This document shows, piece by piece, positions 1 through 64,000 of a DNA stretch of 64,000 nucleotides. The notes below the pieces were generated by a model. That model had not been told where the DNA came from. It searched no databases and saw only the letters and a list, made by a program, of their open reading frames with translations. A program made the position numbers and the translations under genes. The stretch comes from Rouxiella chamberiensis (GTDB taxonomy: Bacteria; Pseudomonadota; Gammaproteobacteria; Enterobacterales; Enterobacteriaceae), in contig NZ_CP114058.1 of assembly GCF_026967475.1 (NCBI RefSeq), positions 1,674,001-1,738,000 on the forward strand, read 5' to 3'. Every line of letters begins with the position of its first letter. Position 1 is the stretch's first letter.

Positions 1-3000
1 GACTTCCTGCACCTCTTCGCTGGCCTGACGTACTGGCGGCAGTTTATTAAACCACTGCTGCCATTTCTGCTGCACGCTGTCGACCTTCAGCATCTGGGCG
101 CGATCGCGGTGCGGATCAACCGGCAGTTTGTCCATGCGTCTTTCGATAGCCTGAAGATAACGCAGGGTGTCGCCAAGGCGCTTCCAGCCGTTTTGCGTCA
201 CGAAACCGCGATAGACCAGCCCCGACATCTGCGCCTTGATATCGGACAGCGCCAGCGCCATCGTCATGTCAATCCGCCCTTTCAGGCGCTTGTTGATACT
301 AAATACCGCCGTCAGAATCTGCTCGACCTGCGTGGCAATCTCAACAACCGCATCATTAAGGTTGGCTCGCACGTGTTCATGAAGTTTGGCGAAACCTTCC
401 TCTGTCCATGCCGGCCCGCCGAATTCAGCAACAAGCTTGTCGATGCCGCAGGAAATACAGTCATCAATCAAATCCAGCACCTTGCCGTAAGGGTTGAAAT
501 ACAGCCCAAGCTTGGCCTTGTTCGGCAGTTTCTCGTGCAGATATTTGATAGGCGAAGGAATATTCAGCAGCAGCAAGCGGCGTGTGCCGCGCCACATCGC
601 CTGCGACTGTTCCAGTTCGCTGTCAAACAGCTTGATGGCGATGGCGTCTTTTTCGTCGACCAGCGCCGGATACGCCTTGACCTGATACCCGTTGCGCTTT
701 TGCTCATAGCAGTCCGGCAGCGTTCCGAAACTCCAGACGTGCAGATTACTCTGTTCGATTCCATCATCCGCAACCGCCGACAGCGTCTGCTGCACCTGCT
801 CCTTCAACGTCGATTTCAACGCCGTCAGGCTTTTGCCTTCGCGCAGCGTCTTGTTTTTGTCATCAACCACGCGGAAGGTCATGCGCAGATGGTCCGGCAC
901 CTGTGCCAACTGCCAATCTTCACGTGACACCGTCACGCCTGTCATGCGGCGCAATTCGCGCTCCATGGACTCAAGCAGTGGCAACTCGAACGGCGTGGCG
1001 CGCCCGAGGAAGGCATCGGCATAGTTTGGCGCAGGCACAAAGTTGCGGCGCACGGGCTTTGGCAGAGACCTGATTAACGCCATCACCAGTTCGCGACGAA
1101 TGCCCGGAATCTGCCAGTCAAAACCGGTTTCTTCAATCTGGTTGAGCAGCGGCAGCGGAATGTGTACGGTGACGCCGTCGGCTTCCGTACCGGGTTCAAA
1201 CTGATAGGTGACGCGCAGCTTGATGTTGCCCTGATGCCAGAAATTCGGGTAGTCGTGGGCGCTGATTTTACCCGCACCCTCTTTGATAAGCATGCTCTTT
1301 TCAAAGTTCAGACTGTCAGCAGGCTGGGTCTTCCACCAGGTGTCGAAATGCCTGCCTGACACCACCTCATGTCCGATTCGCTGGTCATAAAACTGGAACA
1401 GCGTCTCTTCGTCGACCAGAATATCGCGACGACGTGACTTGTGCTCAAGCTCCTCGACTTCGCTGCGCAGACGCAGGTTTTCACGGAAGAAGGCATGGCG
1501 GGTTTGCCAGTCGCCTTCCACCAGCGCATGGCGGATAAACAGCTCGCGCGAGACCTGCGGATCGATACTGCCGTAGTTGACGCGTCTTGCCATGACAATG
1601 GGCAGGCCAAACAGCGTTACCTTTTCCGTTGCCATCACGGCACCCTGCGCTTTTTCCCAATGCGGCTCGCTGTAGCTGTATTTGACCAGATGTTTAGCCA
1701 GCGGCTCTATCCATTCGGGTTCAATTTTCGCGGCAATACGCCCCCAAAGGCGGCTGGTTTCCACCAATTCGGCGACAATGGCCCATTTCGGCGGTTTCTT
1801 GAATAATCCGGACCCCGGGAAAATCGCAAAGCGGGCATTACGCGCACCGGTAAACTCCTGCTTTTCGACATCTTTCTGCCCGATGTGCGACAGCAGGCCG
1901 GTCAGCAACGCGCAGTGTACGCTGCGATAGTCGGCGGCGGTGCTGTTGATGCGCAGGCCAAGCTCCTTCACAACCTGACGAAGCTGGGTATAGATGTCCT
2001 GCCACTCGCGCACCCGTAAATAATTAAGGAAATCGCTGCGGCACAGCTTGCGAAACTGTGCCGAAGACAGCGCTTTTTGCTGCTCCTGCAAAAAGTCCCA
2101 GAGATTGACAAAGGCCAGGAAATCGGAGTCTTTATCGGCAAAGCGGCGATGTTTCTCGTCGGAAGCCTGCTTTTTGTCCATCGGACGTTCGCGGGGATCC
2201 TGAATCGACAGCGCAGCGGTGATAATCATCACTTCGCGTAGACAGCCGTTTTTCTCGGCTTCCAGCACCATCCGCGCGAGACGCGGGTCAACCGGCAGTT
2301 GCGCCAGACTGCGCCCCTGTGGCGTAAGAGTGTAGCGGCCGCTCTCGGCGTTGTTTAGCGCACCCAGTTCTTCAAGCAGGCGCACGCCGTCCTGAATGTT
2401 GCGTTTGTCCGGCGCTTCCACAAACGGAAACGCCGAGATATCGCCGAGGCCCAACGCCGTCATTTGCAGGATGACGGAGGCCAGATTGGTCCGCAGAATC
2501 TCGGGGTCGGTAAACTCGGGTCGCGAGAGGAAATCCTGCTCCGAATACAGACGGATACAGATACCTTCGGAGACACGTCCGCAGCGGCCCTTACGCTGGT
2601 TGGCCGAGGCTTGCGACACCGGCTCGATGGGCAGGCGCTGCACTTTGGTGCGGAAGCTGTAACGGCTGATACGCGCGGTGCCGGGGTCGATGACATATTT
2701 GATACCGGGTACCGTCAGCGAGGTTTCGGCAACGTTGGTGGCAAGCACGATACGACGGCCCGAATGCGACTGGAACACGCGGTTCTGTTCGCTGTTCGAC
2801 AGGCGGGCGTACAACGGCAGGATTTCTGTATGGGGCAAGTCCAGTCGGTTCAGCGCGTCGGCGGTATCACGGATCTCGCGCTCGCCGCTCATGAAGATAA
2901 GAATATCGCCACGACTTTCGCGGCCGAGTTCATCCACCGCGTCGAAAATCGCCTGCAGCTGATCGCGATCGACGTCGTCGGCATTATCAACTACCGGACG

Positions 3001-3767
3001 ATAGCGCACGTCCACCGGATAGGTTCGGCCAGACACTTCGATAATCGGCGCATTGTTGAAGTGTTTGGAGAAGCGCTGCGGATCGATGGTCGCCGAGGTA
3101 ATGATCACCTTCAGATCCGGGCGTTTCGGCAGCAGCTGGCGCAAATATCCCAGAATGAAATCGATGTTGAGGCTGCGTTCATGCGCCTCATCGATGATCA
3201 GGGTGTCGTACTGCATCAGCATGCGGTCCTGCTGGATCTCGGCCAGCAAAATCCCGTCGGTCATCAGCTTGACTAAAGTGTTGTCACTGACCTGATCGTT
3301 GAAACGAACCTTGTAACCGACGGTATTGCCGAGGCTGGTTTCCAGCTCGTCGGCAATACGATTGGCGACGGTGCGCGCAGCAAGACGACGCGGCTGGGTA
3401 TGGCCAATCAGCCCTTTGATGCCCCTGCCCAGCTCCATGCAGATTTTGGGTATCTGCGTGGTTTTGCCCGAACCGGTTTCCCCGGCCACAATCACGACCT
3501 GATTATCGCGAATTGCTTGATAAATATCGTCTTTTTTCTGGCTAACCGGCAGGTTTTCAGGATAGGTAATGTGAGGGCGAGACGCTTCACGCGCGCCCAC
3601 TTTTAGCAGACCCTGCTGAATTGCCGTTTCCAGCTCTTGAGTCAGCCCTTGCAAAGCCTGCGGATCGTTGATTTTTTCGCGCCCTGCAAACGGCGTTGCA
3701 GACGTTGTCGGTCACGTAGCATCAGCCCGTCAAGTTGTGCTGATAGTGCCGCGAGCGGTGATTTCAC
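1..3767 (-). CDS. hrpA: ATP-dependent RNA helicase HrpA (3' end beyond window)
   Basis: DEAH-box RNA helicase of the HrpA family (E. coli HrpA is about 1300 residues). The reverse strand encodes the Walker A motif GETGSGKTTQ near 3470, the DEAH box (IIDEAHE) near 3190, and the long C-terminal region that reads without interruption where I checked it, for example around 1570-1740. The GTG start at 3767 has an AGGA about nine bases upstream and begins VKSPLAALSAQLDGLMLRD, like known HrpA N-termini. After GAKK, about 35 codons in, the frame breaks: an A6 run (3672-3677) should be A7, after which the conserved frame (INDPQALQGL) resumes. The C-terminus lies off the left edge. The gene is divergent from azoR, as in E. 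coli. Identity is certain; the frameshift is probably a sequencing error. Confidence 0.95.
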
Positions 3768-3871
3768 GTTCGAGATTCCTTGATGGCGGGTAGGCTAAGG
3801 CCTTACCTCAATAAGACTATGTTATCACAAGCGATTAAGGTTGCCGAAATCGACAGGGATTTTATCTGCGG

Positions 3872-3930
3872 CCGGTCAGTGATTCGGGTGAGTCCCGACG
3901 AGCTGACACCGGTCAGTGATTCGGGTGAGT
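3872..3930. repeat. Two-copy 22-bp direct repeat in the hrpA-azoR intergenic region
   Basis: The same 22-base word occurs at 3872-3893 and 3909-3930, a 37-base period, with core GATTCGGGTGAGT. The second copy runs on into GAAGGAAGCCAACG. From memory, related GGGTGAG..GAAGCCAACG words are scattered between genes of Serratia, Rahnella and Yersinia, so this may be a local duplication inside a dispersed intergenic repeat. The rest of 3768-4107 contains the promoters of the two divergent genes but no clear operator. Confidence 0.6.
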
Positions 3931-4107
3931 GAAGGAAGCCAACGATGCTACGGCGTCAATGGCGAAGGCTAAAAAGGTTGTTCAAATTTTTTGGATGTAC
4001 AACTCGAAATATTGCACTATCACTCATCAACATTTATCTCTACAGTATTCAACATTCGCGGGACAGCCTTGTCCCTGTTTGATCCCCAATCTGTGAAGGA
4101 ATGACTA

Positions 4108-4726
<619 letters not shown>

Positions 4727-4801
4727 CCTGTTGTAATAACGTTGTTATCGGCTAACTCTCTTTAGAATCGTCGTGTGTACCGGTAATAAAGTGTAAAGCT
4801 T

Positions 4802-4828
4802 GCGCGCTCACTGTAGCGCGCTTTTTTT
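4802..4828 (+). terminator. Intrinsic terminator after azoR
   Basis: A GCGCGC stem at 4802-4807 pairs with GCGCGC at 4816-4821 across an eight-base loop and is followed by seven T. It lies about 75 bases past the azoR stop and ends just before the convergent ydbL stop. Confidence 0.85.
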
Positions 4829-4830
4829 GC

Positions 4831-5169
4831 CTATTTTTGCAGCCACTGACCATTGATACCGCGTACAAACTCTCCGGCTGCGGCGCGAGCCACCAGTTTT
4901 TGTCCGGCAAGCTTCGCCACGTCATCGGTACTGACCTGATTGCTTTTCGCCACCTGCCGATACTGCTGTTCACGTCCCTGATTGATACGTTTGACCAGCG
5001 CCTGCGTTTCGTCATCCGATTTAACTGGCGCCAGATAACCGGTCAGCGTCTCGCCTACTCGCCCCTGCTGCTTGGCCTCTTCGAGCGTCAACGCCAGTGC
5101 CGACCCGCAAAAAAGCCAGCCGCAAAGCAGCATTGCGAGCCAACGTCCTCTGGTTTTGATGAGATTCAT
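4831..5169 (-). CDS. ydbL: YdbL, DUF1318 periplasmic protein
   Basis: A 112-residue YdbL homologue. A Sec signal peptide (hydrophobic residues about 10-24, cleavage after SALA) precedes a helical DUF1318 domain with the recognisable TLEEAKQQGRVGETLTGYL start and the VSTDDVAKLAGQKLVARA segment. In E. coli YdbL is periplasmic and assists YdbH and YnbE, which form an inner-to-outer-membrane bridge. It is the last gene of ydbH-ynbE-ydbL, with ten bases between ynbE and its ATG. Its stop is almost on the azoR terminator, so transcription converges there. Confidence 0.93.
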   Translation of the reverse strand: MNLIKTRGRWLAMLLCGWLFCGSALALTLEEAKQQGRVGETLTGYLAPVKSDDETQALVKRINQGREQQYRQVAKSNQVSTDDVAKLAGQKLVARAAAGEFVRGINGQWLQK

Positions 5170-5179
5170 GGTCCGCTCC

Positions 5180-5389
5180 CTAAAACAGATCGCTGTTGTT
5201 TTTCAGCAGATTTTCGACATCTTTATCCACCTTGATATGAATTTCATGCTCTATTTTGACATTCATGTTGATGGTGATAGGTGCCGTGGGCGTGGCTATC
5301 TCAATGCGCGGCACGCAGCCTTCAAGCAGCAGCGCCACTGCCGCCAGACAGAGCGCGTTCATCGTGATACAGGCCGTTCTCGACTTCAT
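5180..5389 (-). CDS. ynbE: YnbE outer-membrane lipoprotein
   Basis: A 69-residue lipoprotein. The signal sequence ends in LLLEGC, where Cys25 is the predicted lipidation site, and is followed by a short beta-strand peptide (VPRIEIATPTAPITINMNVKI) typical of YnbE. YnbE is thought to extend the beta-sheet groove of YdbH at the outer membrane for phospholipid transport. The start overlaps the ydbH stop by four bases, indicating translational coupling, and ydbL follows immediately. Confidence 0.93.
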   Translation of the reverse strand: MKSRTACITMNALCLAAVALLLEGCVPRIEIATPTAPITINMNVKIEHEIHIKVDKDVENLLKNNSDLF

Positions 5390-8072
5390 TTATCCTTCCT
5401 CAATGCATTATCCTTGCCGACCGCCGTCTGCTGGGGTGCAGAAAGCTGTTGTTGCAGCCATTCCTGCAGGCTGTCGCCGAAGCGTAGACTGCGCCACAGC
5501 TGGTAAACATTTTCCTGATGGGTGTAATTTAGCCGAATTTCCCGTTTTTGATTTTGGGTATTGTTAACCCCGTTGATTTCCGCCGCCATCGTTAATTCAC
5601 CCAGGTTATCGAGGCTGACCTTGGCATAGGAGCGGTGAATTTCAAGATACTGCAAAAGCTGGATAACCAGCCGGTTGGCGACATTGCCGCCGCCCATCGC
5701 CGCAGCAAAATCAGGGTCCAGCCGCAGCGTCAGGCCACCGTCATTGGCTATCCAGCCCTCGTGGATTAGCCATTTCGGGTTATCGACAAACAGCGGCAAC
5801 TCTCCGTTGACCAAGCCAGACATGGTCATCTGCTTGGGTTTCAGGGCCGTAAACAGCGCACTCAGACTGATTTTTTGCAGCTTGAGCACCGCCGCGTCGT
5901 GCTGGGGCAGGCGCAGCGCCGAAAGACTGATGTGACCCATCAAGGCATCCATACCGACATTGGTCAGTCGTAGCGGCGATTTTTCGCTCCAGGGATAGCT
6001 GCCCTGCAATTCGGCGGTGATGTTTTGCATCGGAAACAGGTTATTCAACTCGCCAATGCGCAACGAGACGGGAGAACCGGGTGCCAAACTGCCATACGCT
6101 GTCTTTCAGGCGATAGGTCAGAGAGAAGTCCAGCCCGTCGAGATCGCCGTCTTTGAGCCACAGACTGCCGCCTTTCACCACCCAGTGGCCGCCCGCCATA
6201 AAGCCCTGCCCGCGTGCCGCCGAGAAGGCCGACTGGGCATAGAATTCACCGCCGCGCAGCTTGATATCAAGATCGGGAGAAAGCAGGCTCTGAAACGCCG
6301 TCAGATCCTGTTTCGGCCACCAGCCCTGACCCCGCAGACGTTCACCGTCCCAGCGACCCGAGAGACGAATCGGGCCGATGGGCAGAGCTTCAAGCTGACC
6401 GCCGAGATTGATGTGCATAGGGTCCGCGCCCCTGAACGCCAGAGTCAGCGTCGTGGGCGGCAGATAGCCGTTGTTCTCGAGAGCGATTTTTTCGCCACCA
6501 ATTTTAGCTCGCCCCTGAAATCAGGCGTGGATGCCGGTTCCGTATCCGCATAGCTCGCAGGCACGGGGCGCTGCCATTCAAGCGGTTTTACCAGGGTCAA
6601 TCTTGGCGCATCGACGCTGACCAGCCCGTATTGCAGGCGGTCAAATCCGGCGGAGAGCCGGGTTAATGAAAGCTTTGCATCCTGCCAGTGACCTTTTCCG
6701 GCTACGTCCCATTTTCCGCCGAGCGGCGGCAGATTGCCGTTGCCCCAATAGTTGAAATTCCAGTTGCCCCGATCGGGCCAGAAATCCTGCGATTTACCGT
6801 TGAGATGCACATCGAATGCGCCCCAGTAGTTGTCTTCGCCGCGCACAATCGCCTGAAGCGGTCCGCTGACTCCTTTTGCACTGACCTTGACACCGGCCAG
6901 CGGCCAGCGGGCATCGCGCAGCGTCAACGTCGGCGACGGCCGACCCCACGCGCGAAGCAAGGCACCGCTGTGCAGGGCGATTTCAGGATTCAGCACCGAG
7001 CCGGTCAATGTGGCCGGAAACGAGGCGCTCAACGACATTTTCGGCAGATTCGCCTGCCCCGTGAGCTGGAAGGGAATATCGCTGTCGAGCAGACCTATCT
7101 TGCCCGGCCCCAAGGACAATACGGCGTTGGCTTTGCCGTTGTGTCCCTGTGTCAGCACATTTAAGCGGCCGGTCAGCATCGTCTGATTAAAGCTGCTGTT
7201 CCAGTTGTCCAGCGTCAGACTAATGCCGCCCGAAAGCGGTTGGGTGGCGTAAGGCCAGCGCCACTGTCCGCCGACAATCTGAAGCGTTTTATCGCCGAGG
7301 TGCCACGGCAGGCTCATCAGCGGCTGCGTCTGCCCTTTTTCCGCCAGCGTCAATTCGCCCTGCTGTTGCTGCCAGCGAAGTAAGATATCCAGCGGATTCG
7401 GCACCGCCGCGCTGCGCATCTCTCCGTGTATCTCGCCACTTTGCGGAAGCGTGTTCAGTGCGGCGGGCAGCACGAGCCTGCCGGTCAGGGCAATGGGTTC
7501 GTTTCCGCCCGGCGGCGTCAGCGTCAGGCTTTGAATCACAAGCTGCTGCTGCGGGTCAAGGCTGGCTTTAAAGCTCAGCGCCTCGCCCCGGTAATCGAGA
7601 GTCGGCTTTTCGCCTTGATTCTCAAGGGTAAATGCACCGGCATACTGCTGATAAGGCGTGATGGCAAGATTGCCGATGTGAACTCGGCCAGCGGGGAGCG
7701 TCTTCTGGATCTCGGGCAGAGACAGCGCTGTGCTGTCGCCCTGCGAGGCAGGCAGTTTGGCGAGGCAGGCGGTGTCGAGGTCGAGCTGGTCCATTTGCAG
7801 ATCCCAGCCGGTGACGCCGTGCGCCAGTCGAACGTTTTTGGCCGTGGCCAGCAGGCAATCCTGCGCCTGATAGCGGACCTCGGGCAAGTGCCATGCGCCC
7901 TGCGACCAGACCGGCGTTGAGGAAATGCGTAATTCGGTGCCCTGCGGCAGCCAATGCCCGGCCAGCGGCGAGAGCCACTGCGGCAGAGTTCGCCAGAGAA
8001 TAGCGAGGGCCAGCAGAAGCACGAGCGCCGACACCAACAGGATCACGCCGAGTTTTTTAGTCCTTTCCTCAT
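5386..8072 (-). CDS. ydbH: YdbH, AsmA-like intermembrane phospholipid transport protein (three indels)
   Basis: Large AsmA-like protein, one of the three (with TamB and YhdP) proposed to carry phospholipids across the envelope. It has one N-terminal transmembrane helix (about residues 8-28) and a long beta-rich repeat region ending in the conserved YTHQENVYQLWRSLRFGDSLQEW. Three indels split it: an A6 that should be A7 at 6487-6492 (VAKK then IALENNGYLPP), an extra base at 6075-6076 (WQFGT then RSPVSLRIGEL), and probably an A6 for A7 at 8053-8058. With the last repaired, the ATG at 8072 has a good AGGA seven bases upstream and gives MRKGLKKLGVILLVSAL, a normal membrane anchor. Without it the start would be the GTG at 8046. 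Repaired length is about 895 residues, close to E. coli YdbH. It heads the ydbH-ynbE-ydbL operon. Confidence 0.9.
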
Positions 8073-8232
8073 GAATTATCCTGATATTTTCTTAACTTCT
8101 GCACGATATCATAAAAAGCGGTGTTACATCCTCTTACCCTTTGTTTCGGGCAGGCCACAGTGCTAGTTTTAACGGGAAGACCTGGTCACGCATCAGCGTT
8201 TAACGGAATCACAACCTGTCGGAGTACACCGC

Positions 8233-9225
8233 ATGAAACTCGCCGTCTATGGCACCAAGAATTACGATCGCAAATACTTTGAGCTGGTCAATCAGCGCTA
8301 CGGTTTTGAATTGGTATTTTTTGATTTTATGCTGAGTCAACCTACGGCAAAAACGGCCGCAGGCTGTGACGCGGTGTGTATCTTTGTCAATGATGACGGC
8401 AGTCGCGAGGTGCTGGCAGAATTGGCGGCCGTGGGAGTCAAGACGCTGGCGTTGCGCTGTGCCGGATTCAACAACGTCGACCTTGAGGCGGCCAAGGAGC
8501 TGGGCATCGATGTGGTGCGGGTGCCGGCCTACTCTCCCGAGGCGGTAGCCGAACACGCGGTTGGATTGATGCTGTGTCTGAACCGGCATATTCACCGTGC
8601 CTATCAACGCACGCGTGAAGCCAATTTCTCGCTCGAAGGATTGACCGGTTTCAATATGTACCAACGCACCGCCGGTATCATCGGCACGGGCAAGATTGGC
8701 GTCGCCGCATTACGGATACTTAAAGGATTCGGCATGCGACTGCTGGCCTTTGACCCTTATCCCAACCCGCTGGCGCTGGAAATCGGCGTCGAGTATGTTG
8801 ACCTGGCTACGCTTTATGCACAGTCAGACATCATTTCGCTGCACTGTCCTCTCACCGCCGACAACCATCATTTACTCAATGCAGAATCGTTTAGCCAGAT
8901 GAAAGACGGCGTGATGATTATCAACACCAGCCGCGGCGCGCTACTCGACGCCAGTGCGGCCATCGAGGCACTGAAACAGCAAAAGATTGGCGCACTGGGC
9001 ATGGACGTCTATGAAAACGAGCGCGACCTGTTTTTTGAAGATAAATCGAATGAAGTGGTGCTGGACGACGTATTCCGTCGCCTGTCATCCTGCCATAACG
9101 TGCTGTTCACCGGTCATCAGGCGTTCTTGACCAGCGAGGCGCTGATCAGTATTTCGGAAACTACGCTCGACAATCTGGCGCAGATTTCGAAAGGCGAACA
9201 TTGCGCCAATCAGGTCACGGCGTAA
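8233..9225 (+). CDS. ldhA: Fermentative D-lactate dehydrogenase
   Basis: NAD-dependent D-lactate dehydrogenase of 330 residues, reducing pyruvate to D-lactate in mixed-acid fermentation. It has the D-2-hydroxyacid dehydrogenase layout: an N-terminal substrate domain with RCAGFNNVDL (about 76-85), a Rossmann core with GTGKIG (about 152-157), the catalytic Arg in INTSRGALLD (about 235), Glu in YENERDLF (about 264) and His in FTGHQAFLT (about 296). The ATG follows CGGAG at an eight-base spacing. It is divergent from ydbH across 160 bases, the same neighbourhood as in E. coli. Intact. Confidence 0.97.
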   Translation: MKLAVYGTKNYDRKYFELVNQRYGFELVFFDFMLSQPTAKTAAGCDAVCIFVNDDGSREVLAELAAVGVKTLALRCAGFNNVDLEAAKELGIDVVRVPAYSPEAVAEHAVGLMLCLNRHIHRAYQRTREANFSLEGLTGFNMYQRTAGIIGTGKIGVAALRILKGFGMRLLAFDPYPNPLALEIGVEYVDLATLYAQSDIISLHCPLTADNHHLLNAESFSQMKDGVMIINTSRGALLDASAAIEALKQQKIGALGMDVYENERDLFFEDKSNEVVLDDVFRRLSSCHNVLFTGHQAFLTSEALISISETTLDNLAQISKGEHCANQVTA

Positions 9226-9305
9226 CCGGCTCTCGAGGTGCAGCTTCTGGAAGGATCCCTTCGCGTCGGGGCAGACACCACACTCAGGCCTACCAGGTGC
9301 GAATC

Positions 9306-9581
9306 TCAGGAGCAGATGCCACTCAACACCGCATTTTCGGCACAGCGGCGTCCGTTGGACATCTGACACATGCCGACGGAGGTTCCGTCTAGTTGACGCG
9401 AGAGCTGAAGGCTGCCGCCTGCCAGAGAACAGGCCGCGGCGGCCGGGCTGTTATTCAGGTTACGGTGGGCAATATTGAAGCTGTTACCCTGCTGAGGAAC
9501 TTCTGCGGTTTCTCTACTGCTGCTGCATGCTGCAAGCACCAATGTGGCACCCGCAAGTAGAACGCGTAACGCTGTTTTCAT
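9306..9581 (-). CDS. Small DUF333-type lipoprotein
   Basis: A 91-residue predicted lipoprotein: the signal sequence ends in LVLAAC, with Cys19 as lipid site. The C-terminal half shows the DUF333 cysteine pattern (AACSLAGGSLQLS, then VGMCQMSNGRRCAENAV, then GIC), found in YoaF-like proteins often labelled putative hemolysin. Residues 20-40 form a low-complexity Ser/Glu/Gln linker. It converges with ldhA, 80 bases away. The real function of DUF333 proteins is unknown to me. Confidence 0.8.
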   Translation of the reverse strand: MKTALRVLLAGATLVLAACSSSRETAEVPQQGNSFNIAHRNLNNSPAAAACSLAGGSLQLSRQLDGTSVGMCQMSNGRRCAENAVLSGICS

Positions 9582-9823
9582 CTACCCAGCTCCCGGATGA
9601 TTGTTTGGATAATTTTAACGAAAGCCATCATAGCCGAGCTTTTCTGCTGACGTCGACCCCTGTTCGGAAGTAAATAGCCTGTTTTCTTAAATTATTTATA
9701 TTCAGACACGGACTATTTCTGATTGTTATTTATTCCGCTCATACAGCTTAGGTTTATTACCCGCTTTTCTTGTTAAATTTAGGATAAAGCAGAGAGCAGA
9801 GGGAAAGCGTAATGTCACGCCCC

Positions 9824-11159
9824 TCACTGTGGCAGCGACAACAGCCACGTCTCTCTCTGCGCGTCAATTATCGCGCCGCGTCGTGGATCTTTGCCCGCTT
9901 TTTCTGTTGACCCAAGCGTAAAGGAAGCGCGGTCAATCTGCTGGCGATAACGCGAAGTATGCAGGGCGTTATCGGCCGAGGATAAGAGCGGGATCAATCG
10001 CACCCCAATTCGGTCCAGACTTTTATAGGGCCAAGGGTGCGTGTCATCGGTGTACGGAGCCATAAAGTCCAGCGCAGCGACTATCCCGCTGCCATTGGCG
10101 GTTTTATAGTGCCATAAATCCAGGTGCTGATTCTCGGCAAGCCTGGCCAGAAGCGTCACCGCCTGTAGATTGAAATAGCTGTAATGAAACGAACGGGTTC
10201 GAGCCAACTCCAGCGGTTGCGCACCGTCGGGCGTGAGTTGCTCCGAAAGCTTGCCTTGCGTTAATGCCACCATCTGGTTCGACGATGTCGGGCTTTCGCA
10301 GATACCACGCAATTCCGGCAACCTGCGTGGCATACCAGTTACCATGATTATTAAGGGCACGACTTTCTTTAAGCGCCAGCGGGCTTGTCTGCAACCAGTG
10401 CAGATACGCCTGCAACCACTGGCGCATCGCGCTGGCGTCGTGTTGACGCCACGCAGGATTGCCCTGCAACAGCACCAAAGCATCGATAATGCGTGTCGAA
10501 AAATAGCGTCCATCCAGCACGCCCGAATTTCTGCCTGCGGCCCTTCCCGGCACGCCCTGCGCATAATTCAGATTCGGGTTCATTCGCGTGGCGGGCGCGA
10601 TAAACCATACCCGAAGCATCTGGGCGGCCTTGTCTGCATAGCGCTGCTGCCCCGAAAAATACCAGGCAAGCGTCAGTTCCTGAACCCGTGCGGTAAAACT
10701 CGCCAATCGTACCCCGTCACTCTGGTTATTTTTACTCGCCGGATTGATTTTGCCGTCACGCCGTACCCAGGGAAGCCCTTGCGATGAAGCCGAATCCGGC
10801 CACCAATAGGCACTTAAGCTGAGGTAATCGTGTTTCGAACCGCTTGGCGGGGTCATGCCTTTCTCGGTGACAGTTAAATCCGGTTGCTGAAGTGCGCGAT
10901 CGGCGGCCACAAGCAGTAATCGATAGGCTTCACGCGTCTCTGCGGCGGCATGTCCATGCTGGAGTTGCCGCTTGACGCGTGACAGGTCAGCAGGTTTAAG
11001 AAATGCCAGTTCAGGCGGTGTTTCGGCGGCAAATACCCGGCTTGAAAACAGGATAATGAGAAACATCAGCGTGGCACATAATATGTCGCCAAACTGCGGC
11101 GTGCTCTGCCGCCATCGCCATAGTGAGGCCGTGAAGAAAGACCTGCTTAAGCTGAACAT
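9824..11159 (-). CDS. Alginate-lyase-family periplasmic protein (one-base frameshift)
   Basis: Resembles the alginate lyase superfamily (PF05426, PL5-like (alpha/alpha) barrel). Visible family signatures are the YLSLSAYWWPDS segment (about 120), the NPNLNYAQ segment (about 200) and the catalytic-type NNHGNWYATQVAG (about 275). The N-terminus contains a hydrophobic stretch ending SSRVFAAETPPEL, suggesting export; the ATG at 11159 gives a long leader and an alternative ATG at 11066 a very short one. An extra C opposite 10276-10277 breaks the frame after KPDIVE; removing it joins to QMVALTQGKL and the rest (ANGSGIVAALDFMAPYTDD). Repaired length about 444. No polysaccharide-synthesis gene is adjacent, so the substrate is unknown. 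Confidence 0.72.
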
Positions 11160-11422
11160 GGATTTTTACGCCCCGCGATCGAAAATAAAAACCTGCGCCT
11201 GGCTTGAAGAACTTCTCGCCAAGTTTATGTGTTTTCAAATTTGTGTTCCCTTGAGGGTAGCCTGCGAGCAAATGTCTCGCCATAAGGATGTGTCTTGAGA
11301 AGATACTGCGTCACCTGATACCAGATTCAAAGGCAAGCTGGGTCGATACCCAGAAACGGCAATGGAATTAGAATAAATTCGCGTGGAGAGGCGTTATTTG
11401 CAGACGAGGCAAGGCGATTCAT

Positions 11423-11452
11423 CATGGCTAATAAAATACTTTATTAGCCATG
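11423..11452. other. 13-bp inverted repeat downstream of the unknown gene
   Basis: CATGGCTAATAAA at 11423-11435 is mirrored by TTTATTAGCCATG at 11440-11452 with a four-base loop. It sits 30 bases past the stop of the reverse-strand gene at 11482 and may act as its terminator or protect the 3' end, though no T-run follows. The rest of 11160-11481 shows no gene I can support. Confidence 0.5.
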
Positions 11453-11481
11453 TGTCCACGAGGAAGGTCAATATAGTCAAC

Positions 11482-11844
11482 TTACTTGCTCTCTTTGATA
11501 TAACCTGTCTTGAATTTCTCTTTGCCAATTGTTCGATTATAATTGACAATTATCTGCGCAATCTGAAACTGAACCGCTCGATTGGCATTATCTCTATCTT
11601 CCTGCGATGCCTTGTTTTTCTCGATAGCAATGGCCATCTTTTGCAGCGCCTGAGAGACATCGTCTACGGCTTTGGTAAACAATCCCTTATTTTCAGCAAG
11701 ATAGCTACTTTCCACTCTTTCCATATAGGTATCTGCCAGTTGACTGAAATTAATCACCTCAATGTTTGAAATGACGTCATCCTCTTCATATTCGGCAAGA
11801 AGATTTTCAAGTTCCGGCAGGTCGGAATTCAATGATAGTCTCAT
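11482..11844 (-). CDS. Hypothetical AT-rich helical protein, 120 aa
   Basis: I do not recognise this protein. It starts MRLSLNSDLPELENLLAEYEEDD (acidic) and continues as a largely helical chain with no signal peptide and no membrane segment; residues 40-95 alternate charged and hydrophobic residues as in an amphipathic helical bundle, and the tail is basic (GKEKFKTGYIKESK). Base composition is clearly more AT-rich than the core genes on either side. It lies alone in the region between the alginate-lyase-like gene and the acyltransferase. The ATG at 11844 has a weak AGGAA 5-8 bases upstream. A small cytoplasmic or secreted accessory protein are both possible. Confidence 0.6.
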   Translation of the reverse strand: MRLSLNSDLPELENLLAEYEEDDVISNIEVINFSQLADTYMERVESSYLAENKGLFTKAVDDVSQALQKMAIAIEKNKASQEDRDNANRAVQFQIAQIIVNYNRTIGKEKFKTGYIKESK

Positions 11845-12094
11845 AAATATTCCTAATGTTATTTTGCAGGGGAATAAATCCTTACCCCTTGAATCTAGTT
11901 ACTCTCCTTCACCTGTCAAATATAATTTTATTTTCCAATATTGGTATTTCACATCAAATTAAAGAACGCGATTTCAAAAATGAAATATAAACAGCAATAA
12001 CGCTGTGGATCACAGTAATGGTCAAATAAAACGCCGTGGGGTCCCGCACATTATCGGCGGAGGCCTTCGGCATCATGCAATTTTCCTGCATGTG

Positions 12095-13173
12095 TTAAAT
12101 CAGCTTTTCAACTTTATTTTTAAAAACAAAGCTCAAAACGATGATGACTGCCATCGAGATAAGTGACGATAGGATGCCTGATTGAAGAATAGAGTTGCTC
12201 CATGCGCTTTGCAGGATCAAGAAAGTAAAATCGAGAAAAATAATGTGCGAGTAGTACATAAATGTAGAAGTAACGCGCGTATTGCTTCCTAGCAGATTGA
12301 TATTGGGCCTTTTGAGACAAAGCAGGAAAATGGTTAACGCCAGAAGCGGTGTCGACAACATCATGTCTATCGAGGTAATGAATTTATTTTGCATTCCCTG
12401 CAAAGCATGGGTCGACAACCCTGATTCAATAAGCAAAATCAATGAACAGGCGAAAATGATGGCGGTGAATTTTAATTTGGCGCGCACAAGTTTATCGTGG
12501 TGCCGAGCGACAATAAAACCCAGGATAAACATGGGCGCGCCATAAAAGAGCCCATTTCTGCATAAAAATAATCTTTGGCTGTCCGAGGAGATAAGTGCCC
12601 AATTAAGAGTTGTTCCTATAATCCATAAAACGACACAGGCGAGTATCCCGGCGCGGGTATTTTTCTTGAGCACGTTACGTGTCAGGTAGCAAAGCAGTGC
12701 AGCGATGAGCAAGGCAGGAATAAACCACAGATGCACGACCCCGGTGATTTCGGCACGCAACATCAGGTACAGCTTGCGGATCAGGCCCACGTCATCAAGA
12801 ATGAAAATACTCTTCAATGCATACAGGTACATAACAGACCAGAGTAGGTATATTTTCCCGATATGATAGAACCACTTTTTAACGTTGTTTTTCTGCACTG
12901 TCTTGAAAAAGAAATATCCGCTGGCAATAAAATAAAAAGGCACGGCGGTTTTAAAAAACCGTTTACCAGAAATCCGATCCAGTAGCCCGGGTCTTTAATA
13001 TCAAAAAGAAAGCCATGCATCATGACAACCGTCACAGCAAAAATCAGCTTCATACTGTCGATAGTTTTATTACTGACGTTATCCCGAACGTTGTCTTCGT
13101 CTGACGGAAATGCATTACCTGGACTCACTGTCGCACGGTGTATCATTGTCGAACTCCATAAACCGTCGGGCAT
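12095..13173 (-). CDS. Acyltransferase-3 family integral membrane protein (one-base frameshift)
   Basis: Multi-pass membrane O-acyltransferase of the AT3 family (OafA/YiaH type), which acetylate or acylate surface glycans. The N-terminal part gives NVSNKTIDSMKLIFAVTVVMMHGF, with the family's early His, then an indel. The T6 run (forward A6 at 12953-12958) should be T7, which joins GFLVNG to FFKTAVPFYFIASGYFFF, a hallmark AT3 segment. About ten hydrophobic helices follow, with the conserved VHLWFIPALLIA in the middle. Repaired length is about 359. The start is uncertain: the ATG at 13173 gives a 35-residue polar leader, and starts near 13146 are possible. Composition is AT-rich, as for its neighbour, suggesting acquired DNA. 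Confidence 0.8.
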
Positions 13174-13800
13174 GAAGTAAAATGGGAGAGTTTTATTTAT
13201 TAGGCAGTATTTTATATAACGCCCATGACTGTATTGGAAAGGCTTTTCGCAAATAAAAGCGTATTTTTGTTAGATGCATAACAAATTTTTTCTGAAAAAA
13301 ATCAAAAAATCCATTTAATTGATGGAATTAGCATAAAATTAAGTTTTATTTAATTTTCTCTAAATAAAAAATAAAACTTAAGCCTTATCGAACAATCAGC
13401 GCATCACTTTATTGCTAAAATTTCAATTTTATTTATTTTACCCGCTAACCTGTTTACTCTTTTCCTTGACCTCTTCCACAATAATCGACAATAACTGTAT
13501 TCTTTTAATCGCAACATCAATGCGTTGCCGTTTTACGCCTTTAAAAGGGTGGCAACACAGGTCACAGATTTATTGCCTTGTCCGCGTTGCCCCTTTTCAG
13601 CGCTTGGACATGGCCGGGACAGGAGCCCGTATTGGCGATGGTGGTGCCCAAACCTGCTGGAAAGTCGCTATAAAACGTGTTGGCATTCGCGCTGGTAATC
13701 CGTAACATACACGCCAATTATCTTTATGCAGCTTTTACAGGCTCGCGCCAAGGCAGTGATGCCCTTCTGGTGCCCTTTTTAGATCTCGAGCGTCGATACA
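13174..13800. other. AT-rich intergenic region with an inverted repeat upstream of ttcA
   Basis: About 630 bases without a supportable gene. A short plus-strand frame at 13412-13705 has no protein-like character. A perfect 13-bp inverted repeat (TTAAGTTTTATTT at 13339-13351, AAATAAAACTTAA at 13369-13381, 17-base loop) lies within an A/T-only stretch, which could be an H-NS-type curved region or an operator. The last 200 bases are more GC-rich and should contain the ttcA promoter. Confidence 0.5.
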
Positions 13801-14730
13801 ATGTTTGAAAAACAAGAAGTTACAAAGAAAGAACAGGTCAACCTGAACAAATTGCAAAAACGTCTGCGTCGTGACGTCGGCAAAGCTATCGCCGATTTTG
13901 GCATGATTGAAGAAGGCGACCGCATCATGGTTTGCCTGTCCGGCGGCAAAGACAGCTATACCATGCTCGAGATCCTGCGCAATCTTCAGCAGAGCGCACC
14001 GGTTAATTTCTCGCTGATTGCCGTAAATCTGGACCAAAAACAACCCGGCTTCCCTGCCCATATCCTGCCGGAATATCTTGAGCAACAGGGCGTGGAATAC
14101 AAGATTGTCGAAGAGAACACCTATGCCATCGTCAAGGACAAAATCCCTGAAGGCAAAACCACCTGTTCTCTTTGCTCGCGCCTGCGTCGCGGCATTCTTT
14201 ATCGTACGGCCACCGAACTGGGCTGTACCAAGATTGCGCTCGGCCACCACCGCGATGACATTCTGCAAACCCTTTTCCTGAACATGTTCTACGGCGGCAA
14301 GATGAAAGGCATGCCCCCGAAGTTGATGAGCGACGACGGAAAGCACATCGTTATTCGTCCGCTGGCCTACTGCCGCGAAAAAGATATCGAGCGTTTTGCG
14401 ATTGCCCGTCAGTACCCGATTATCCCTTGCAACCTGTGCGGTTCACAGCCGAATCTGCAACGTCAGGTGATAGGCGATATGCTGAAAGACTGGGACAAAC
14501 GTTATCCCGGCCGTATCGAAACCATGTTCAGCGCGATGCAAAATATTGTGCCGTCCCATCTCAATGACACCAGCCTGTTTGACTTCAAGGCGATTCATCA
14601 CGGCAGCGATGTGGTGGACGGCGGCGATCTGGCCTTCGACCGTGAAGACATTCCCATGCAGCCGGTCGGCTGGCAGGCGGAAGACGAAGAGCTGGCTATC
14701 GAGCGTCTGGACGTGTTGCAGATTAAATAA
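13801..14730 (+). CDS. ttcA: tRNA 2-thiocytidine(32) synthetase TtcA
   Basis: Cytosolic Fe-S enzyme that thiolates cytidine 32 of several tRNAs using ATP. The 309-residue product shows the PP-loop SGGKDS (about 48-53), the paired cysteines CSLC (about 122-125) that hold the cluster, and the [19 protein letters not shown] segment. Its sequence is collinear with E. coli TtcA from [19 protein letters not shown] onwards. The ribosome-binding site is weak. In E. coli this gene is the attachment site of the Rac prophage; here it is intact. An intrinsic terminator follows. Confidence 0.97.
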
Positions 14731-14750
14731 GTTTTATCTCTAGAAAATAA

Positions 14751-14787
14751 AAACGCGCTGAGACATTTCGTATCAGCGCGTTTTTTT
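14751..14787. terminator. Bidirectional intrinsic terminator after ttcA
   Basis: AAACGCGCTGA pairs with TCAGCGCG, followed by seven T on the plus strand and five T on the minus strand. It separates ttcA from the convergent ABC operon. Confidence 0.88.
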
Positions 14788-14802
14788 AGGGTAAGCCGTG
14801 AA

Positions 14803-16402
14803 TCAGGCGGTTTGTTCCTGCAACCAGCCAATACGCATTTCCGGCACCGAACGCAGCAGCTCACGGGTATAAGTGTCGAGCGGTTTCGGCAAGCGTGGTA
14901 TTTACCGATCCCTTTCTGACAATCTGCCCTTTCAGCAATACCGCAACCTCGTCGGCCACTTCGCGCACCACCTGCAAATCGTGGGTAATAAACAGGTAGG
15001 AGATGCCGGTCTGCTGCTGAATTCGGCGCAGCAGCGCCAGAACATCGCGTGCCACCAGCGGGTCCAGCGCGGAAGTCGGTTCGTCGCAGATGATCAGTTT
15101 TGGCTCCGCCGCCAACGCGCGGGCGATACAGACGCGCTGCTTCTGCCCACCCGACAAGGCGGCCGGAAAACGCGTCGCCATCTCGGCATCAAGCCCGACC
15201 TGCGCCAGTAACTCCGCGACACGAAGCTCACGCTGCTGACGATTCAACGTGCCGAAACACGCCAGCACACGCGCAATCTGACTGCCGACCCGCTCCCTGG
15301 GATTCAGCGCGGTGTCGGGAATCTGATGAATCAGCTGAATGTCGCGCAACTGTTGGCGACTTCGCGCGCGAAGCCCTGCCGCCAACGGCTGTTTGTCGAG
15401 ACTCACCTGCCCGCTCTCGGGTTTGTGCAAGCCGCAAATCACTTTACCGAGCGTGGATTTCCCGGAACCGGATTCGCCTATTACGGCCAGTGTCCTGCCG
15501 CGCGAAATAGACAGCGACAGATTCTGTAATACGGGCTGATGATGATAGCGGGCGCTGATGTTCTCTATTCGCAGCAGCTCGGGTTGATCCATCGGCAGAG
15601 GCTTGCGATCCTCGCCGTGCGCCGTCAGCAGGCGTCGGGTGTAGTCCTGCTGCGGTGCGTGCAACAGTTGCTCCGTTGCGGCCTGCTCGACGGTTTTGCC
15701 ATGCTGCAAGACCATGATGCGATCGCTCACCTGCGCGACTACGGCAAGGTCATGGCTGATATAAATCGCCGCAACGCCGGTCAGGCGAATGACATCGACA
15801 ATGGCTTTCAGCACGCCGAGCTGCGTGGTGACATCCAGCGCCGTCGTCGGTTCGTCGAAAATCAGCAGTTCAGGGCCCGCGCACAACGCCATGGCAATCA
15901 TGGCGCGCTGGAGTTGCCCGCCCGAGACCTGATGCGGATAGCGATGATAAAACTGCGCCGGTTCCGGCAGCCCAAGCTGGGTAAACAGCTCGATGGCCTT
16001 GGCCTGCGCCTGCTGACGCGGCAGGATGCGGTGTTTCAGCGTGGCTTCTATCACTTGCTCACCCAGCGTAATCGCCGGATTAAACGCTGCGCCGGAAGAC
16101 TGCGCCACATAGGCAATGCGTTTACCGCGCAACACTCGCAGCTGGCGTTGCGACTGGCGGCAGATATCGGTCTGGTTGAACAGGATCCGGCCCGATTCGA
16201 TGCGCATGCCGTGACGACAATGCCCAAGAATCGCCAGTCCAATCGTCGACTTGCCTGCGCCCGATTCGCCAATCAGACCCAGCACCTCGCCCGCCTGCAA
16301 CTCGAAAGAGACTTCATCGACCAGCCGACGCTGCGCCTTGTCAGTCGAGCGCACGACCAGTTTTTCTACCCGCAGCAGCGGTGAAGCCGTTGACTTATCC
16401 AT
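14803..16402 (-). CDS. Double ATPase of a peptide/nickel-type ABC importer (frameshift near 3' end)
   Basis: Fused tandem ATP-binding protein (DppD-DppF in one chain) energising the two permeases encoded upstream. Each half has Walker A (GESGAGKST about residue 44; GESGSGKST about 312), the ABC signature (VSGGQLQRAM; LSGGQKQRVC) and Walker B (LLIFDEPTTALD; LIICDEPTSALD). The frame as given stops at 14861 in a non-family tail. An extra T opposite 14891-14892 is responsible: without it the frame continues as PKPLDTYTRELLRSVPEMRIGWLQEQTA, the normal C-terminus, to a TGA at 14803-14805 (532 residues). Its ATG overlaps the stop of the upstream permease by eight bases, as expected in this operon. 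Confidence 0.9.
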
Positions 16403-17213
16403 GATGACCTCCCCACGAACGTGAGCTGCCGCTCATCAGCCAGTCGGCGACCGCATTGATAGCCAGCGCCAGAATGGCAATCGCTCCGCCCGGGATTAGG
16501 GCCGCCCACACGCCAAACAGAATGCCGTCCTTGTTGTCACGCGCCAATCCGCCCCAATCGGCGGTCGGCGGTTGAATGCCCAACCCGAGGAAGGAGAGCG
16601 CCGACAGGAACAGTAAAATAAAGATAAAACGCAGGCCAAACTCGGCGATCAGCGTTTGCAGCGCATTGGGCAGCACCACGCGCCAGAGGATCCAGCCAAG
16701 GCTTTCGCCGCGCAGGCGCGCCACGTCGACAAACTCCATCACGCCGATTTCCACCGCCAGGGCTCGCGCCACGCGAAGCACGCGGGTCGATTCGAGCAGG
16801 CCCAGCACCAGCGTCAGAGTCAGAATGGTTTTCGGGAGAACGGCAAGCACGATAAGCGCGAAAATCAGCGTCGGGATCGCCATGATCATGTCATTGATGC
16901 GTGAAATGGTCTGATCCAGCCAGCCGCCGCTGACGCCGGCAATAAAGCCGAGGGTGCAGCCGACAACAAAGGCGACCAGTGCGGCGAGCGCGGTCACGCC
17001 AAGCGAGACACGCGTGCCCCAAATCATTCGCGACAGCAAATCCCGGCCCAGATTATCGGTGCCGAGGCGCAGCGCGGCGTCAGGCGCCTGCCACGCCATG
17101 CCGATGACTTTATCGGGTGCGTAAGGCGCCAGCCACGGCGCGAACAGGGCAACCAGCACGAACAGGAGCAATCCTGTCAGTCCCAGAATGGCGGTGGGTT
17201 TTAATGCGGGCAT
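16395..17213 (-). CDS. ABC importer permease, DppC/OppC type
   Basis: Inner-membrane permease of 272 residues with about six helices. The N-terminal domain LFAPWLAPYAPDK and the GTDNLGRDLLSRMIWGTRVSLGV motif are diagnostic of the DppC/OppC family. The EAA-type coupling loop, DVARLRGESLGWILWRVVLPNA, lies around residues 165-186. It is co-transcribed with the second permease (23 bases upstream) and overlaps the ATPase start. The substrate is discussed under the operon's methyltransferase. Confidence 0.92.
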   Translation of the reverse strand: MPALKPTAILGLTGLLLFVLVALFAPWLAPYAPDKVIGMAWQAPDAALRLGTDNLGRDLLSRMIWGTRVSLGVTALAALVAFVVGCTLGFIAGVSGGWLDQTISRINDMIMAIPTLIFALIVLAVLPKTILTLTLVLGLLESTRVLRVARALAVEIGVMEFVDVARLRGESLGWILWRVVLPNALQTLIAEFGLRFIFILLFLSALSFLGLGIQPPTADWGGLARDNKDGILFGVWAALIPGGAIAILALAINAVADWLMSGSSRSWGGHHG

Positions 17214-17236
17214 GTCAAAAAGTCCTCAGCGGCCGC

Positions 17237-18226
17237 CTAGCGTGAATGACGCAGGCGCGGGTTGGCAATCAGCGCCAACACGTCGGCCAGCAGATTAAGC
17301 AAAATATAAACACCGGCCAGCAACAGTGCGCAGTCCTGCATGACGGGGATATCGCGTTTACTGATGCTATCGACCATGTATTGCCCCAGTCCCGGATACA
17401 CAAAGACGTTTTCGACAATCACCACGCCGACCATCAGGTAGGCCAGATTGATAGCCACCACGTTGATGATGGGGCCGAGCGCGTTGGGCAGCACGTGACG
17501 CCAGAGGATGCGCGCGGGCGTCAGTCCCTTGAGCAGTGCGGTATCGACATAGGCGGCGCTTTGCGCGGCAATAAGCGCCGCGCGCGTCATATTGCTCATA
17601 TGGCCGACGATCGCCAGCACCAGCGTGGCACAGGGCAAGGCAATGGCGGAAAGTTTGGCCGAAAGAGACATCGCGTCGGACAGCGAACTGTTGCTCGGCG
17701 CCCAGGCAAGCGTAATCGCGAACACCAGGATAAGCAGATAGCCGGAGAAGAACTCGGGCAAGGCCACCGCCGCACGCGCAAGACCGTTAAGCAGCGTATC
17801 GACCAGCCCGCCCTGATAGCGAACAGACAGAAACCCAATCAGCAGCGCGAGAGGCACGGCAATAACCGCCGTACAGCCTGCAAGAAACAGCGTGTTGTCC
17901 AGACGACTGAACAGCGGCCCCGCAATGGCTTCGCGGCTGGTATAGCTGATGCCGAAATCGCCGTGCAGAATCCCCAGCAACCAGCTGAAATAACGCCCCA
18001 GTGCGGGTTGGTCCAGACCAAGTTGCAGATTAAGTTCATGAATGGCGGCGGGCGTGGCGCTTTGCCCGAGAATGGCGGTCGCGGCATTGCCGGGCAGCAG
18101 TTGTACGCCGACAAAGATAAGGGCCGATACGGCCAGCACCATCAATACGCCATAGCCGAGTCGACGAAGCACCAGCCCCGCCAACGATGAACGGCCCGCA
18201 GGCCGTTGTGTAGAGAGTTCAGACAT
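17237..18226 (-). CDS. ABC importer permease, DppB/OppB type
   Basis: Inner-membrane permease of 329 residues, the partner of the DppC-type protein. It begins with a short basic cytoplasmic tail and the family start LVLRRLGYGVLMVLAVSALIFVGVQLLPGNAA, contains LGLDQPALGRYFSWLLGILHGDFGIS, and has its coupling loop at TALLKGLTPARILWRHVLPNALGPI (about 235-260). Thirteen bases separate it from the binding-protein gene. Intact. Confidence 0.92.
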   Translation of the reverse strand: MSELSTQRPAGRSSLAGLVLRRLGYGVLMVLAVSALIFVGVQLLPGNAATAILGQSATPAAIHELNLQLGLDQPALGRYFSWLLGILHGDFGISYTSREAIAGPLFSRLDNTLFLAGCTAVIAVPLALLIGFLSVRYQGGLVDTLLNGLARAAVALPEFFSGYLLILVFAITLAWAPSNSSLSDAMSLSAKLSAIALPCATLVLAIVGHMSNMTRAALIAAQSAAYVDTALLKGLTPARILWRHVLPNALGPIINVVAINLAYLMVGVVIVENVFVYPGLGQYMVDSISKRDIPVMQDCALLLAGVYILLNLLADVLALIANPRLRHSR

Positions 18227-18239
18227 AAACAGTTTCCGC

Positions 18240-19787
18240 CTAGCTTTCTATCCAGACTTTTTCGGCCGCGCGGTTCCCGCTCAGCGGCATGCCCGGCACA
18301 GAAGTAAAGCCTTTGATTTTGGTCGAGCAGCCGTCGAGCGCATCGGCATACAGCGGAATAATTTCGCTGCCCTGATCCACCAGCATGACCTGGATGTCGT
18401 GGTAAATCTGTTTACGGCGCGCTTCGTCCTGTTCGCCACGTGCGGCTTTGACCATCGCATCGAAGGCCGGTACGTGCCACGCAGACTCATTCCAGGAGGA
18501 CTGGCTGGTAAACACCAGTGACAGCATGGCGTCGGCGGTGGGGCGGCTCGCCCAGTTGGAGGACACAAAGACCTTTTTCTGCCAGGTATCGTTCCAGAAG
18601 GCGTCGTCCGGTACGTGATCGACCTTGATGTCGATACCCGCCCTGGCCGCCGACTGCTGATAAAGTTGCGCGGCGTCGACCGACCCCGGGAAGCCCGCAT
18701 CGGCGACCGACAGGGTCAATGGCCCGGTAAAGCCTGACTTCTTCCAGTGGAATTTTGCCTGCTCGGGATCATAGGGACGCTGCGGAATATCTTTGGCGAA
18801 GTAGCGATTCGACGGGAAGAACGGGTTGTCGTTGCCCACGCTTGCGAAACCGCCGAGCACGGTGTCGATAATCTGCTTGCGATCGATGGCGTATTTCAGC
18901 GCCAGACGGCCTTCCACATTATCGAAAGGAGCCAGATTCGACAGGCCGGGGAAGGTGTAGATAGCGCTGTCTTTGGCGCGCACCAGCTGAATATTCGGCA
19001 TGCGCTGAATACGCCCGACGATGCGCGGATTAACCCGGTTGATAAGCTGCGCGGAACCGCTGACCAGTGCCGCCACGCGGGCGGTAGAGTCGTTCATCGC
19101 CAGCGTTTCCACGGAATCGACATGGCCTCGCGCGCTGTTCCAGTGATTTGGGTTGCGCTTGGTCAGCGTCGTCACACCCGGCTGGAACTTTTCGAGAATA
19201 AACGCGCCGGTGCCGATGCCCTTGTCGAAGTTTTCGTTCTCGGCAGTGATAACAAAGTGCACGGCAGAGAGCAGCCAGATGAATTCCACATCCGGCGAGT
19301 TCAGCTTGAGGGTAACTTCATGCTCGCCGGTGGCGGTAATTGACGCAACCGGATCCAGATAACCTTTTACCGGCGAAGTCGATTTCTCGCCACGGTGGTG
19401 ATTCAGCGAGTAGACCACGTCTTTCGCGCCGAGCGAACGGCCGTCGTGGAACTGTACGCCCTGACGAATCTTCAGAACCCAGGTCTTGCTGCCGTCGGCA
19501 GCAGACCAGGATTCGGCCAGCGAAGGCGCGAGCTGCCCTTTTTCGTCAATCTCGACCAGACTGTTGAAAATCTGCGAGCCGACGAAATACATGTAGGTTT
19601 CAAACCAGAACGCCGGATCCAGGCGATCGGTGCTGGAAGCATTGTCGATCCCGACGACCAGATGACCGCCCTTTTTCGGCACGGCGCTGTCTGCGGCCAG
19701 AGCGTTGGAAAACGGCCACAGCGAACCGGTAGCCGCAGCGACAGAGAGAGCCCCTGCGCTTTTGATAAACGAACGACGATCTATCAT
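18240..19787 (-). CDS. Family-5 extracellular solute-binding protein with Tat-like signal
   Basis: Periplasmic binding protein (515 residues, SBP_bac_5) delivering substrate to the permease pair. It begins MIDRRSFIKSAGALSVAAA, a twin-arginine signal (DRRSFIK) rather than a plain Sec signal, with likely cleavage after NALA. Core family blocks include LDPAFWFETYMYFVGSQIFNSLVE, LAPSLAESWSAADGSKTWVLKIRQGVQFHDG and the C-terminal repeat-lobe region. Such proteins bind peptides, nickel, glutathione or other amino-acid-like ligands. The neighbouring homocysteine methyltransferase and the MetJ-like promoter sites point to a methionine-related or methyl-donor ligand, which is inference. Confidence 0.9.
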   Translation of the reverse strand: MIDRRSFIKSAGALSVAAATGSLWPFSNALAADSAVPKKGGHLVVGIDNASSTDRLDPAFWFETYMYFVGSQIFNSLVEIDEKGQLAPSLAESWSAADGSKTWVLKIRQGVQFHDGRSLGAKDVVYSLNHHRGEKSTSPVKGYLDPVASITATGEHEVTLKLNSPDVEFIWLLSAVHFVITAENENFDKGIGTGAFILEKFQPGVTTLTKRNPNHWNSARGHVDSVETLAMNDSTARVAALVSGSAQLINRVNPRIVGRIQRMPNIQLVRAKDSAIYTFPGLSNLAPFDNVEGRLALKYAIDRKQIIDTVLGGFASVGNDNPFFPSNRYFAKDIPQRPYDPEQAKFHWKKSGFTGPLTLSVADAGFPGSVDAAQLYQQSAARAGIDIKVDHVPDDAFWNDTWQKKVFVSSNWASRPTADAMLSLVFTSQSSWNESAWHVPAFDAMVKAARGEQDEARRKQIYHDIQVMLVDQGSEIIPLYADALDGCSTKIKGFTSVPGMPLSGNRAAEKVWIES

Positions 19788-19849
19788 GAGTTTCCCTTAG
19801 CAAGAGGCAATGCCTCTCAATAATTAAAATGGAGTAATGCGTATTTTTT

Positions 19850-20752
19850 TTAACGGCCCAAGGACTGTTTCAGCGCGGCAATATGCTCCGGACCGATACC
19901 GCAGCAGCCGCCGACCATCGTGGCTCCTGCTTCGACCCAGGTTTCTGCGAAATGCAGGTAACCTTGAGGATCGGTATCTTTGCGCATTTCGCTGAGGCCT
20001 TCATTGGCCCCGCGTTTATTGTCGGAAGGCTCGAAGGCATTGGCATAAACGCCGATGTCCAGCGCAGAGCCATGTCGGGTCGCCACTTCCCGCGCCTCAT
20101 GCACGGCGCTTGCCATCACTTCCGGACGACTGCAGTTGAACAAGATAGCGCTGCCCGCCAGACGCAGCACGGCGTTCACGGCCTCGGTAACGGATTCGCC
20201 CGAACGCAGCACCGCCTTGCCGTCGTCGCCAAGCGCATCCTGAAGGGTAAAGGAGAGCCACAGCGGGCGCGGATCGTTACCAAGCACTTCGCGCACCAAT
20301 TCGACTTCCACCACCGCGCTTTGCGTTTCGGCAAGCCACAGGTCAACACTGTCTTTCAGATTGTCGACCAGCACGGTAAGCAGACGCTTCGCCTGCGTCG
20401 GTTCAAACAGATCGGGGCGATAGGAACCCAGCACCGGCGGCAGCGAACCGGCCACCTTTACCGGCACCGGCGCGGCATCGGCCGCTTCACGGGCGAGCTT
20501 GCCTGACAGGGCAATCGGTTCTGCGCCCTGCCCGGCAAAGACGTCATCGCCGACGTGGAAAGGCACCACGGCATAACTGTTGGTGGAAATAACCTCGGAA
20601 CCCGCGGCAATAAAGGCATCATGGGCCTGACGCACAAAGTGCGGTGCCTCCATCAAGGCCAGCGCGGACCACTCGGGCTGACGAAAAGGTGCGCCCATAC
20701 GCGCGAGTTCGCGGCCCATACCGCCATCCAGAATCACTGTTTTTTTGCTCAT
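19850..20752 (-). CDS. Homocysteine S-methyltransferase family protein (MmuM-like)
   Basis: Zinc-dependent methyltransferase of 300 residues making methionine from homocysteine and a methyl donor such as S-methylmethionine. Features are ILDGGMGRELARMG (residues 7-20), the ISTNSYAVVPFHV substrate segment, the zinc-ligand Cys in ILFNCSRPEV (about 209) and the paired zinc Cys in MVGGCCGIGPEHI (about 283-284). The ATG at 20752 begins the operon; the ABC-importer genes follow after 62 bases. The combination suggests uptake of a methylated sulfur or betaine compound that serves as methyl donor. MetJ-box-like sites lie about 90-110 bases upstream. Confidence 0.88.
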   Translation of the reverse strand: MSKKTVILDGGMGRELARMGAPFRQPEWSALALMEAPHFVRQAHDAFIAAGSEVISTNSYAVVPFHVGDDVFAGQGAEPIALSGKLAREAADAAPVPVKVAGSLPPVLGSYRPDLFEPTQAKRLLTVLVDNLKDSVDLWLAETQSAVVEVELVREVLGNDPRPLWLSFTLQDALGDDGKAVLRSGESVTEAVNAVLRLAGSAILFNCSRPEVMASAVHEAREVATRHGSALDIGVYANAFEPSDNKRGANEGLSEMRKDTDPQGYLHFAETWVEAGATMVGGCCGIGPEHIAALKQSLGR

Positions 20753-20818
20753 TTTTATAAGATTGTCCGCAGTTTACCGTTAGGGGGTGTCTATAAGGTT
20801 TTAAAAAATCAAGGTGGA

Positions 20819-20858
20819 TGACACTCTACAAAACACGCGTTTGGATGTCTAGATATCT
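20819..20858 (-). promoter_or_regulatory. Promoter with tandem MetJ-box-like operator for the importer operon
   Basis: On the minus strand the sequence AGATATCTAGACATCC (20843-20858) is two adjacent 8-mers each close to the MetJ consensus AGACGTCT. A possible -35 TAGACA lies inside the second box, followed by exactly 17 bases and a possible -10 TAGAGT ending near 20822. Operator over -35 is the normal arrangement for MetJ repression by S-adenosylmethionine. Box matches and spacing are seen; MetJ binding is inferred. Confidence 0.6.
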
Positions 20859-20927
20859 TTATGGATAGAGGGGTGAAAGCAAAAACGGGCAGGCGGGGGT
20901 TGAGAGAGTGCGTTAAACGCGTAACCC

Positions 20928-20941
20928 TTGCGCTAAATCAA
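20928..20941 (+). promoter_or_regulatory. FNR box upstream of fnrS
   Basis: TTGCGCTAAATCAA matches the FNR consensus TTGAT-N4-ATCAA at eight of ten defined positions. Its centre is about 42 bases before the predicted fnrS 5' end, the class II activator distance. A -10-like TATCTA follows at 20967-20972. Confidence 0.8.
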
Positions 20942-20976
20942 TAAATTTAATGATGAACTAAGGCACTATCTATTTC

Positions 20977-21096
20977 GCAGGTGAATGCAACGTCAAGCGA
21001 TGGGCGTTGTGCTCCATAATTGTTCTACTTCTTCCTGGTTTAGAATTCTTGCTTGCAATGAATTCGAACAACGCCGGTCTTTGACCGGCTTTTTTT
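20977..21096 (+). ncRNA. fnrS: FnrS, anaerobically induced small regulatory RNA
   Basis: The first 30-odd bases (from GCAGGTGAATGCAACGTCAA through GCGATGGGCGTTG) are essentially identical to E. coli FnrS, which I recognise directly. This includes the 5' stem-loop that pairs with target mRNAs. The RNA ends in an intrinsic terminator: stem GCCGGTC (21073-21079) with GACCGGC (21083-21089) followed by seven T. Length about 120 nt, as in E. coli. FnrS is an Hfq-dependent RNA made under FNR control; it represses aerobic-metabolism genes in anaerobic cells. It lies next to zntB as in enteric genomes and is convergent with it. Confidence 0.93.
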
Positions 21097-21120
21097 ATTC
21101 GAATTTTATCGGGCCAAACG

Positions 21121-22116
21121 TTACAGCCACTTGCTGCGCTTCATCCACCAGGCCACGCCTCCCACCAGCATCACCAGAATCCCACAGAAAATCGAGAAGC
21201 CGAGAGGATGACTTGCGCCCGGAATGCCGCCCAGATTGACCCCGAAAAGTCCGGTCAGGAAGGTCGTCGGCAGAAACACCATCGCCAGCAGGGACATGGT
21301 ATAGGTGCGGCGGTTGAGCGCATCGGCCATCAGGGAGCTTATTTCGTCGGACAGGACGGCGGTTCGCGCAATGCTGGCGTCAAGATCGTCGAGCCCGCGT
21401 CCGAGTCGGTCCGAAATCTCCTGCATTCGGCGTCGTTCGTCGTCCGTCATCCACGGCAGTCTCTCGCTCGCCAGACGCGCAAACACATCGCGCTGCGGCG
21501 ACATATACCGCCTCAGGACAATCAGTTGCTTACGCAGCAGCGCCATCTGCCCGCGTTCAGGCAGTTGCTGCTCCATCAGGGCATCTTCGAAATCGATAAT
21601 CTTGTCGTGCAGGTCTTCAATAAAATCGCTGGTGTGATCGGTCAGACCGTCGCACATCTCCACAAGCCAGGTGCCGGTATCGGTCGGACCACTGCCGTGC
21701 TGCATGTCGTTGATGATGTCATTCATCGAAAACACTTTGCGATGACGGGTCGAGATAATCATCTTGTCGGTCAGATAGACGCGGATGGTGACCAGCTGGT
21801 CGGGGCGGGCGTTGGCGTTGAGATTGATGCTGCGCAGCGTTACCAGCGTCCCTTCGCCCATGCGCAGCACTTTTGGCCGAATGCTCTCTCCGGCCAGCGC
21901 TTCGCGCACGTTGTCGGGCAGCACCGGCGTACTGTTAATCCACTTTTCACTTTCCGGCAGGGAGTAATCGAGGTGCAGCCAGCAAGGTTTTTCGGCGCTG
22001 GCCACGCATTGCTGATTTATTTCGTTGACCCCGCCCTTTCCGTCCAGTTGATACGCGTATACGGCGTCTGACACTTGCAGTTCTTCACCCTTGATGACAT
22101 CCACAATATTTCTCAC
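21121..22116 (-). CDS. zntB: Zinc transport protein ZntB
   Basis: CorA-superfamily pentameric membrane transporter for zinc, 331 residues. A long N-terminal cytoplasmic funnel domain ([61 protein letters not shown]) precedes two C-terminal helices joined by the signature GVN loop in [15 protein letters not shown] (about residues 285-300). The short basic tail MKRSKWL is conserved with E. coli ZntB. The start at 22116 gives a few more N-terminal residues than E. coli; an internal alternative is possible. Confidence 0.95.
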
Positions 22117-22484
22117 TTTCCCGTTTAATTATTATCAGTTTAGCGGTAACTCTTTGAAGTACCAATACATCGGCGATGCCGCCTCCTGCATGAGGCGGCA
22201 GACAGAGGCCATAATGATGCCATGCCCGTGCCGATAAGTGGTGTGCCGCGCGGGCGAGAGTGTATCAAAATGTGCGGACATGGCGGGCTGTTTCGCGAAA
22301 AGAGGTCAGGCCGAGATTAGGGAAAGACAAAACGAAATGCGCATGAGAAGTCGCATGCGGCGGGCTCTGACATATTTTCTTTCATTGAACAAATAGACGC
22401 TGAGTTACTAATTCATACACTACTGCCATGAGGTTTCGCTCATTGCCGACACAACTGTCCTTTTCTATCAGGTAAAACAATAAA
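22117..22484. other. Intergenic region with a hairpin in the zntB leader
   Basis: No gene seen. TGCCGCCTC (22177-22185) and GAGGCGGCA (22192-22200) form a perfect 9-bp stem with a six-base loop about 60 bases upstream of the zntB start, without a T-run. The remainder should contain divergent promoters for zntB and the secreted protein at 22485. Confidence 0.45.
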
Positions 22485-22910
22485 ATGAAAAAAATGCTTC
22501 TGTCATTGCTGGTTCTGGGATCAATGACCCAGGCCGTCCACGCGGCCGAGATGATCGGAAATTACACGGCGGCGGGTTATACCCACTGCGGCGGCATGAA
22601 AGTGCTGACCAGCGCGATAACCAGTCAGGATACCATGGTGCTGCAAATCACCGATCCGAAAACCAACGCCAGCCAAATCTACTTTGGAAACCGTACCGAA
22701 GACGAAAGCGACAAAGTGAAGTACACCCTGTCGACGTATAATGCGGACACCAAAACCTTCACGCCGGACCCGTCCAACACTACGGTCAATTTCGGTATCA
22801 ATGAAAGCCCTGCGGGCAGCAAGGGCGCAGAGCTGTATCATTTGACGATGGCCGGTCAGCAATATAGCTGCACGCCGTATACCGTTTTCGATCCGCTGGC
22901 CAAGAAGTAA
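22485..22910 (+). CDS. Hypothetical secreted protein, 141 aa
   Basis: Not recognised. It has a clear Sec signal peptide (MKKMLLSLLVLGSMTQAVHA, cut before AEM), and the mature chain of about 120 residues has no lipobox or membrane helix. Two cysteines, in THCGGMK near the N-terminus and YSCTPY near the C-terminus, could form one disulfide. The sequence is rich in Thr, Ser and Asn and reads as beta-structure, suggesting a soluble periplasmic protein. It stands alone, divergent from zntB, with a hairpin after its stop. Confidence 0.75.
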   Translation: MKKMLLSLLVLGSMTQAVHAAEMIGNYTAAGYTHCGGMKVLTSAITSQDTMVLQITDPKTNASQIYFGNRTEDESDKVKYTLSTYNADTKTFTPDPSNTTVNFGINESPAGSKGAELYHLTMAGQQYSCTPYTVFDPLAKK

Positions 22911-22927
22911 TTCCCACTTTCGACGCG

Positions 22928-22957
22928 CAAGCCCCTTCCGTGTTTGACAGGGGCTTG
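22928..22957. terminator. Hairpin between convergent genes
   Basis: CAAGCCCCT and AGGGGCTTG form a 9-bp stem with a 12-base loop between the stops of the secreted-protein gene and ycjG. The T-tract is poor, so it may be a weak terminator. Confidence 0.5.
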
Positions 22958-22971
22958 TTGCCGCAGGCCGG

Positions 22972-23952
22972 TTAATCGCCCGTTGCCTGAAGATCAATGA
23001 CCCCCGCATGAAACGCTAGTCCGGGCACCACGTCTTTCGACAACCAGGTCGGCCCGTCGAGATCGATAAACTTCGCGCCTACGGTTAACGGCAGTGCGGC
23101 CCGCACCGCACGCGAGGTGCACAACATGCAGCCCAGCATCACCTCCAGACCCTGCGCCTTCGCCGCCGACGCCAGCGCCAGCGCCCCGGTCAATCCTCCG
23201 GTTTTATCCAGCTTGATATTGACCATGTCGTAGCGCCCGACCAGCTGCGCCAAATCATCAACCGTATGACAGCTTTCGTCGGCACAGATGGGGAGCGGAT
23301 GAATAAAGTTGGCCAGCGCCTCGTCGTGTCCGGCGGCGAGCGGTTGCTCGAGCATCAGCACGCCAAGATCCGCAAGCAACTGACAGCGTGACGCCAGCCC
23401 TTCGCTTTGCCAGGATTCGTTGGCATCGACAATCAGCGAGACATTGGGCGCAACGCTGCGAATGGCGACCATTCTTTCCGTGATGAAATGATCGTCGAGT
23501 TTGACCTTGAGCAGGGTCACGCCATTTTGCTGATGGGCAAGTGCGGCCTGCGCCATAGCCTCGGGGGTATCGATACTCAGGGTTTGCGCCATGCTGATAC
23601 ACGCCAGCGGCGTCATCTGGTTAAGCTGCCACAGGGTTTGCCCGCGCTGCTGCTGCTCAAGACTCCATAGCGCCGAATCGATGGCATTGCGCGCGGCGCC
23701 CGCAGGCAGCAGCGTTTGCAGGGTCTGGCGGTCAACGCCCTGCTGGATCCGCCCACTTATGGCCTCAAGTTCTGCCATCACCGAAATTTCACTTTCTCCA
23801 TAGCGCGGGTACGGCGTGCATTCGCCGATGCCCACCACGCCGTCTTCTTCGATTTCTACCACGATAACGCGCGCTTCGGTACGACTGCCGCGAGCAATAA
23901 CAAAAGCCGTATGTAGCGGCCAGGCTTCAGGATAAAAGCGTACGCTTCTCAT
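22972..23952 (-). CDS. ycjG: L-Ala-D/L-Glu epimerase
   Basis: Enolase-superfamily enzyme (326 residues) that epimerises L-Ala-D-Glu to L-Ala-L-Glu in murein peptide recycling. It carries the family Lys pair (KVKLDD about 155, NIKLDKTGG about 250) and metal ligands in IVDANESW (Asp), LEQPLAAG (Glu) and ICADESCHT (Asp). The ending GPTWLSKDVVPGL matches E. coli YcjG. Intact and monocistronic. Confidence 0.94.
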   Translation of the reverse strand: MRSVRFYPEAWPLHTAFVIARGSRTEARVIVVEIEEDGVVGIGECTPYPRYGESEISVMAELEAISGRIQQGVDRQTLQTLLPAGAARNAIDSALWSLEQQQRGQTLWQLNQMTPLACISMAQTLSIDTPEAMAQAALAHQQNGVTLLKVKLDDHFITERMVAIRSVAPNVSLIVDANESWQSEGLASRCQLLADLGVLMLEQPLAAGHDEALANFIHPLPICADESCHTVDDLAQLVGRYDMVNIKLDKTGGLTGALALASAAKAQGLEVMLGCMLCTSRAVRAALPLTVGAKFIDLDGPTWLSKDVVPGLAFHAGVIDLQATGD

Positions 23953-24198
23953 TCACCACTCCATGAAAACGCCTTCGGGCACAATGCGGGGAGGCTTTTG
24001 TCAGTATAGACAGTGAGATGGCCGAATATGGCAGAAAGCGCAGAATTCCGCGCTTTTTCGGCATTCGGCATAATCCGCAACTTGCCGCCGAGACATAAGC
24101 AGTTTGTGCGGCCATAAGCGGGTAATCGCACCGGTCTTTTCTTTCCTGCGGCATTATGATGGTCGACAATATTGCATTCCATTTAACAGGAGTCGGCC

Positions 24199-25353
24199 AT
24201 GTTCAATTTTGATTTCTATAATCCCACTCGCGTTTTGTTTGGGGCCAATCGTATTGGCGACATCGGCAAGCATATTCCCGCCAATGCCCGGGTATTAATC
24301 ACCTACGGCGGCGGAAGCGCCAAAAAGTACGGCACGCTGGATGAAGTGCAGGCCGCATTGGGTGACCGCGTCACGTTTGAATTTGGCGGTATCGAAGTGA
24401 ACCCGCATTTCGATACACTGATGAAGGCCGTCGAGGTAGTAAAAGAGAACAAGATAGATTTTCTGCTGGCGGTCGGCGGCGGATCGGTTGTGGATGGCAC
24501 CAAGTTTATCGCGGCGGCGGCCTGTTATGAGGGCGATATCTGGCCACTCTGGTCGAAACGTCAGCCTCTCGCCAGGGCGCTCCCGCTGGGCTGTGTCATG
24601 ACCCTGCCCGCAACCGGCTCCGAAACCAACCATGTGGCCGTAGTGACCCACACCGGGCTAGGTCAGAAAACCGGTTACAGCGACCCGCTGCTGTTCCCGA
24701 AATTTTCCGTGCTGGATCCGACCAAAACCTACACGCTGCCTGTCACGCAGGTCGCCAATGGCGTCGTCGATGCCTTTATCCACGTTATCGAGCAGTATCT
24801 GACCTATCCGGTATACGGCAAAGTGCAGGACCGTTTCGCCGAAGGCATTATGCTGACTCTACTCGAAGAAGGGCCGAAGGCGCTGCACGATCCTGAAAAC
24901 TATGACGTGCGCTCGGCCATTACCTGGTCCGCCACGCTTGCGCTCAACGGTCTGATTGCCGTCGGTGTGCCGCAGGACTGGGCCACGCACCGTATCGGCC
25001 ACCAGCTCACCGCGCTTTACGGCATCGATCACGCCCAGACGCTGGCAATTTTGCTCCCCAGCCTGTTGCAGGTTCAGCGCGACGGGAAAAGGCAAAAACT
25101 GCTGCAATATGCAGAGCGGGTGTGGAATATCCAGACGGGCGACGAGGACAGCCGCATCGATGCCGCGATTGCCAAAACGCGCGAATTTTTTGAATTGATG
25201 GGCCTGAAAACGCAGCTTGGTGCGCTGGGTCACCCTAAAACCGCAATCGACGATATTCTGGAGAATCTCCAGCGCTTCGATATGCTGCCGATGGGTGAGC
25301 GGGAAGATATTGATTTCGACCGCGCCAAAACCATTTTGACACTGAGCTATTGA
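24199..25353 (+). CDS. NADPH-dependent iron-containing alcohol dehydrogenase / aldehyde reductase (YqhD-like)
   Basis: Group III metal-dependent alcohol dehydrogenase of 384 residues, reducing aldehydes (including toxic short-chain ones) with NADPH. It has the GGGSAKKYGTLDEV and VGGGSVVDGTKFIAA nucleotide-binding loops, and metal ligands in NGVVDAFIHVIEQY (Asp, His) and DWATHRIGHQLTALYGIDHAQTL (two His). The length and FNFDFYNPTRVLFGANRI start are those of YqhD. RBS AGGAG lies eight bases before the ATG. It stands alone; no AraC-type YqhC regulator is beside it. Confidence 0.9.
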   Translation: MFNFDFYNPTRVLFGANRIGDIGKHIPANARVLITYGGGSAKKYGTLDEVQAALGDRVTFEFGGIEVNPHFDTLMKAVEVVKENKIDFLLAVGGGSVVDGTKFIAAAACYEGDIWPLWSKRQPLARALPLGCVMTLPATGSETNHVAVVTHTGLGQKTGYSDPLLFPKFSVLDPTKTYTLPVTQVANGVVDAFIHVIEQYLTYPVYGKVQDRFAEGIMLTLLEEGPKALHDPENYDVRSAITWSATLALNGLIAVGVPQDWATHRIGHQLTALYGIDHAQTLAILLPSLLQVQRDGKRQKLLQYAERVWNIQTGDEDSRIDAAIAKTREFFELMGLKTQLGALGHPKTAIDDILENLQRFDMLPMGEREDIDFDRAKTILTLSY

Positions 25354-25371
25354 GCCGCATAAACCTCGCCG

Positions 25372-25695
25372 TTACTGCGGCAGGCGGAGGCGTTGTTCAA
25401 AGGCCACCTGTCTGCCGTCTGTAATGGACACGGTAATTTCTGCGGTATCGCCCTGTTCGAGCCTAAACTGCATGTTCGACAGGGCCACATCATTGTTGGC
25501 GGCTATCACGATATTGCCCTGCTGCTGGCTGGTACTGCTGCCCGCCTGCGTCTGTTTTTTAAAACGAACAAGCACCCGGCAGGCGCACTCTGTGGTGAGA
25601 TGCGCCATAGGTGTCACTGTGTACCGCTGCCCCTGCTGTTGATGAACAAACCACAAAGGCTGGCTCAATACGGCGGCTATCAACATTGAAACCAT
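25372..25695 (-). CDS. csgC: Curli assembly protein CsgC
   Basis: Small periplasmic immunoglobulin-fold protein (107 residues) that keeps CsgA from forming amyloid inside the cell. It has a short signal sequence (MVSMLIAAVLSQPLW), the CxC motif as CAC in TTECACRVLVRF, and the closing VSITDGRQVAFEQRL as in other CsgC proteins. GGAGG lies seven bases before the ATG, directly after the csgA terminator. Last gene of csgBAC. Confidence 0.88.
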   Translation of the reverse strand: MVSMLIAAVLSQPLWFVHQQQGQRYTVTPMAHLTTECACRVLVRFKKQTQAGSSTSQQQGNIVIAANNDVALSNMQFRLEQGDTAEITVSITDGRQVAFEQRLRLPQ

Positions 25696-25710
25696 CGGGT
25701 AACCTCCATA

Positions 25711-25738
25711 AAAAAACAGGGCGTGGCCCTGTTTTTTT
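25711..25738 (-). terminator. Terminator/attenuator between csgA and csgC
   Basis: ACAGGGC pairs with GCCCTGT over a three-base loop; T-runs of at least six flank both sides, so it works in both directions. It lies between the csgA stop and the csgC ribosome-binding site and should leave csgC at a lower level than csgA. Confidence 0.8.
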
Positions 25739-25756
25739 AGTTACGTTGAACGCGCA

Positions 25757-26207
25757 TTAGCGTTGCAATGCATAGGCTCTGTTGCCATTACCAACCTGCT
25801 CGACATTGACCAGACTGCTGTTGGCGCTTTGTGTCGAGGTCACAAAGTTACCGGAACCACTCTGGCTAATCAGCAGTTTGCTCTTGTCGCCGGTTTGCAG
25901 GGCATCGGCGTAGTTATAGTTACCGTGCTGGTCGACGGTCAGAATGCTTCTGTCGCCCTGCTGTGCCGTGGAGGCGGTATTGTGATTGCCGTACTGATTG
26001 ATATCGGTCAGCGAGTTTCTGCGCCTGAGTCTGCGCTGCGTTAGCCACGTTGTGCGAGCCTTCCTGATAAATCTGCAATTCGGAGCCCCAGGAGGTCGCC
26101 TGGAATACCGGTGCCGAAGAACCGCCGCCCGGTCCGCCGAATTCTGCCGCCATCGTTGTACCACTAAAGACCAGCGCGGATACTGCCATTATTTTCCACA
26201 GTTTCAT
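25757..26207 (-). CDS. csgA: Major curlin subunit CsgA (one-base frameshift)
   Basis: Secreted amyloid subunit of curli. A signal peptide (MKLWKIMAVSALVFSGTTMA) is followed by a Gly/Ser-rich linker (GGPGGGSSAP) that is the CsgG-targeting region, then five imperfect 22-residue repeats of the Sx5QxGxxNxAxxxQ type: SELQIYQEGSHNVANAAQ, SLTDINQYGNHNTASTAQ, SILTVDQHGNYNYADALQ, SKLLISQSGSGNFVTSTQ and SLVNVEQVGNGNRAYALQ. An extra T at 26016-26018 (coding CAGAAAC for CAGAAC) breaks the frame between repeats 1 and 2; repaired length is 149. Repeat 4 lacks the usual Ala. Upstream csgB is 53 bases away. Confidence 0.9.
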
Positions 26208-26260
26208 GATGCTACCCCATAGGTTTGAGATTTGATGGTTATGTTGGACTGCCTTGACGA

Positions 26261-26728
26261 CTAACGCTGCGTCACTTTTATTGCCATTCCTGACGCGTTT
26301 TGTACGATCCCGGCCGAGCGGTCCGTACCACTTTGGCTTATTTGCGCCACGTTTCTCCTGCCCTTCTGGGCGATTAACGCGGTGTTGCCAAATCCTTGCT
26401 GCTCCACCGATGCCGAATTCCCGCTGCCGCCCTGAGCAACCAGCGCTGTGTTATCGTCACCGGACTGATGAATATCGAGAGTATTTCCACTGCCTCTTTG
26501 ACTAATGACGGCCGTATTATCATTTCCTCGCTGGCCAATAAGCGCCTGGTTGCCGTAACCTGCCACGAGTTTTTCAAAGCCCGGATTGCTCATTTCGTTT
26601 TGCTGCGTAAATGTCTCCGAAGAGGCCAAATCGCTTTGCTGGGAAAATACAGAGGGCGCGAACAGACTGGCGGTTAAAAAAAGTGCCGTCACCCTGCCTT
26701 TTATCATGTATTCGTTTATACCTTTCAT
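26261..26728 (-). CDS. csgB: Curlin minor subunit / nucleator CsgB
   Basis: Cell-surface nucleator of curli. The 155-residue precursor has a signal sequence (ALFLTASLFAPSVFS) and five repeats such as NQALIGQRGNDNTAVISQRGS and NTALIAQKGRRNVAQISQ, ending in MAIKVTQR like E. coli CsgB (MAIRVTQR), the region that anchors it to the surface. The start may be the ATG at 26728 or the internal ATG at 26707 (MIKGRVTAL). First gene of csgBAC, divergent from csgD. Confidence 0.9.
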   Translation of the reverse strand: MKGINEYMIKGRVTALFLTASLFAPSVFSQQSDLASSETFTQQNEMSNPGFEKLVAGYGNQALIGQRGNDNTAVISQRGSGNTLDIHQSGDDNTALVAQGGSGNSASVEQQGFGNTALIAQKGRRNVAQISQSGTDRSAGIVQNASGMAIKVTQR

Positions 26729-27387
26729 GACTCCCGCCTATATTATTTCGGGTCGTTAATGACATTATGCATAGCGCCATAAAAAATAAACTCATCGTTA
26801 AGTGGTATTTTTTATAGTTACTCATACGAAAGCATGAGAATAATGCCACTGTTTTTTGTTAGGAATAATTCGATTAAATCATTACCAGGCAAAGTAATTA
26901 AGCCCAAGTCAGAATAAAGCCGCCTCTTTTATAACTCCCACTGATGATTCAAGAAAATTTATTTGTGATTACGGTCAAAAATATCAGCTTAGGAATATTG
27001 CCAGCGCTTTAATATTACTGAACATAGACGATTAACCAAACGAATAAATCCTAAAGAAAAAGATTTAAAAAAAGAACACTTAAAATATAAATACGCATTA
27101 AATTCAAGGGAATAAAACCTTAGCCTCTCATTTTACCTTCACCCTTTCCTTGCCGGTCGCTTTTTACACGTTAAAAGGGCTTATGAGTTAATCTTTATCG
27201 GTTGCCTGCCCCCTCTTGATTTCAAATACAGCCGCGCTAAATTGATAAGACAGCGGCGGGTATGAATACCCAATGCGCAATAACAAGATAGAAAGACGCT
27301 TGCACCAGGGAATTTACACAGCAGATAACTCATCGTCTTTTTCCTGCATTCGAGAAAGCGATGACTTATCTAATTAGGATACACGCA
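26729..27387. promoter_or_regulatory. csgB-csgD divergent regulatory region
   Basis: About 660 AT-rich bases without a gene, close in size to the same region in E. coli, where many regulators act on csgD. Poly-A/T tracts near 27055-27090 suggest bending or H-NS binding. A short palindrome GGGTATgaATACCC lies at 27258-27271, roughly 120 bases before csgD. AAAAGAGGCGGC near 26930 on the reverse strand partly resembles the CsgD site AAAAGNGNNAWW. Individual binding sites remain unproven. Confidence 0.7.
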
Positions 27388-28041
27388 ATGATGACTCCAG
27401 AAACGACACCGTCGAATAAAGTATTGCTGCTGGTCACCAAACCTTCTCTTCAGTCTTCGGCCTTGTTGATCCAGTTAAGCTATAAACTCGGCATTAATAC
27501 GAAGTTACACCATATCAATAAACCTCTGGATGTTCCGATAACGGATGAAATACTGGTTATTTTTGATATTGCGCAGGCAGACAAAAAAATGGCGATTCAC
27601 TGGCAAACGGCGCTTTCGCAATATCACGCGCAGGTGAAAACATTGCTTTTGAATGCGCCGGAGGATTACCCCTTTTATGAAATCGAACGCTGGCCCACCA
27701 TCAGCGCCGTATTTTATCCCTCGACGGGCGAAACGCAGCTGACGGATGGCATTAGCAGTGTATTGCGTGACGAATGCTACTTTTCGCCCCGTTTTACCCG
27801 CTATCTGGTCAATCAATCGGGGCAGCACCGCTATATCAATTATGAACAGACCGGTATTACCCAACGTGAAAGCGAGATCCTGAATAAACTGCGCATGGGG
27901 GCGTCGAACCATGAAATCGCCCAACTGCTGTTTATCAGTGAAAACACGGTAAAAACCCACCTCTATAACCTGTTTAAAAAAATAGCCGTTAAAAACCGTA
28001 CGCAGGCCGTGACCTGGGCCAATGAAAATCTCAGGCGGTAG
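27388..28041 (+). CDS. csgD: Curli and biofilm master regulator CsgD
   Basis: LuxR/FixJ-type transcription factor that turns on csgBAC. The N-terminal receiver-like domain lacks a standard phospho-acceptor arrangement (LVIFDIAQADKK). The C-terminal helix-turn-helix is nearly identical to E. coli: REKEILNKL-type segment, then GASNHEIAQLLFISENTVKTHLYNLFKKIAVKNRTQAVTWANENLRR. The ATG at 27388 has AGGA eleven bases upstream; an in-frame upstream ATG at 27361 lacks an RBS. csgE follows after three bases. Confidence 0.95.
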   Translation: MMTPETTPSNKVLLLVTKPSLQSSALLIQLSYKLGINTKLHHINKPLDVPITDEILVIFDIAQADKKMAIHWQTALSQYHAQVKTLLLNAPEDYPFYEIERWPTISAVFYPSTGETQLTDGISSVLRDECYFSPRFTRYLVNQSGQHRYINYEQTGITQRESEILNKLRMGASNHEIAQLLFISENTVKTHLYNLFKKIAVKNRTQAVTWANENLRR

Positions 28042-28044
28042 CTC

Positions 28045-28439
28045 ATGAAAAGCAGCGTAATCATGTTGTTGCTGTGGGGACTATTAAGCGGCATGGGCGC
28101 ACAGGCGGCGAATATCAAGGACATTCGCGACCCCGGACTCATCACCGACCATACCGTAAGCGCGGTGGGTCATGATTTCTATCGACTTTTTACCGACCGC
28201 TGGGAAAAAATCTTCCGGAAACCATGACGATAAGCGAACGGCCCAGCGCACGTTGGGGCAGTTGGATAACCATAAAAGTCGGTCAGGATTTACTGTATCA
28301 AACGTTGTTATTTCCGAACCGGCATAATTTTGGCAAAGAGGTCGACACCGCCGTGCAAAGCGTCGGTGAGGCATTATCGAGACGGCAAATAGATAAAACA
28401 CTTCTGGGTACCGGCGATTTGTCCGGTGATGAATTTTAA
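28045..28439 (+). CDS. csgE: Curli assembly factor CsgE (one-base frameshift)
   Basis: Periplasmic adaptor capping the CsgG pore. A signal peptide ([21 protein letters not shown]) precedes the conserved [24 protein letters not shown]. The A6 at 28205-28210 should be A7: repair gives [29 protein letters not shown] and the rest, ending [12 protein letters not shown], as in E. coli CsgE. Repaired length is 131. Identity is sure; the break is probably a sequencing error since csgF and csgG are intact. Confidence 0.92.
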
Positions 28440-28449
28440 GGGGAACATC

Positions 28450-28854
28450 ATGAAAATATTCCTGATAGCACTATCGGCTCTACTCTTTTCTCCGCTGTCG
28501 TGGGGAGGAAATATGGTCTTTCAGTTCGTAAACCCCAATTTCGGCGGTAATCCTAATAACGGTTCTTTTCTGCTTAATGAGGCCAATGCCCAGAACTCTT
28601 ATAAAGATCCTGACGCCTACGATTTTGATACTTCAACGCCCAGTGCATTGGATAATTTCAGTACCGCACTGCAATCTCAATTACTGAGCGGGTTGATGGG
28701 CAATATCAGTCAGGGCAAACCGGGCCGTCTGGTCACTCAGGACTTTATTGTCGATGTGCAAAATACCGACGGCCAACTGGTCATGAACGTGACCGACCGC
28801 TCCACCGGCAAAACCTCCACCATTCAGGTTCAAGGTCTTACGGCGACCAATTGA
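28450..28854 (+). CDS. csgF: Curli assembly factor CsgF
   Basis: Surface factor tying CsgB nucleation to the CsgG pore; 134 residues from the ATG at 28450, which has AGGGGA seven bases upstream and a signal peptide ending LSWG. The mature N-terminus, [25 protein letters not shown], is the conserved CsgG-binding peptide. An in-frame ATG at 28426 lies within csgE and is not used here. Confidence 0.94.
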
Positions 28855-28876
28855 CTCACCACAGGATAATAAGAAT

Positions 28877-29707
28877 ATGCGTAATGCTTACCTCTTGATT
28901 GCCGCTTTACTGCTTGGCGGTTGTGTGACCTCTGCGCCCAGGGAAGCGGCAAAGCCGACTCTGTTACCGCGTGCGCAGAGTTATAAAGACCTGACTCATC
29001 TGCCACCGGCAAAAGGCCGCATTTTTGTGTCGGTTTATAATATTCAGGATGAAACCGGCCAGTTCAAACCTTATCCCGCCAGCAACTTTTCAACCGCCGT
29101 TCCGCAGAGCGCCACGGCCATGCTGGTGACGGCACTTAAAGATTCGAAATGGTTTATTCCGCTGGAACGTCAGGGACTGCAAAACCTGCTGAACGAGAGA
29201 AAGATTATTCGTGCCGCCCAGGAAAATGGCAGCGTGGCTATCAATAATGCCCGTCCGCTGTCGTCATTGATTGCCGCCAATATTCTGATTGAAGGTTCGA
29301 TTATTGGTTACGAGAGCAATGTGAAATCGGGCGGTGCCGGTGCGCGTTATTTCGGCATCGGTGCCAGCACGCAATATCAACTGGATCAGATAGCCGTAAA
29401 CCTGCGTGCGGTGGATATTAATACTGGTGAAGTGCTCTCTTCCGTCAACACCAGCAAAACCATTCTTTCCTACGAGTTTCAGGCCGGGGTCTTCCGCTTT
29501 GTCGATTATCAGCGACTGCTGGAGGGCGAAGTCGGTTTCACAACCAATGAACCTGTCATGCTGTGTCTCATGTCGGCGATTGAAACGGGCGTCATTTACA
29601 TGATTAATGACGGTATCGATCGCAATCTGTGGCAATTGCAAAACAGCGCCGACAGCCGCTCGCCTATTCTCGATAAATACAAACAGATGCAGGTGCCGAT
29701 GTCCTGA
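28877..29707 (+). CDS. csgG: Curli secretion channel lipoprotein CsgG
   Basis: Outer-membrane lipoprotein forming the nonameric curli export pore; 276 residues. The lipobox is LLLGGC (Cys16), followed by RAQSYKDLTHLPPAKGRIFVSVYNIQDETGQFKPYPASNFS, close to E. coli including the YPASNFST constriction loop that lines the pore. Intact. Last gene of csgDEFG, 22 bases after csgF, followed by a strong hairpin. Confidence 0.96.
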   Translation: MRNAYLLIAALLLGGCVTSAPREAAKPTLLPRAQSYKDLTHLPPAKGRIFVSVYNIQDETGQFKPYPASNFSTAVPQSATAMLVTALKDSKWFIPLERQGLQNLLNERKIIRAAQENGSVAINNARPLSSLIAANILIEGSIIGYESNVKSGGAGARYFGIGASTQYQLDQIAVNLRAVDINTGEVLSSVNTSKTILSYEFQAGVFRFVDYQRLLEGEVGFTTNEPVMLCLMSAIETGVIYMINDGIDRNLWQLQNSADSRSPILDKYKQMQVPMS

Positions 29708-29725
29708 TTTCATCGTGCATAATAG

Positions 29726-29767
29726 CCATCGCCCCCGCATTCTCGCGCTGGAATGCGGGGGCGATGG
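29726..29767. terminator. 17-bp perfect hairpin between csgG and the sugar operon
   Basis: CCATCGCCCCCGCATTC (29726-29742) and its exact complement (29751-29767) flank an eight-base loop. It lies between the convergent stops of csgG and the dehydrogenase gene, so it probably works as a two-way transcription block, although the following sequence is not a T-tract. Confidence 0.6.
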
Positions 29768-29798
29768 ATTGTCTGCCGCTATTAAAGAAATATTACTC

Positions 29799-30597
29799 TC
29801 AGGACATAATCAGGCCGCCATCGATATTAATCGTCTGACCCGTAAGATACCGTGCATCGTCAGAGGCCAAAAAGGCCACCAGTCCTGCGACATCGTCCGG
29901 CTGTCCCGCACGTTTCAGGGGAATATTTTGCACCCACTCCGCCATCAACTCGCCTTTGCCATAACGTTTTTCCTCGGTACCGAGGATTTCGCCCCACACC
30001 CTGTCGTTATAGTCCCACATCTCGCTTTCGATAATGCCGGGGCAGAACGCGTTGACGGTTATATTGTAGGGGGCGAGTTCCAGCGCCAGACTCTGGGTAA
30101 TGCCGATGACGCCCATCTTGCTTGCCGCGTAGTGCGGCGTATAGATAAAGCCCTGACGTCCCTGCCCCGACGAAGTGTTGATAAGACTGCCGGATTGTTG
30201 TCTGACCATGATTTTTGCCGCCTCGCGACAGCACAGCCATACGCCGGTGGTATTGACCGCCAGCACGCGTTCGAAATCCTCCTTGGGCATGCTGTCGAAG
30301 TGATCGATGGTTATCACCCCTGCGTTTCTGTATCGATACATCCACCCTGCCGAATTTCTCCACGGCCTGACGGTAGAGGCTCTGCACCTGCGGCTCGTCG
30401 GTGACATCCACCTGGAGCGGCAGAATGGCCACGCCGTATTTCTCGTGCAGCGCCTCGGCCGTGTCAAATACGCGCTCGGCATTGGAGACCATCACCAGAT
30501 TTGCGCCGTCGCGGGCGAAACGCTCGGCGATGCCCGCACCGATGCCGCGACAGGCTCCGGTAATCACCACGGTTTTACCACTGAAATCTCTGTTCAT
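29799..30597 (-). CDS. Short-chain dehydrogenase, sugar/polyol type (one-base frameshift)
   Basis: Classical SDR of about 265 residues, NAD(P)-dependent. It shows the cofactor loop TGACRGIGAGIAERFA (about 14-29), the NAG motif, the catalytic Ser in INTSSGQGRQG, the YxxxK as HYAASKMGVIG, and the closing YLTGQTINIDGGLIMS. The extra A at 30325-30327 (coding CAGAAAC for CAGAAC) breaks the frame just before NAGVITIDHFDSMPKEDFERV. RBS AGGAG lies six to seven bases before the ATG at 30597. Last of nine genes in a catabolic operon; likely oxidises a polyol or sugar. Confidence 0.85.
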
Positions 30598-30599
30598 TA

Positions 30600-32125
30600 T
30601 TATTCTCCTGAAAATGGGGGGCGTGAAGTCGTCAAGGTGCGGGCAACGGCGGTTTTCCAGCCTTGCCACTCACGTTGCAGCAGCGCATGCCGTTCGGCAT
30701 TGGGCGTAAAGACATCGTGCTGCGGTAACAGGGCCAGCAGCTGGGCGTCATCCAGATTATCGAGCGCGCGACGCGCCAGCAGGCCAGCACCCAGCGCCGA
30801 CAGCTCCGGCGTATTGCTGCGCAAGACCTCGCAGCCGAGCAGATCCGCCTGAAACTGCATCAGCCACGGGTTGCGCGTCGGGCCGCCGTCGACCATCAAT
30901 GACGCCAGATGAAAGTCGGGATGCAGGCGCATGGCATCAATGACGTCGGCAATCTGGTAGGCAATGGATTCCAGCGCCGCACGAATCAGATGCGCACGGT
31001 CAACGCCTCGGCTCAACCCGCTTATCGCCCCGCGCGCCTGACCGTCCCACCACGGCGCACCCGCACCGGTCAGCGCCGGAACGAAATAGACCCCGAGCGT
31101 TGACTCCACGCTGGCCGGTAACTCGTTCAGCGCCCGCGCCAGGGTTTCCCCTTGCCGTCGGTCAGGCCCGTAATCTGCGCCATCCACGCCACCGCATCGC
31201 CGGTATGAGGAATGTTGCCCTCAAGCCCGTACACCACGCGCTGTCCGTCGTGCCAGGCCACGGTAGTGGCCAGCTGCGTGATGCTGCTTTCGGGTTGTGC
31301 GATGGGTGCCATGACCGACGAACCGGTGCCGTAGGTTGCCTTTACGCCCCCGGCTTCGCCCAATCCGTGCCCATAGAGCGCGGCGTGCGAATCGCCGACC
31401 ATGGCGAGAATCGGAATGCCGTCGGGAATGCCGTCAAGATGATAAGTGGTGCCAAACAGGCCGCTGGAAGGACAGATTTCCGGCAGCGCCGCACGCGGAA
31501 TACCAAACAGCTCGAGCATCTCGCTGTCCCAGTCGCCGCTGTGCAGGTTCAGGAGTTGGGTGCGGGCGGCATTTGAAGTATCACATCGAAAAGCCCTGCC
31601 TCCCGTGAGATTCCACAATAGCCAGGCATCGACAGTACCGAGGCAGATTTCCCCCGCCTCCGCCTGCCGATAGCCGTCCGGTAAACTGTCGAGAAGCCAG
31701 CGCATTTTCGAGGCCGAAAACAGCGGCGCTATCGGCAGCCCGGTCACTTCGCGAATTTTCTGTTCCTGATTATCGCTGCGCAACTGTTCACAAAACGCGG
31801 CACTGCGGGAACATTGCCAGGTGATGGCAGGACCAATGGGTTCGCCGCTGCTCTGATACCAGCCCATCGCCGTTTCGCGCTGATTGCTTATCGCAAGTGC
31901 CGCAATACGTTCTGCGCCGACATTGGCTATCACTTCGCGCAGTACCGTCAGCGAGGCGTCAATCAGCACTTCGCCGCGCTGCTCGACCCAACCGGCCTGC
32001 GGCGTCTGCACCTGCAAGGGCCGCGACGACTGGGCAATGACTTTGCCCTGCCCGTCAATCGCTACCGCCTTGGCATTGCTGGTGCCTTCATCAATGGCCA
32101 CAATCACGTCACGGGGTTCAGACAT
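30600..32125 (-). CDS. FGGY-family carbohydrate kinase (one-base frameshift)
   Basis: Carbohydrate kinase of the FGGY superfamily, about 508 residues after repair. The N-lobe begins VIVAIDEGTSNAKAVAIDGQG (phosphate loop), with ISNQRETAMGWYQ and ITWQCSRSA as in glycerol-kinase-like members; the C-lobe has TYGTGSSVMAP, GVYFVPALTGAGAPWWDGQARGAISGL and MVDGGPTRNPWLMQFQADLLG. A G4 run (forward C4 at 31148-31151) should be G5; repair gives ITGLTDGKGETLARALNELP. It probably phosphorylates the ketose that the operon's dehydrogenases produce. Three bases from the permease gene. Confidence 0.88.
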
Positions 32126-32128
32126 GCT

Positions 32129-33190
32129 TCACCTCAGAGAGCGGTTGAGCCGCCTGCAACTTTTTTCGTGGCGACGCATCAGCGTAACCTTGCTTTGCAG
32201 ACGTTGCTGGAACTGATCGATAACTACCGCCGTCACGATAACCAGACCTTTGATAACCATTTGCCAGAATTCGCTGACGCCGAGCATGACCAGCCCGTCG
32301 GCCAAGAACACAATCACGAAGGCCCCGATAATCGAGCCAAAGACCCGCCCGCGCCCGCCTGCGAGCGCCGTCCCGCCGAGCACGGTGGCCCCGATGGCGT
32401 CCATTTCGAACATGTTGCCGGTCATCGGGTGCGCGGTTTGCAGCTGCGAAGCCACGACCAGCCCGACCAGTGCGGCACAGAAACCGGAAAAGGCATAAAC
32501 GAAAATCTTCACTTTCGAAATCGGCACACCGGCCAGTCGCGCCGCCGATTCATTGCCGCCAATCGCATAGATATAGCGGCCAAGCGGCGTTTTCTTGGTC
32601 AGGTAAATTCCGAGCAGTACGACGGCCACCATCAGCCAGATTGGGTTGTAAACACCCAGAAAGGTGCCGGAACCCAGCAGCGAAAAACCGGTGTTGCCGA
32701 GTGGTTCAACGCCGTTCAGATTCGGAAAGGTTTTGCCGTCGGTAGTTAAAAGCGATGCACCGCGCGCGACATACATCATGCCCAGAGTACAGATAAAGGG
32801 GGCGACGCCGAGTTTGGTAATGACCAGCCCGTTGACCGTACCGATAAGAATACCGGCAATGGCGACCACGCCAATTACCTCGAACACGTTGAGAAACAGC
32901 AGGTTGTCGCCCCATAGCGGAATACCGAATGAAAGCAGCGCGCCGCCAATCATCCCGCAGATCCCGGCTACTGCCCCGACCGAGAGGTCAATGCCACCGG
33001 TCAAAATGACCAGCGTCATGCCGACTGCCAGCAGACCGGTAATCGCCACGTGCTGGGTCATGATTAACAAGTTGGAGGTGGTGATAAAGTTCGGCACCAT
33101 CGTGCTGAAGAACGCGACCACGATCAGTAAGGCAATAAAGGTGCGCGCCTTGAGTAAGTACATGTAAACAAGATATTTTTGACTTTGCAT
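32129..33190 (-). CDS. Sugar ABC importer permease, RbsC type
   Basis: Inner-membrane permease of 353 residues and about ten helices in the RbsC/BPD_transp_2 family. Diagnostic blocks are AVGMTLVILTGGIDLSVGAV (about 57-76), YIYAIGGNESAARLAGVPISKVKIFVYAFSGFCAAL and TGNMFEMDAIGATVLGGTALAGGRG with the following VFGSIIGAF. The protein ends in a basic tail (MRRHEKSCRRLNRSLR). It sits in the order kinase-permease-ATPase-lipoprotein-binding protein along the operon. Confidence 0.93.
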   Translation of the reverse strand: MQSQKYLVYMYLLKARTFIALLIVVAFFSTMVPNFITTSNLLIMTQHVAITGLLAVGMTLVILTGGIDLSVGAVAGICGMIGGALLSFGIPLWGDNLLFLNVFEVIGVVAIAGILIGTVNGLVITKLGVAPFICTLGMMYVARGASLLTTDGKTFPNLNGVEPLGNTGFSLLGSGTFLGVYNPIWLMVAVVLLGIYLTKKTPLGRYIYAIGGNESAARLAGVPISKVKIFVYAFSGFCAALVGLVVASQLQTAHPMTGNMFEMDAIGATVLGGTALAGGRGRVFGSIIGAFVIVFLADGLVMLGVSEFWQMVIKGLVIVTAVVIDQFQQRLQSKVTLMRRHEKSCRRLNRSLR

Positions 33191-33205
33191 AGCCTGTCCT
33201 TAATC

Positions 33206-34775
33206 TTAATCGTGGGGAGTCGAGGCGCGGATCAGTTTTTCTCTGTCCACCTCGGCGCGCGGGATATCGGCGGTGATTTTGCCGTCCGCCATGACGATGA
33301 CCCGGTCGGCGAGTTGCATCACTTCATCCAGTTCGGAGGAGGAGAACATCACCGCCAGACCCTGCTGCGCCATTGCGCCAATCAAGTGGTAAACGTCGGT
33401 TTTGGCCCCCACATCGATGCCACGGGTCGGCTCATCCAGGAAAACCACTTTCGGGTCGGTCATCAATGCCTTGGCAATCACTACCTTTTGCTGATTGCCG
33501 CCGCTCATGGAGGTCACGGGTAAATCGGCATCGCCGACCTTGATCGACAGTTTGCCTATCATCTGCTGTACCGCCTGATTCTCGGGCTGTTCGCGAATAG
33601 GCAGCAGGGTCTTGAGAAAGCTTTTGCTGCATAAACGTGACAGTGTCATGTTTATCTTGATCGACAGCAGTTGAATGAGGCCTTCGGCCTGCCTGTCTTC
33701 GGGCACCAGCGCCATGCCGTGTTCGAGACGATAGGCAAAGGGCGTGTGTTCCATCCTGCTGCCCTTGAGACGGATTTCACCGCTATCTTGTTTCATCAGG
33801 CCAATCAGGGTCTTGAACAGCTCCGTTCGCCCTGCGCCCAGCAACCCGTAGACGCCGACCACTTCCCCCTGATGCAGGGTCAGGCTGACATCGTTCAACG
33901 AATAACCGCCGTTCTGATGCAACAGCGTCAGGCCGCTCGCCTGTAGCACCGTGTCGCCTTTTTCGGCGCAGCGATAGTCAAAATGCTTCTCTTTTTCCCC
34001 AACCATACTGCTGATAATCCACGGAATATTGACCTGACTGACCTCCTGCTCGGCCACGAACTTGCCGTCGCGAAATACGGTGATGTGATCGCCAATTTCC
34101 ATCAACTCTTCCAGACGATGCGAAATGTAGATAATGGTGACGCCACGGCGCTTTAGCTGTTCAATTACGTTAAACAACACCTTGACCTCGGACTGGCTCA
34201 GCGCCGAAGTCGGCTCGTCCATAATCAGCACACGGGTGTCTTTCGAAAGTGCGCGGGCAATCTCCACCAGTTGCTGATGGCCGATAGCCAACTCTTCCAG
34301 CGGGGTCATCGGATCGACGTCCAGCTCCAGCCGTTCCAGCAGCGCTTTCGCCAGTTGATATTGATAGTCCACATTGATACGGCCGCGCTGGAAAAACTCG
34401 TTGCCGATGAAGATGTTGTCCATCACCGTCATGTTCGGAAACAGATTCAGCTCCTGAAAGATGATACTGATGCCGTGCTTTTCGGCCTGATGCGTCGAGG
34501 TGAGCGACACCGGCTCGCCGTCGAGCAGAATGTGCCCGCTGGACGGCGTTTCAACGCCCGCCAGCATCTTCATCATGGTCGATTTACCGGCCCCAGTTCT
34601 CACCGATCAACACGTTGACCTTGTTGCGATAAACGCGATAGTTAACGTTGTCGAGTGCGGTTACGCCCGGATAGACCCGTGATACGCCCTGGGTTTCGAT
34701 AATCACCGGCGACCCCTGAAGCAGAGGGTTCACAAAGGGTTCAGGCTCCAGGCTACTGCTGCGTGGTTCAAACAT
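33206..34775 (-). CDS. Sugar ABC importer double ATPase, RbsA type (one-base frameshift)
   Basis: Tandem nucleotide-binding protein for ribose/xylose-type importers, 522 residues after repair. An inserted A at 34595 breaks the first Walker A: IGEN then GAGKSTMMKMLAG. Later motifs are intact: LAIGHQQLVEIARALSKDTRVLIMDEPTSALS, the degenerate second half with GVYGLLGAGRTELFKTLIG, MSGGNQQKVVIAKAL and VVFLDEPTRGIDVGAK. The breakpoint lies inside the catalytic loop, so if real the importer would be dead. Confidence 0.9.
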
Positions 34776-34784
34776 CGCGCCTCC

Positions 34785-35416
34785 TCACTGTGTAGCCTGT
34801 TCAGGGCCAATCTTGGCGGGCGTCAGCAAAATAGGCGGCTGCGGCGTGTCATAGGCGCTGAATACGCCGGTAACGGTAATCTTGTCGCCCACCTTGTAGG
34901 CCGTTTTGCCAAGCGACGCGATGGCGCGCTGGTTGATGGCCTTGCCAAAATCGCCAAACATATTCTGATCGTTGAAATCGCCGTAGCTCAGGCCGCGATA
35001 GCTGTCGCGAAGCTCGGTACCACGGAAGGTCGGGCCAATCTGCACTTTGACTTCACCGACTTTCGGGTCGTCACTTTTCACCACAACCTGTCCGTTGCGG
35101 GACTCGGTATTGACTTCGCTCACCGTGCCGCTGACTGTGGTGCTAAACACGCACGGGTTTTCCGCCTGACTGCGATAACCCAGTTGCTGACAGGCCGTAT
35201 CAAAGTCTTTCGCGCCGTCGATCTGGGCCAAAAGACCGGACAACGGCTTGGCATGGCTGGCTATTTCCGGGGCAATTTTCTGGTCAAACAGCATCGCTGC
35301 CTGCGCCATATGAGGATTTGGGGGATTCTTCAGCTCCGCCAGCTTTTTTCAGACACGATCCGGCAGCTACACAGCATCAGCGAGGCCATCACTATCCACA
35401 TCAAGCGACTAGACAT
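34785..35416 (-). CDS. DUF2291 family lipoprotein (one-base frameshift)
   Basis: Predicted lipoprotein of about 210 residues, the DUF2291 family (PF10054), repeatedly found inside RbsABC-type sugar operons. The ATG at 35416 has AGGAG seven to eight bases upstream and gives MSSRLMWIVMASLMLCSC, with Cys16 or Cys18 as the lipid site. The A6 (forward T6 at 35344-35349) should be A7, joining IVSEK to KLAELKNPPNPHMAQAA. The remainder contains a nucleic-acid-binding-like beta fold (GQVVVKSDDPKVGEVKVQIGPTFRGTELRDS). Function is unknown; a role with the binding protein is inference. Confidence 0.82.
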
Positions 35417-35507
35417 TGCGCTTCTCCTAAAAGCCCCGTCGCGGCGGGGCTTGATCCTGAACAGGCGACCGGCGCATGAAAAGCCGCAGGTCGCGCGTGC
35501 CGTAAGG

Positions 35508-36440
35508 CTATTTCTGATAGTTGAAATTGTTCACCTTGTCGGCATTGTCTTTTTTGATGAGAATGCCGCGGAACAGGATGCGCTCTTTGCCGCTGTAGCT
35601 GCCTGTCTGCACGTATTGGTCAATGATTTCAACGCCCTGTGCCGCGATAGCCTGCGCCTGCAGCATTACCGTGGCGTAAAGGGTGCCGGCTTTTACCGCA
35701 TCGCGTTCGTCGTTGCTGCCGTCGATACCCACGACGGTCACGTCATTGCGGTTGGCGGCTTTCAGCGCAGCGATCGCCCCGAGCGCCACCGGACCGTTGC
35801 CGGTAATCACCCCTTTCACATCGGGATGCGCCTGAAGAATACTGTCCATGATGCGTTTGCCGTCGATAAGCGTGCCTTTGGCATCCTGACGGGCGATCAT
35901 TTTCATATCGGGGTATTGATCGATAACGTTATGGAAGGATTTGGAGCGGGTCACACAGTTGTTGTCGGCGAGGTTGCAGGTCAGTTCGACATACGGCCCC
36001 TTTTCGCCCATTTTCTCGACGAACTCGTTGGCGACGTCAGACCCTGCCTGGAAGTTGTTGTGGGAAATCTGCGCCAGCGCCACGCCATCGACCGGAATTT
36101 CGCGGTTGATGAGCACAACCGGCACACCGGCGTCCTTGGCCTGTTTCACTGCGGCGACGCTTGCCTGGGAGTCGGCGTTGTCCAGAATAATCCCCTGAAC
36201 CTTGCGGCCGATAACCAGGCTCATCAACTCGCCCTGACGTTTGACATCTTCGCCATGAGACAGCACCAGCGTTTTATATCCCATGGATTCCGCCTTGGCC
36301 TGCGCGCCTTTTGCTTCGGCAGAGTAGTAAGGGTTATCCAGCGAGTTGACTAAAATGGCGAGCGTGCCTTTTTCAACGGCAAAGGCGGGAGGAACACACA
36401 GCGTGGCAAGAACCGATAACAGGGCAAGATGTTTTTTCAT
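35508..36440 (-). CDS. Periplasmic sugar-binding protein, ribose/pentose type
   Basis: Solute-binding protein of 310 residues, Peripla_BP_4 family. A Sec signal peptide ends PPAFA, then TLAILVNSLDNPYYSAEAKGAQAKAESMG, the family's sugar-contact segment. Other blocks are IILDNADSQASVAAVKQAKDAGVPVVLINREI and VKGVITGNGPVALGAIAALKAA, with VVGIDGSNDERDAVKAG near the C-terminus. Two Cys in TCNLADNNCVTR may form a disulfide. It feeds the importer encoded downstream. The ligand cannot be told from sequence; pentose or tetritol size is likely. Confidence 0.9.
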   Translation of the reverse strand: MKKHLALLSVLATLCVPPAFAVEKGTLAILVNSLDNPYYSAEAKGAQAKAESMGYKTLVLSHGEDVKRQGELMSLVIGRKVQGIILDNADSQASVAAVKQAKDAGVPVVLINREIPVDGVALAQISHNNFQAGSDVANEFVEKMGEKGPYVELTCNLADNNCVTRSKSFHNVIDQYPDMKMIARQDAKGTLIDGKRIMDSILQAHPDVKGVITGNGPVALGAIAALKAANRNDVTVVGIDGSNDERDAVKAGTLYATVMLQAQAIAAQGVEIIDQYVQTGSYSGKERILFRGILIKKDNADKVNNFNYQK

Positions 36441-36552
36441 GGTGATGTTCTCTCAATGTTATTGTTTTTAAAAGATTACCGGAAAGGTGTTGGCGTCGAT
36501 GTGTAGGGTGGACGCCGTTTTTTTTATGACTGCATTTCTTGTGTCTTGCGAC

Positions 36553-37353
36553 TTACCAAATCGTGAATCCGCCATCGATCATCAGGTCTGCACCGGTAAT
36601 CATGTCGCTGCCGTTGCTCGAGAAGAACAGAATGGCGGCGGCGATTTCATCGGTGTAGGCGAAACGCCCCAGTGGAATAAGCTTTTTCATGGCTTCGCCC
36701 TTTTCGCCGCGCCAGGCTTTCTCGCCCATCGGCGTCAGAACCACGGTCGGTGACAGCGTGTTGACGGTAATCTGGTGCGCCGCCCACTCTTTGGCCATCA
36801 CTTTGGTCATGCCGAGCAAACCGGCTTTCGCCGAGGTGTAGGCACAGTGATTATCGATAGCAATCGATGCGGCCTGCGAAGCGATATTGATAATCTTGCC
36901 GCCCTGTCCACGAGCAATCATGCTGCGCGCCGCCGCCTGGGAGCAGAGGAAAGGCCCGGTCAAATTGACTGCCAGATTTTTCTGCCACTGATCAAAAGAG
37001 GTCTCTACCGCCGGTTCGAGATGCACATAGCCCGCGCAATTGACCAGAATGTCGATTTTTCCGCATTCCTGTTCGACCTGCTGGAATACGCGTGCGACCT
37101 GCGCCGGATCGGTAACATCGCACTCGAAATAACTGACGCGCTCGTCACCCAGCTCCTCAACTACCTGATTTTTGACTGCACTTTCGAATGCCGGGTATAG
37201 CAGCGCCAGATGCGCGCCCTTTTCAAGCATCATGCGGTTGCTGGCCATCGCGATGCCGCCCAGCCCGCCGGTGATTACCGCCACTTTTCCGGCCAGCGAC
37301 TGGGTGATATCCACGCCGTAACGCAGGTTGACGTCATATTGATTAGTGCTCAT
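36553..37353 (-). CDS. Short-chain dehydrogenase, second of the sugar operon
   Basis: Classical SDR of 266 residues from the ATG at 37353, which lies inside the end of the transketolase subunit gene (11-base overlap). It shows VAVITGGLGGIAMASNRMM (cofactor loop), the DVTD nucleotide-specificity turn, VNCAGYVHLEP (NxAG variant, Cys for Asn-Ala-Gly), INIASQAAS (catalytic Ser), CAYTSAKAGLLGMTK (YxxxK) and ITGADLMIDGGF. Different enough from the other SDR (29799-30597) to suggest a different substrate step, for example two successive oxidations or two stereoisomers. Confidence 0.9.
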   Translation of the reverse strand: MSTNQYDVNLRYGVDITQSLAGKVAVITGGLGGIAMASNRMMLEKGAHLALLYPAFESAVKNQVVEELGDERVSYFECDVTDPAQVARVFQQVEQECGKIDILVNCAGYVHLEPAVETSFDQWQKNLAVNLTGPFLCSQAAARSMIARGQGGKIINIASQAASIAIDNHCAYTSAKAGLLGMTKVMAKEWAAHQITVNTLSPTVVLTPMGEKAWRGEKGEAMKKLIPLGRFAYTDEIAAAILFFSSNGSDMITGADLMIDGGFTIW

Positions 37354-38290
37354 TCGCGGCCTCCCGAGCAGCGGCAATGGCGGGTCCCTTGAGTGCGGCG
37401 ACCAGTCCGGATGTATCGATGGAAAATTGACGGCGCAGCGCGGTGCGGCTGCTGCTGTGAGTGAATTCGTAGGCCGGAATACCGAAGGCCTGCAGCGGCT
37501 GCGTTAAACGGTATTTAAGGATTAACTCACCGATGATGGTGCCCAGGCCACCGCTTAATACGTGTTCTTCCATGGTGATCACTTTTTTGTGCGATTTAAT
37601 CAGCTCGACCACCGCCAACTCGTCGAGCGGCCACAGGGAAGGCAGGGAAACGACGGTCGGGTTGCAATCCTGCTCACGCGCCGCCAGCGCTTCATGCGCA
37701 AGCGTGCCGAGAGTAAAGACCACTACGTCGTCGCCTTCGGCCAGCACATCGGGCTGACCCGGAATAAAACGCCAGTTCTCGTCGTGCAGCACCGGCAGCT
37801 TGTCGCTGTCCATGCGGATATACACCGGCCCCTGATGCTGAATGGCATGTTTGACGATGGCCTGCGCCTGGCTTGCGTCGGCAGGCGCAAACACCTGAAG
37901 ATTGCCGAGGGTACGGGCGATGGCGATATCGTTGGTGCAGTGGTGCGTAGCGCCGAGCGGACCATAGGCAAAACCGGCATTAAGGCCCAGCATCTTGACG
38001 TTGGTTTCCGAATAACAGACGTCGTTTTTCATCTGTTCATTGGAACGGGCGAACAGGAACGGCGCGGCATTGGCGGTGAATACCACGTGACCACTCAAGG
38101 CCACACCGGCCGCCATCCCCACCATATTCTGTTCGGCGATGCCGACGTTGATGACCCGCTGCGGAAAGGCTTTCTCGAAAGGCGCGATTTTGGACGTGGA
38201 GGTCGAGTCGGCGACCATCACGCTGATATTGGCCCCCTGCTCCTGCTGTTCAATGAGTGTCGAAACGACGGCGTCGCGTAAGTCTTGCAT
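37343..38290 (-). CDS. Transketolase-like C-terminal subunit
   Basis: Split transketolase half (315 residues) carrying the pyrimidine-binding and C-terminal domains. The catalytic Glu is in INVGIAEQNMVGMAAG (about 75), followed by ATHHCTNDIAIARTLGNLQVFAPADASQA and the C-terminal domain with VITMEEHVLSGGLGTIIGE. The ATG at 38290 is chosen for its AGGAG five bases upstream, two bases after the alpha-subunit stop. The longer frame upstream overlaps that gene and is not coding. Known split transketolases of this kind act in apiose (AptAB) and sulfoquinovose (SqwGH) breakdown. Confidence 0.9.
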   Translation of the reverse strand: MQDLRDAVVSTLIEQQEQGANISVMVADSTSTSKIAPFEKAFPQRVINVGIAEQNMVGMAAGVALSGHVVFTANAAPFLFARSNEQMKNDVCYSETNVKMLGLNAGFAYGPLGATHHCTNDIAIARTLGNLQVFAPADASQAQAIVKHAIQHQGPVYIRMDSDKLPVLHDENWRFIPGQPDVLAEGDDVVVFTLGTLAHEALAAREQDCNPTVVSLPSLWPLDELAVVELIKSHKKVITMEEHVLSGGLGTIIGELILKYRLTQPLQAFGIPAYEFTHSSSRTALRRQFSIDTSGLVAALKGPAIAAAREAANEH

Positions 38291-38292
38291 GA

Positions 38293-39114
38293 TCACTCCT
38301 CCAGCTCGGCCAGCCCTTGGGCCAGTTGCTGATCGTTGGGCACGGCATGGTGCCAGGCGGGAACGTTGGCCATAAACGAAATACCGTGACCTTTTTCGGT
38401 ATTGGCCAGAATGACCCGGGGTTTGCCCTGCATCGGCTGCGTGACGGCGGCGTGAATGGCTTCGGGGTCGTGGCCATCGCACTCCAGCACTTCGAAACCG
38501 AATGCCTTCCATTTGTCGGCCAACGGTTCGAGCGGCATGATCTCTTCGGTTTTGCCCGCAAGCTGTAAACGGTTGCGGTCGACGATAGCGACCAGATTGT
38601 CGAGCTTGAACTTGCTGGCCGCCATCGCGGCTTCCCAGTTGGAGCCTTCCGCCAGTTCGCCGTCGCCCAGCAATACGAAGGCGCGACGATGCGAACGGCC
38701 ACTTATCTTGTTACCGAGCGCCAGACCGACGGCAATCGGCAGGCCGTGCCCCAGACCGCCGGAATTTATCTCGACCAGATCGGGCAGCTTTTGATGCACC
38801 GGATGACCGGCCAGCAAGGTGTCATCGCCCATAAACTGGTCGAGCACGGCTGGGTCCAGCAAACCCATCGCCGCTGCGCTACAGTACAATCCCCCCGCGC
38901 CGTGCCCTTTGGAGAGAATAAAGCGGTCCTGATCGGGGCGCTGTTCACCGCGATCCATGACCGACATATAGAGGGTGCAGATAATATCGACTTCTGAAAG
39001 ATCGGCCCCGGTGTGGCCCTTGCCCGCGTGGTGGTTCATCTGCAAAACATAACGACGTGCCTGTCGGGCGACGGTTTTTATATCCTGAAACGTAGGGGTT
39101 GCCTGAGCGTCCAT
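38293..39114 (-). CDS. Transketolase-like N-terminal (ThDP-binding) subunit
   Basis: Partner of the previous gene, 273 residues, with the diphosphate-binding domain. The ThDP motif begins LLGDGELAEGSNWEAAM (about 155) and ends in LVAIVDRNRLQLAG. Other blocks are GHTGADLSEVDIICTLY, DRFILSKGHGAGGLYCSAAAMG and SGGLGHGLPIAVGLALG. The ATG at 39114 has GAGGT five bases upstream. First gene of the nine-gene operon; the promoter must lie in the 410-base gap to the DeoR gene. Confidence 0.9.
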   Translation of the reverse strand: MDAQATPTFQDIKTVARQARRYVLQMNHHAGKGHTGADLSEVDIICTLYMSVMDRGEQRPDQDRFILSKGHGAGGLYCSAAAMGLLDPAVLDQFMGDDTLLAGHPVHQKLPDLVEINSGGLGHGLPIAVGLALGNKISGRSHRRAFVLLGDGELAEGSNWEAAMAASKFKLDNLVAIVDRNRLQLAGKTEEIMPLEPLADKWKAFGFEVLECDGHDPEAIHAAVTQPMQGKPRVILANTEKGHGISFMANVPAWHHAVPNDQQLAQGLAELEE

Positions 39115-39524
39115 CTTTACCTCGTCTAGACCTTGCCGTTTACGCTCGTCTGTTCCCATGAACAGAATCGTTTACGGCACAACTCATTTTCGAATAAAAC
39201 TATAGGTTATCGTTTTGGGGAAAAATGCGCGGCCGATCAAGTTTTGTACAATTCGCTGCAATGCAATTTAATTCATAAAAATCAATATATTAAAATTAAT
39301 GGCATTATTCTTAATCATGACAAGCCATTGTTTTATCGAAACTAAAGCCTTTAAAACCCGCTTTTGATTTTCATATGAAAACGTAAAAACAATTTTATCC
39401 GCCTCGCTTTCACGTGGACTCACAGTTAAGATTTCCAGCATGCCGCGAGAATTTGGCTTATTTGCCGATATTTAGCGGTTTAAGGCGCTAAGATGTAGGC
39501 ATAGGTCGTTAAAGGGGATTTCAA
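39115..39524. promoter_or_regulatory. Divergent control region with a candidate DeoR-family operator
   Basis: AT-rich gap between the operon and its divergent regulator. TTTTCATATGAAAA at 39368-39381 is a perfect 14-bp palindrome with TTTC/GAAA half-sites of the sort bound by DeoR-family repressors. Further TTTTCGAAT- and TTATCGAAA-like words lie near 39190-39220 and 39330. No gene is seen. Operator function is inference. Confidence 0.5.
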
Positions 39525-40322
39525 TTGAAAAGCAAAAGCGAACAGTTGGCGGACATGCAACACCGTCGCGACAAGATATTGGAAATGATCAGGGAAGATG
39601 GCACTGTCACAGTGAAAATGCTTACTGACGCCTTTGAGTTGACCGAAGCCACGATCCGCACCGATTTGCGCGTGCTGCAAAAGCAGGGACACGTGCAGCG
39701 CTATCACGGCGGCGCCACGCTGATGGACGGCAAACAGAACACACACGCCCTGCTGTTGGAAAGACAGACGCAGATGAAAGAGAAAGAGGCGATTGGCAGG
39801 CTGGCGGCGAGTTTTATCGAGGCGGGCGATACGCTGATTCTTGACTCGGGCACCACCACCACGGCCATTGCCAACAATCTGGGACATATCAAGAAACTGT
39901 CGGTTATTACCACGGCGGTTAATATCGCCTTGCAGCTGGGCGGCGAACCCGGCGTAAATATCCTGCTGACCGGCGGCACCTTCAAGTTCCCGACGCTTTC
40001 GACTTCGGGTGAAAAGGCCGCCAGCTTTTTCGAAAATGTATTGGCCGAAAAGCTGTTTCTCGCCACGGCCTGCATTTCACCACGCGTCGGGCTGAGCTTC
40101 CCGAGCGAGACGGACATCAAGGTCAAAAGTGCGATGATCCAGTCGGCCAATCAGGTTTATGTGGTGGCGGATTCCAGCAAAATCGACAAGGTGTCGATGT
40201 TTGCCCTGCCGTGCGAGTGGTCGAAGATTCACTATCTTATTACCGATAGCGGCATTAGCGCCGAGTCCAAGGCCGCTTTCGAAGCGGTAGGCGTTGAGGT
40301 ATTAATCGCCTCGGCTTTCTAA
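39525..40322 (+). CDS. DeoR-family transcriptional regulator
   Basis: Sugar-operon regulator of 265 residues. The N-terminal winged helix-turn-helix (HRRDKILEMIREDGTVTVKMLTDAFELTEATIRTDLRVLQKQG) is typical DeoR, followed by RYHGGA. The C-terminal effector domain resembles sugar-phosphate isomerases: DTLILDSGTTTTAIANNL, ILLTGGTFKF, VVADSSKIDK. The start is TTG at 39525 with AGGGGA seven bases before it. Its stop overlaps the convergent MATE gene by four bases. Likely repressor of the divergent nine-gene operon, responding to a phosphorylated intermediate. Confidence 0.9.
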   Translation: MKSKSEQLADMQHRRDKILEMIREDGTVTVKMLTDAFELTEATIRTDLRVLQKQGHVQRYHGGATLMDGKQNTHALLLERQTQMKEKEAIGRLAASFIEAGDTLILDSGTTTTAIANNLGHIKKLSVITTAVNIALQLGGEPGVNILLTGGTFKFPTLSTSGEKAASFFENVLAEKLFLATACISPRVGLSFPSETDIKVKSAMIQSANQVYVVADSSKIDKVSMFALPCEWSKIHYLITDSGISAESKAAFEAVGVEVLIASAF

Positions 40323-41740
40323 TCGGTCACCACATTCAACGTCTCCGGCGCGCCGTCTTGCGGCTTCTCGACCAGACAGGTGCGCTGCCAGTCAATGCGC
40401 TCATAGAGAACCAGAGTCACGATGGCGAGTAACAGGTTGGTGACAGGGAACGCATACCACAGACCCGAAAGTTCAAGCGAGGTATAGCGGGACATCCCCC
40501 ACGCCAGCGGGATTTGCACCAGCCATTGCGACACCAGCGCCAGCGTCATGGTGGTCATGGTGCGGCCCGTGGCCCGAAATGCGCCACTTAGCGCCATCTG
40601 TAACCCAATCAGGCCGTAGCTTGGCGCGATGATTTGCAGAAAACGGCGGCCATTATCGATAACCGCCGTTTGTCCCGGCGCGAAGAATGCCACAATGTCT
40701 TCGGCAAATCCGTACGCCAGCAGCCCGACCAGCGTCAGAACCACGAAGGCGATGGCAGCGCTGACGCGCCCGATGGCCCTTGCCCGCGCAAAATTGCCCG
40801 CACCGACATTCTGGCCCACCAACGTCGCCGTCGCGATGGATACCCCTATTGCAGGCACAATCACCAGCGCATTGATATTGTTGACTACCCCGTAAGCCGC
40901 CGTCACCACCGTACCCAGCACGGCCACCAGCGCCATCATGCCGCTCGCACTCAGTGCATGCGCGCAAAGCTCGATGGAAGCCGGTAAACCAAGGCGCACT
41001 ACGGATTTGACAATCTTCAGTCGTGGCATCATCGCCCCAAAATAGAGGTTCAGCCCCACACGACCAAAACGCAGCACCAGCAATCCCGCCACCATCGCGA
41101 TGCCCTGATTGAACACGGTAGCGATCGCGGCCCCCGTCACGCCAAACGCCGGAATCACGCCCCAGCCGTAAATCAGCAACGGATCCATAAGGGCGTTCAG
41201 GATAAGCGTGCCGAGCGTTATCATCAGCGGAATTCGCACTTCGCCGGAGCCGCGCATCAAGGATTGCAGCATCGAAAAGCCGAAGGTAAAGATCAAGCCG
41301 CCAATCAGCACCCGCGAGAAGCTCAGCGCCGAAGGCAGTACCTCGTCGTGTGTGCCAAGTGCGTGCAACATCCACGGAGCCAGCCAATAGGCCACGAGCG
41401 CAATGGGCAGCGCAAACAGCAGTGACAGCATGAATGACTGCGCCGCTAACTGGTTGGCATCCTGATGTAACTTCGCCCCGATGCACTGCGCCACCATAGT
41501 CGTACCCGCAACGCTCACGCCAATGCCCAGCGCAAAAACCAGAAAAATAATAGGCTGGCTAACCGATATCGCCGCCACGGCCGTGTCACCCAGTCGCCCG
41601 ACCCAGAAGGCATCAATCATGATATAACCCGATTGAAGAAGATTGGCCAATATCACGGGAATCCCTATCTTTGCCAGAGAGCGCAATATCGAACCCTGTA
41701 ACAATACGTTGGCTGTGCCAGCGGAAATATCAGTTGCCAA
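40319..41740 (-). CDS. MATE-family multidrug/metabolite exporter
   Basis: Twelve-helix exporter of 473 residues in the MATE (NorM/DinF) family. Two six-helix halves are visible, the first starting SLAKIGIPVILANLLQSGYIMIDAFWVGRLGDTAVAAISVSQPI, the second SVVRLGLPASIELCAHALSASGMMALVAVLGTVVTAAYGVVNNI. The start appears to be TTG at 41740 with AAGGAA seven bases upstream. It is the last same-strand gene of the biosynthetic cluster, 62 bases after the MaoC-like gene, so a role in export of the product or self-resistance is plausible but inferred. Confidence 0.88.
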   Translation of the reverse strand: MATDISAGTANVLLQGSILRSLAKIGIPVILANLLQSGYIMIDAFWVGRLGDTAVAAISVSQPIIFLVFALGIGVSVAGTTMVAQCIGAKLHQDANQLAAQSFMLSLLFALPIALVAYWLAPWMLHALGTHDEVLPSALSFSRVLIGGLIFTFGFSMLQSLMRGSGEVRIPLMITLGTLILNALMDPLLIYGWGVIPAFGVTGAAIATVFNQGIAMVAGLLVLRFGRVGLNLYFGAMMPRLKIVKSVVRLGLPASIELCAHALSASGMMALVAVLGTVVTAAYGVVNNINALVIVPAIGVSIATATLVGQNVGAGNFARARAIGRVSAAIAFVVLTLVGLLAYGFAEDIVAFFAPGQTAVIDNGRRFLQIIAPSYGLIGLQMALSGAFRATGRTMTTMTLALVSQWLVQIPLAWGMSRYTSLELSGLWYAFPVTNLLLAIVTLVLYERIDWQRTCLVEKPQDGAPETLNVVTD

Positions 41741-41802
41741 GAAACTTTCCTTATTATGTGCGGCAATGAATGCCTTTATTTTTATCGCCGGTTGAACGGC
41801 AA

Positions 41803-42345
41803 TTACAGTGTGTCAACGGGTTTGCCTGCCCGAAAAATAAGCAGCTTGCCGATGAGTTCCTGACGCAATTTATTATCCTGACCAAAAGTCCCTATCTGAA
41901 TACTGACCTTTGCCCGGTCGGGTCTGGCGGGGGATGACGAAATCTCGGTGATTCGGGCCTGGATTCGCAGAATATCGCCCGGGCGCGTAGGCCGCAGCCA
42001 GTTGATTTTCTCTACGCCGGTCCCAATAATCCCCTGCGCCAGCGGCAGACTTTTTACCAGCAGATTCATGGTGATACTAACGGTATGCCAACCGCTGGCC
42101 GCCAGCCCCCTAAAGATGGAATCTTTCGCCAGTTCGTCGTCCATATGAAACGGCTGTGGATCGTATTTACTCGAAAATTCGGTTATCTCCTGTGCCGAGA
42201 CATAATATTCAGGGCTATGAAAAATCTGACCCACCGCGAGGCCGTCTAAATGCAGCGCAGCGGGCGAAGACTCCGATAGAGTCTGAGGGGCCGCATATTC
42301 CTCGGCACCGTGTAAATAATCATTCGCAGCATTTTCTTCATACAT
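41803..42345 (-). CDS. MaoC-like hydratase/dehydratase
   Basis: Single hot-dog protein of 180 residues. It carries a MaoC-type motif: VSAQEITEFSSKYDPQPFHMDDELAKDSIFRGLAASGWHT, where the Asp and His (DPQPFH) are the usual (R)-enoyl-CoA/ACP hydratase residues. It continues with GTGVEKINWLRPTRPGDILRIQARITEI. The ATG at 42345 has AAGGTG nine bases upstream. Cluster position suggests dehydration or hydration of a polyketide or fatty acyl intermediate in trans. Could also be an unrelated acyl-CoA enzyme. Confidence 0.82.
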   Translation of the reverse strand: MYEENAANDYLHGAEEYAAPQTLSESSPAALHLDGLAVGQIFHSPEYYVSAQEITEFSSKYDPQPFHMDDELAKDSIFRGLAASGWHTVSITMNLLVKSLPLAQGIIGTGVEKINWLRPTRPGDILRIQARITEISSSPARPDRAKVSIQIGTFGQDNKLRQELIGKLLIFRAGKPVDTL

Positions 42346-42441
42346 TGTAAAAAGCACCTTGTTATTTTTGAGCCTGTTTGCCGACGCAATATCGCCTGGT
42401 GTTGTACGCTCTTGTCGGCCATGACAATGTCTTGCCTGCTT

Positions 42442-43125
42442 TCAGGAAAAGGCCAGCCAATTGGCCCTGGCCTGCCCACTGCGCATTCGAAAATTGATAA
42501 ATACCTCTTCGTCGTCCAGCGACAGATAAAGGTTGAAACGAAAGACCTGTTCCAGCGTCAACCCCGGCGGCTGCACATAGCTGTGTCCGGGATAGATACG
42601 CACCTGCTGCGAAAGAAGCGCCTTGAGCCGTTCCAGACTGGCGAACATGCTTTTGGCCGCCGCGCGGTCGGGGCAGAGTCCGCAGCCTTCGATAAACAGC
42701 GTGTCGCCCGTAAACAGATGCGGGCCTATCCAGTAGCAGGTGCTCCCGGGGGTGTGGCCGGGTGTAATGACCGGGCGGATCATCATGCCGCCGACTTCAA
42801 AGCATTGCTCTTCGAAGGTTTGCAGCGCGGCAATCGCAAAGCCCGAAAATTGCGCTTCCTGTCTGGACATCCACACCGGACAGCCGTGAATGTCGGCCAG
42901 ACTCGCGGCGAGATCGGTATGGTCGGCGTGGGCGTGCGTCAGCAGAATGCCCGCCAGTTCGGCATTCGCTTCGTGCAGCGCGGTTTCCAGTCGGGCCTTT
43001 TCCCAGGCGGGATCAATCAGCAGCGCTTTTCCCGTGCGGCGATTCACCACCAGATAGTTGTTGTTGATAAATCGCCCCTGACTCACTTTCAGCGTGGTCA
43101 CGGTGATCTCTTGCGATGAATTCAC
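42442..43125 (-). CDS. Metallo-beta-lactamase-fold hydrolase (glyoxalase II / PksB type)
   Basis: Zinc hydrolase of about 227 residues. The metal motif is LLTHAHADHTDL (HxHxDH), with further ligands in TPGHTPGSTCYW and LFTGDTLFIEGCG and a late His in IYPGHSYV. Hydrolases of this sort (PksB, BaeB) accompany trans-AT polyketide clusters, perhaps for thioester editing. The start is taken as GTG at 43125, whose GTGA overlaps the glycosyltransferase stop; a TTG at 43137 is an alternative. Confidence 0.85.
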   Translation of the reverse strand: MNSSQEITVTTLKVSQGRFINNNYLVVNRRTGKALLIDPAWEKARLETALHEANAELAGILLTHAHADHTDLAASLADIHGCPVWMSRQEAQFSGFAIAALQTFEEQCFEVGGMMIRPVITPGHTPGSTCYWIGPHLFTGDTLFIEGCGLCPDRAAAKSMFASLERLKALLSQQVRIYPGHSYVQPPGLTLEQVFRFNLYLSLDDEEVFINFRMRSGQARANWLAFS

Positions 43126-44387
43126 AGGTATCCCCAATGCTGTAGCGTTTTTATGGTGGTTTCCACGCCGTTTTCCTGCCCTACTTGCTGCCTGAGCCGT
43201 TTCGCACGTTCCACGACGTCGGCAGAAAAGCTTTTGATGAGCGCCGTTTCGATGTCGGCTTCGTCGACGCGTTTAAGGGACAGGCTGCCGCCGCTGACGC
43301 CGAGGTTCTCGAGCTGCCACGCCCAGTAAAATTGATCATAGATAAACGGCATGATGACCTGCGGCGTACCGGCCCTTGCGGCGGCGGCAACCGTACCGCC
43401 GCCGCCGTGGTGAAACACGGTTTTCACTTTCGGAAACAGCCACGCGTGCGAGACGTGATCAACACAGATAACGCCCGGCAGAGTGGCCGCCGCAATCATT
43501 TCCGCCACCAGCGCGCCGCTGCCGCGCACAATGACAGCCCGCACCCCCATATTGCGAAGCACGGCGATGATTTTCTGCGTCAACCCGACGGGATCCGAGC
43601 TGACCATGCTGCCAAAACCGATATAAATGGGCGCCTCGCCTTCGGCTATAAAACGCTCGAGCGCCGGTGAAACGGTCTGGGTCGAGGTGACAGCGCCCTC
43701 CCAGCTGCCGGTGATTTTAATGCTCTCCTCAGGCCATTCGGCGGGACGCGGCACCAGATGCGGGCTAAAGGCATAGAGAATTTTCCGCGCATCGTTGCGT
43801 TTATCCGCCCACGGCCCGCTCCAGCGCCAGTCATTCAGCCCCAGACTGGCGCGGCAGGCGCTAAAGGATTTCGCCACGAAGCGCCACATCACGAGGCGCA
43901 GCAGTTTCCAGACCGCGAGGTTGACAACCCCCGGCAGCCTGATGATTTTATTCAGGAAAAACGGCGGAATGGTGCGCGACGGCGTCAGCGGCGCAAAATA
44001 GGCGGTGACCACCGGAATATCGAACTTTTCGCCAATCGACATTGCCAGCGGTACCGCCTGATTGGCGGCGATGATCAGTCGGCTGCCGCTCGCCGCGGCC
44101 GTTCCCTGCTCCACCCATAGCGACATCAGTTTTTCGACTACACCCGACATCTTTCTGGCCGCCTTGCGCACCGACTCGCCGTCCATCAGATCCTGCTCCA
44201 CCTGCATCGCCTCCGGTAAATCCAGATCCCAGCGGTCGAACCCCAACCCCTCGTCGATAACAAACTGCGCGTTGCGTTCGCCCGACATGATGGAGCATTG
44301 ATGCCCCATCTGTTGCAGCCGCTTGCCCAGCACGATAAACGGGCGAATATCGCCCATCGACCCGGCGGTTATCATAGACACTTTCAT
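43122..44387 (-). CDS. GT1-family glycosyltransferase (MGT/UGT-like)
   Basis: Glycosyltransferase of 421 residues with GT-B fold. The N-terminal acceptor domain starts MKVSMITAGSMGDIRPFIVLGKRLQQMGHQ, typical of sterol/macrolide glucosyltransferases. The C-terminal donor domain has IYIGFGSMVSSDP and the signature VFHHGGGGTVAAAARAGTPQVIMPFIYDQFYWAWQLENLG, with the donor-contacting His-Gly-Gly and Asp-Gln. ATG at 44387 with GAGGGGCGAGC just upstream. It presumably glycosylates a hydroxyl placed by the upstream P450. Confidence 0.9.
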   Translation of the reverse strand: MKVSMITAGSMGDIRPFIVLGKRLQQMGHQCSIMSGERNAQFVIDEGLGFDRWDLDLPEAMQVEQDLMDGESVRKAARKMSGVVEKLMSLWVEQGTAAASGSRLIIAANQAVPLAMSIGEKFDIPVVTAYFAPLTPSRTIPPFFLNKIIRLPGVVNLAVWKLLRLVMWRFVAKSFSACRASLGLNDWRWSGPWADKRNDARKILYAFSPHLVPRPAEWPEESIKITGSWEGAVTSTQTVSPALERFIAEGEAPIYIGFGSMVSSDPVGLTQKIIAVLRNMGVRAVIVRGSGALVAEMIAAATLPGVICVDHVSHAWLFPKVKTVFHHGGGGTVAAAARAGTPQVIMPFIYDQFYWAWQLENLGVSGGSLSLKRVDEADIETALIKSFSADVVERAKRLRQQVGQENGVETTIKTLQHWGYL

Positions 44388-44444
44388 TGCTCGCCCCTTG
44401 AATGGCCGGGATGAAACCGCCGTCCTTCTGCGGGGCGAGGCCGG

Positions 44445-45725
44445 TTATCGTTCAGGAATAATGACATTCAGATTTTCAAAACCATGCAGGAAGTTGGAAT
44501 AGTTGCGTTCGGGTTCGTCGAGCACGTTTATCGCGGTGAAGCGCTTTAGGATCTCCTCCCAGATAATCGCCAGCTGCATTTCGGCAACTCGACTTCCTAC
44601 ACAGGCGTGAACGCCCACGCCAAAGGAGAGATGCCGACGGGCGCGGTCACGATCGATGCAGAAGGTATCCGGGTCATCAATTGCGGTGGCATCGCGATTG
44701 CCGGACAGATACCACATCAGCACGCGGTCGCCCTCTCTGATGGTTTTGCCCCGGATCTCTACATCCCGATTTGCAACGCGGCTCATGAAGCTTATCGGCG
44801 TCTGAAAACGCAGGGTTTCAGACACCATGGAAGCCACGAGTTTCGGATTGGCTCTGAGCTTGGCGAACTCCTGCGGGTATTTGTCCAGCCAGTACACACT
44901 GCCCGAGATGGTATTTCGCGTGGTGTCATTACCGCCGATAATCAGCAGCACGATGGTGCCGCGAAACTGCTCCAGCGTCATGTCGCAGGTTTCGGGGTGA
45001 TGCGCCAGCATCGAAATCAGGTCGTGCCCCGGCGGGCCTCGACGGCGTTTTTCCCATAGCGCTTCAAACGCCTGATAGCATTTGATGGTCTCCTGCGCTT
45101 TATGCTCCCAGCTTTTCACCGGCCCTCGTCCCGGCTCGAACATCAGCATGTCGGACCAATACGTCAGTTTGCGGCGATCCTCGAAGGGAAAATCGAACAG
45201 TGTCGCCAATACGGTGGCCGTCAGCTCTTTGGAAACGTGTTCCACCCAGTCAAACGGCTTGCCGATAGGCAGGCCATCGAGAATCATCCCCGCGCGCTCG
45301 CGCAGCAACGGTTCCATGCGAGCGAGGCTCGACGGCCCCATTGCGGGCGTCACCGCCTTGCGATGCTGCGTGTGCTCCGGCGGGTCCATGGTGATAAATC
45401 CGACATTTTTACGTCGTTCATGACCCAGCGCCTTCAGCGCCTTGTCCAGCTTTATCTTCTCTTCAATCGACTTGAGGTCGATATTTTCGGTCGAGGTGAA
45501 ATCGCGATAATTGTTGCCGACGGCGCGAATGTCTTCCCACAGCGTCAGTGACCAATAGGGGCCGAATTCGCTGTCGGGCGTGAAATGCACCGGATCTTCG
45601 CGGCGCAGACGCGCGAAAACCGGCAGCTCGGTTGCCTTGGCAAAACGGTCGCGACGTGCAGGATTAAGCTCGGCCAGCGGCAGCGTGTGAATATCTTCAA
45701 TCTCGACGTGGGTCAGTTCAGCCAT
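44445..45725 (-). CDS. Cytochrome P450, CYP153-like
   Basis: Soluble bacterial P450, 426 residues from the ATG at 45725 (GAGGG about nine bases upstream, one base after the NRPS stop). The heme loop is HLSFGVGVHACVG with the axial Cys, the I-helix is LLIIGGNDTTRNTI, the K-helix ETLR. Several segments (EDPVHFTPDSEFGPYWSLT, DMLMFEPG, MWYLSGNRD) strongly recall CYP153 alkane/fatty-acid omega-hydroxylases, including GGNDTTRN in place of the common AGxDTT. I infer hydroxylation of an acyl chain on the product. Very tight coupling to the NRPS gene. Confidence 0.9.
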   Translation of the reverse strand: MAELTHVEIEDIHTLPLAELNPARRDRFAKATELPVFARLRREDPVHFTPDSEFGPYWSLTLWEDIRAVGNNYRDFTSTENIDLKSIEEKIKLDKALKALGHERRKNVGFITMDPPEHTQHRKAVTPAMGPSSLARMEPLLRERAGMILDGLPIGKPFDWVEHVSKELTATVLATLFDFPFEDRRKLTYWSDMLMFEPGRGPVKSWEHKAQETIKCYQAFEALWEKRRRGPPGHDLISMLAHHPETCDMTLEQFRGTIVLLIIGGNDTTRNTISGSVYWLDKYPQEFAKLRANPKLVASMVSETLRFQTPISFMSRVANRDVEIRGKTIREGDRVLMWYLSGNRDATAIDDPDTFCIDRDRARRHLSFGVGVHACVGSRVAEMQLAIIWEEILKRFTAINVLDEPERNYSNFLHGFENLNVIIPER

Positions 45726-45726
45726 C

Positions 45727-48700
45727 TTATTCACCCTCTCTCTTTTCCACGGTGTTACCGCACAAGTGAAGCCAACATTGCACAAGTTCGGAGACGTGAG
45801 GCGCTTTCAGCACGCTAAAGTGCTGCGCAGGCCCCGAAACGGTCTCGAGTTTTTCCGCCCAGTTTGCCCATCCGGAGGCATCGATATCCCGACGTTCGCG
45901 GTCCTGGTCTCGGCCGTCATCGACGGATCACGCACCTGAACCAGATTGACCTGTCCGTGATAGCGCGAGGCAGGTCGATAGGCAGTCTGTCTTGCAGCCA
46001 GGAAGGTCTGCCACGGCCCCGTCAATAACGGCGGCGAGGCAGGGGTCGGCATTCTGCCGTTTTCTTTGAGATGTTGATGAAGGCTTGCGAGCAGCGCGTC
46101 GATATCCTGACGGGCGTAAATATCCGCGTCGATTGTCAGCGACTGACCCCGCGTATAACCCAGACTCTCGACGTATTCGCGCATGCAGTCGGCAAGCGCA
46201 GGCGTTGAAGCAGGTTCATCCGGGCCAAGCGGCGCTTCGGAATCGACCAGCATCAACGATGCTATGCGCACCTGCTGCGAAGCACTCTGTCGCGCCATCT
46301 CGAACGCCACCTGACCGCCAAACGAATGCCCGAGCAGATGAACGGGGTGTTCGCCACCAAGACCGGCCTGACGTAAGGCGTGCAGATTGCGCGCGGCGGC
46401 GGCTTGCACCGACTGTTCGGGGGTATCAACGCCGTCGAGACCTTTGGCAAGCAGGCCATAGACCGGTTGATTCGCAGGGAGAGCCTGCACCAGCGGCAGA
46501 AAGTCGGTGACGGTAGACCCGGCACCCGCGATGCAAAACAGCGGCGGGAGATGCGCCGCGCCTTTTTGCAGCAGGATAAGCGGGTTGAAATCTGCGACCG
46601 GAGGGGTCGAAGCAGGCGATTCGGCGCAGTTCACCTCCGTCTGCAACGCGCTGGAAGTGAGTGAAAACTGATGGATAGACGCCTGTGGCGCGCTGACCAT
46701 CGCCTCGAGGGTCGCGAGATAACCTTCGACCATCCGCTCGGCGGTGTCGCGGTTAAACAGATCCACGGCATATTCCAGAATGCCGTCCATGCCAAGCGCC
46801 TCGCCGTGTTCGCCGTATTTTTCATACAGCATGTAGTAGAGATCCCACTTGGTATTACCGCTGTGCGCCGGATAGACCTGCGCATCAAGCCCCGGCACCG
46901 CAAAGGTTTCCGACGGCGTGTTTTGCAGGATAAGCATGGTCTGGAACAGCGGATAATGCGCGGGCGAGCGCACCGGCAGCAGCTCCGTCACCAGCTTTAG
47001 GTAGGGAATATCCTGATTTTCGTAGGCGTTAAGCGCCTGCGCGCGCACGCGTTTGAGCACCTCGTCGACACGCGGATTACCGGAAGTATCCACGCGCATC
47101 ACCCACTGCGTCAGGAAGCAGCCCACCAGCTCGCTCAGTGCCTGATCGCTGCGCCCGGCCAGAATTGCGCCCAGCGGAATATCTTCGCCCGCGCCGAGAC
47201 GGGTGTAGAAAATGCCCAACGCCGCCTGCAAAACCATCGACAGCGTCATGGTGTGCGCACGCGCCAGCGCGCTCAAACGCTGATGCAAACCGGCCTCGAT
47301 GCGCAGCGGCACCACTTCGCCCCGATAACTCGGTGTTGGCGGACGCGGTCTGTCCTGCGGCAACGCCAGCGTCGCGGGCACCCCGTCGAGCGTCTTTTTC
47401 CAGTAAGCCAACTGTTCGGCATACAGGCTGTCGGGCTGATTGACGTCGCCCAGCAGCGCGCGGTGCCACACGGCATAATCGGCATAATCCACCGGCAGCG
47501 CGGCAAACGGCGGAGCCTGCCCCGCCAGACGCGACTGGTAGGCCAGCGTCAGATCGCGCGTCAGCGGTGCCAGCGAGAAGGCATCGCAGGCAATATGGTG
47601 GAACAGCATGACCAGCACGTGCGACTGGGGTCCGACGCGCAGGATGGACGGACGAAACGGCAGATCGACCGCCAGATCAAAGACGCGGGTAATGGCGTCG
47701 AACACCGTCTCCCGAACCCGTTCGGCACTGACGTCGATACACGGCACCTCAAGCTCGACCTGCTCGAAAGGGGTGATAACCTGAACCGGCTGCCCTTCCA
47801 CCACCGCAAAGCGGGTGCGCAGCGTTTCGTGGCGTGCCACCAGATCGTTGAGCGCGGCCGTCAATGCTTCCAGGTTAAGCTCGCCCTGCAGCGAAACCAC
47901 GATGGGCGTGTTGAGCGAGGCGTTGTCGCCGCGCGTATTCTGCCCGACCCACATCAGATGCTGGCTGTAGGACACGGGCAGCGGTTGCGGGCGCGGTGCG
48001 ATACGGGCCAACGGCTTGCGCACCCGTTGTTGCGGATTAAGCTGTTTCGAAAGTCCGGCAACGGTCGGATTTTCAAACAGCACACGCACCGGCAGCTCGA
48101 TGCCCAGTCTGGCGCGAATCCGGCCAATCAAGCCGGTCGCCAGAATCGAATGACCGCCCATCGCAAAGAAATCGTCGTCTATCCCTATCTGCGGCTCTTG
48201 CAGCAGCTCGGCATAAAGCTCGCACAGCGCGAGTTCCTGCGCATCGCGCGGCGCGCGATAGTGAGCCGTGTCATTAAATTCCACCGCTGGCAGCGCCTTG
48301 ATATCGACTTTTCCGTTGGCCGTGAGCGGAAACGCCGCCAGCGTGATAATACGCGCAGGCACCATGTAATCCGGCAGACGCTCGCCGAGATGCTCGAGCA
48401 ATGCCGCTTCCGTCGCGGTGCCCTCCACATAGGCGACCAGCCGTTTACCGCCCCCGTTGTCCACCGCCAACACCCGCGCCTTTTCAATCAGGGGGTGTGC
48501 GGCTAAATGGCTTTCGATTTCACCAAGCTCGATGCGAAAACCGCGCAGTTTGACCTGCTGATCGTTACGCCCCATAAACAGCAGATTGCCGTCCGGCCTG
48601 TATCGCACCAGATCTCCCGTGCGATACAGGCGGTTGGCCGCCGAACTGTCGGCCGCGAACGGGTCGGCAATAAAGCGCTCGGCGGTGAGTTCGGGCGCAT

Positions 48701-51449
48701 CGAGATAGCCAAGCGCCACGCCGTCACCGCCCAGATACAGCTCACCCACCGCGCCCAGCGGCACCGGATGCCGATGTTTGTCGAGCACATAGGCGCGGGT
48801 ATTGCCAATCGGACGACCAATCGGAATGCTGCCGCCCTGCGTCGAGACGCCCGCTATCGGGAAGGTGGTGGCAAACGTGGTGGTTTCGGTCGGTCCATAC
48901 CCGTTGACCAGCCTGACCTCGGGATGCGCGCGCAAAACCTGGGCAATAATATTGGAATCCAGTGCATCGCCGCCGATAAACAGCGTCTTGAACTGCGGCA
49001 GAACCGGTGCCAGCTCGCTATAAAGCTGATTAAACAGTCCCACGGTCAGCCACATCTGGTTTACGCGGTGCTGCTTGAGGGCGCGAACCAGCGCAGGCGG
49101 AGACAGCAAGACATCCTGCGCTATCACCACGCAGCAACCTCCCGACAGCAGCGGTGCCCAGATTTCCAGCGTGCTGGCGTCGAAAGCCGTGTTGGCGGCC
49201 AGCGCCATGCGATCGTTTGGGGAAAAATCGCCGACGCCGCTGTTTATCACCAGCCGCGCGATGGCCCGATGCGGCACAACCACACCTTTTGGAATGCCGG
49301 TCGAACCCGAGGTATACATAATGTAGGCCGGGTCCGTGGCCTCGCTCGAGGCGGTCACCACTTCACGGCTTGCGGCCTTGACTTCGACGCTGTCGACATC
49401 CAACACCGGTACCGCCACGTCGTCGGCCAACGTCTGGTCGGCGTCCGTCAGCAGCAGGCGCGCGGCGCAGTTGTCGAGGATCCCGTTCAATCGCGCGGGT
49501 GGTGCCAGTGGATCCAGCGGCACGTAGGTTGCCCCCGCTTTCAGGACAGCCAGCGTCGCCGCCAGCAAGGCACTGCCACGCGGCAACAGCAGCGCCACGA
49601 CATCCTTCGGCTTGATGCCTTCAGCCACCAGCCTGTGTGCCAGCTGATTTGCCCGCTGGTCCAGCTCGCGATAACTGAGCTTAGAGGCATCGTCGATGAC
49701 CGCGATGGCGTCGGGCGTGCGGGCAACCTGTTGTTCAAAAAGACGGTGCACGGTGTCATGGGCTGGATAATCCGTGGCCGTGTTATTCCACGTTGTCAGC
49801 AGTTGTCGGCGTTCGGCGGCAGGCAGAATATCCAGCGCGTGCATCGGTTTGTCCGGCTGGCTCTCTAGCGCCTGCGCCAGACTGCGCATCGTCTGCTGGA
49901 GATAACCCAGGATACGCTCGGCCGACAGAGGTTCTGCCGCCAGCACGTTCAGGCGCAGCGTCTCACCGAAATCATCCACCGATACGGTCAGCGGATAATC
50001 GGTGCGCTCCTCGAAACCGTGCCATTCCACCGCGTCGCGCTCACCCGAGGTATCAATCTGCTCCTCGGCGGATTGTTGGTTGTGGCGATAGTTGAACAGC
50101 ACATTAAAGAGCGGCGTCGGCGGCGCAACGCCGCTACAACGCTGCGCCAGTCCAAGCGACGCATGCTCATGGCTCAGCAGGGCGGCCAGACGTTGATGCG
50201 TGATGCGCACACTCTCTTCAACGCCGACAGAACCCAGGTCGAGACGAAGAGGCAACGTATTGATGAACGGACCCATAATCTGATCGGCCCCTTCTCCTGC
50301 CTGCAAACGGCCAAGCAGGATAGTGCCGAAGACCACGGTGTCGCTGTCGCTGGCGCGCGCCATCACCTGTCCCCACACCAGATGACAGAGGCTGCCCATG
50401 CTGACGCCAAGACGGCGGGCCTGCGCGCGCAGACTGGCGACCAGCACCGGGTCGACGTCCTGACGCCGTTCGACCACGTTGGCGTTGTCCACCGCGCGCT
50501 GCGCAATCCCGAACGGCTGCGTGGGTGCATCGATATCGCCCAGCATCGCGCGGAAAAACTGCGCGTGCTGCGCCTCTGACTGTTCGGTGCGTATTTTGGC
50601 AATCAGGCGACGAAACGGCTGCGCGGCAGGCAAGCGATGTCCCTGCCCCAGCATAAAGGCGCGAATGTCCTGAATCATTATCTGTAACGAGGCGATATCG
50701 TCTATCAAATGGTGTTGCAGCATCACCATTTCCCAGCGTCCGCTGTGCGGGTCTTGTGCCGTAAACAGGCTCAGCAGCGGAGCCTGCGTCAGATCGACCC
50801 GGTAATGCGCCGGGTCATAACGCTGTACCAGTTGCTGCATCACCGGCCCGTGCGCCGGGTCTATCTCGACCTCGACAAGCCGGACCCTGGCCTCGCGCAG
50901 CACCACCTGCGCCGAGGTCGACAAGCCCTGCCACAGGAATGCGGTGCGCAGAATATCGTGGCGATTGACGGTCTGCTGAACCGCCTCGACGTACTGCTGC
51001 ATCACCTCGCGGTTGGCGAGCGACACCTTGGCAAACTGCAAATAAGGGTCGCCCTTGTCGCTCAGTTGATGCAGAAACAGGATCCCCTCCTGCAACGGCG
51101 TCAGCGCATAGATATCCTGAATATTGGCGACCCCGCCCGGGATCCTGGCGACGATGGCGTCAATATCGGGCTGGGTCAGCGTAATCAGCGGCAGCATGTC
51201 AGGCGTCAGGGCGCGCGTTTGCGGCGTAATGCGATTGGCCGGGGCGTTCGCACCCTGTCCGCCCGACGCGGAGAACAGGTTGCCCTCCCGCAGGGCGGCA
51301 ACCAGCGAAGGTTTGTGCTCACGCAATGCCGCCTTGATTTCCGGGGTCAACGACCCCTTTGCTGCCTTGATGACCAGAGATTCACCCTCCAGCGTCAGGG
51401 CGATGCGGGCATCATCAAGCGTGGTTAACAGGTCATCGAATCCCATCAT
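45727..51449 (-). CDS. NRPS protein 3: docking-C-A(Val)-PCP-C-TE (frameshift near 3' end)
   Basis: Final assembly-line protein, about 1907 residues after repair. Domains: TubC-like N-terminal docking (1-55), condensation (about 110-540, HHLIDDIAS at 246), adenylation (about 560-1055), carrier (MGGHSILA, about 1120), second condensation (about 1180-1610, HHIACDAFS), thioesterase (about 1650 on, LLGHSFGG). Reading the ten A-domain pocket residues by eye gives DALWFGGTFK, close to valine codes such as DAFWIGGTFK. The frame as given leaves the conserved path after MTAE; a missing G near 45909 explains it, and repair continues as DQDRERRDIDASGWANWAEKL to a TAA at 45727. Its ATG overlaps the stop of protein 2. 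Confidence 0.93.
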
Positions 51450-54400
51450 ATTCTCATCTCGTCCAGTTCAACGGTGCGTTCGGACAGCTCGGCCAGCGTC
51501 GGGCTTTCAAACAGCGCACGGATTTCGATACTCATGTCGCGCTGACGCAAATGCTCCATCAATTGCACCGCCAGCAGCGAATGACCGCCCAGCTCGAAGA
51601 AGTTGTCGTGACGACCGATGCGCTCCACGCCCAGCAACTGCTGCCACAGTTCGGCCATCACGATTTCGACCTCGCCCTGCGGCGCGGCGTAGGTGCGACG
51701 AAAGAAAGAGGCATCGTCGGGCAGCGGCAGCGCCTTGCGGTCCAGCTTGCCATTGGCGGTCAGCGGCAGTTCGTCGAGTTTGACGAAGGCGGCGGGCACC
51801 ATATAGTCAGGCAACCGGGCGGCCAGCTTGCTGCGCCATTCGGCAATGTATTCGGAAGTGCTCAATCCTTCGGCAGCGGCTGCCACCACCACATAGGCGA
51901 CCAGCCGCAGATCGCCCTGCGCATCTTCGCGGGCCACCACGACGGCGTCCCTGATGGACGGCTGTTTCTGCAACGCCGCATCGATTTCACCCAGCTCGAT
52001 ACGGAATCCGCGAATCTTGACCTGATTGTCGTTACGGCCGAGATACTCGATATCGCCGTTGGGCAGGTAACGCGCCAGATCGCCGGTGCGGTACATGCGT
52101 GCCCCGGCCTCGGAGACAAACGTATCTTTCAGGAAACGCTCGGCGGTAAGGTCGGGACGATTAAGATAACCGCGCGCCACGCCTACACCGCCGATGTACA
52201 GTTCACCGACCACGCCCGCCGGAACCGGTCGCCTATGCTGGTCGAGCAGATAGATGCGCAGGTTGGCAATCGGGCGGCCAATCGGCACCGTTGCCGTGGC
52301 GGGCAAATCCTGCGGACAGGTCCACGACGTCACATCGATGGCGGCTTCGGTCGGTCCATAGAGGTTATGCACCACGGTGAGCGGCAGCACGTTATGACAG
52401 GCCGCCACGCTTTGGGAACTCAGCGCTTCGCCGCTACAGACGATTCGGCGCAGGCTGCGGCAGGCGGTTGCGTCATCGCTTGCCAGGAACAGGTTGAGCA
52501 TCGACGGCACAAAGTGAAGCGTGGTGATGTTATGGGTCTGGATAACCTGCGCCAGCGCACGCGTGTCTTTGTGCGCGCCCGGCGGGGCCACGACCAGCGT
52601 CGCACCGACGGAGAGCGGCCAGAAGAATTCCCACACCGACACGTCAAAGCTGAAGGTGGTTTTTTGCAGCACGGCGTCGCTGGCGTCGAGCTGATAGGCT
52701 TCCTGCATCCATTGCAGGCGGTTGATTAATCCGCGATGTTCGTTCTCGACGCCTTTTGGCTTGCCGGTGGAACCGGAGGTATAAATCACGTAGGCCAGAT
52801 TGCGGGCGGTCAGGCCTAGCTCGTCCGCAGACAGCGGCGTGGTCGGCAAGTCGGAATTCGCCAGCCATTCGGCATTCAGCTCGAAGGTCGCGACGCCTGC
52901 GGTATCCAGCCCGGCCGTGACTTCACACCCGCGCGGGTCGAGCAGCAGCAGCGCCGGAGCGGCGTCCTGCAGAATATAGGCCAGTCTTTCCTGCGGATAA
53001 TCCGGGTCCAGCGGTACATAGGCACCGCCCGCCTTGAGGATCCCCATCAGACCAATCACCATCTCGATGCTGCGATCCAGACACAGCGCCACGCGGTCAT
53101 CCGGTTTGACGCCCTGACGATGCAGATGGTGCGCCAACTGGTTCGACACCGCGTCCAGCTCGCGGTAACTCAGGGTACGGCTGCCAAAGCGCAGCGCCGG
53201 TGCCTGCGGCGTCCTTTGCACCTGCTGCTCGAACATCTGGTGCGTGTAGGCCACCTCGGGATAAACGCGGGCGGTATCGTTCCACTGGTTCAGCAGCAGA
53301 TGGCGCTCCGCGGCGGGCAGAATATTGATCTGTTCCATCGGCGTATGCGGGGCTTCCTCCAGCGCCTTCGCGATGTTTTCGAGGGCGTGCTGCATGTAGC
53401 CAAACAGCAATTGCGGATCCAGCGACTCGACCACCTGAATGTTCAGGCCCAGCGCGCTGCCGTAATCGTCCACGGACAGCGTGATAGGATACGTGGTGCG
53501 CTCCTCGAAGCCGTCCCACTGGTCTGCTTCGGGAACCACAAAGTCCAGCGACTTGCTTTCGGATTCGCGATTGTGGCGATAGTTGAACAGGGTATTGAAC
53601 AGCGGCGTCGAGCCGGTCATGCCACTGCAACGCAGCGCCAGCGCCAGCGAAGCATGTTCATGACTCAACAGTTCGGCGAGACGCTTATGGGTGGCGCGGA
53701 CGCTCTCTTCGACGGTGGCGCCCGCCATATCCAGACGCAGCGGCAAGGTGTTGATAAACGGCCCCATAATCTGGTCGGCACCGTCACCGGCATGCATGCG
53801 GCCAAACAGAATGGTGCCGAACACCACGGAATCCTGCCCGCTGAGACAGGACAGCACCTGTCCCCAGGCCAGGTGGCAGATACTGCCGAGACTCACTCCC
53901 AGTCGGCGCGAATAGGCGCGCAGCACATCATTGAGGCGCTGCGGCACCTTGCGGGTGACTTCGATGATGTCGGCGTCGTCGAGCATGTTCACCAGCCCGT
54001 ACGGCGTGGTCGGCTCCTCGATATCGCCCAGCGTCGAGCGGAAATAGCGCTCGTGCTCCTGCGGGCTTTTCCCGAGACGCACCTGCGCAATCAGGCGGCG
54101 GAAAGGTTGCGCCTCGGGCAGTTGATGTCCGCGACCCGCAAGGAAGGTATGGATTTCGGAAGAAAGGATCAGCACCGAAGTAATGTCATCAATCATATGA
54201 TGCAGTACGCGGAACATCTCGTAGCGTTCTGCCTGCCTGTCATAGGCCATAAAGGCGTGCAGCAGCGGTGGTTTGGCCAGATCGATGCGGTAGTGTGAAG
54301 GATCGAATCGTGCCGCAAGCTGTTCGGCGACAGGCCCGTCGGCAGGGTCCAGTTCGACCTCGAGCACGTGAAGGCTGGCCTGACGCTGCACCACCTGACA

Positions 54401-54931
54401 CGGCGTCGATACGCCTTCCCAGTAAAATCCGGTGCGCATGATGTCGTGACGATCGACCACTTTCTGCACGGCGGCGAGATAGTTATCGACTTTTTCGCGG
54501 CTGTCGAAGCTCATCTGCCCCGTTTGCAGGTATGGGTCGCCCTTGCTTGCCAGCATGTGGTGGAACAGAATGCCCTCCTGCAACGGTGCCAGCGAATAGA
54601 TATCCTGAATATTGGCAACGCCGCCGGCAACCTGCTCCACCACGTGGTCGATATCGCTCTGGGTGAAGTCAATCAGCGGCAGCAGTTCCGGGGTGATGGC
54701 GGTGGTCTGCGGCGTAATTTTATTGGCCGGAACCACCACTTCGAAGGCGCTCGACAGACGACGGCCGTTGCGCAGTGCATGGACCATCGTCGCCTTGTGC
54801 TCGCGCAGTGCGCTTTTAATCTCGCTGGTCAGCGCCCCTTTGGCAGCCGTGATAACCAAATCCTCGTTATCCAGCGAGATCGAGATTTTTGCCTCTTCAA
54901 GGGTCAGCAGTAACTGTTCGAAATCGCTCAT
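51446..54931 (-). CDS. NRPS protein 2: docking-C-A(Ser)-PCP
   Basis: Single-module NRPS of 1161 residues from the ATG at 54931 (GGAG eight bases upstream; the longer frame further upstream is not coding). Domains: TubC-like docking (MSDFEQLLLTLEEAKISISL start), condensation with VLHHMIDDITS, adenylation with TSGSTGKPKG and NLYGPTEAAIDVT, and carrier ELGGHSLLAVQ. The A-domain pocket reads DVWHVSLIDK, one change from the serine code DVWHLSLIDK. It overlaps protein 3 by four bases, so the two are translationally coupled. It accepts the chain from protein 1. Confidence 0.93.
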   Translation of the reverse strand: MSDFEQLLLTLEEAKISISLDNEDLVITAAKGALTSEIKSALREHKATMVHALRNGRRLSSAFEVVVPANKITPQTTAITPELLPLIDFTQSDIDHVVEQVAGGVANIQDIYSLAPLQEGILFHHMLASKGDPYLQTGQMSFDSREKVDNYLAAVQKVVDRHDIMRTGFYWEGVSTPCQVVQRQASLHVLEVELDPADGPVAEQLAARFDPSHYRIDLAKPPLLHAFMAYDRQAERYEMFRVLHHMIDDITSVLILSSEIHTFLAGRGHQLPEAQPFRRLIAQVRLGKSPQEHERYFRSTLGDIEEPTTPYGLVNMLDDADIIEVTRKVPQRLNDVLRAYSRRLGVSLGSICHLAWGQVLSCLSGQDSVVFGTILFGRMHAGDGADQIMGPFINTLPLRLDMAGATVEESVRATHKRLAELLSHEHASLALALRCSGMTGSTPLFNTLFNYRHNRESESKSLDFVVPEADQWDGFEERTTYPITLSVDDYGSALGLNIQVVESLDPQLLFGYMQHALENIAKALEEAPHTPMEQINILPAAERHLLLNQWNDTARVYPEVAYTHQMFEQQVQRTPQAPALRFGSRTLSYRELDAVSNQLAHHLHRQGVKPDDRVALCLDRSIEMVIGLMGILKAGGAYVPLDPDYPQERLAYILQDAAPALLLLDPRGCEVTAGLDTAGVATFELNAEWLANSDLPTTPLSADELGLTARNLAYVIYTSGSTGKPKGVENEHRGLINRLQWMQEAYQLDASDAVLQKTTFSFDVSVWEFFWPLSVGATLVVAPPGAHKDTRALAQVIQTHNITTLHFVPSMLNLFLASDDATACRSLRRIVCSGEALSSQSVAACHNVLPLTVVHNLYGPTEAAIDVTSWTCPQDLPATATVPIGRPIANLRIYLLDQHRRPVPAGVVGELYIGGVGVARGYLNRPDLTAERFLKDTFVSEAGARMYRTGDLARYLPNGDIEYLGRNDNQVKIRGFRIELGEIDAALQKQPSIRDAVVVAREDAQGDLRLVAYVVVAAAAEGLSTSEYIAEWRSKLAARLPDYMVPAAFVKLDELPLTANGKLDRKALPLPDDASFFRRTYAAPQGEVEIVMAELWQQLLGVERIGRHDNFFELGGHSLLAVQLMEHLRQRDMSIEIRALFESPTLAELSERTVELDEMRI

Positions 54932-55034
54932 TTTGTAATCTCCGTGATGAAAGCCGGTAAGCCCTGATATTGTTGATAAGGTAATGCCACGAAACGCGTA
55001 AGGTCGTGGTGCTGCCATTCTGGACGTAAAGTGT

Positions 55035-58000
55035 TCAAAGTCGTGTCTCCGCAAGCTCGAGCGTTTTGGCCGCAAGGTCTGCCAAAACGGGCGTATCAAA
55101 TAAGGTGCGTATTTCGATGCTGAGCCCTTTACGGCGCAGCTGTTCAATCAGCCTCACGGCCAGCAGCGAATAACCGCCGAGTTCAAAGAAATGGTCCTGA
55201 CGCCCGACCTGCGGAACACCCAGCAACTCCTCCCACAGCAATGCCATCGTGGTTTCGATGCTTCCCTGCGGCGGGGTGTAGGCGCGACGGGCGAATGCCA
55301 CGTCGTCGGGTGCCACCAGCGCGTTGCGGTCAATCTTGCCGTTGGGCGTCAGCGGCAGGGCGTCGAGCATCACGAAGGCGGCGGGCACCATATAATCGGG
55401 CAAGGTCTCCTGAAGATGCCTGCGCAGAGTCTTGCGGCCAAACAGGCTTTGCACCCTGCTCTTGAAGGTCGCGAGATGTGTCAGCGCCGACTGCGCATTC
55501 TCGGGCACCAGCCAGTCCACCAGGCAGGCCACTTCGTTGACGCCGATTTCACGCAGCTGTTCGGCCACGGCCAAGGCGGATTCCGGCGTGCCGATAAACG
55601 ACAGCTCGCGGGTGTAACGTTTGAAGGCAAACTCCAGCAGGCTTCGTTTATCGTCTTCGCCAAGCGCCTCGAGGTTGATATCCTGCTCTTTCAGCCAGCA
55701 GGAGAGCAGGCTGAGATGCCCCTGCAAATAGTCCAGGAACGGACCTTTGGCCTGCTGCAATACCTCGTCGTGGTCGGCCCCGAGGTAGGTGTGGATCATC
55801 ACGGTTACCGTGCCGGTCAGCGGGTCATAACCGGCCTTTTCCCGCGCGGCGCGATAAATATCGATGTGGTCGGCAAGCCCCTGCATGTTCTGGGTGAGCA
55901 TGTGGGTCAGTACATTCGCGCCCGTACTGCCCGCATAGGCAAAGGTTTCGGACGTGCCCGCCGCGGTTATCCACAGAGGCAGGCTCTTCTGCACGGGTTT
56001 CGGGTAAATCTCCACGGCAATCTCATTGTCGTGGCTGTCCAGGCGCGTCACGCTGCCGCCCTGCCACAAGGTGTTCAACGCGTCGATGCTCTGGCGCATC
56101 ACGTCTCGGCGCGCGCGATAGTTATGCGGAGCCAGCACGAAATCCTGCTGATTCCAGCCCGACGCAATTCCCACGCCCACGCGGCCATTTGACAGGTTGT
56201 CGACTATCGACCAGTTTTCGGCGATCGTCACAGGGTCGTGCAGCGGCAGCACCACACTCCCGGCGCGCAGCTGGATGTTGCGCGTACGACTGGCGAGCGA
56301 GGCATGAAGCAGCGCAGGGTTGGCGTAGAGGCCGCCCACGCTGTGAAAATGGCGTTCCGGCGTCCATATCGCCGTAAAGCCGTGCTGGTCGCCAAACTCT
56401 GCCGCCTCGGCGAAATCCTGATACCCCTGACGGGCATCGCTGGTCGCGCCAAAGAAGAACAGGCTGAAATCGAGATTGTCTGTGGCAGGCGCGTGATCCT
56501 CGGCTCTCTCTTCGAGGGAGCGCGGCACCACATAGGCCACCAGACGGGTCGCACCGGCCAGATCGTCGCGAGCGACCACCACGGCCTCCCGCACCAGCGC
56601 ATGGCTTTGCAGACGGGCTTCAATCTCCTGAAGTTCGATGCGATGACCGCGCAGTTTCAACTGGCTGTCGGTACGCCCAAGGTAAATCAGCCGTCCGTCG
56701 GCCATAAACTGCGCGAAATCACCGGTGCGGTACAACCGCGCCTCGGGGTCGCGGGAGAAGGGATCGGCGATAAACCGCTCGGCAGTGAGCTCGGGGCGCG
56801 CGTGGTAGCCACGCGTGACACCGTCACCTCCGATATACAACTCACCGATAGCGCCCAGCGGCACGGGATGGCCGTTGGCGTCCAGCAGATACACCTGAGT
56901 GTTGGCAACAGGACGTCCAATCGCCTGGTTGTAGCGGTCGACGTCGTCGGCCTCGACCCGCTGGCAGGTTGACCAGATAGTCGTTTCGGTCGGGCCGTAG
57001 AGGTTCCACAGCGACTCGCCAAAAACATGCAGACGTCGCGCCAAATCGCTTGGCAATGCTTCGCCGCCGCAGAGAATTTTCAGCTGCGGATGCGGCGTGG
57101 CATCGGCATCGACCAGCGCACGCCACGTGGTCGGCGTGGCCTGCATGATGCTGATGGCCGCGTCCTGCAACAGCACCAGCAGCGCATACGGGTCTCTCGC
57201 CTGACTGCGGCTCGCCAGCAGGATGGAAGCGCCGGTCATCAGCGGCAGATACAGCTCCAGCCCTGCGATATCAAAGGAAATACTGGTGACCGACAGCAGG
57301 CAGTCTTTCGGCGTCAGGTTGAACAGCGCCTGCATGCCCGTCAGGAAATTGCCAACCTGCCGATGCTCGACCATAACGCCTTTCGGCTGACCGGTGGAGC
57401 CCGAGGTGTAAATGACATAGGCCAGATGCGCGGAGGTCAGCGCCGCCACGCGCGGATTGGTCGCAGGCAGAACCGCCAGAGACTGCGCCTCGTCGTCCAG
57501 ATTCAGGCATGTCAGCGAAGGTGCGCTTTCCGCCGTCAAGACCTGACTGCCGCGGGCGTCGACCAGCAACGCTTTCGGACGGGCATCCTCCAGAATGTAG
57601 GCCAGCCGTGCTGCGGGATAGTCGGGGTCAAGCGGCACATAGGCCCCGCCAGCCTTGAGGGTCGCCAGCAAGGCAATCAGCAGGGTTTCACTGCGATCGA
57701 TGCAGACCGCGACGCACACATCCGGCCCGACGCCCAGCGCAATCAGTCGATGCGCCAGTTGATTGGCCCGCTGATTCAGTTCGGCATAACTCAGGCGCAC
57801 CTCGCCCATTCGCAGCGCCACGGCGTGAGGCTGTTTTTCCGCCTGCTGCTCGAACAGGCTGTGAATCGTCGCCGCGTTCGGGAAAGGCAAGGCCGTTGCA
57901 TTGAAGTCGCCAAGCAACCGCTGGCGCTCGTCGGCGGGCAGCACGTTCAGCTGATGGAGTGAAATCGACGCCGAAGCAGGCGGCATCGCGGCTTCGAGCG

Positions 58001-61000
58001 CGGCTACCAGACTGTGAATACTTTCGGTGAAATAGCCCGCAATGCGCGCACTTGAGAGTGATTCGACGGCCTGAATACCGACCTCGAGCTGGTTGCCGAC
58101 CTCGTCTATCGAGGCGGTAACCGGATAGTGAGTGCGCTCCTCGAAGCCGTGCCACGTCACGCCATCCTGCTCGATGGGACCCAGCACATCGATATCGGTC
58201 GGGCGGTTGTGTCGATAGTTCAACACCGCGCTGAACATCGGCGTGGGCGACACGATACCGCTGCACTGCTGGGCCAGCGACAAGGTCGCATGTTCATGTT
58301 TTATCAGGGCGCTCAGGCGCTGATGGGTGAGACGCACGGCGTCTTCGACAGCCCCTTGCCCCACATCCAGTCGTAGTGGCAGCGTGTTGATGCACGGCCC
58401 TAGAATCTGCTCGCTGCCCTCGCCCTGCATACGCCCCGACAACACGGTGCCGAAGACCACCGTTTCGCGCCCACTGATCGCGCCCATCACCCGCGCCCAG
58501 CTCAGATGACAGAGAGAGCTGACGCCCACGCCAAGACGGCGGGCCTGATAGCGCAGCCGTTGCACCCATGTGGCGTCCAGCGTCTGACGGGTTTCGATAA
58601 TGCGCAGCCCCTGAAGATGCCCGCCCTTGAGATTGAAAGGCACCGTCGGTTCGCTGACATCGGCCAGCATCGCGCCGAAAAATGCCCGCTGCGCATCGGT
58701 ATTATCCTGTCCCTGCAACGCGGCGACATGGTGGCGGAACGGCACCGCAGGCGGCAGGCTGCTGCCCTTGCCGGTCAGAAACGCCTGAATGTCGGCGAGC
58801 AGAATCTGCAGCGAGGCCAGATCTTCGACCAGATGATGCAGATACATCAGCGCCTGCCAGACATCCTGGTTCGCGGTCATAGGCCACGACCATCTTCAGC
58901 AGCGGCGGCTGCGCCAGATCGATACGGTGAGATTCGGGTGCATGACGCGCCTTGAGTTGTTCGACTATCGATCCCTGGGCCGCATCGAGATTTACCTCTT
59001 CGACGTGCAGACAGGCGTGGCGCAATACCACCTGCACCGGTTTCTCCAGCCCCTGCCAGATAAACGCGGTGCGCAGCACATCGTGACGTTCAATCACCCG
59101 CTGCACGGCGTCTAGATAGTTATCGAGCGTAGTGCGCTGCGCAAAGGACAAATGACCGCATTGAAGATAAGGGTCACCCTGCTGTTCCAGCAGATGATGG
59201 AAGAGTATGCCCTCCTGAATCGGGGCCAGCGCGTAGATATCCTGAATATTGCCAAGACCGCCGGAGACGCGCGCCACCAGGCTGTCGAGCTGGGGTTGAG
59301 TCAACGACACCAGCGGAAACAGCGCCGGATGCAGCGAGGGGGTTTCGGGGGTCAGCAGCGTGGCCGGTACGGCTTTTTCGGCGCAAACCGGCGGTTCAAG
59401 GGCGATGTGGGTCGCCAGGTCGGCCAGCACCGGATATGCGAACAGCGTCGGCACATCGGTATACAGATTCAGGTCGCGCAACTTTATCCGCAGTTGCATC
59501 GCGAGCAGCGAACTGCCGCCCAGCTCGAAGAAGTTGTCCTGACGCCCTACCTCGCCAACGCCCAGCATCTCCTGCCAAAGTTGCGCCAGCGTGGTTTCGA
59601 TTCCGCGATGCGGCGCGTCGAAGTCACGTTGCAGATAGGCACGGCTGTCAGGCTGCGGCAATGCCTTGCGATCGATTTTGCCGTTGGCAGTCAGCGGCAG
59701 CGAAGACAGCATCACAAAGGCGGCCGGGATCATATAGCTCGGCAGTTGCGTGGCGAGGATTTCACGCCACGGGCCGATAACCTCATTGCCGCAGACCTCG
59801 TGCGGCACCACATAGGCGACCAGACGCGGTTCGCCGCCGTCGACGGTCAGTCCGACCACCGTGGCTTCTTTTACCTGCGGCAGCGCGGCGAGACGGGATT
59901 CTATCTCGCCGAGTTCGATGCGGTATCCACTCAGCTTTATCTGATGGTCGCGACGGCCGAGAAACTCGATGCGGCCGTCCTCGAACCAGCGTCCAATGTC
60001 CCCGGTGCGATAGACTCTGCCGCCCGCTACCCAGGGATCGGCGATAAAATGTTTGGCCGTCAGGTCGGGACGATTGACATAACCGACCGCCACGCCCTCG
60101 CCGCCTATCCAGATTTCACCCGCCATGCCCGGCGCACAGAGCTGGCCCAGCGTGTCGACCACGTACATGCGGGTATTGGCAATCGGCCGGCCAATGCTCA
60201 GGCGATTATCCTGCTGCGGCTCGGCATCGCGCATCCACGCCGACGACATAATGGTGGTTTCTGTCGGCCCGTAGCCATTGATGTAGCGGCAGCGCTCACT
60301 CCAGCGCTCGATAAGCGCGGGGGTTGGCGCGGAACCGGCGGTCAGCAGCGTCATGCCCTCCGGCACGCGCGACGGATCCAGATGTGCAAGATAAGGCGGT
60401 GGAAACGCAGCGAAGCGGATGTCGTGTGCATTCAGGTATTCGCTCAACGCCGGAGGGTTCTGAATCAGCGCGTTCGATAACAGATGCAGTTCACAACCGC
60501 GTGTCAGGGTGCCGAAAATCTCGCCCGCCGAGGCATCAAAGGTATAGGGCGCAAACTGCATGATCGGCTGACCTGCGCTGAAAATCCCGAGGTCTTCACA
60601 CCAGCCGCAGAAGTTAATGAGATTACGATGGCTGATTTCCACGCCCTTTGGCGTGCCCGTCGTGCCGGAGGTGTAAATGATATAGGCGATGGTCTGCGAA
60701 TCCACAGCCGCCGTTGCCACGTGGGTTTCGTCCGTCCGGTCGTTCGCGATAAAATCATCGACGAACAGCAGATTGCCGCTCTCTTCTTCGGCAAAGCTTG
60801 CCCGCGAGGCCTGCGTGGTTAAGGTCCAGCGAACCTCTGCGTCTTCAAGAATAAATGCCCGGCGCTCGCGCGGCGCATCCAGCGCGATCGGCACATAGGC
60901 GGCCCCGAGTTTGATAATGCCAAGCATGGCGGCGATCAGGTCGGGCGTTTTCTCCATGCTGAGCACCACGCGATCCCCCTGCGCGACGCCCGCCTGCTGC

Positions 61001-61905
61001 AAGCCTGCGGCTATCTGCGCGGCGCGGTCGGCAAGCTGGCGATAACTCAGGCAGGCGTCTTCGGCCACCAGCGCCCGCGCGTCTTGTCTGGCAGCGACCT
61101 GATCCTCGAACAGCGCATAGAGAGAGCGCTGCAAATCCAGCTCTAACGCGGTCGCATTCCAGTGATGAAGCACACGATCGATTTCATGAGTGTCGAGCAT
61201 TGTCTGTTCGCGCAAGGTGCGCGTCGTGCCTTGGGTGAAGCTCGTCAGCAGCCGTTGTAGACGGTGCAGAATCTCGAGCGCATCATGATGGGAAATTTCC
61301 CCGGCGCGATAACTTAGCTCAAGTGACAACGTCACGCCTGCATGCAGCGTAAGTTGCACAGGCGCATCGTCCATAGCGTCGCGTTCCTGTGTTTCACTCA
61401 CGGCGATCAGCGAGTCAAACAGCGGTTGTTCGGCAGTTTTTCCCGCTGCGCGAAGCAAATCCTGCTCATCGATTTCGGCATGGTCCCGGTGCGCGTCTAG
61501 GCGGGTCGTCAGGGCGCAAAACCATTCACCCAGCGCGAGATGGCCGTCAATGGCGATGCGCAGCGGCAGCGCCTGACGTTCCCCCGTGAGGCTGCTGACA
61601 ATGCGCTGACCAAACAGCACCTCGTCTTCCCCGCTGTATTTAGCCAGCAGCAGGCTCCACGCCGCGCTTAACAGCACATCGAGCGTGATTGACGCCTGCT
61701 TGACGAGGGCCAGCAGCGCACGATTTACATCCGGTGCCATGTCCACCGTGACCCTGCCCGCCTCGTGCGACGAAGAATCGACCTCGTCACCCACGCCTTG
61801 CAGCGCGGCATTACGGGTTCGTTGCGCACCGGCAAGATAGGTTTGCCAGTACTTGCGGGCCGCGTCTTTGCGCGACAGGCGAGTCTCTTCCTGCATCAAC
61901 GTCAT
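55035..61905 (-). CDS. NRPS protein 1: half-C-A-PCP-C-A(Gly, with luciferase-like monooxygenase)-PCP (one-base frameshift)
   Basis: Two-module NRPS, about 2289 residues after repair. Residues 1-270 look like only the C-terminal lobe of a condensation domain (YWQTYLAG start, no HHxxxD). A1 (about 285-775; pocket DAGALAGIMK, unassigned) and PCP1 (LGGSSLLA) follow. C2 contains LHHLVEDLAS. A2 has pocket DILQLGLIWK, the glycine code. Between its A8 end (RLVAYVV, near 56520) and LPDYMVPAAF (near 55395) sits a luciferase-like monooxygenase domain (about 55430-56480), starting NLDFSLFFFGATSD with the flavin-type WTPERHF. PCP2 is LGGYSLLA. An extra base at 58870-58871 breaks the frame in C2. Overlaps the acyltransferase gene by four bases. 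Confidence 0.92.
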
Positions 61906-63755
61906 AATGATGCGCCCTCCATCACAGGGTGTTCAGCGTGTTTTTCCAGTGCCGTCAGCAGGCTGGAAAGGCTCTCGACATTGCGGCCAAACTGGTTGAT
62001 CACGGCGCCGTGGCAGAGCTTTTCGGCAAAACCGTATTTAAGGAAGGTCGAGAGCGTGCCGGTCGGACTGAGATCCACATAAAAGGCGCGGTCCTTCCCG
62101 GCAAGCGACGTCATCAAGCCATGAAAATCCACGGGATTTCGCAGCACGCGCCAGAAATAGTCGCCGTCCCATTCTGCGACCGGTTTTCCCGACATCGCCG
62201 AATAAACCGGCAGGCTGGCCGCCTGTTTCGGCAGAGTCTCGACGAGTGCGCGGAACTCAGGTTCGATGATGTCGATACCGGCAGAATGAAACGGCTGCTC
62301 GACCGGCAGCAGCATGGAGATAATCTCGCGCTGCGACAGTTGCTCCTTGAGCGCCGACAGCGTGGCCAGACTGCCGCTGACCACAAAGTTTTTCTGGAAA
62401 TTGAGGCTGGCGAGTTCCGTGTGCTGATACAGCGCGGCATTCGCATGGAAGTGTTCGATCGGGGCCAGCACGCTCATCATGCCGCCGCCCGCCGTCTGTT
62501 CACTCAGCATCCGCGCCTGACTCACCACAAGCTTCATTGCATCGTCCAACGTCAGCACCCCGGCCACGACCGCCGCAATACATTCACCGAGGCTATAGCC
62601 CATCACGCCGCCGGGCTGGATGCCTTCGGCTTTCAGCAGGCCGGTCAGGCTGACGCCGAGACTCAACAGCGCCGCGCTGGACAGCACGACGTCGGAAAGC
62701 GGCATCTGGCGACGGGTGTCGTCATACAGCGCCTCGAGCAGACTGTTGCCGGTGTGCTTGCGGTACAGCGCGTCGCAATGTTCCATCTGCGCGCGAAAAA
62801 CCTCGTGACGACGATAGAATTCTTGCCCCATGCCGTAATACTGTGCGCCCTGACCGCCATACATAAAGACCACGGGGCGTTGACCTGAGCTTTTCTCGGG
62901 CACAAACGGCTGTGCCTGGATTTTCTTGAACAGGTTGGTCAATACCTGTCCCGGACCGATTTCTCGCAGTTCGACTTCGCCCTGCGCCAGCAGAGAGGAA
63001 AGGCTTTCATACCAGCGCACCGGATGGCTTATCTGGCGTGTCAGCAGGTCGAGATAGTCGGTCGTCGGATAGTCTTGTGCCGTGTAGTTGGAGATAACCC
63101 GCGAAGTCAGCGGATTAAAGGTGAAACCCTGCGCAAACTGGTTGAATTGTTGTTCGATGTCGCGCAGATAGCGGGAGTGAAAAGCGGCAGAGACGTTAAG
63201 GAGGATGTAACGCCCGCCCGCCTCGGCAAACAGGGTCTGCGCCGCCGTGATGTCATCACGCAGCCCCGAAATCACGATTTGCTGCGCACTGTTGATATTG
63301 GCGATATCAATGCCGGTAAACGGCGAGGCGGCCAGCAATTCGGCTACGCGCGACTGCCCCAGACCCAGCACGGCAGCCATCGCGCCACGCGGTGCGCTCG
63401 CCATCAGCCTGCCGCGCTCTTTTACCAGCGCAACGCCGGTCGCGAAATCAAAGGCACCGGCCGCGAACAGCGCCACGAACTCGCCGAGGCTGTGGCCTGC
63501 ATAACACTCCGGCGCGGCGCGGCCGTCCTCGCGCTCGGCCAGTAACGCCAGTGCCGAAACCACAAACAGTGCAGGCTGGGTGAATTGCGTTTCTCCAAGC
63601 AACCCTTGCGGGTCTTCCACACACATTTCGCGAACCGAATAGCCAAGCACTGCATCGGCCTGTTTAACGAGATCGGGAAAACGCTCAAACAGTTCATTTC
63701 CCATCCCTTTGTACTGCGATCCCTGACCAGGAAATACCCAAATTGAAGAAGACAT
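61902..63755 (-). CDS. Tandem trans-acyltransferase / acyl hydrolase
   Basis: Two fused FabD-like domains in 617 residues. The first (IWVFPGQGSQYKGMG, active site AGHSLGEFVAL, later VSAAFHSRYL) is a normal malonyl-transferring AT. The second (VVFMYGGQGAQYYGMG, GYSLGECIAA, then PVEQPFHSAGID) has GYS in place of GHS, as in the acyl-hydrolase partners (PedC/AH type) of trans-AT polyketide systems. The ATG at 63755 has AAAGG about seven bases upstream; a TTG at 63779 is the alternative. It stands after the ACP gene. Its presence means AT-less polyketide modules should lie to the right of the window. Confidence 0.9.
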   Translation of the reverse strand: MSSSIWVFPGQGSQYKGMGNELFERFPDLVKQADAVLGYSVREMCVEDPQGLLGETQFTQPALFVVSALALLAEREDGRAAPECYAGHSLGEFVALFAAGAFDFATGVALVKERGRLMASAPRGAMAAVLGLGQSRVAELLAASPFTGIDIANINSAQQIVISGLRDDITAAQTLFAEAGGRYILLNVSAAFHSRYLRDIEQQFNQFAQGFTFNPLTSRVISNYTAQDYPTTDYLDLLTRQISHPVRWYESLSSLLAQGEVELREIGPGQVLTNLFKKIQAQPFVPEKSSGQRPVVFMYGGQGAQYYGMGQEFYRRHEVFRAQMEHCDALYRKHTGNSLLEALYDDTRRQMPLSDVVLSSAALLSLGVSLTGLLKAEGIQPGGVMGYSLGECIAAVVAGVLTLDDAMKLVVSQARMLSEQTAGGGMMSVLAPIEHFHANAALYQHTELASLNFQKNFVVSGSLATLSALKEQLSQREIISMLLPVEQPFHSAGIDIIEPEFRALVETLPKQAASLPVYSAMSGKPVAEWDGDYFWRVLRNPVDFHGLMTSLAGKDRAFYVDLSPTGTLSTFLKYGFAEKLCHGAVINQFGRNVESLSSLLTALEKHAEHPVMEGASL

Positions 63756-63824
63756 AAATCGCCTTTTACTGTTTCCCAAAATGACACGTTTCGTGAGTTA
63801 TCTGTCCCGCAGGTTGTGACCCGT

Positions 63825-64000
63825 TCAGGACTTTTCGGCAAGCTCGGGCATCTGCGCCTCGATTTTGGCAACGAGATCGCCCAGCGTGTAAATTCCGCGC
63901 TTGTCGCTGTCATTGACCTTGATATGTAGGCGCTTTTCGATTTCGTACCAGGACTCGAGCATTTCGACCGAATCCACGCCCAGTTCGCCGCCGATAAAGG
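63825..64000 (-). CDS. Stand-alone acyl carrier protein (5' end beyond window)
   Basis: The last 57 codons of an ACP, open at the right edge. The phosphopantetheine site is GELGVDSVEMLESW with the Ser at about 63955, followed by YEIEKRLHIKVNDSD and a final helix, VAKIEAQMPELAEKS, to a TGA at 63825-63827. Sixty-nine bases precede the acyltransferase ATG. A free ACP next to AT/AH suggests it carries the starter or an acyl chain handed to the NRPS. Its N-terminus and upstream genes are outside the window. Confidence 0.88.
   Translation of the reverse strand, partial: FIGGELGVDSVEMLESWYEIEKRLHIKVNDSDKRGIYTLGDLVAKIEAQMPELAEKS

Follow-up and report, generated by a model that had tools for sequence, protein, structure and literature searches.

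The glycine module of SolF in Rouxiella chamberiensis carries a complete FMN-dependent luciferase-like monooxygenase (LLM) within its adenylation (A) domain, between motifs A8 and A9, and very probably uses it to alpha-hydroxylate part of the PCP-bound glycine while the chain is retained and passed on to SolG and SolH. The module lies in a window of 64,000 nucleotides (contig NZ_CP114058.1, positions 1,674,001 to 1,738,000, forward strand; coordinates below are those of the window), and its locus is the cluster for solanimycin (sol), a known antifungal antibiotic. This is a published system: PMC10204066 reports that a monooxygenase interrupts the A domain of Dickeya solani SolF, that this differs from MtaG/MelG (a4-a5) and that alpha-hydroxyglycine is retained, so that the initial annotation was correct in its observation but its claim to novelty falls. 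What our analysis adds to the published picture of SolF is the contrast between two LLM insertion sites, A4-A5 and A8-A9, and a set of A8-A9 cases with non-glycine codes.

Identity and gene content of the cluster

SolG scores above the cut-off of NCBIfam NF041803 (2,581 vs 2,200 bits; the match begins at residue 73 of ORF 51446-55147) and is 99.7% identical to P0121, its nearest database protein. The two solF pieces (1,012 and 1,277 residues) match P0245, the intact 2,289-aa SolF of R. chamberiensis, at 100% identity, and the second piece shares 71-74% identity with the SolF of Dickeya and Pantoea. The Pfam domain order A-PCP-C-A(ox)-PCP is that required of a SolF orthologue. The sol neighbourhood is also present, with the trans-AT SolE upstream, just short of the window's end at 64000, beyond which solA (PKS) to solD would lie, and P450, hydrolase, hydratase and MATE genes downstream:

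61902-63779, minus strand: solE, with two domains of acyltransferase type, trans-AT / acyl hydrolase (Acyl_transf_1 and fabD each match in two stretches)
51446-54931, minus strand: solG, C-A-PCP, Ser-type code DVWHVSLIDK (NF041803; code)
45807-51449, minus strand: solH, C-A(DALWFGGTFK)-PCP-C-TE, with a C-terminal frame change near 45900 (Pfam, tblastn, code)
44445-45785, minus strand: solI, cytochrome P450 (Pfam p450; 88% to the relative in genome G717)
43122-44387, minus strand: glycosyltransferase between solI and solJ (EryCIII-like_C, Glyco_transf_28; 81% to the gene in the same place in G717)
42442-43137, minus strand: solJ, metallo-hydrolase (Lactamase_B)
41803-42357, minus strand: solK, MaoC-like hydratase (MaoC_dehydratas)
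40319-41740, minus strand: solL, MATE efflux transporter (MatE)

D. solani MK10 and R. chamberiensis share the same SolF, A-PCP-C-A(LLM)-PCP, with the glycine module and the a8-a9 site in the same cluster, whereas the solF of the window differs from the intact R. chamberiensis protein in being split by a frame change. The available sections of PMC9765074 list R. chamberiensis 130333 as a sol carrier, single the species out for a glycosyltransferase after solI, which the window has and the MK10 arrangement there lacks, and describe two Dickeya strains whose SolF is without about 500 aa, the monooxygenase included.

An LLM inside the glycine A domain

The solF region comprises the following features:

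58702-61905, minus strand: first solF part, A (DAGALAGIMK)-PCP-C start (Pfam, code; its first 1,012 residues are those identical to R. chamberiensis SolF)
58891-59244, minus strand: glycine-module C domain, first part, in the other reading frame (Pfam Condensation profile 2-121, ORF 58702-61905)
58860-58890, minus strand: stretch in which the solF reading frame changes (ORF coordinates, Pfam edges, tblastn)
58005-58859, minus strand: glycine-module C domain, later part, with the HHLVEDL motif (Pfam Condensation profile 131-430; motif)
56508-57854, minus strand: A-domain core, A1-A8, pocket code DILQLGLIW (Pfam AMP-binding, AMP-binding_C; code)
55446-56507, minus strand: LLM insert in the glycine A domain of SolF (TIGR04020, A-domain HMM gap, AF2 model)
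55317-55445, minus strand: rest of the A-domain C-terminal subdomain, A9 (LPDYMVP) and A10 (NGKIDR, K of the code) (motifs, A-domain HMM)
55068-55238, minus strand: PCP (LGGYSL), end of SolF (Pfam PP-binding; motif)

ORF 55035-58880 (minus strand) opens with a partial C domain, followed by AMP-binding (residues 343-693), AMP-binding_C (752-791), Bac_luciferase (805-1115, E 4.9e-44) and PP-binding (1215-1271) domains in Pfam. To place inserts, we trained an A-domain HMM on 185 sequences. Its match to the ORF breaks after residue 791 (column 450) and restarts at residue 1146 (column 453), so that the insert occupies residues 792-1145, equivalent to nucleotides 55446-56507. Motif A8 starts at residue 735, A9 at 1160 and A10 at 1180. 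The pocket code of the interrupted domain, completed by the lysine of A10, reads DILQLGLIWK, which is specific for glycine. The initial annotation had proposed an LLM-interrupted A domain at 55400-56540, between A8 and A9 and with this same code; the mapped insert falls within that span, and both site and code hold. The TIGR04020 (seco_metab_LLM) search that it had suggested as a check gives 427.4 bits (cut-off, 244.45) over residues 805-1129 (profile 1-329 of 341).

The arrangement is not a product of chance, since 2,316 of the 7,994 candidate proteins scored with residues 775-1175 as query match at E <= 0.001. The AF2 model of the insert (pLDDT 86) has PDB entry 6ket (PuwE) as its best match and, by comparison with solved LLMs, the insert is predicted to adopt a luciferase-like fold. 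PuwE 6ket, by its PDB title the monooxygenase domain of a PKS/NRPS hybrid, shares 40% identity with the SolF LLM at a TM score of 0.90 over the domain; our literature search found no paper on the PuwE structure. All 68 of the 68 columns conserved in at least 95% of LLMs are kept in SolF, a measure of overall conservation rather than of mapped flavin contacts, while SolF-type LLMs deviate from otherwise conserved columns at residues 910, 996, 1027, 1095 and 1102. We regard a complete FMN-dependent LLM, apparently a sound one, at the A8-A9 site of a glycine-code A domain as confirmed.

The first A domain of SolF (ORF 58702-61905, residues 266-749) has the code DAGALAGIMK, for which PMC10204066 gives no clear substrate either.

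Proposed role of the glycine module

In D. solani, solF is required for activity, and solanimycins A and B differ by one oxygen, which MS-MS places on the glycine alpha-carbon (PMC10204066). According to the MS evidence of that study, solanimycin B keeps alpha-hydroxyglycine within its chain, and both forms continue with five Dha and a valine-derived end. On this basis, the A domain would activate glycine and load it onto the adjacent PCP, and the upstream C domain would couple it to a polyketide-derived amino-acyl group. The inserted LLM would then hydroxylate the alpha-carbon of the PCP-bound glycine with FMNH2 and O2, probably only part of the time, to give the B form (alpha-hydroxyglycine) alongside the A form (glycine). 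The chain, uncleaved at glycine, would pass to SolG, which may use serine five times with dehydration to Dha, and then to SolH, which would add valine. We infer that the LLM itself is the hydroxylating enzyme, as well as its flavin, the timing of the reaction and the formation of the same product in R. chamberiensis. A Pfam search of 35 predicted proteins of the window (pieces of split genes counted apart) found no flavin reductase. The glycosyltransferase after solI might cap alpha-hydroxyglycine and thereby steady the carbinolamide.

Retained alpha-hydroxyglycine in an acyclic product is rare: spergualin is the only other case found by the authors of PMC10204066. Skyllamycin also retains alpha-hydroxyglycine, but its FMO is a stand-alone enzyme acting in trans, in contrast to the built-in LLM of SolF (PMC10204066). 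SolF thus offers a ready system for studying how an LLM embedded in an A domain hydroxylates carrier-bound glycine without breaking the chain.

Insertion sites and the fate of the chain

MtaG and MelG (myxothiazol and melithiazol) resemble SolF in having a flavin monooxygenase in a glycine A domain and alpha-hydroxylating glycine, but differ in that their insert lies between a4 and a5 and their product is cleaved to an amide (PMC10204066). If the SolF LLM acted in the same way, the carbinolamide of the hydroxylated glycine would break and a chain with a terminal amide would be released midway. The initial annotation had drawn the MtaG/MelG parallel and considered such a cut beside retention inside the peptide. 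The parallel fails as to the site, the SolF insert lying at A8-A9 (columns 450-453), although the LLM family and the glycine code are shared. A TE does not directly follow the module as in the MtaG/MelG type: the PCP comes last in SolF, and the further NRPS proteins that had been noted downstream are SolG and SolH. In line with midway release, truncated linear products are predicted for corallorazine-like crz clusters of Serratia and Pseudomonas (also Gammaproteobacteria), which have a monooxygenase (MOx) inside the glycine A domain A2, as opposed to the full chain with SolF; the available part of PMC11342130 counts 38 such pathways. In D. solani the published chain runs on through the five Dha to its valine-derived end, which contradicts midway release there and, with alpha-hydroxyglycine deduced by LC-MS/MS in solanimycin B, bears out retention. 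We consider midway release by SolF very unlikely.

Our survey of insertion sites covered 203 sequences, of which 192 were database proteins, nine were genome ORFs, one was a plasmid ORF and one the window piece, and yielded 204 LLM placements: 100 at A4-A5, 88 at A8-A9 and 16 others or incomplete. The last were left out of the comparison (9 unclassified, 4 scored as 'between A domains' and 3 with one side unseen). These counts are no census, because the lists were ranked by likeness to the SolF LLM and bounded by protein length. Downstream of the PCP, a C domain follows in the same protein in 23/88 A8-A9 vs 6/100 A4-A5 insertions, the former a further argument against midway release. A TE directly after the PCP, which would suit such release, occurs in 3 of the 88 vs 2 of the 100, both low bounds because a single sequence underlies the TE model and many of the proteins are incomplete. 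The PCP is last in 53/88 vs 86/100, the remainder being other or not found. A simple division into 'retained' (A8-A9) and 'cleaved' (A4-A5) is not borne out by this architecture.

All 100 A4-A5 insertions have a glycine-type code, whereas the 88 A8-A9 insertions comprise 65 with a glycine-type code, 5 with an incomplete one and 18 with another code (P0002, P0005, P0007, P0008, P0011, P0012, P0014, P0026, P0029-P0034, P0054, P0248, P0266 and P0278). Several of these 18 codes are of the type VDxxxSxxDK, which we take to be beta-alanine-like, or read DFWNIGMVHK, presumably a Thr-like code. Such cases would fit another reading of the SolF LLM, in which it oxidizes a different target on the line (the polyketide-derived part, a nitrogen, or a Baeyer-Villiger step). 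The available sections of PMC8739492 likewise describe LLMs of PKS lines both as alpha-hydroxylases and in chain-shortening steps of Baeyer-Villiger type. The position of the extra oxygen of solanimycin B, on the glycine alpha-carbon (PMC10204066), makes a different target highly improbable, and hydroxylation of glycine remains our preferred reading.

The LLM tree (144 rows, with 45 of the 100 A4-A5 rows) is a quick one, with SH-aLRT support only and long-branch warnings. In it, the SolF rows form a fully supported 13-row clade, and the branch uniting the 88 A8-A9 rows has a support of 89 and includes P0296, which lies outside any A domain found; an 84-row core has 99. The A4-A5 LLMs sit on other branches than SolF (MtaG and MelG themselves are not among the rows), which also speaks against a shared cleaving role. 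L096 (genome G407), not counted among the 88, likewise has an A8-A9 insert by Pfam and the A-domain HMM, with the code DILQLGLVWK and a C domain after its PCP. A long branch sets its LLM apart from the rest of the A8-A9 rows, and a separate origin of this insertion is possible. Because L096 is also A8-A9, the free tree needs two site changes, not one. In an AU test, a single clade of all 89 A8-A9 rows is not rejected (p 0.826) and the constrained tree scores higher, though the clade is not thereby proven. Judged from these sequences, the A8-A9 LLMs appear to stand apart from the A4-A5 LLMs, with one or two site changes.

Exchange of A cores beside A8-A9 LLMs

P0002 and P0256 share just 40% identity in the A core but are far closer elsewhere (LLM 88%, A9-A10 piece 85%, PCP 87%), and their codes differ (DPRHFVYRAK and DILQLGMIWK). 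They look as if the A core had been exchanged around a kept LLM, A9-A10 piece and PCP. Among seven pairs with differing codes, chosen by eye from the tree, A-core identity (39-47%) was below LLM identity (59-88%) in all seven. The PCP was at the level of the LLM in only one pair; in the other six it shared 31-53% vs 59-73% for the LLM.

Since A4-A5 insertions are glycine-only in our sample and A8-A9 insertions are not, the A8-A9 site may tolerate a swap of the substrate-choosing core. We raise only tentatively, as a rather doubtful proposal, that the A8-A9 LLM acts as a portable unit of alpha-hydroxylation, open to new A cores, in a lineage not tied to glycine. If so, LLMs in domains with the code VDxxxSxxDK would yield isoserine, and the tolerance of the site could guide engineering.

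Reading-frame breaks in the window

'NRPS protein 1' of the initial annotation was taken as a single frame and is not: ORFs 58702-61905 and 55035-58880 do not share a frame, and their junction lies within the C domain, the change falling between about 58890 and 58860 by ORF coordinates and Pfam edges. Against an intact relative, tblastn places solF in frames -2 and -3 and, against one relative, detects a frame change near 45900 at the C-terminal end of solH. The gene as written would not make full SolF, because it is out of frame in the window. On the strength of these two breaks, the strain could have a genuine solF pseudogene and the module could be a relic. Four genes outside the sol cluster are in pieces as well: ydbH (5386-6087 and 6445-8046), an alginate lyase (9824-10564 and 10104-11159), an FGGY kinase (30600-31187 and 31127-32125) and an SDR (29799-30482 and 30007-30669). 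That six genes are broken within 64 kb, only two of them in sol, suggests indels in the assembly, and a report of an R. chamberiensis genome based on Nanopore reads alone cautions about frameshifted pseudogenes (PMC10353361). With an intact, 100% identical SolF known for the species, a genuine pseudogene is improbable, and assembly error is the likelier cause of the solF and solH breaks. hrpA was also considered as a broken gene and rejected, tblastn giving a single frame on the minus strand.

Occurrence and other features of the window

Of 394 genomes sampled across the order, 3 encode a SolF-like LLM (E <= 1e-40), as do 11 of 392 sampled within the GTDB family to which a Photorhabdus genome belongs. 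In 7 of those 11 the LLM is inside an A domain: the site is A4-A5 in two and A8-A9 in five, which include two SolF proteins (76 and 73%); the remaining 4 are LLM frames of 386-401 aa. The initial annotation's view that such a module is uncommon in Enterobacterales stands when judged by species sample, the 7 in 392 being rare. It does not extend to the group's known clusters: the available sections of PMC9765074 put sol in slightly more than 100 of the 382 Dickeya genomes, with further carriers among Pantoea, Erwinia and Rouxiella strains, and those of PMC11342130 describe Serratia clusters whose glycine A domain contains a monooxygenase.

Elsewhere, the window contains curli genes at 26261-29707 (curlin repeats 26261-26728, a LuxR-type regulator 27361-28041 and csgG 28877-29707) and, at 14815-20734, a block of ABC transporter and homocysteine S-methyltransferase genes that shares about 76% identity with Rahnella plasmids.
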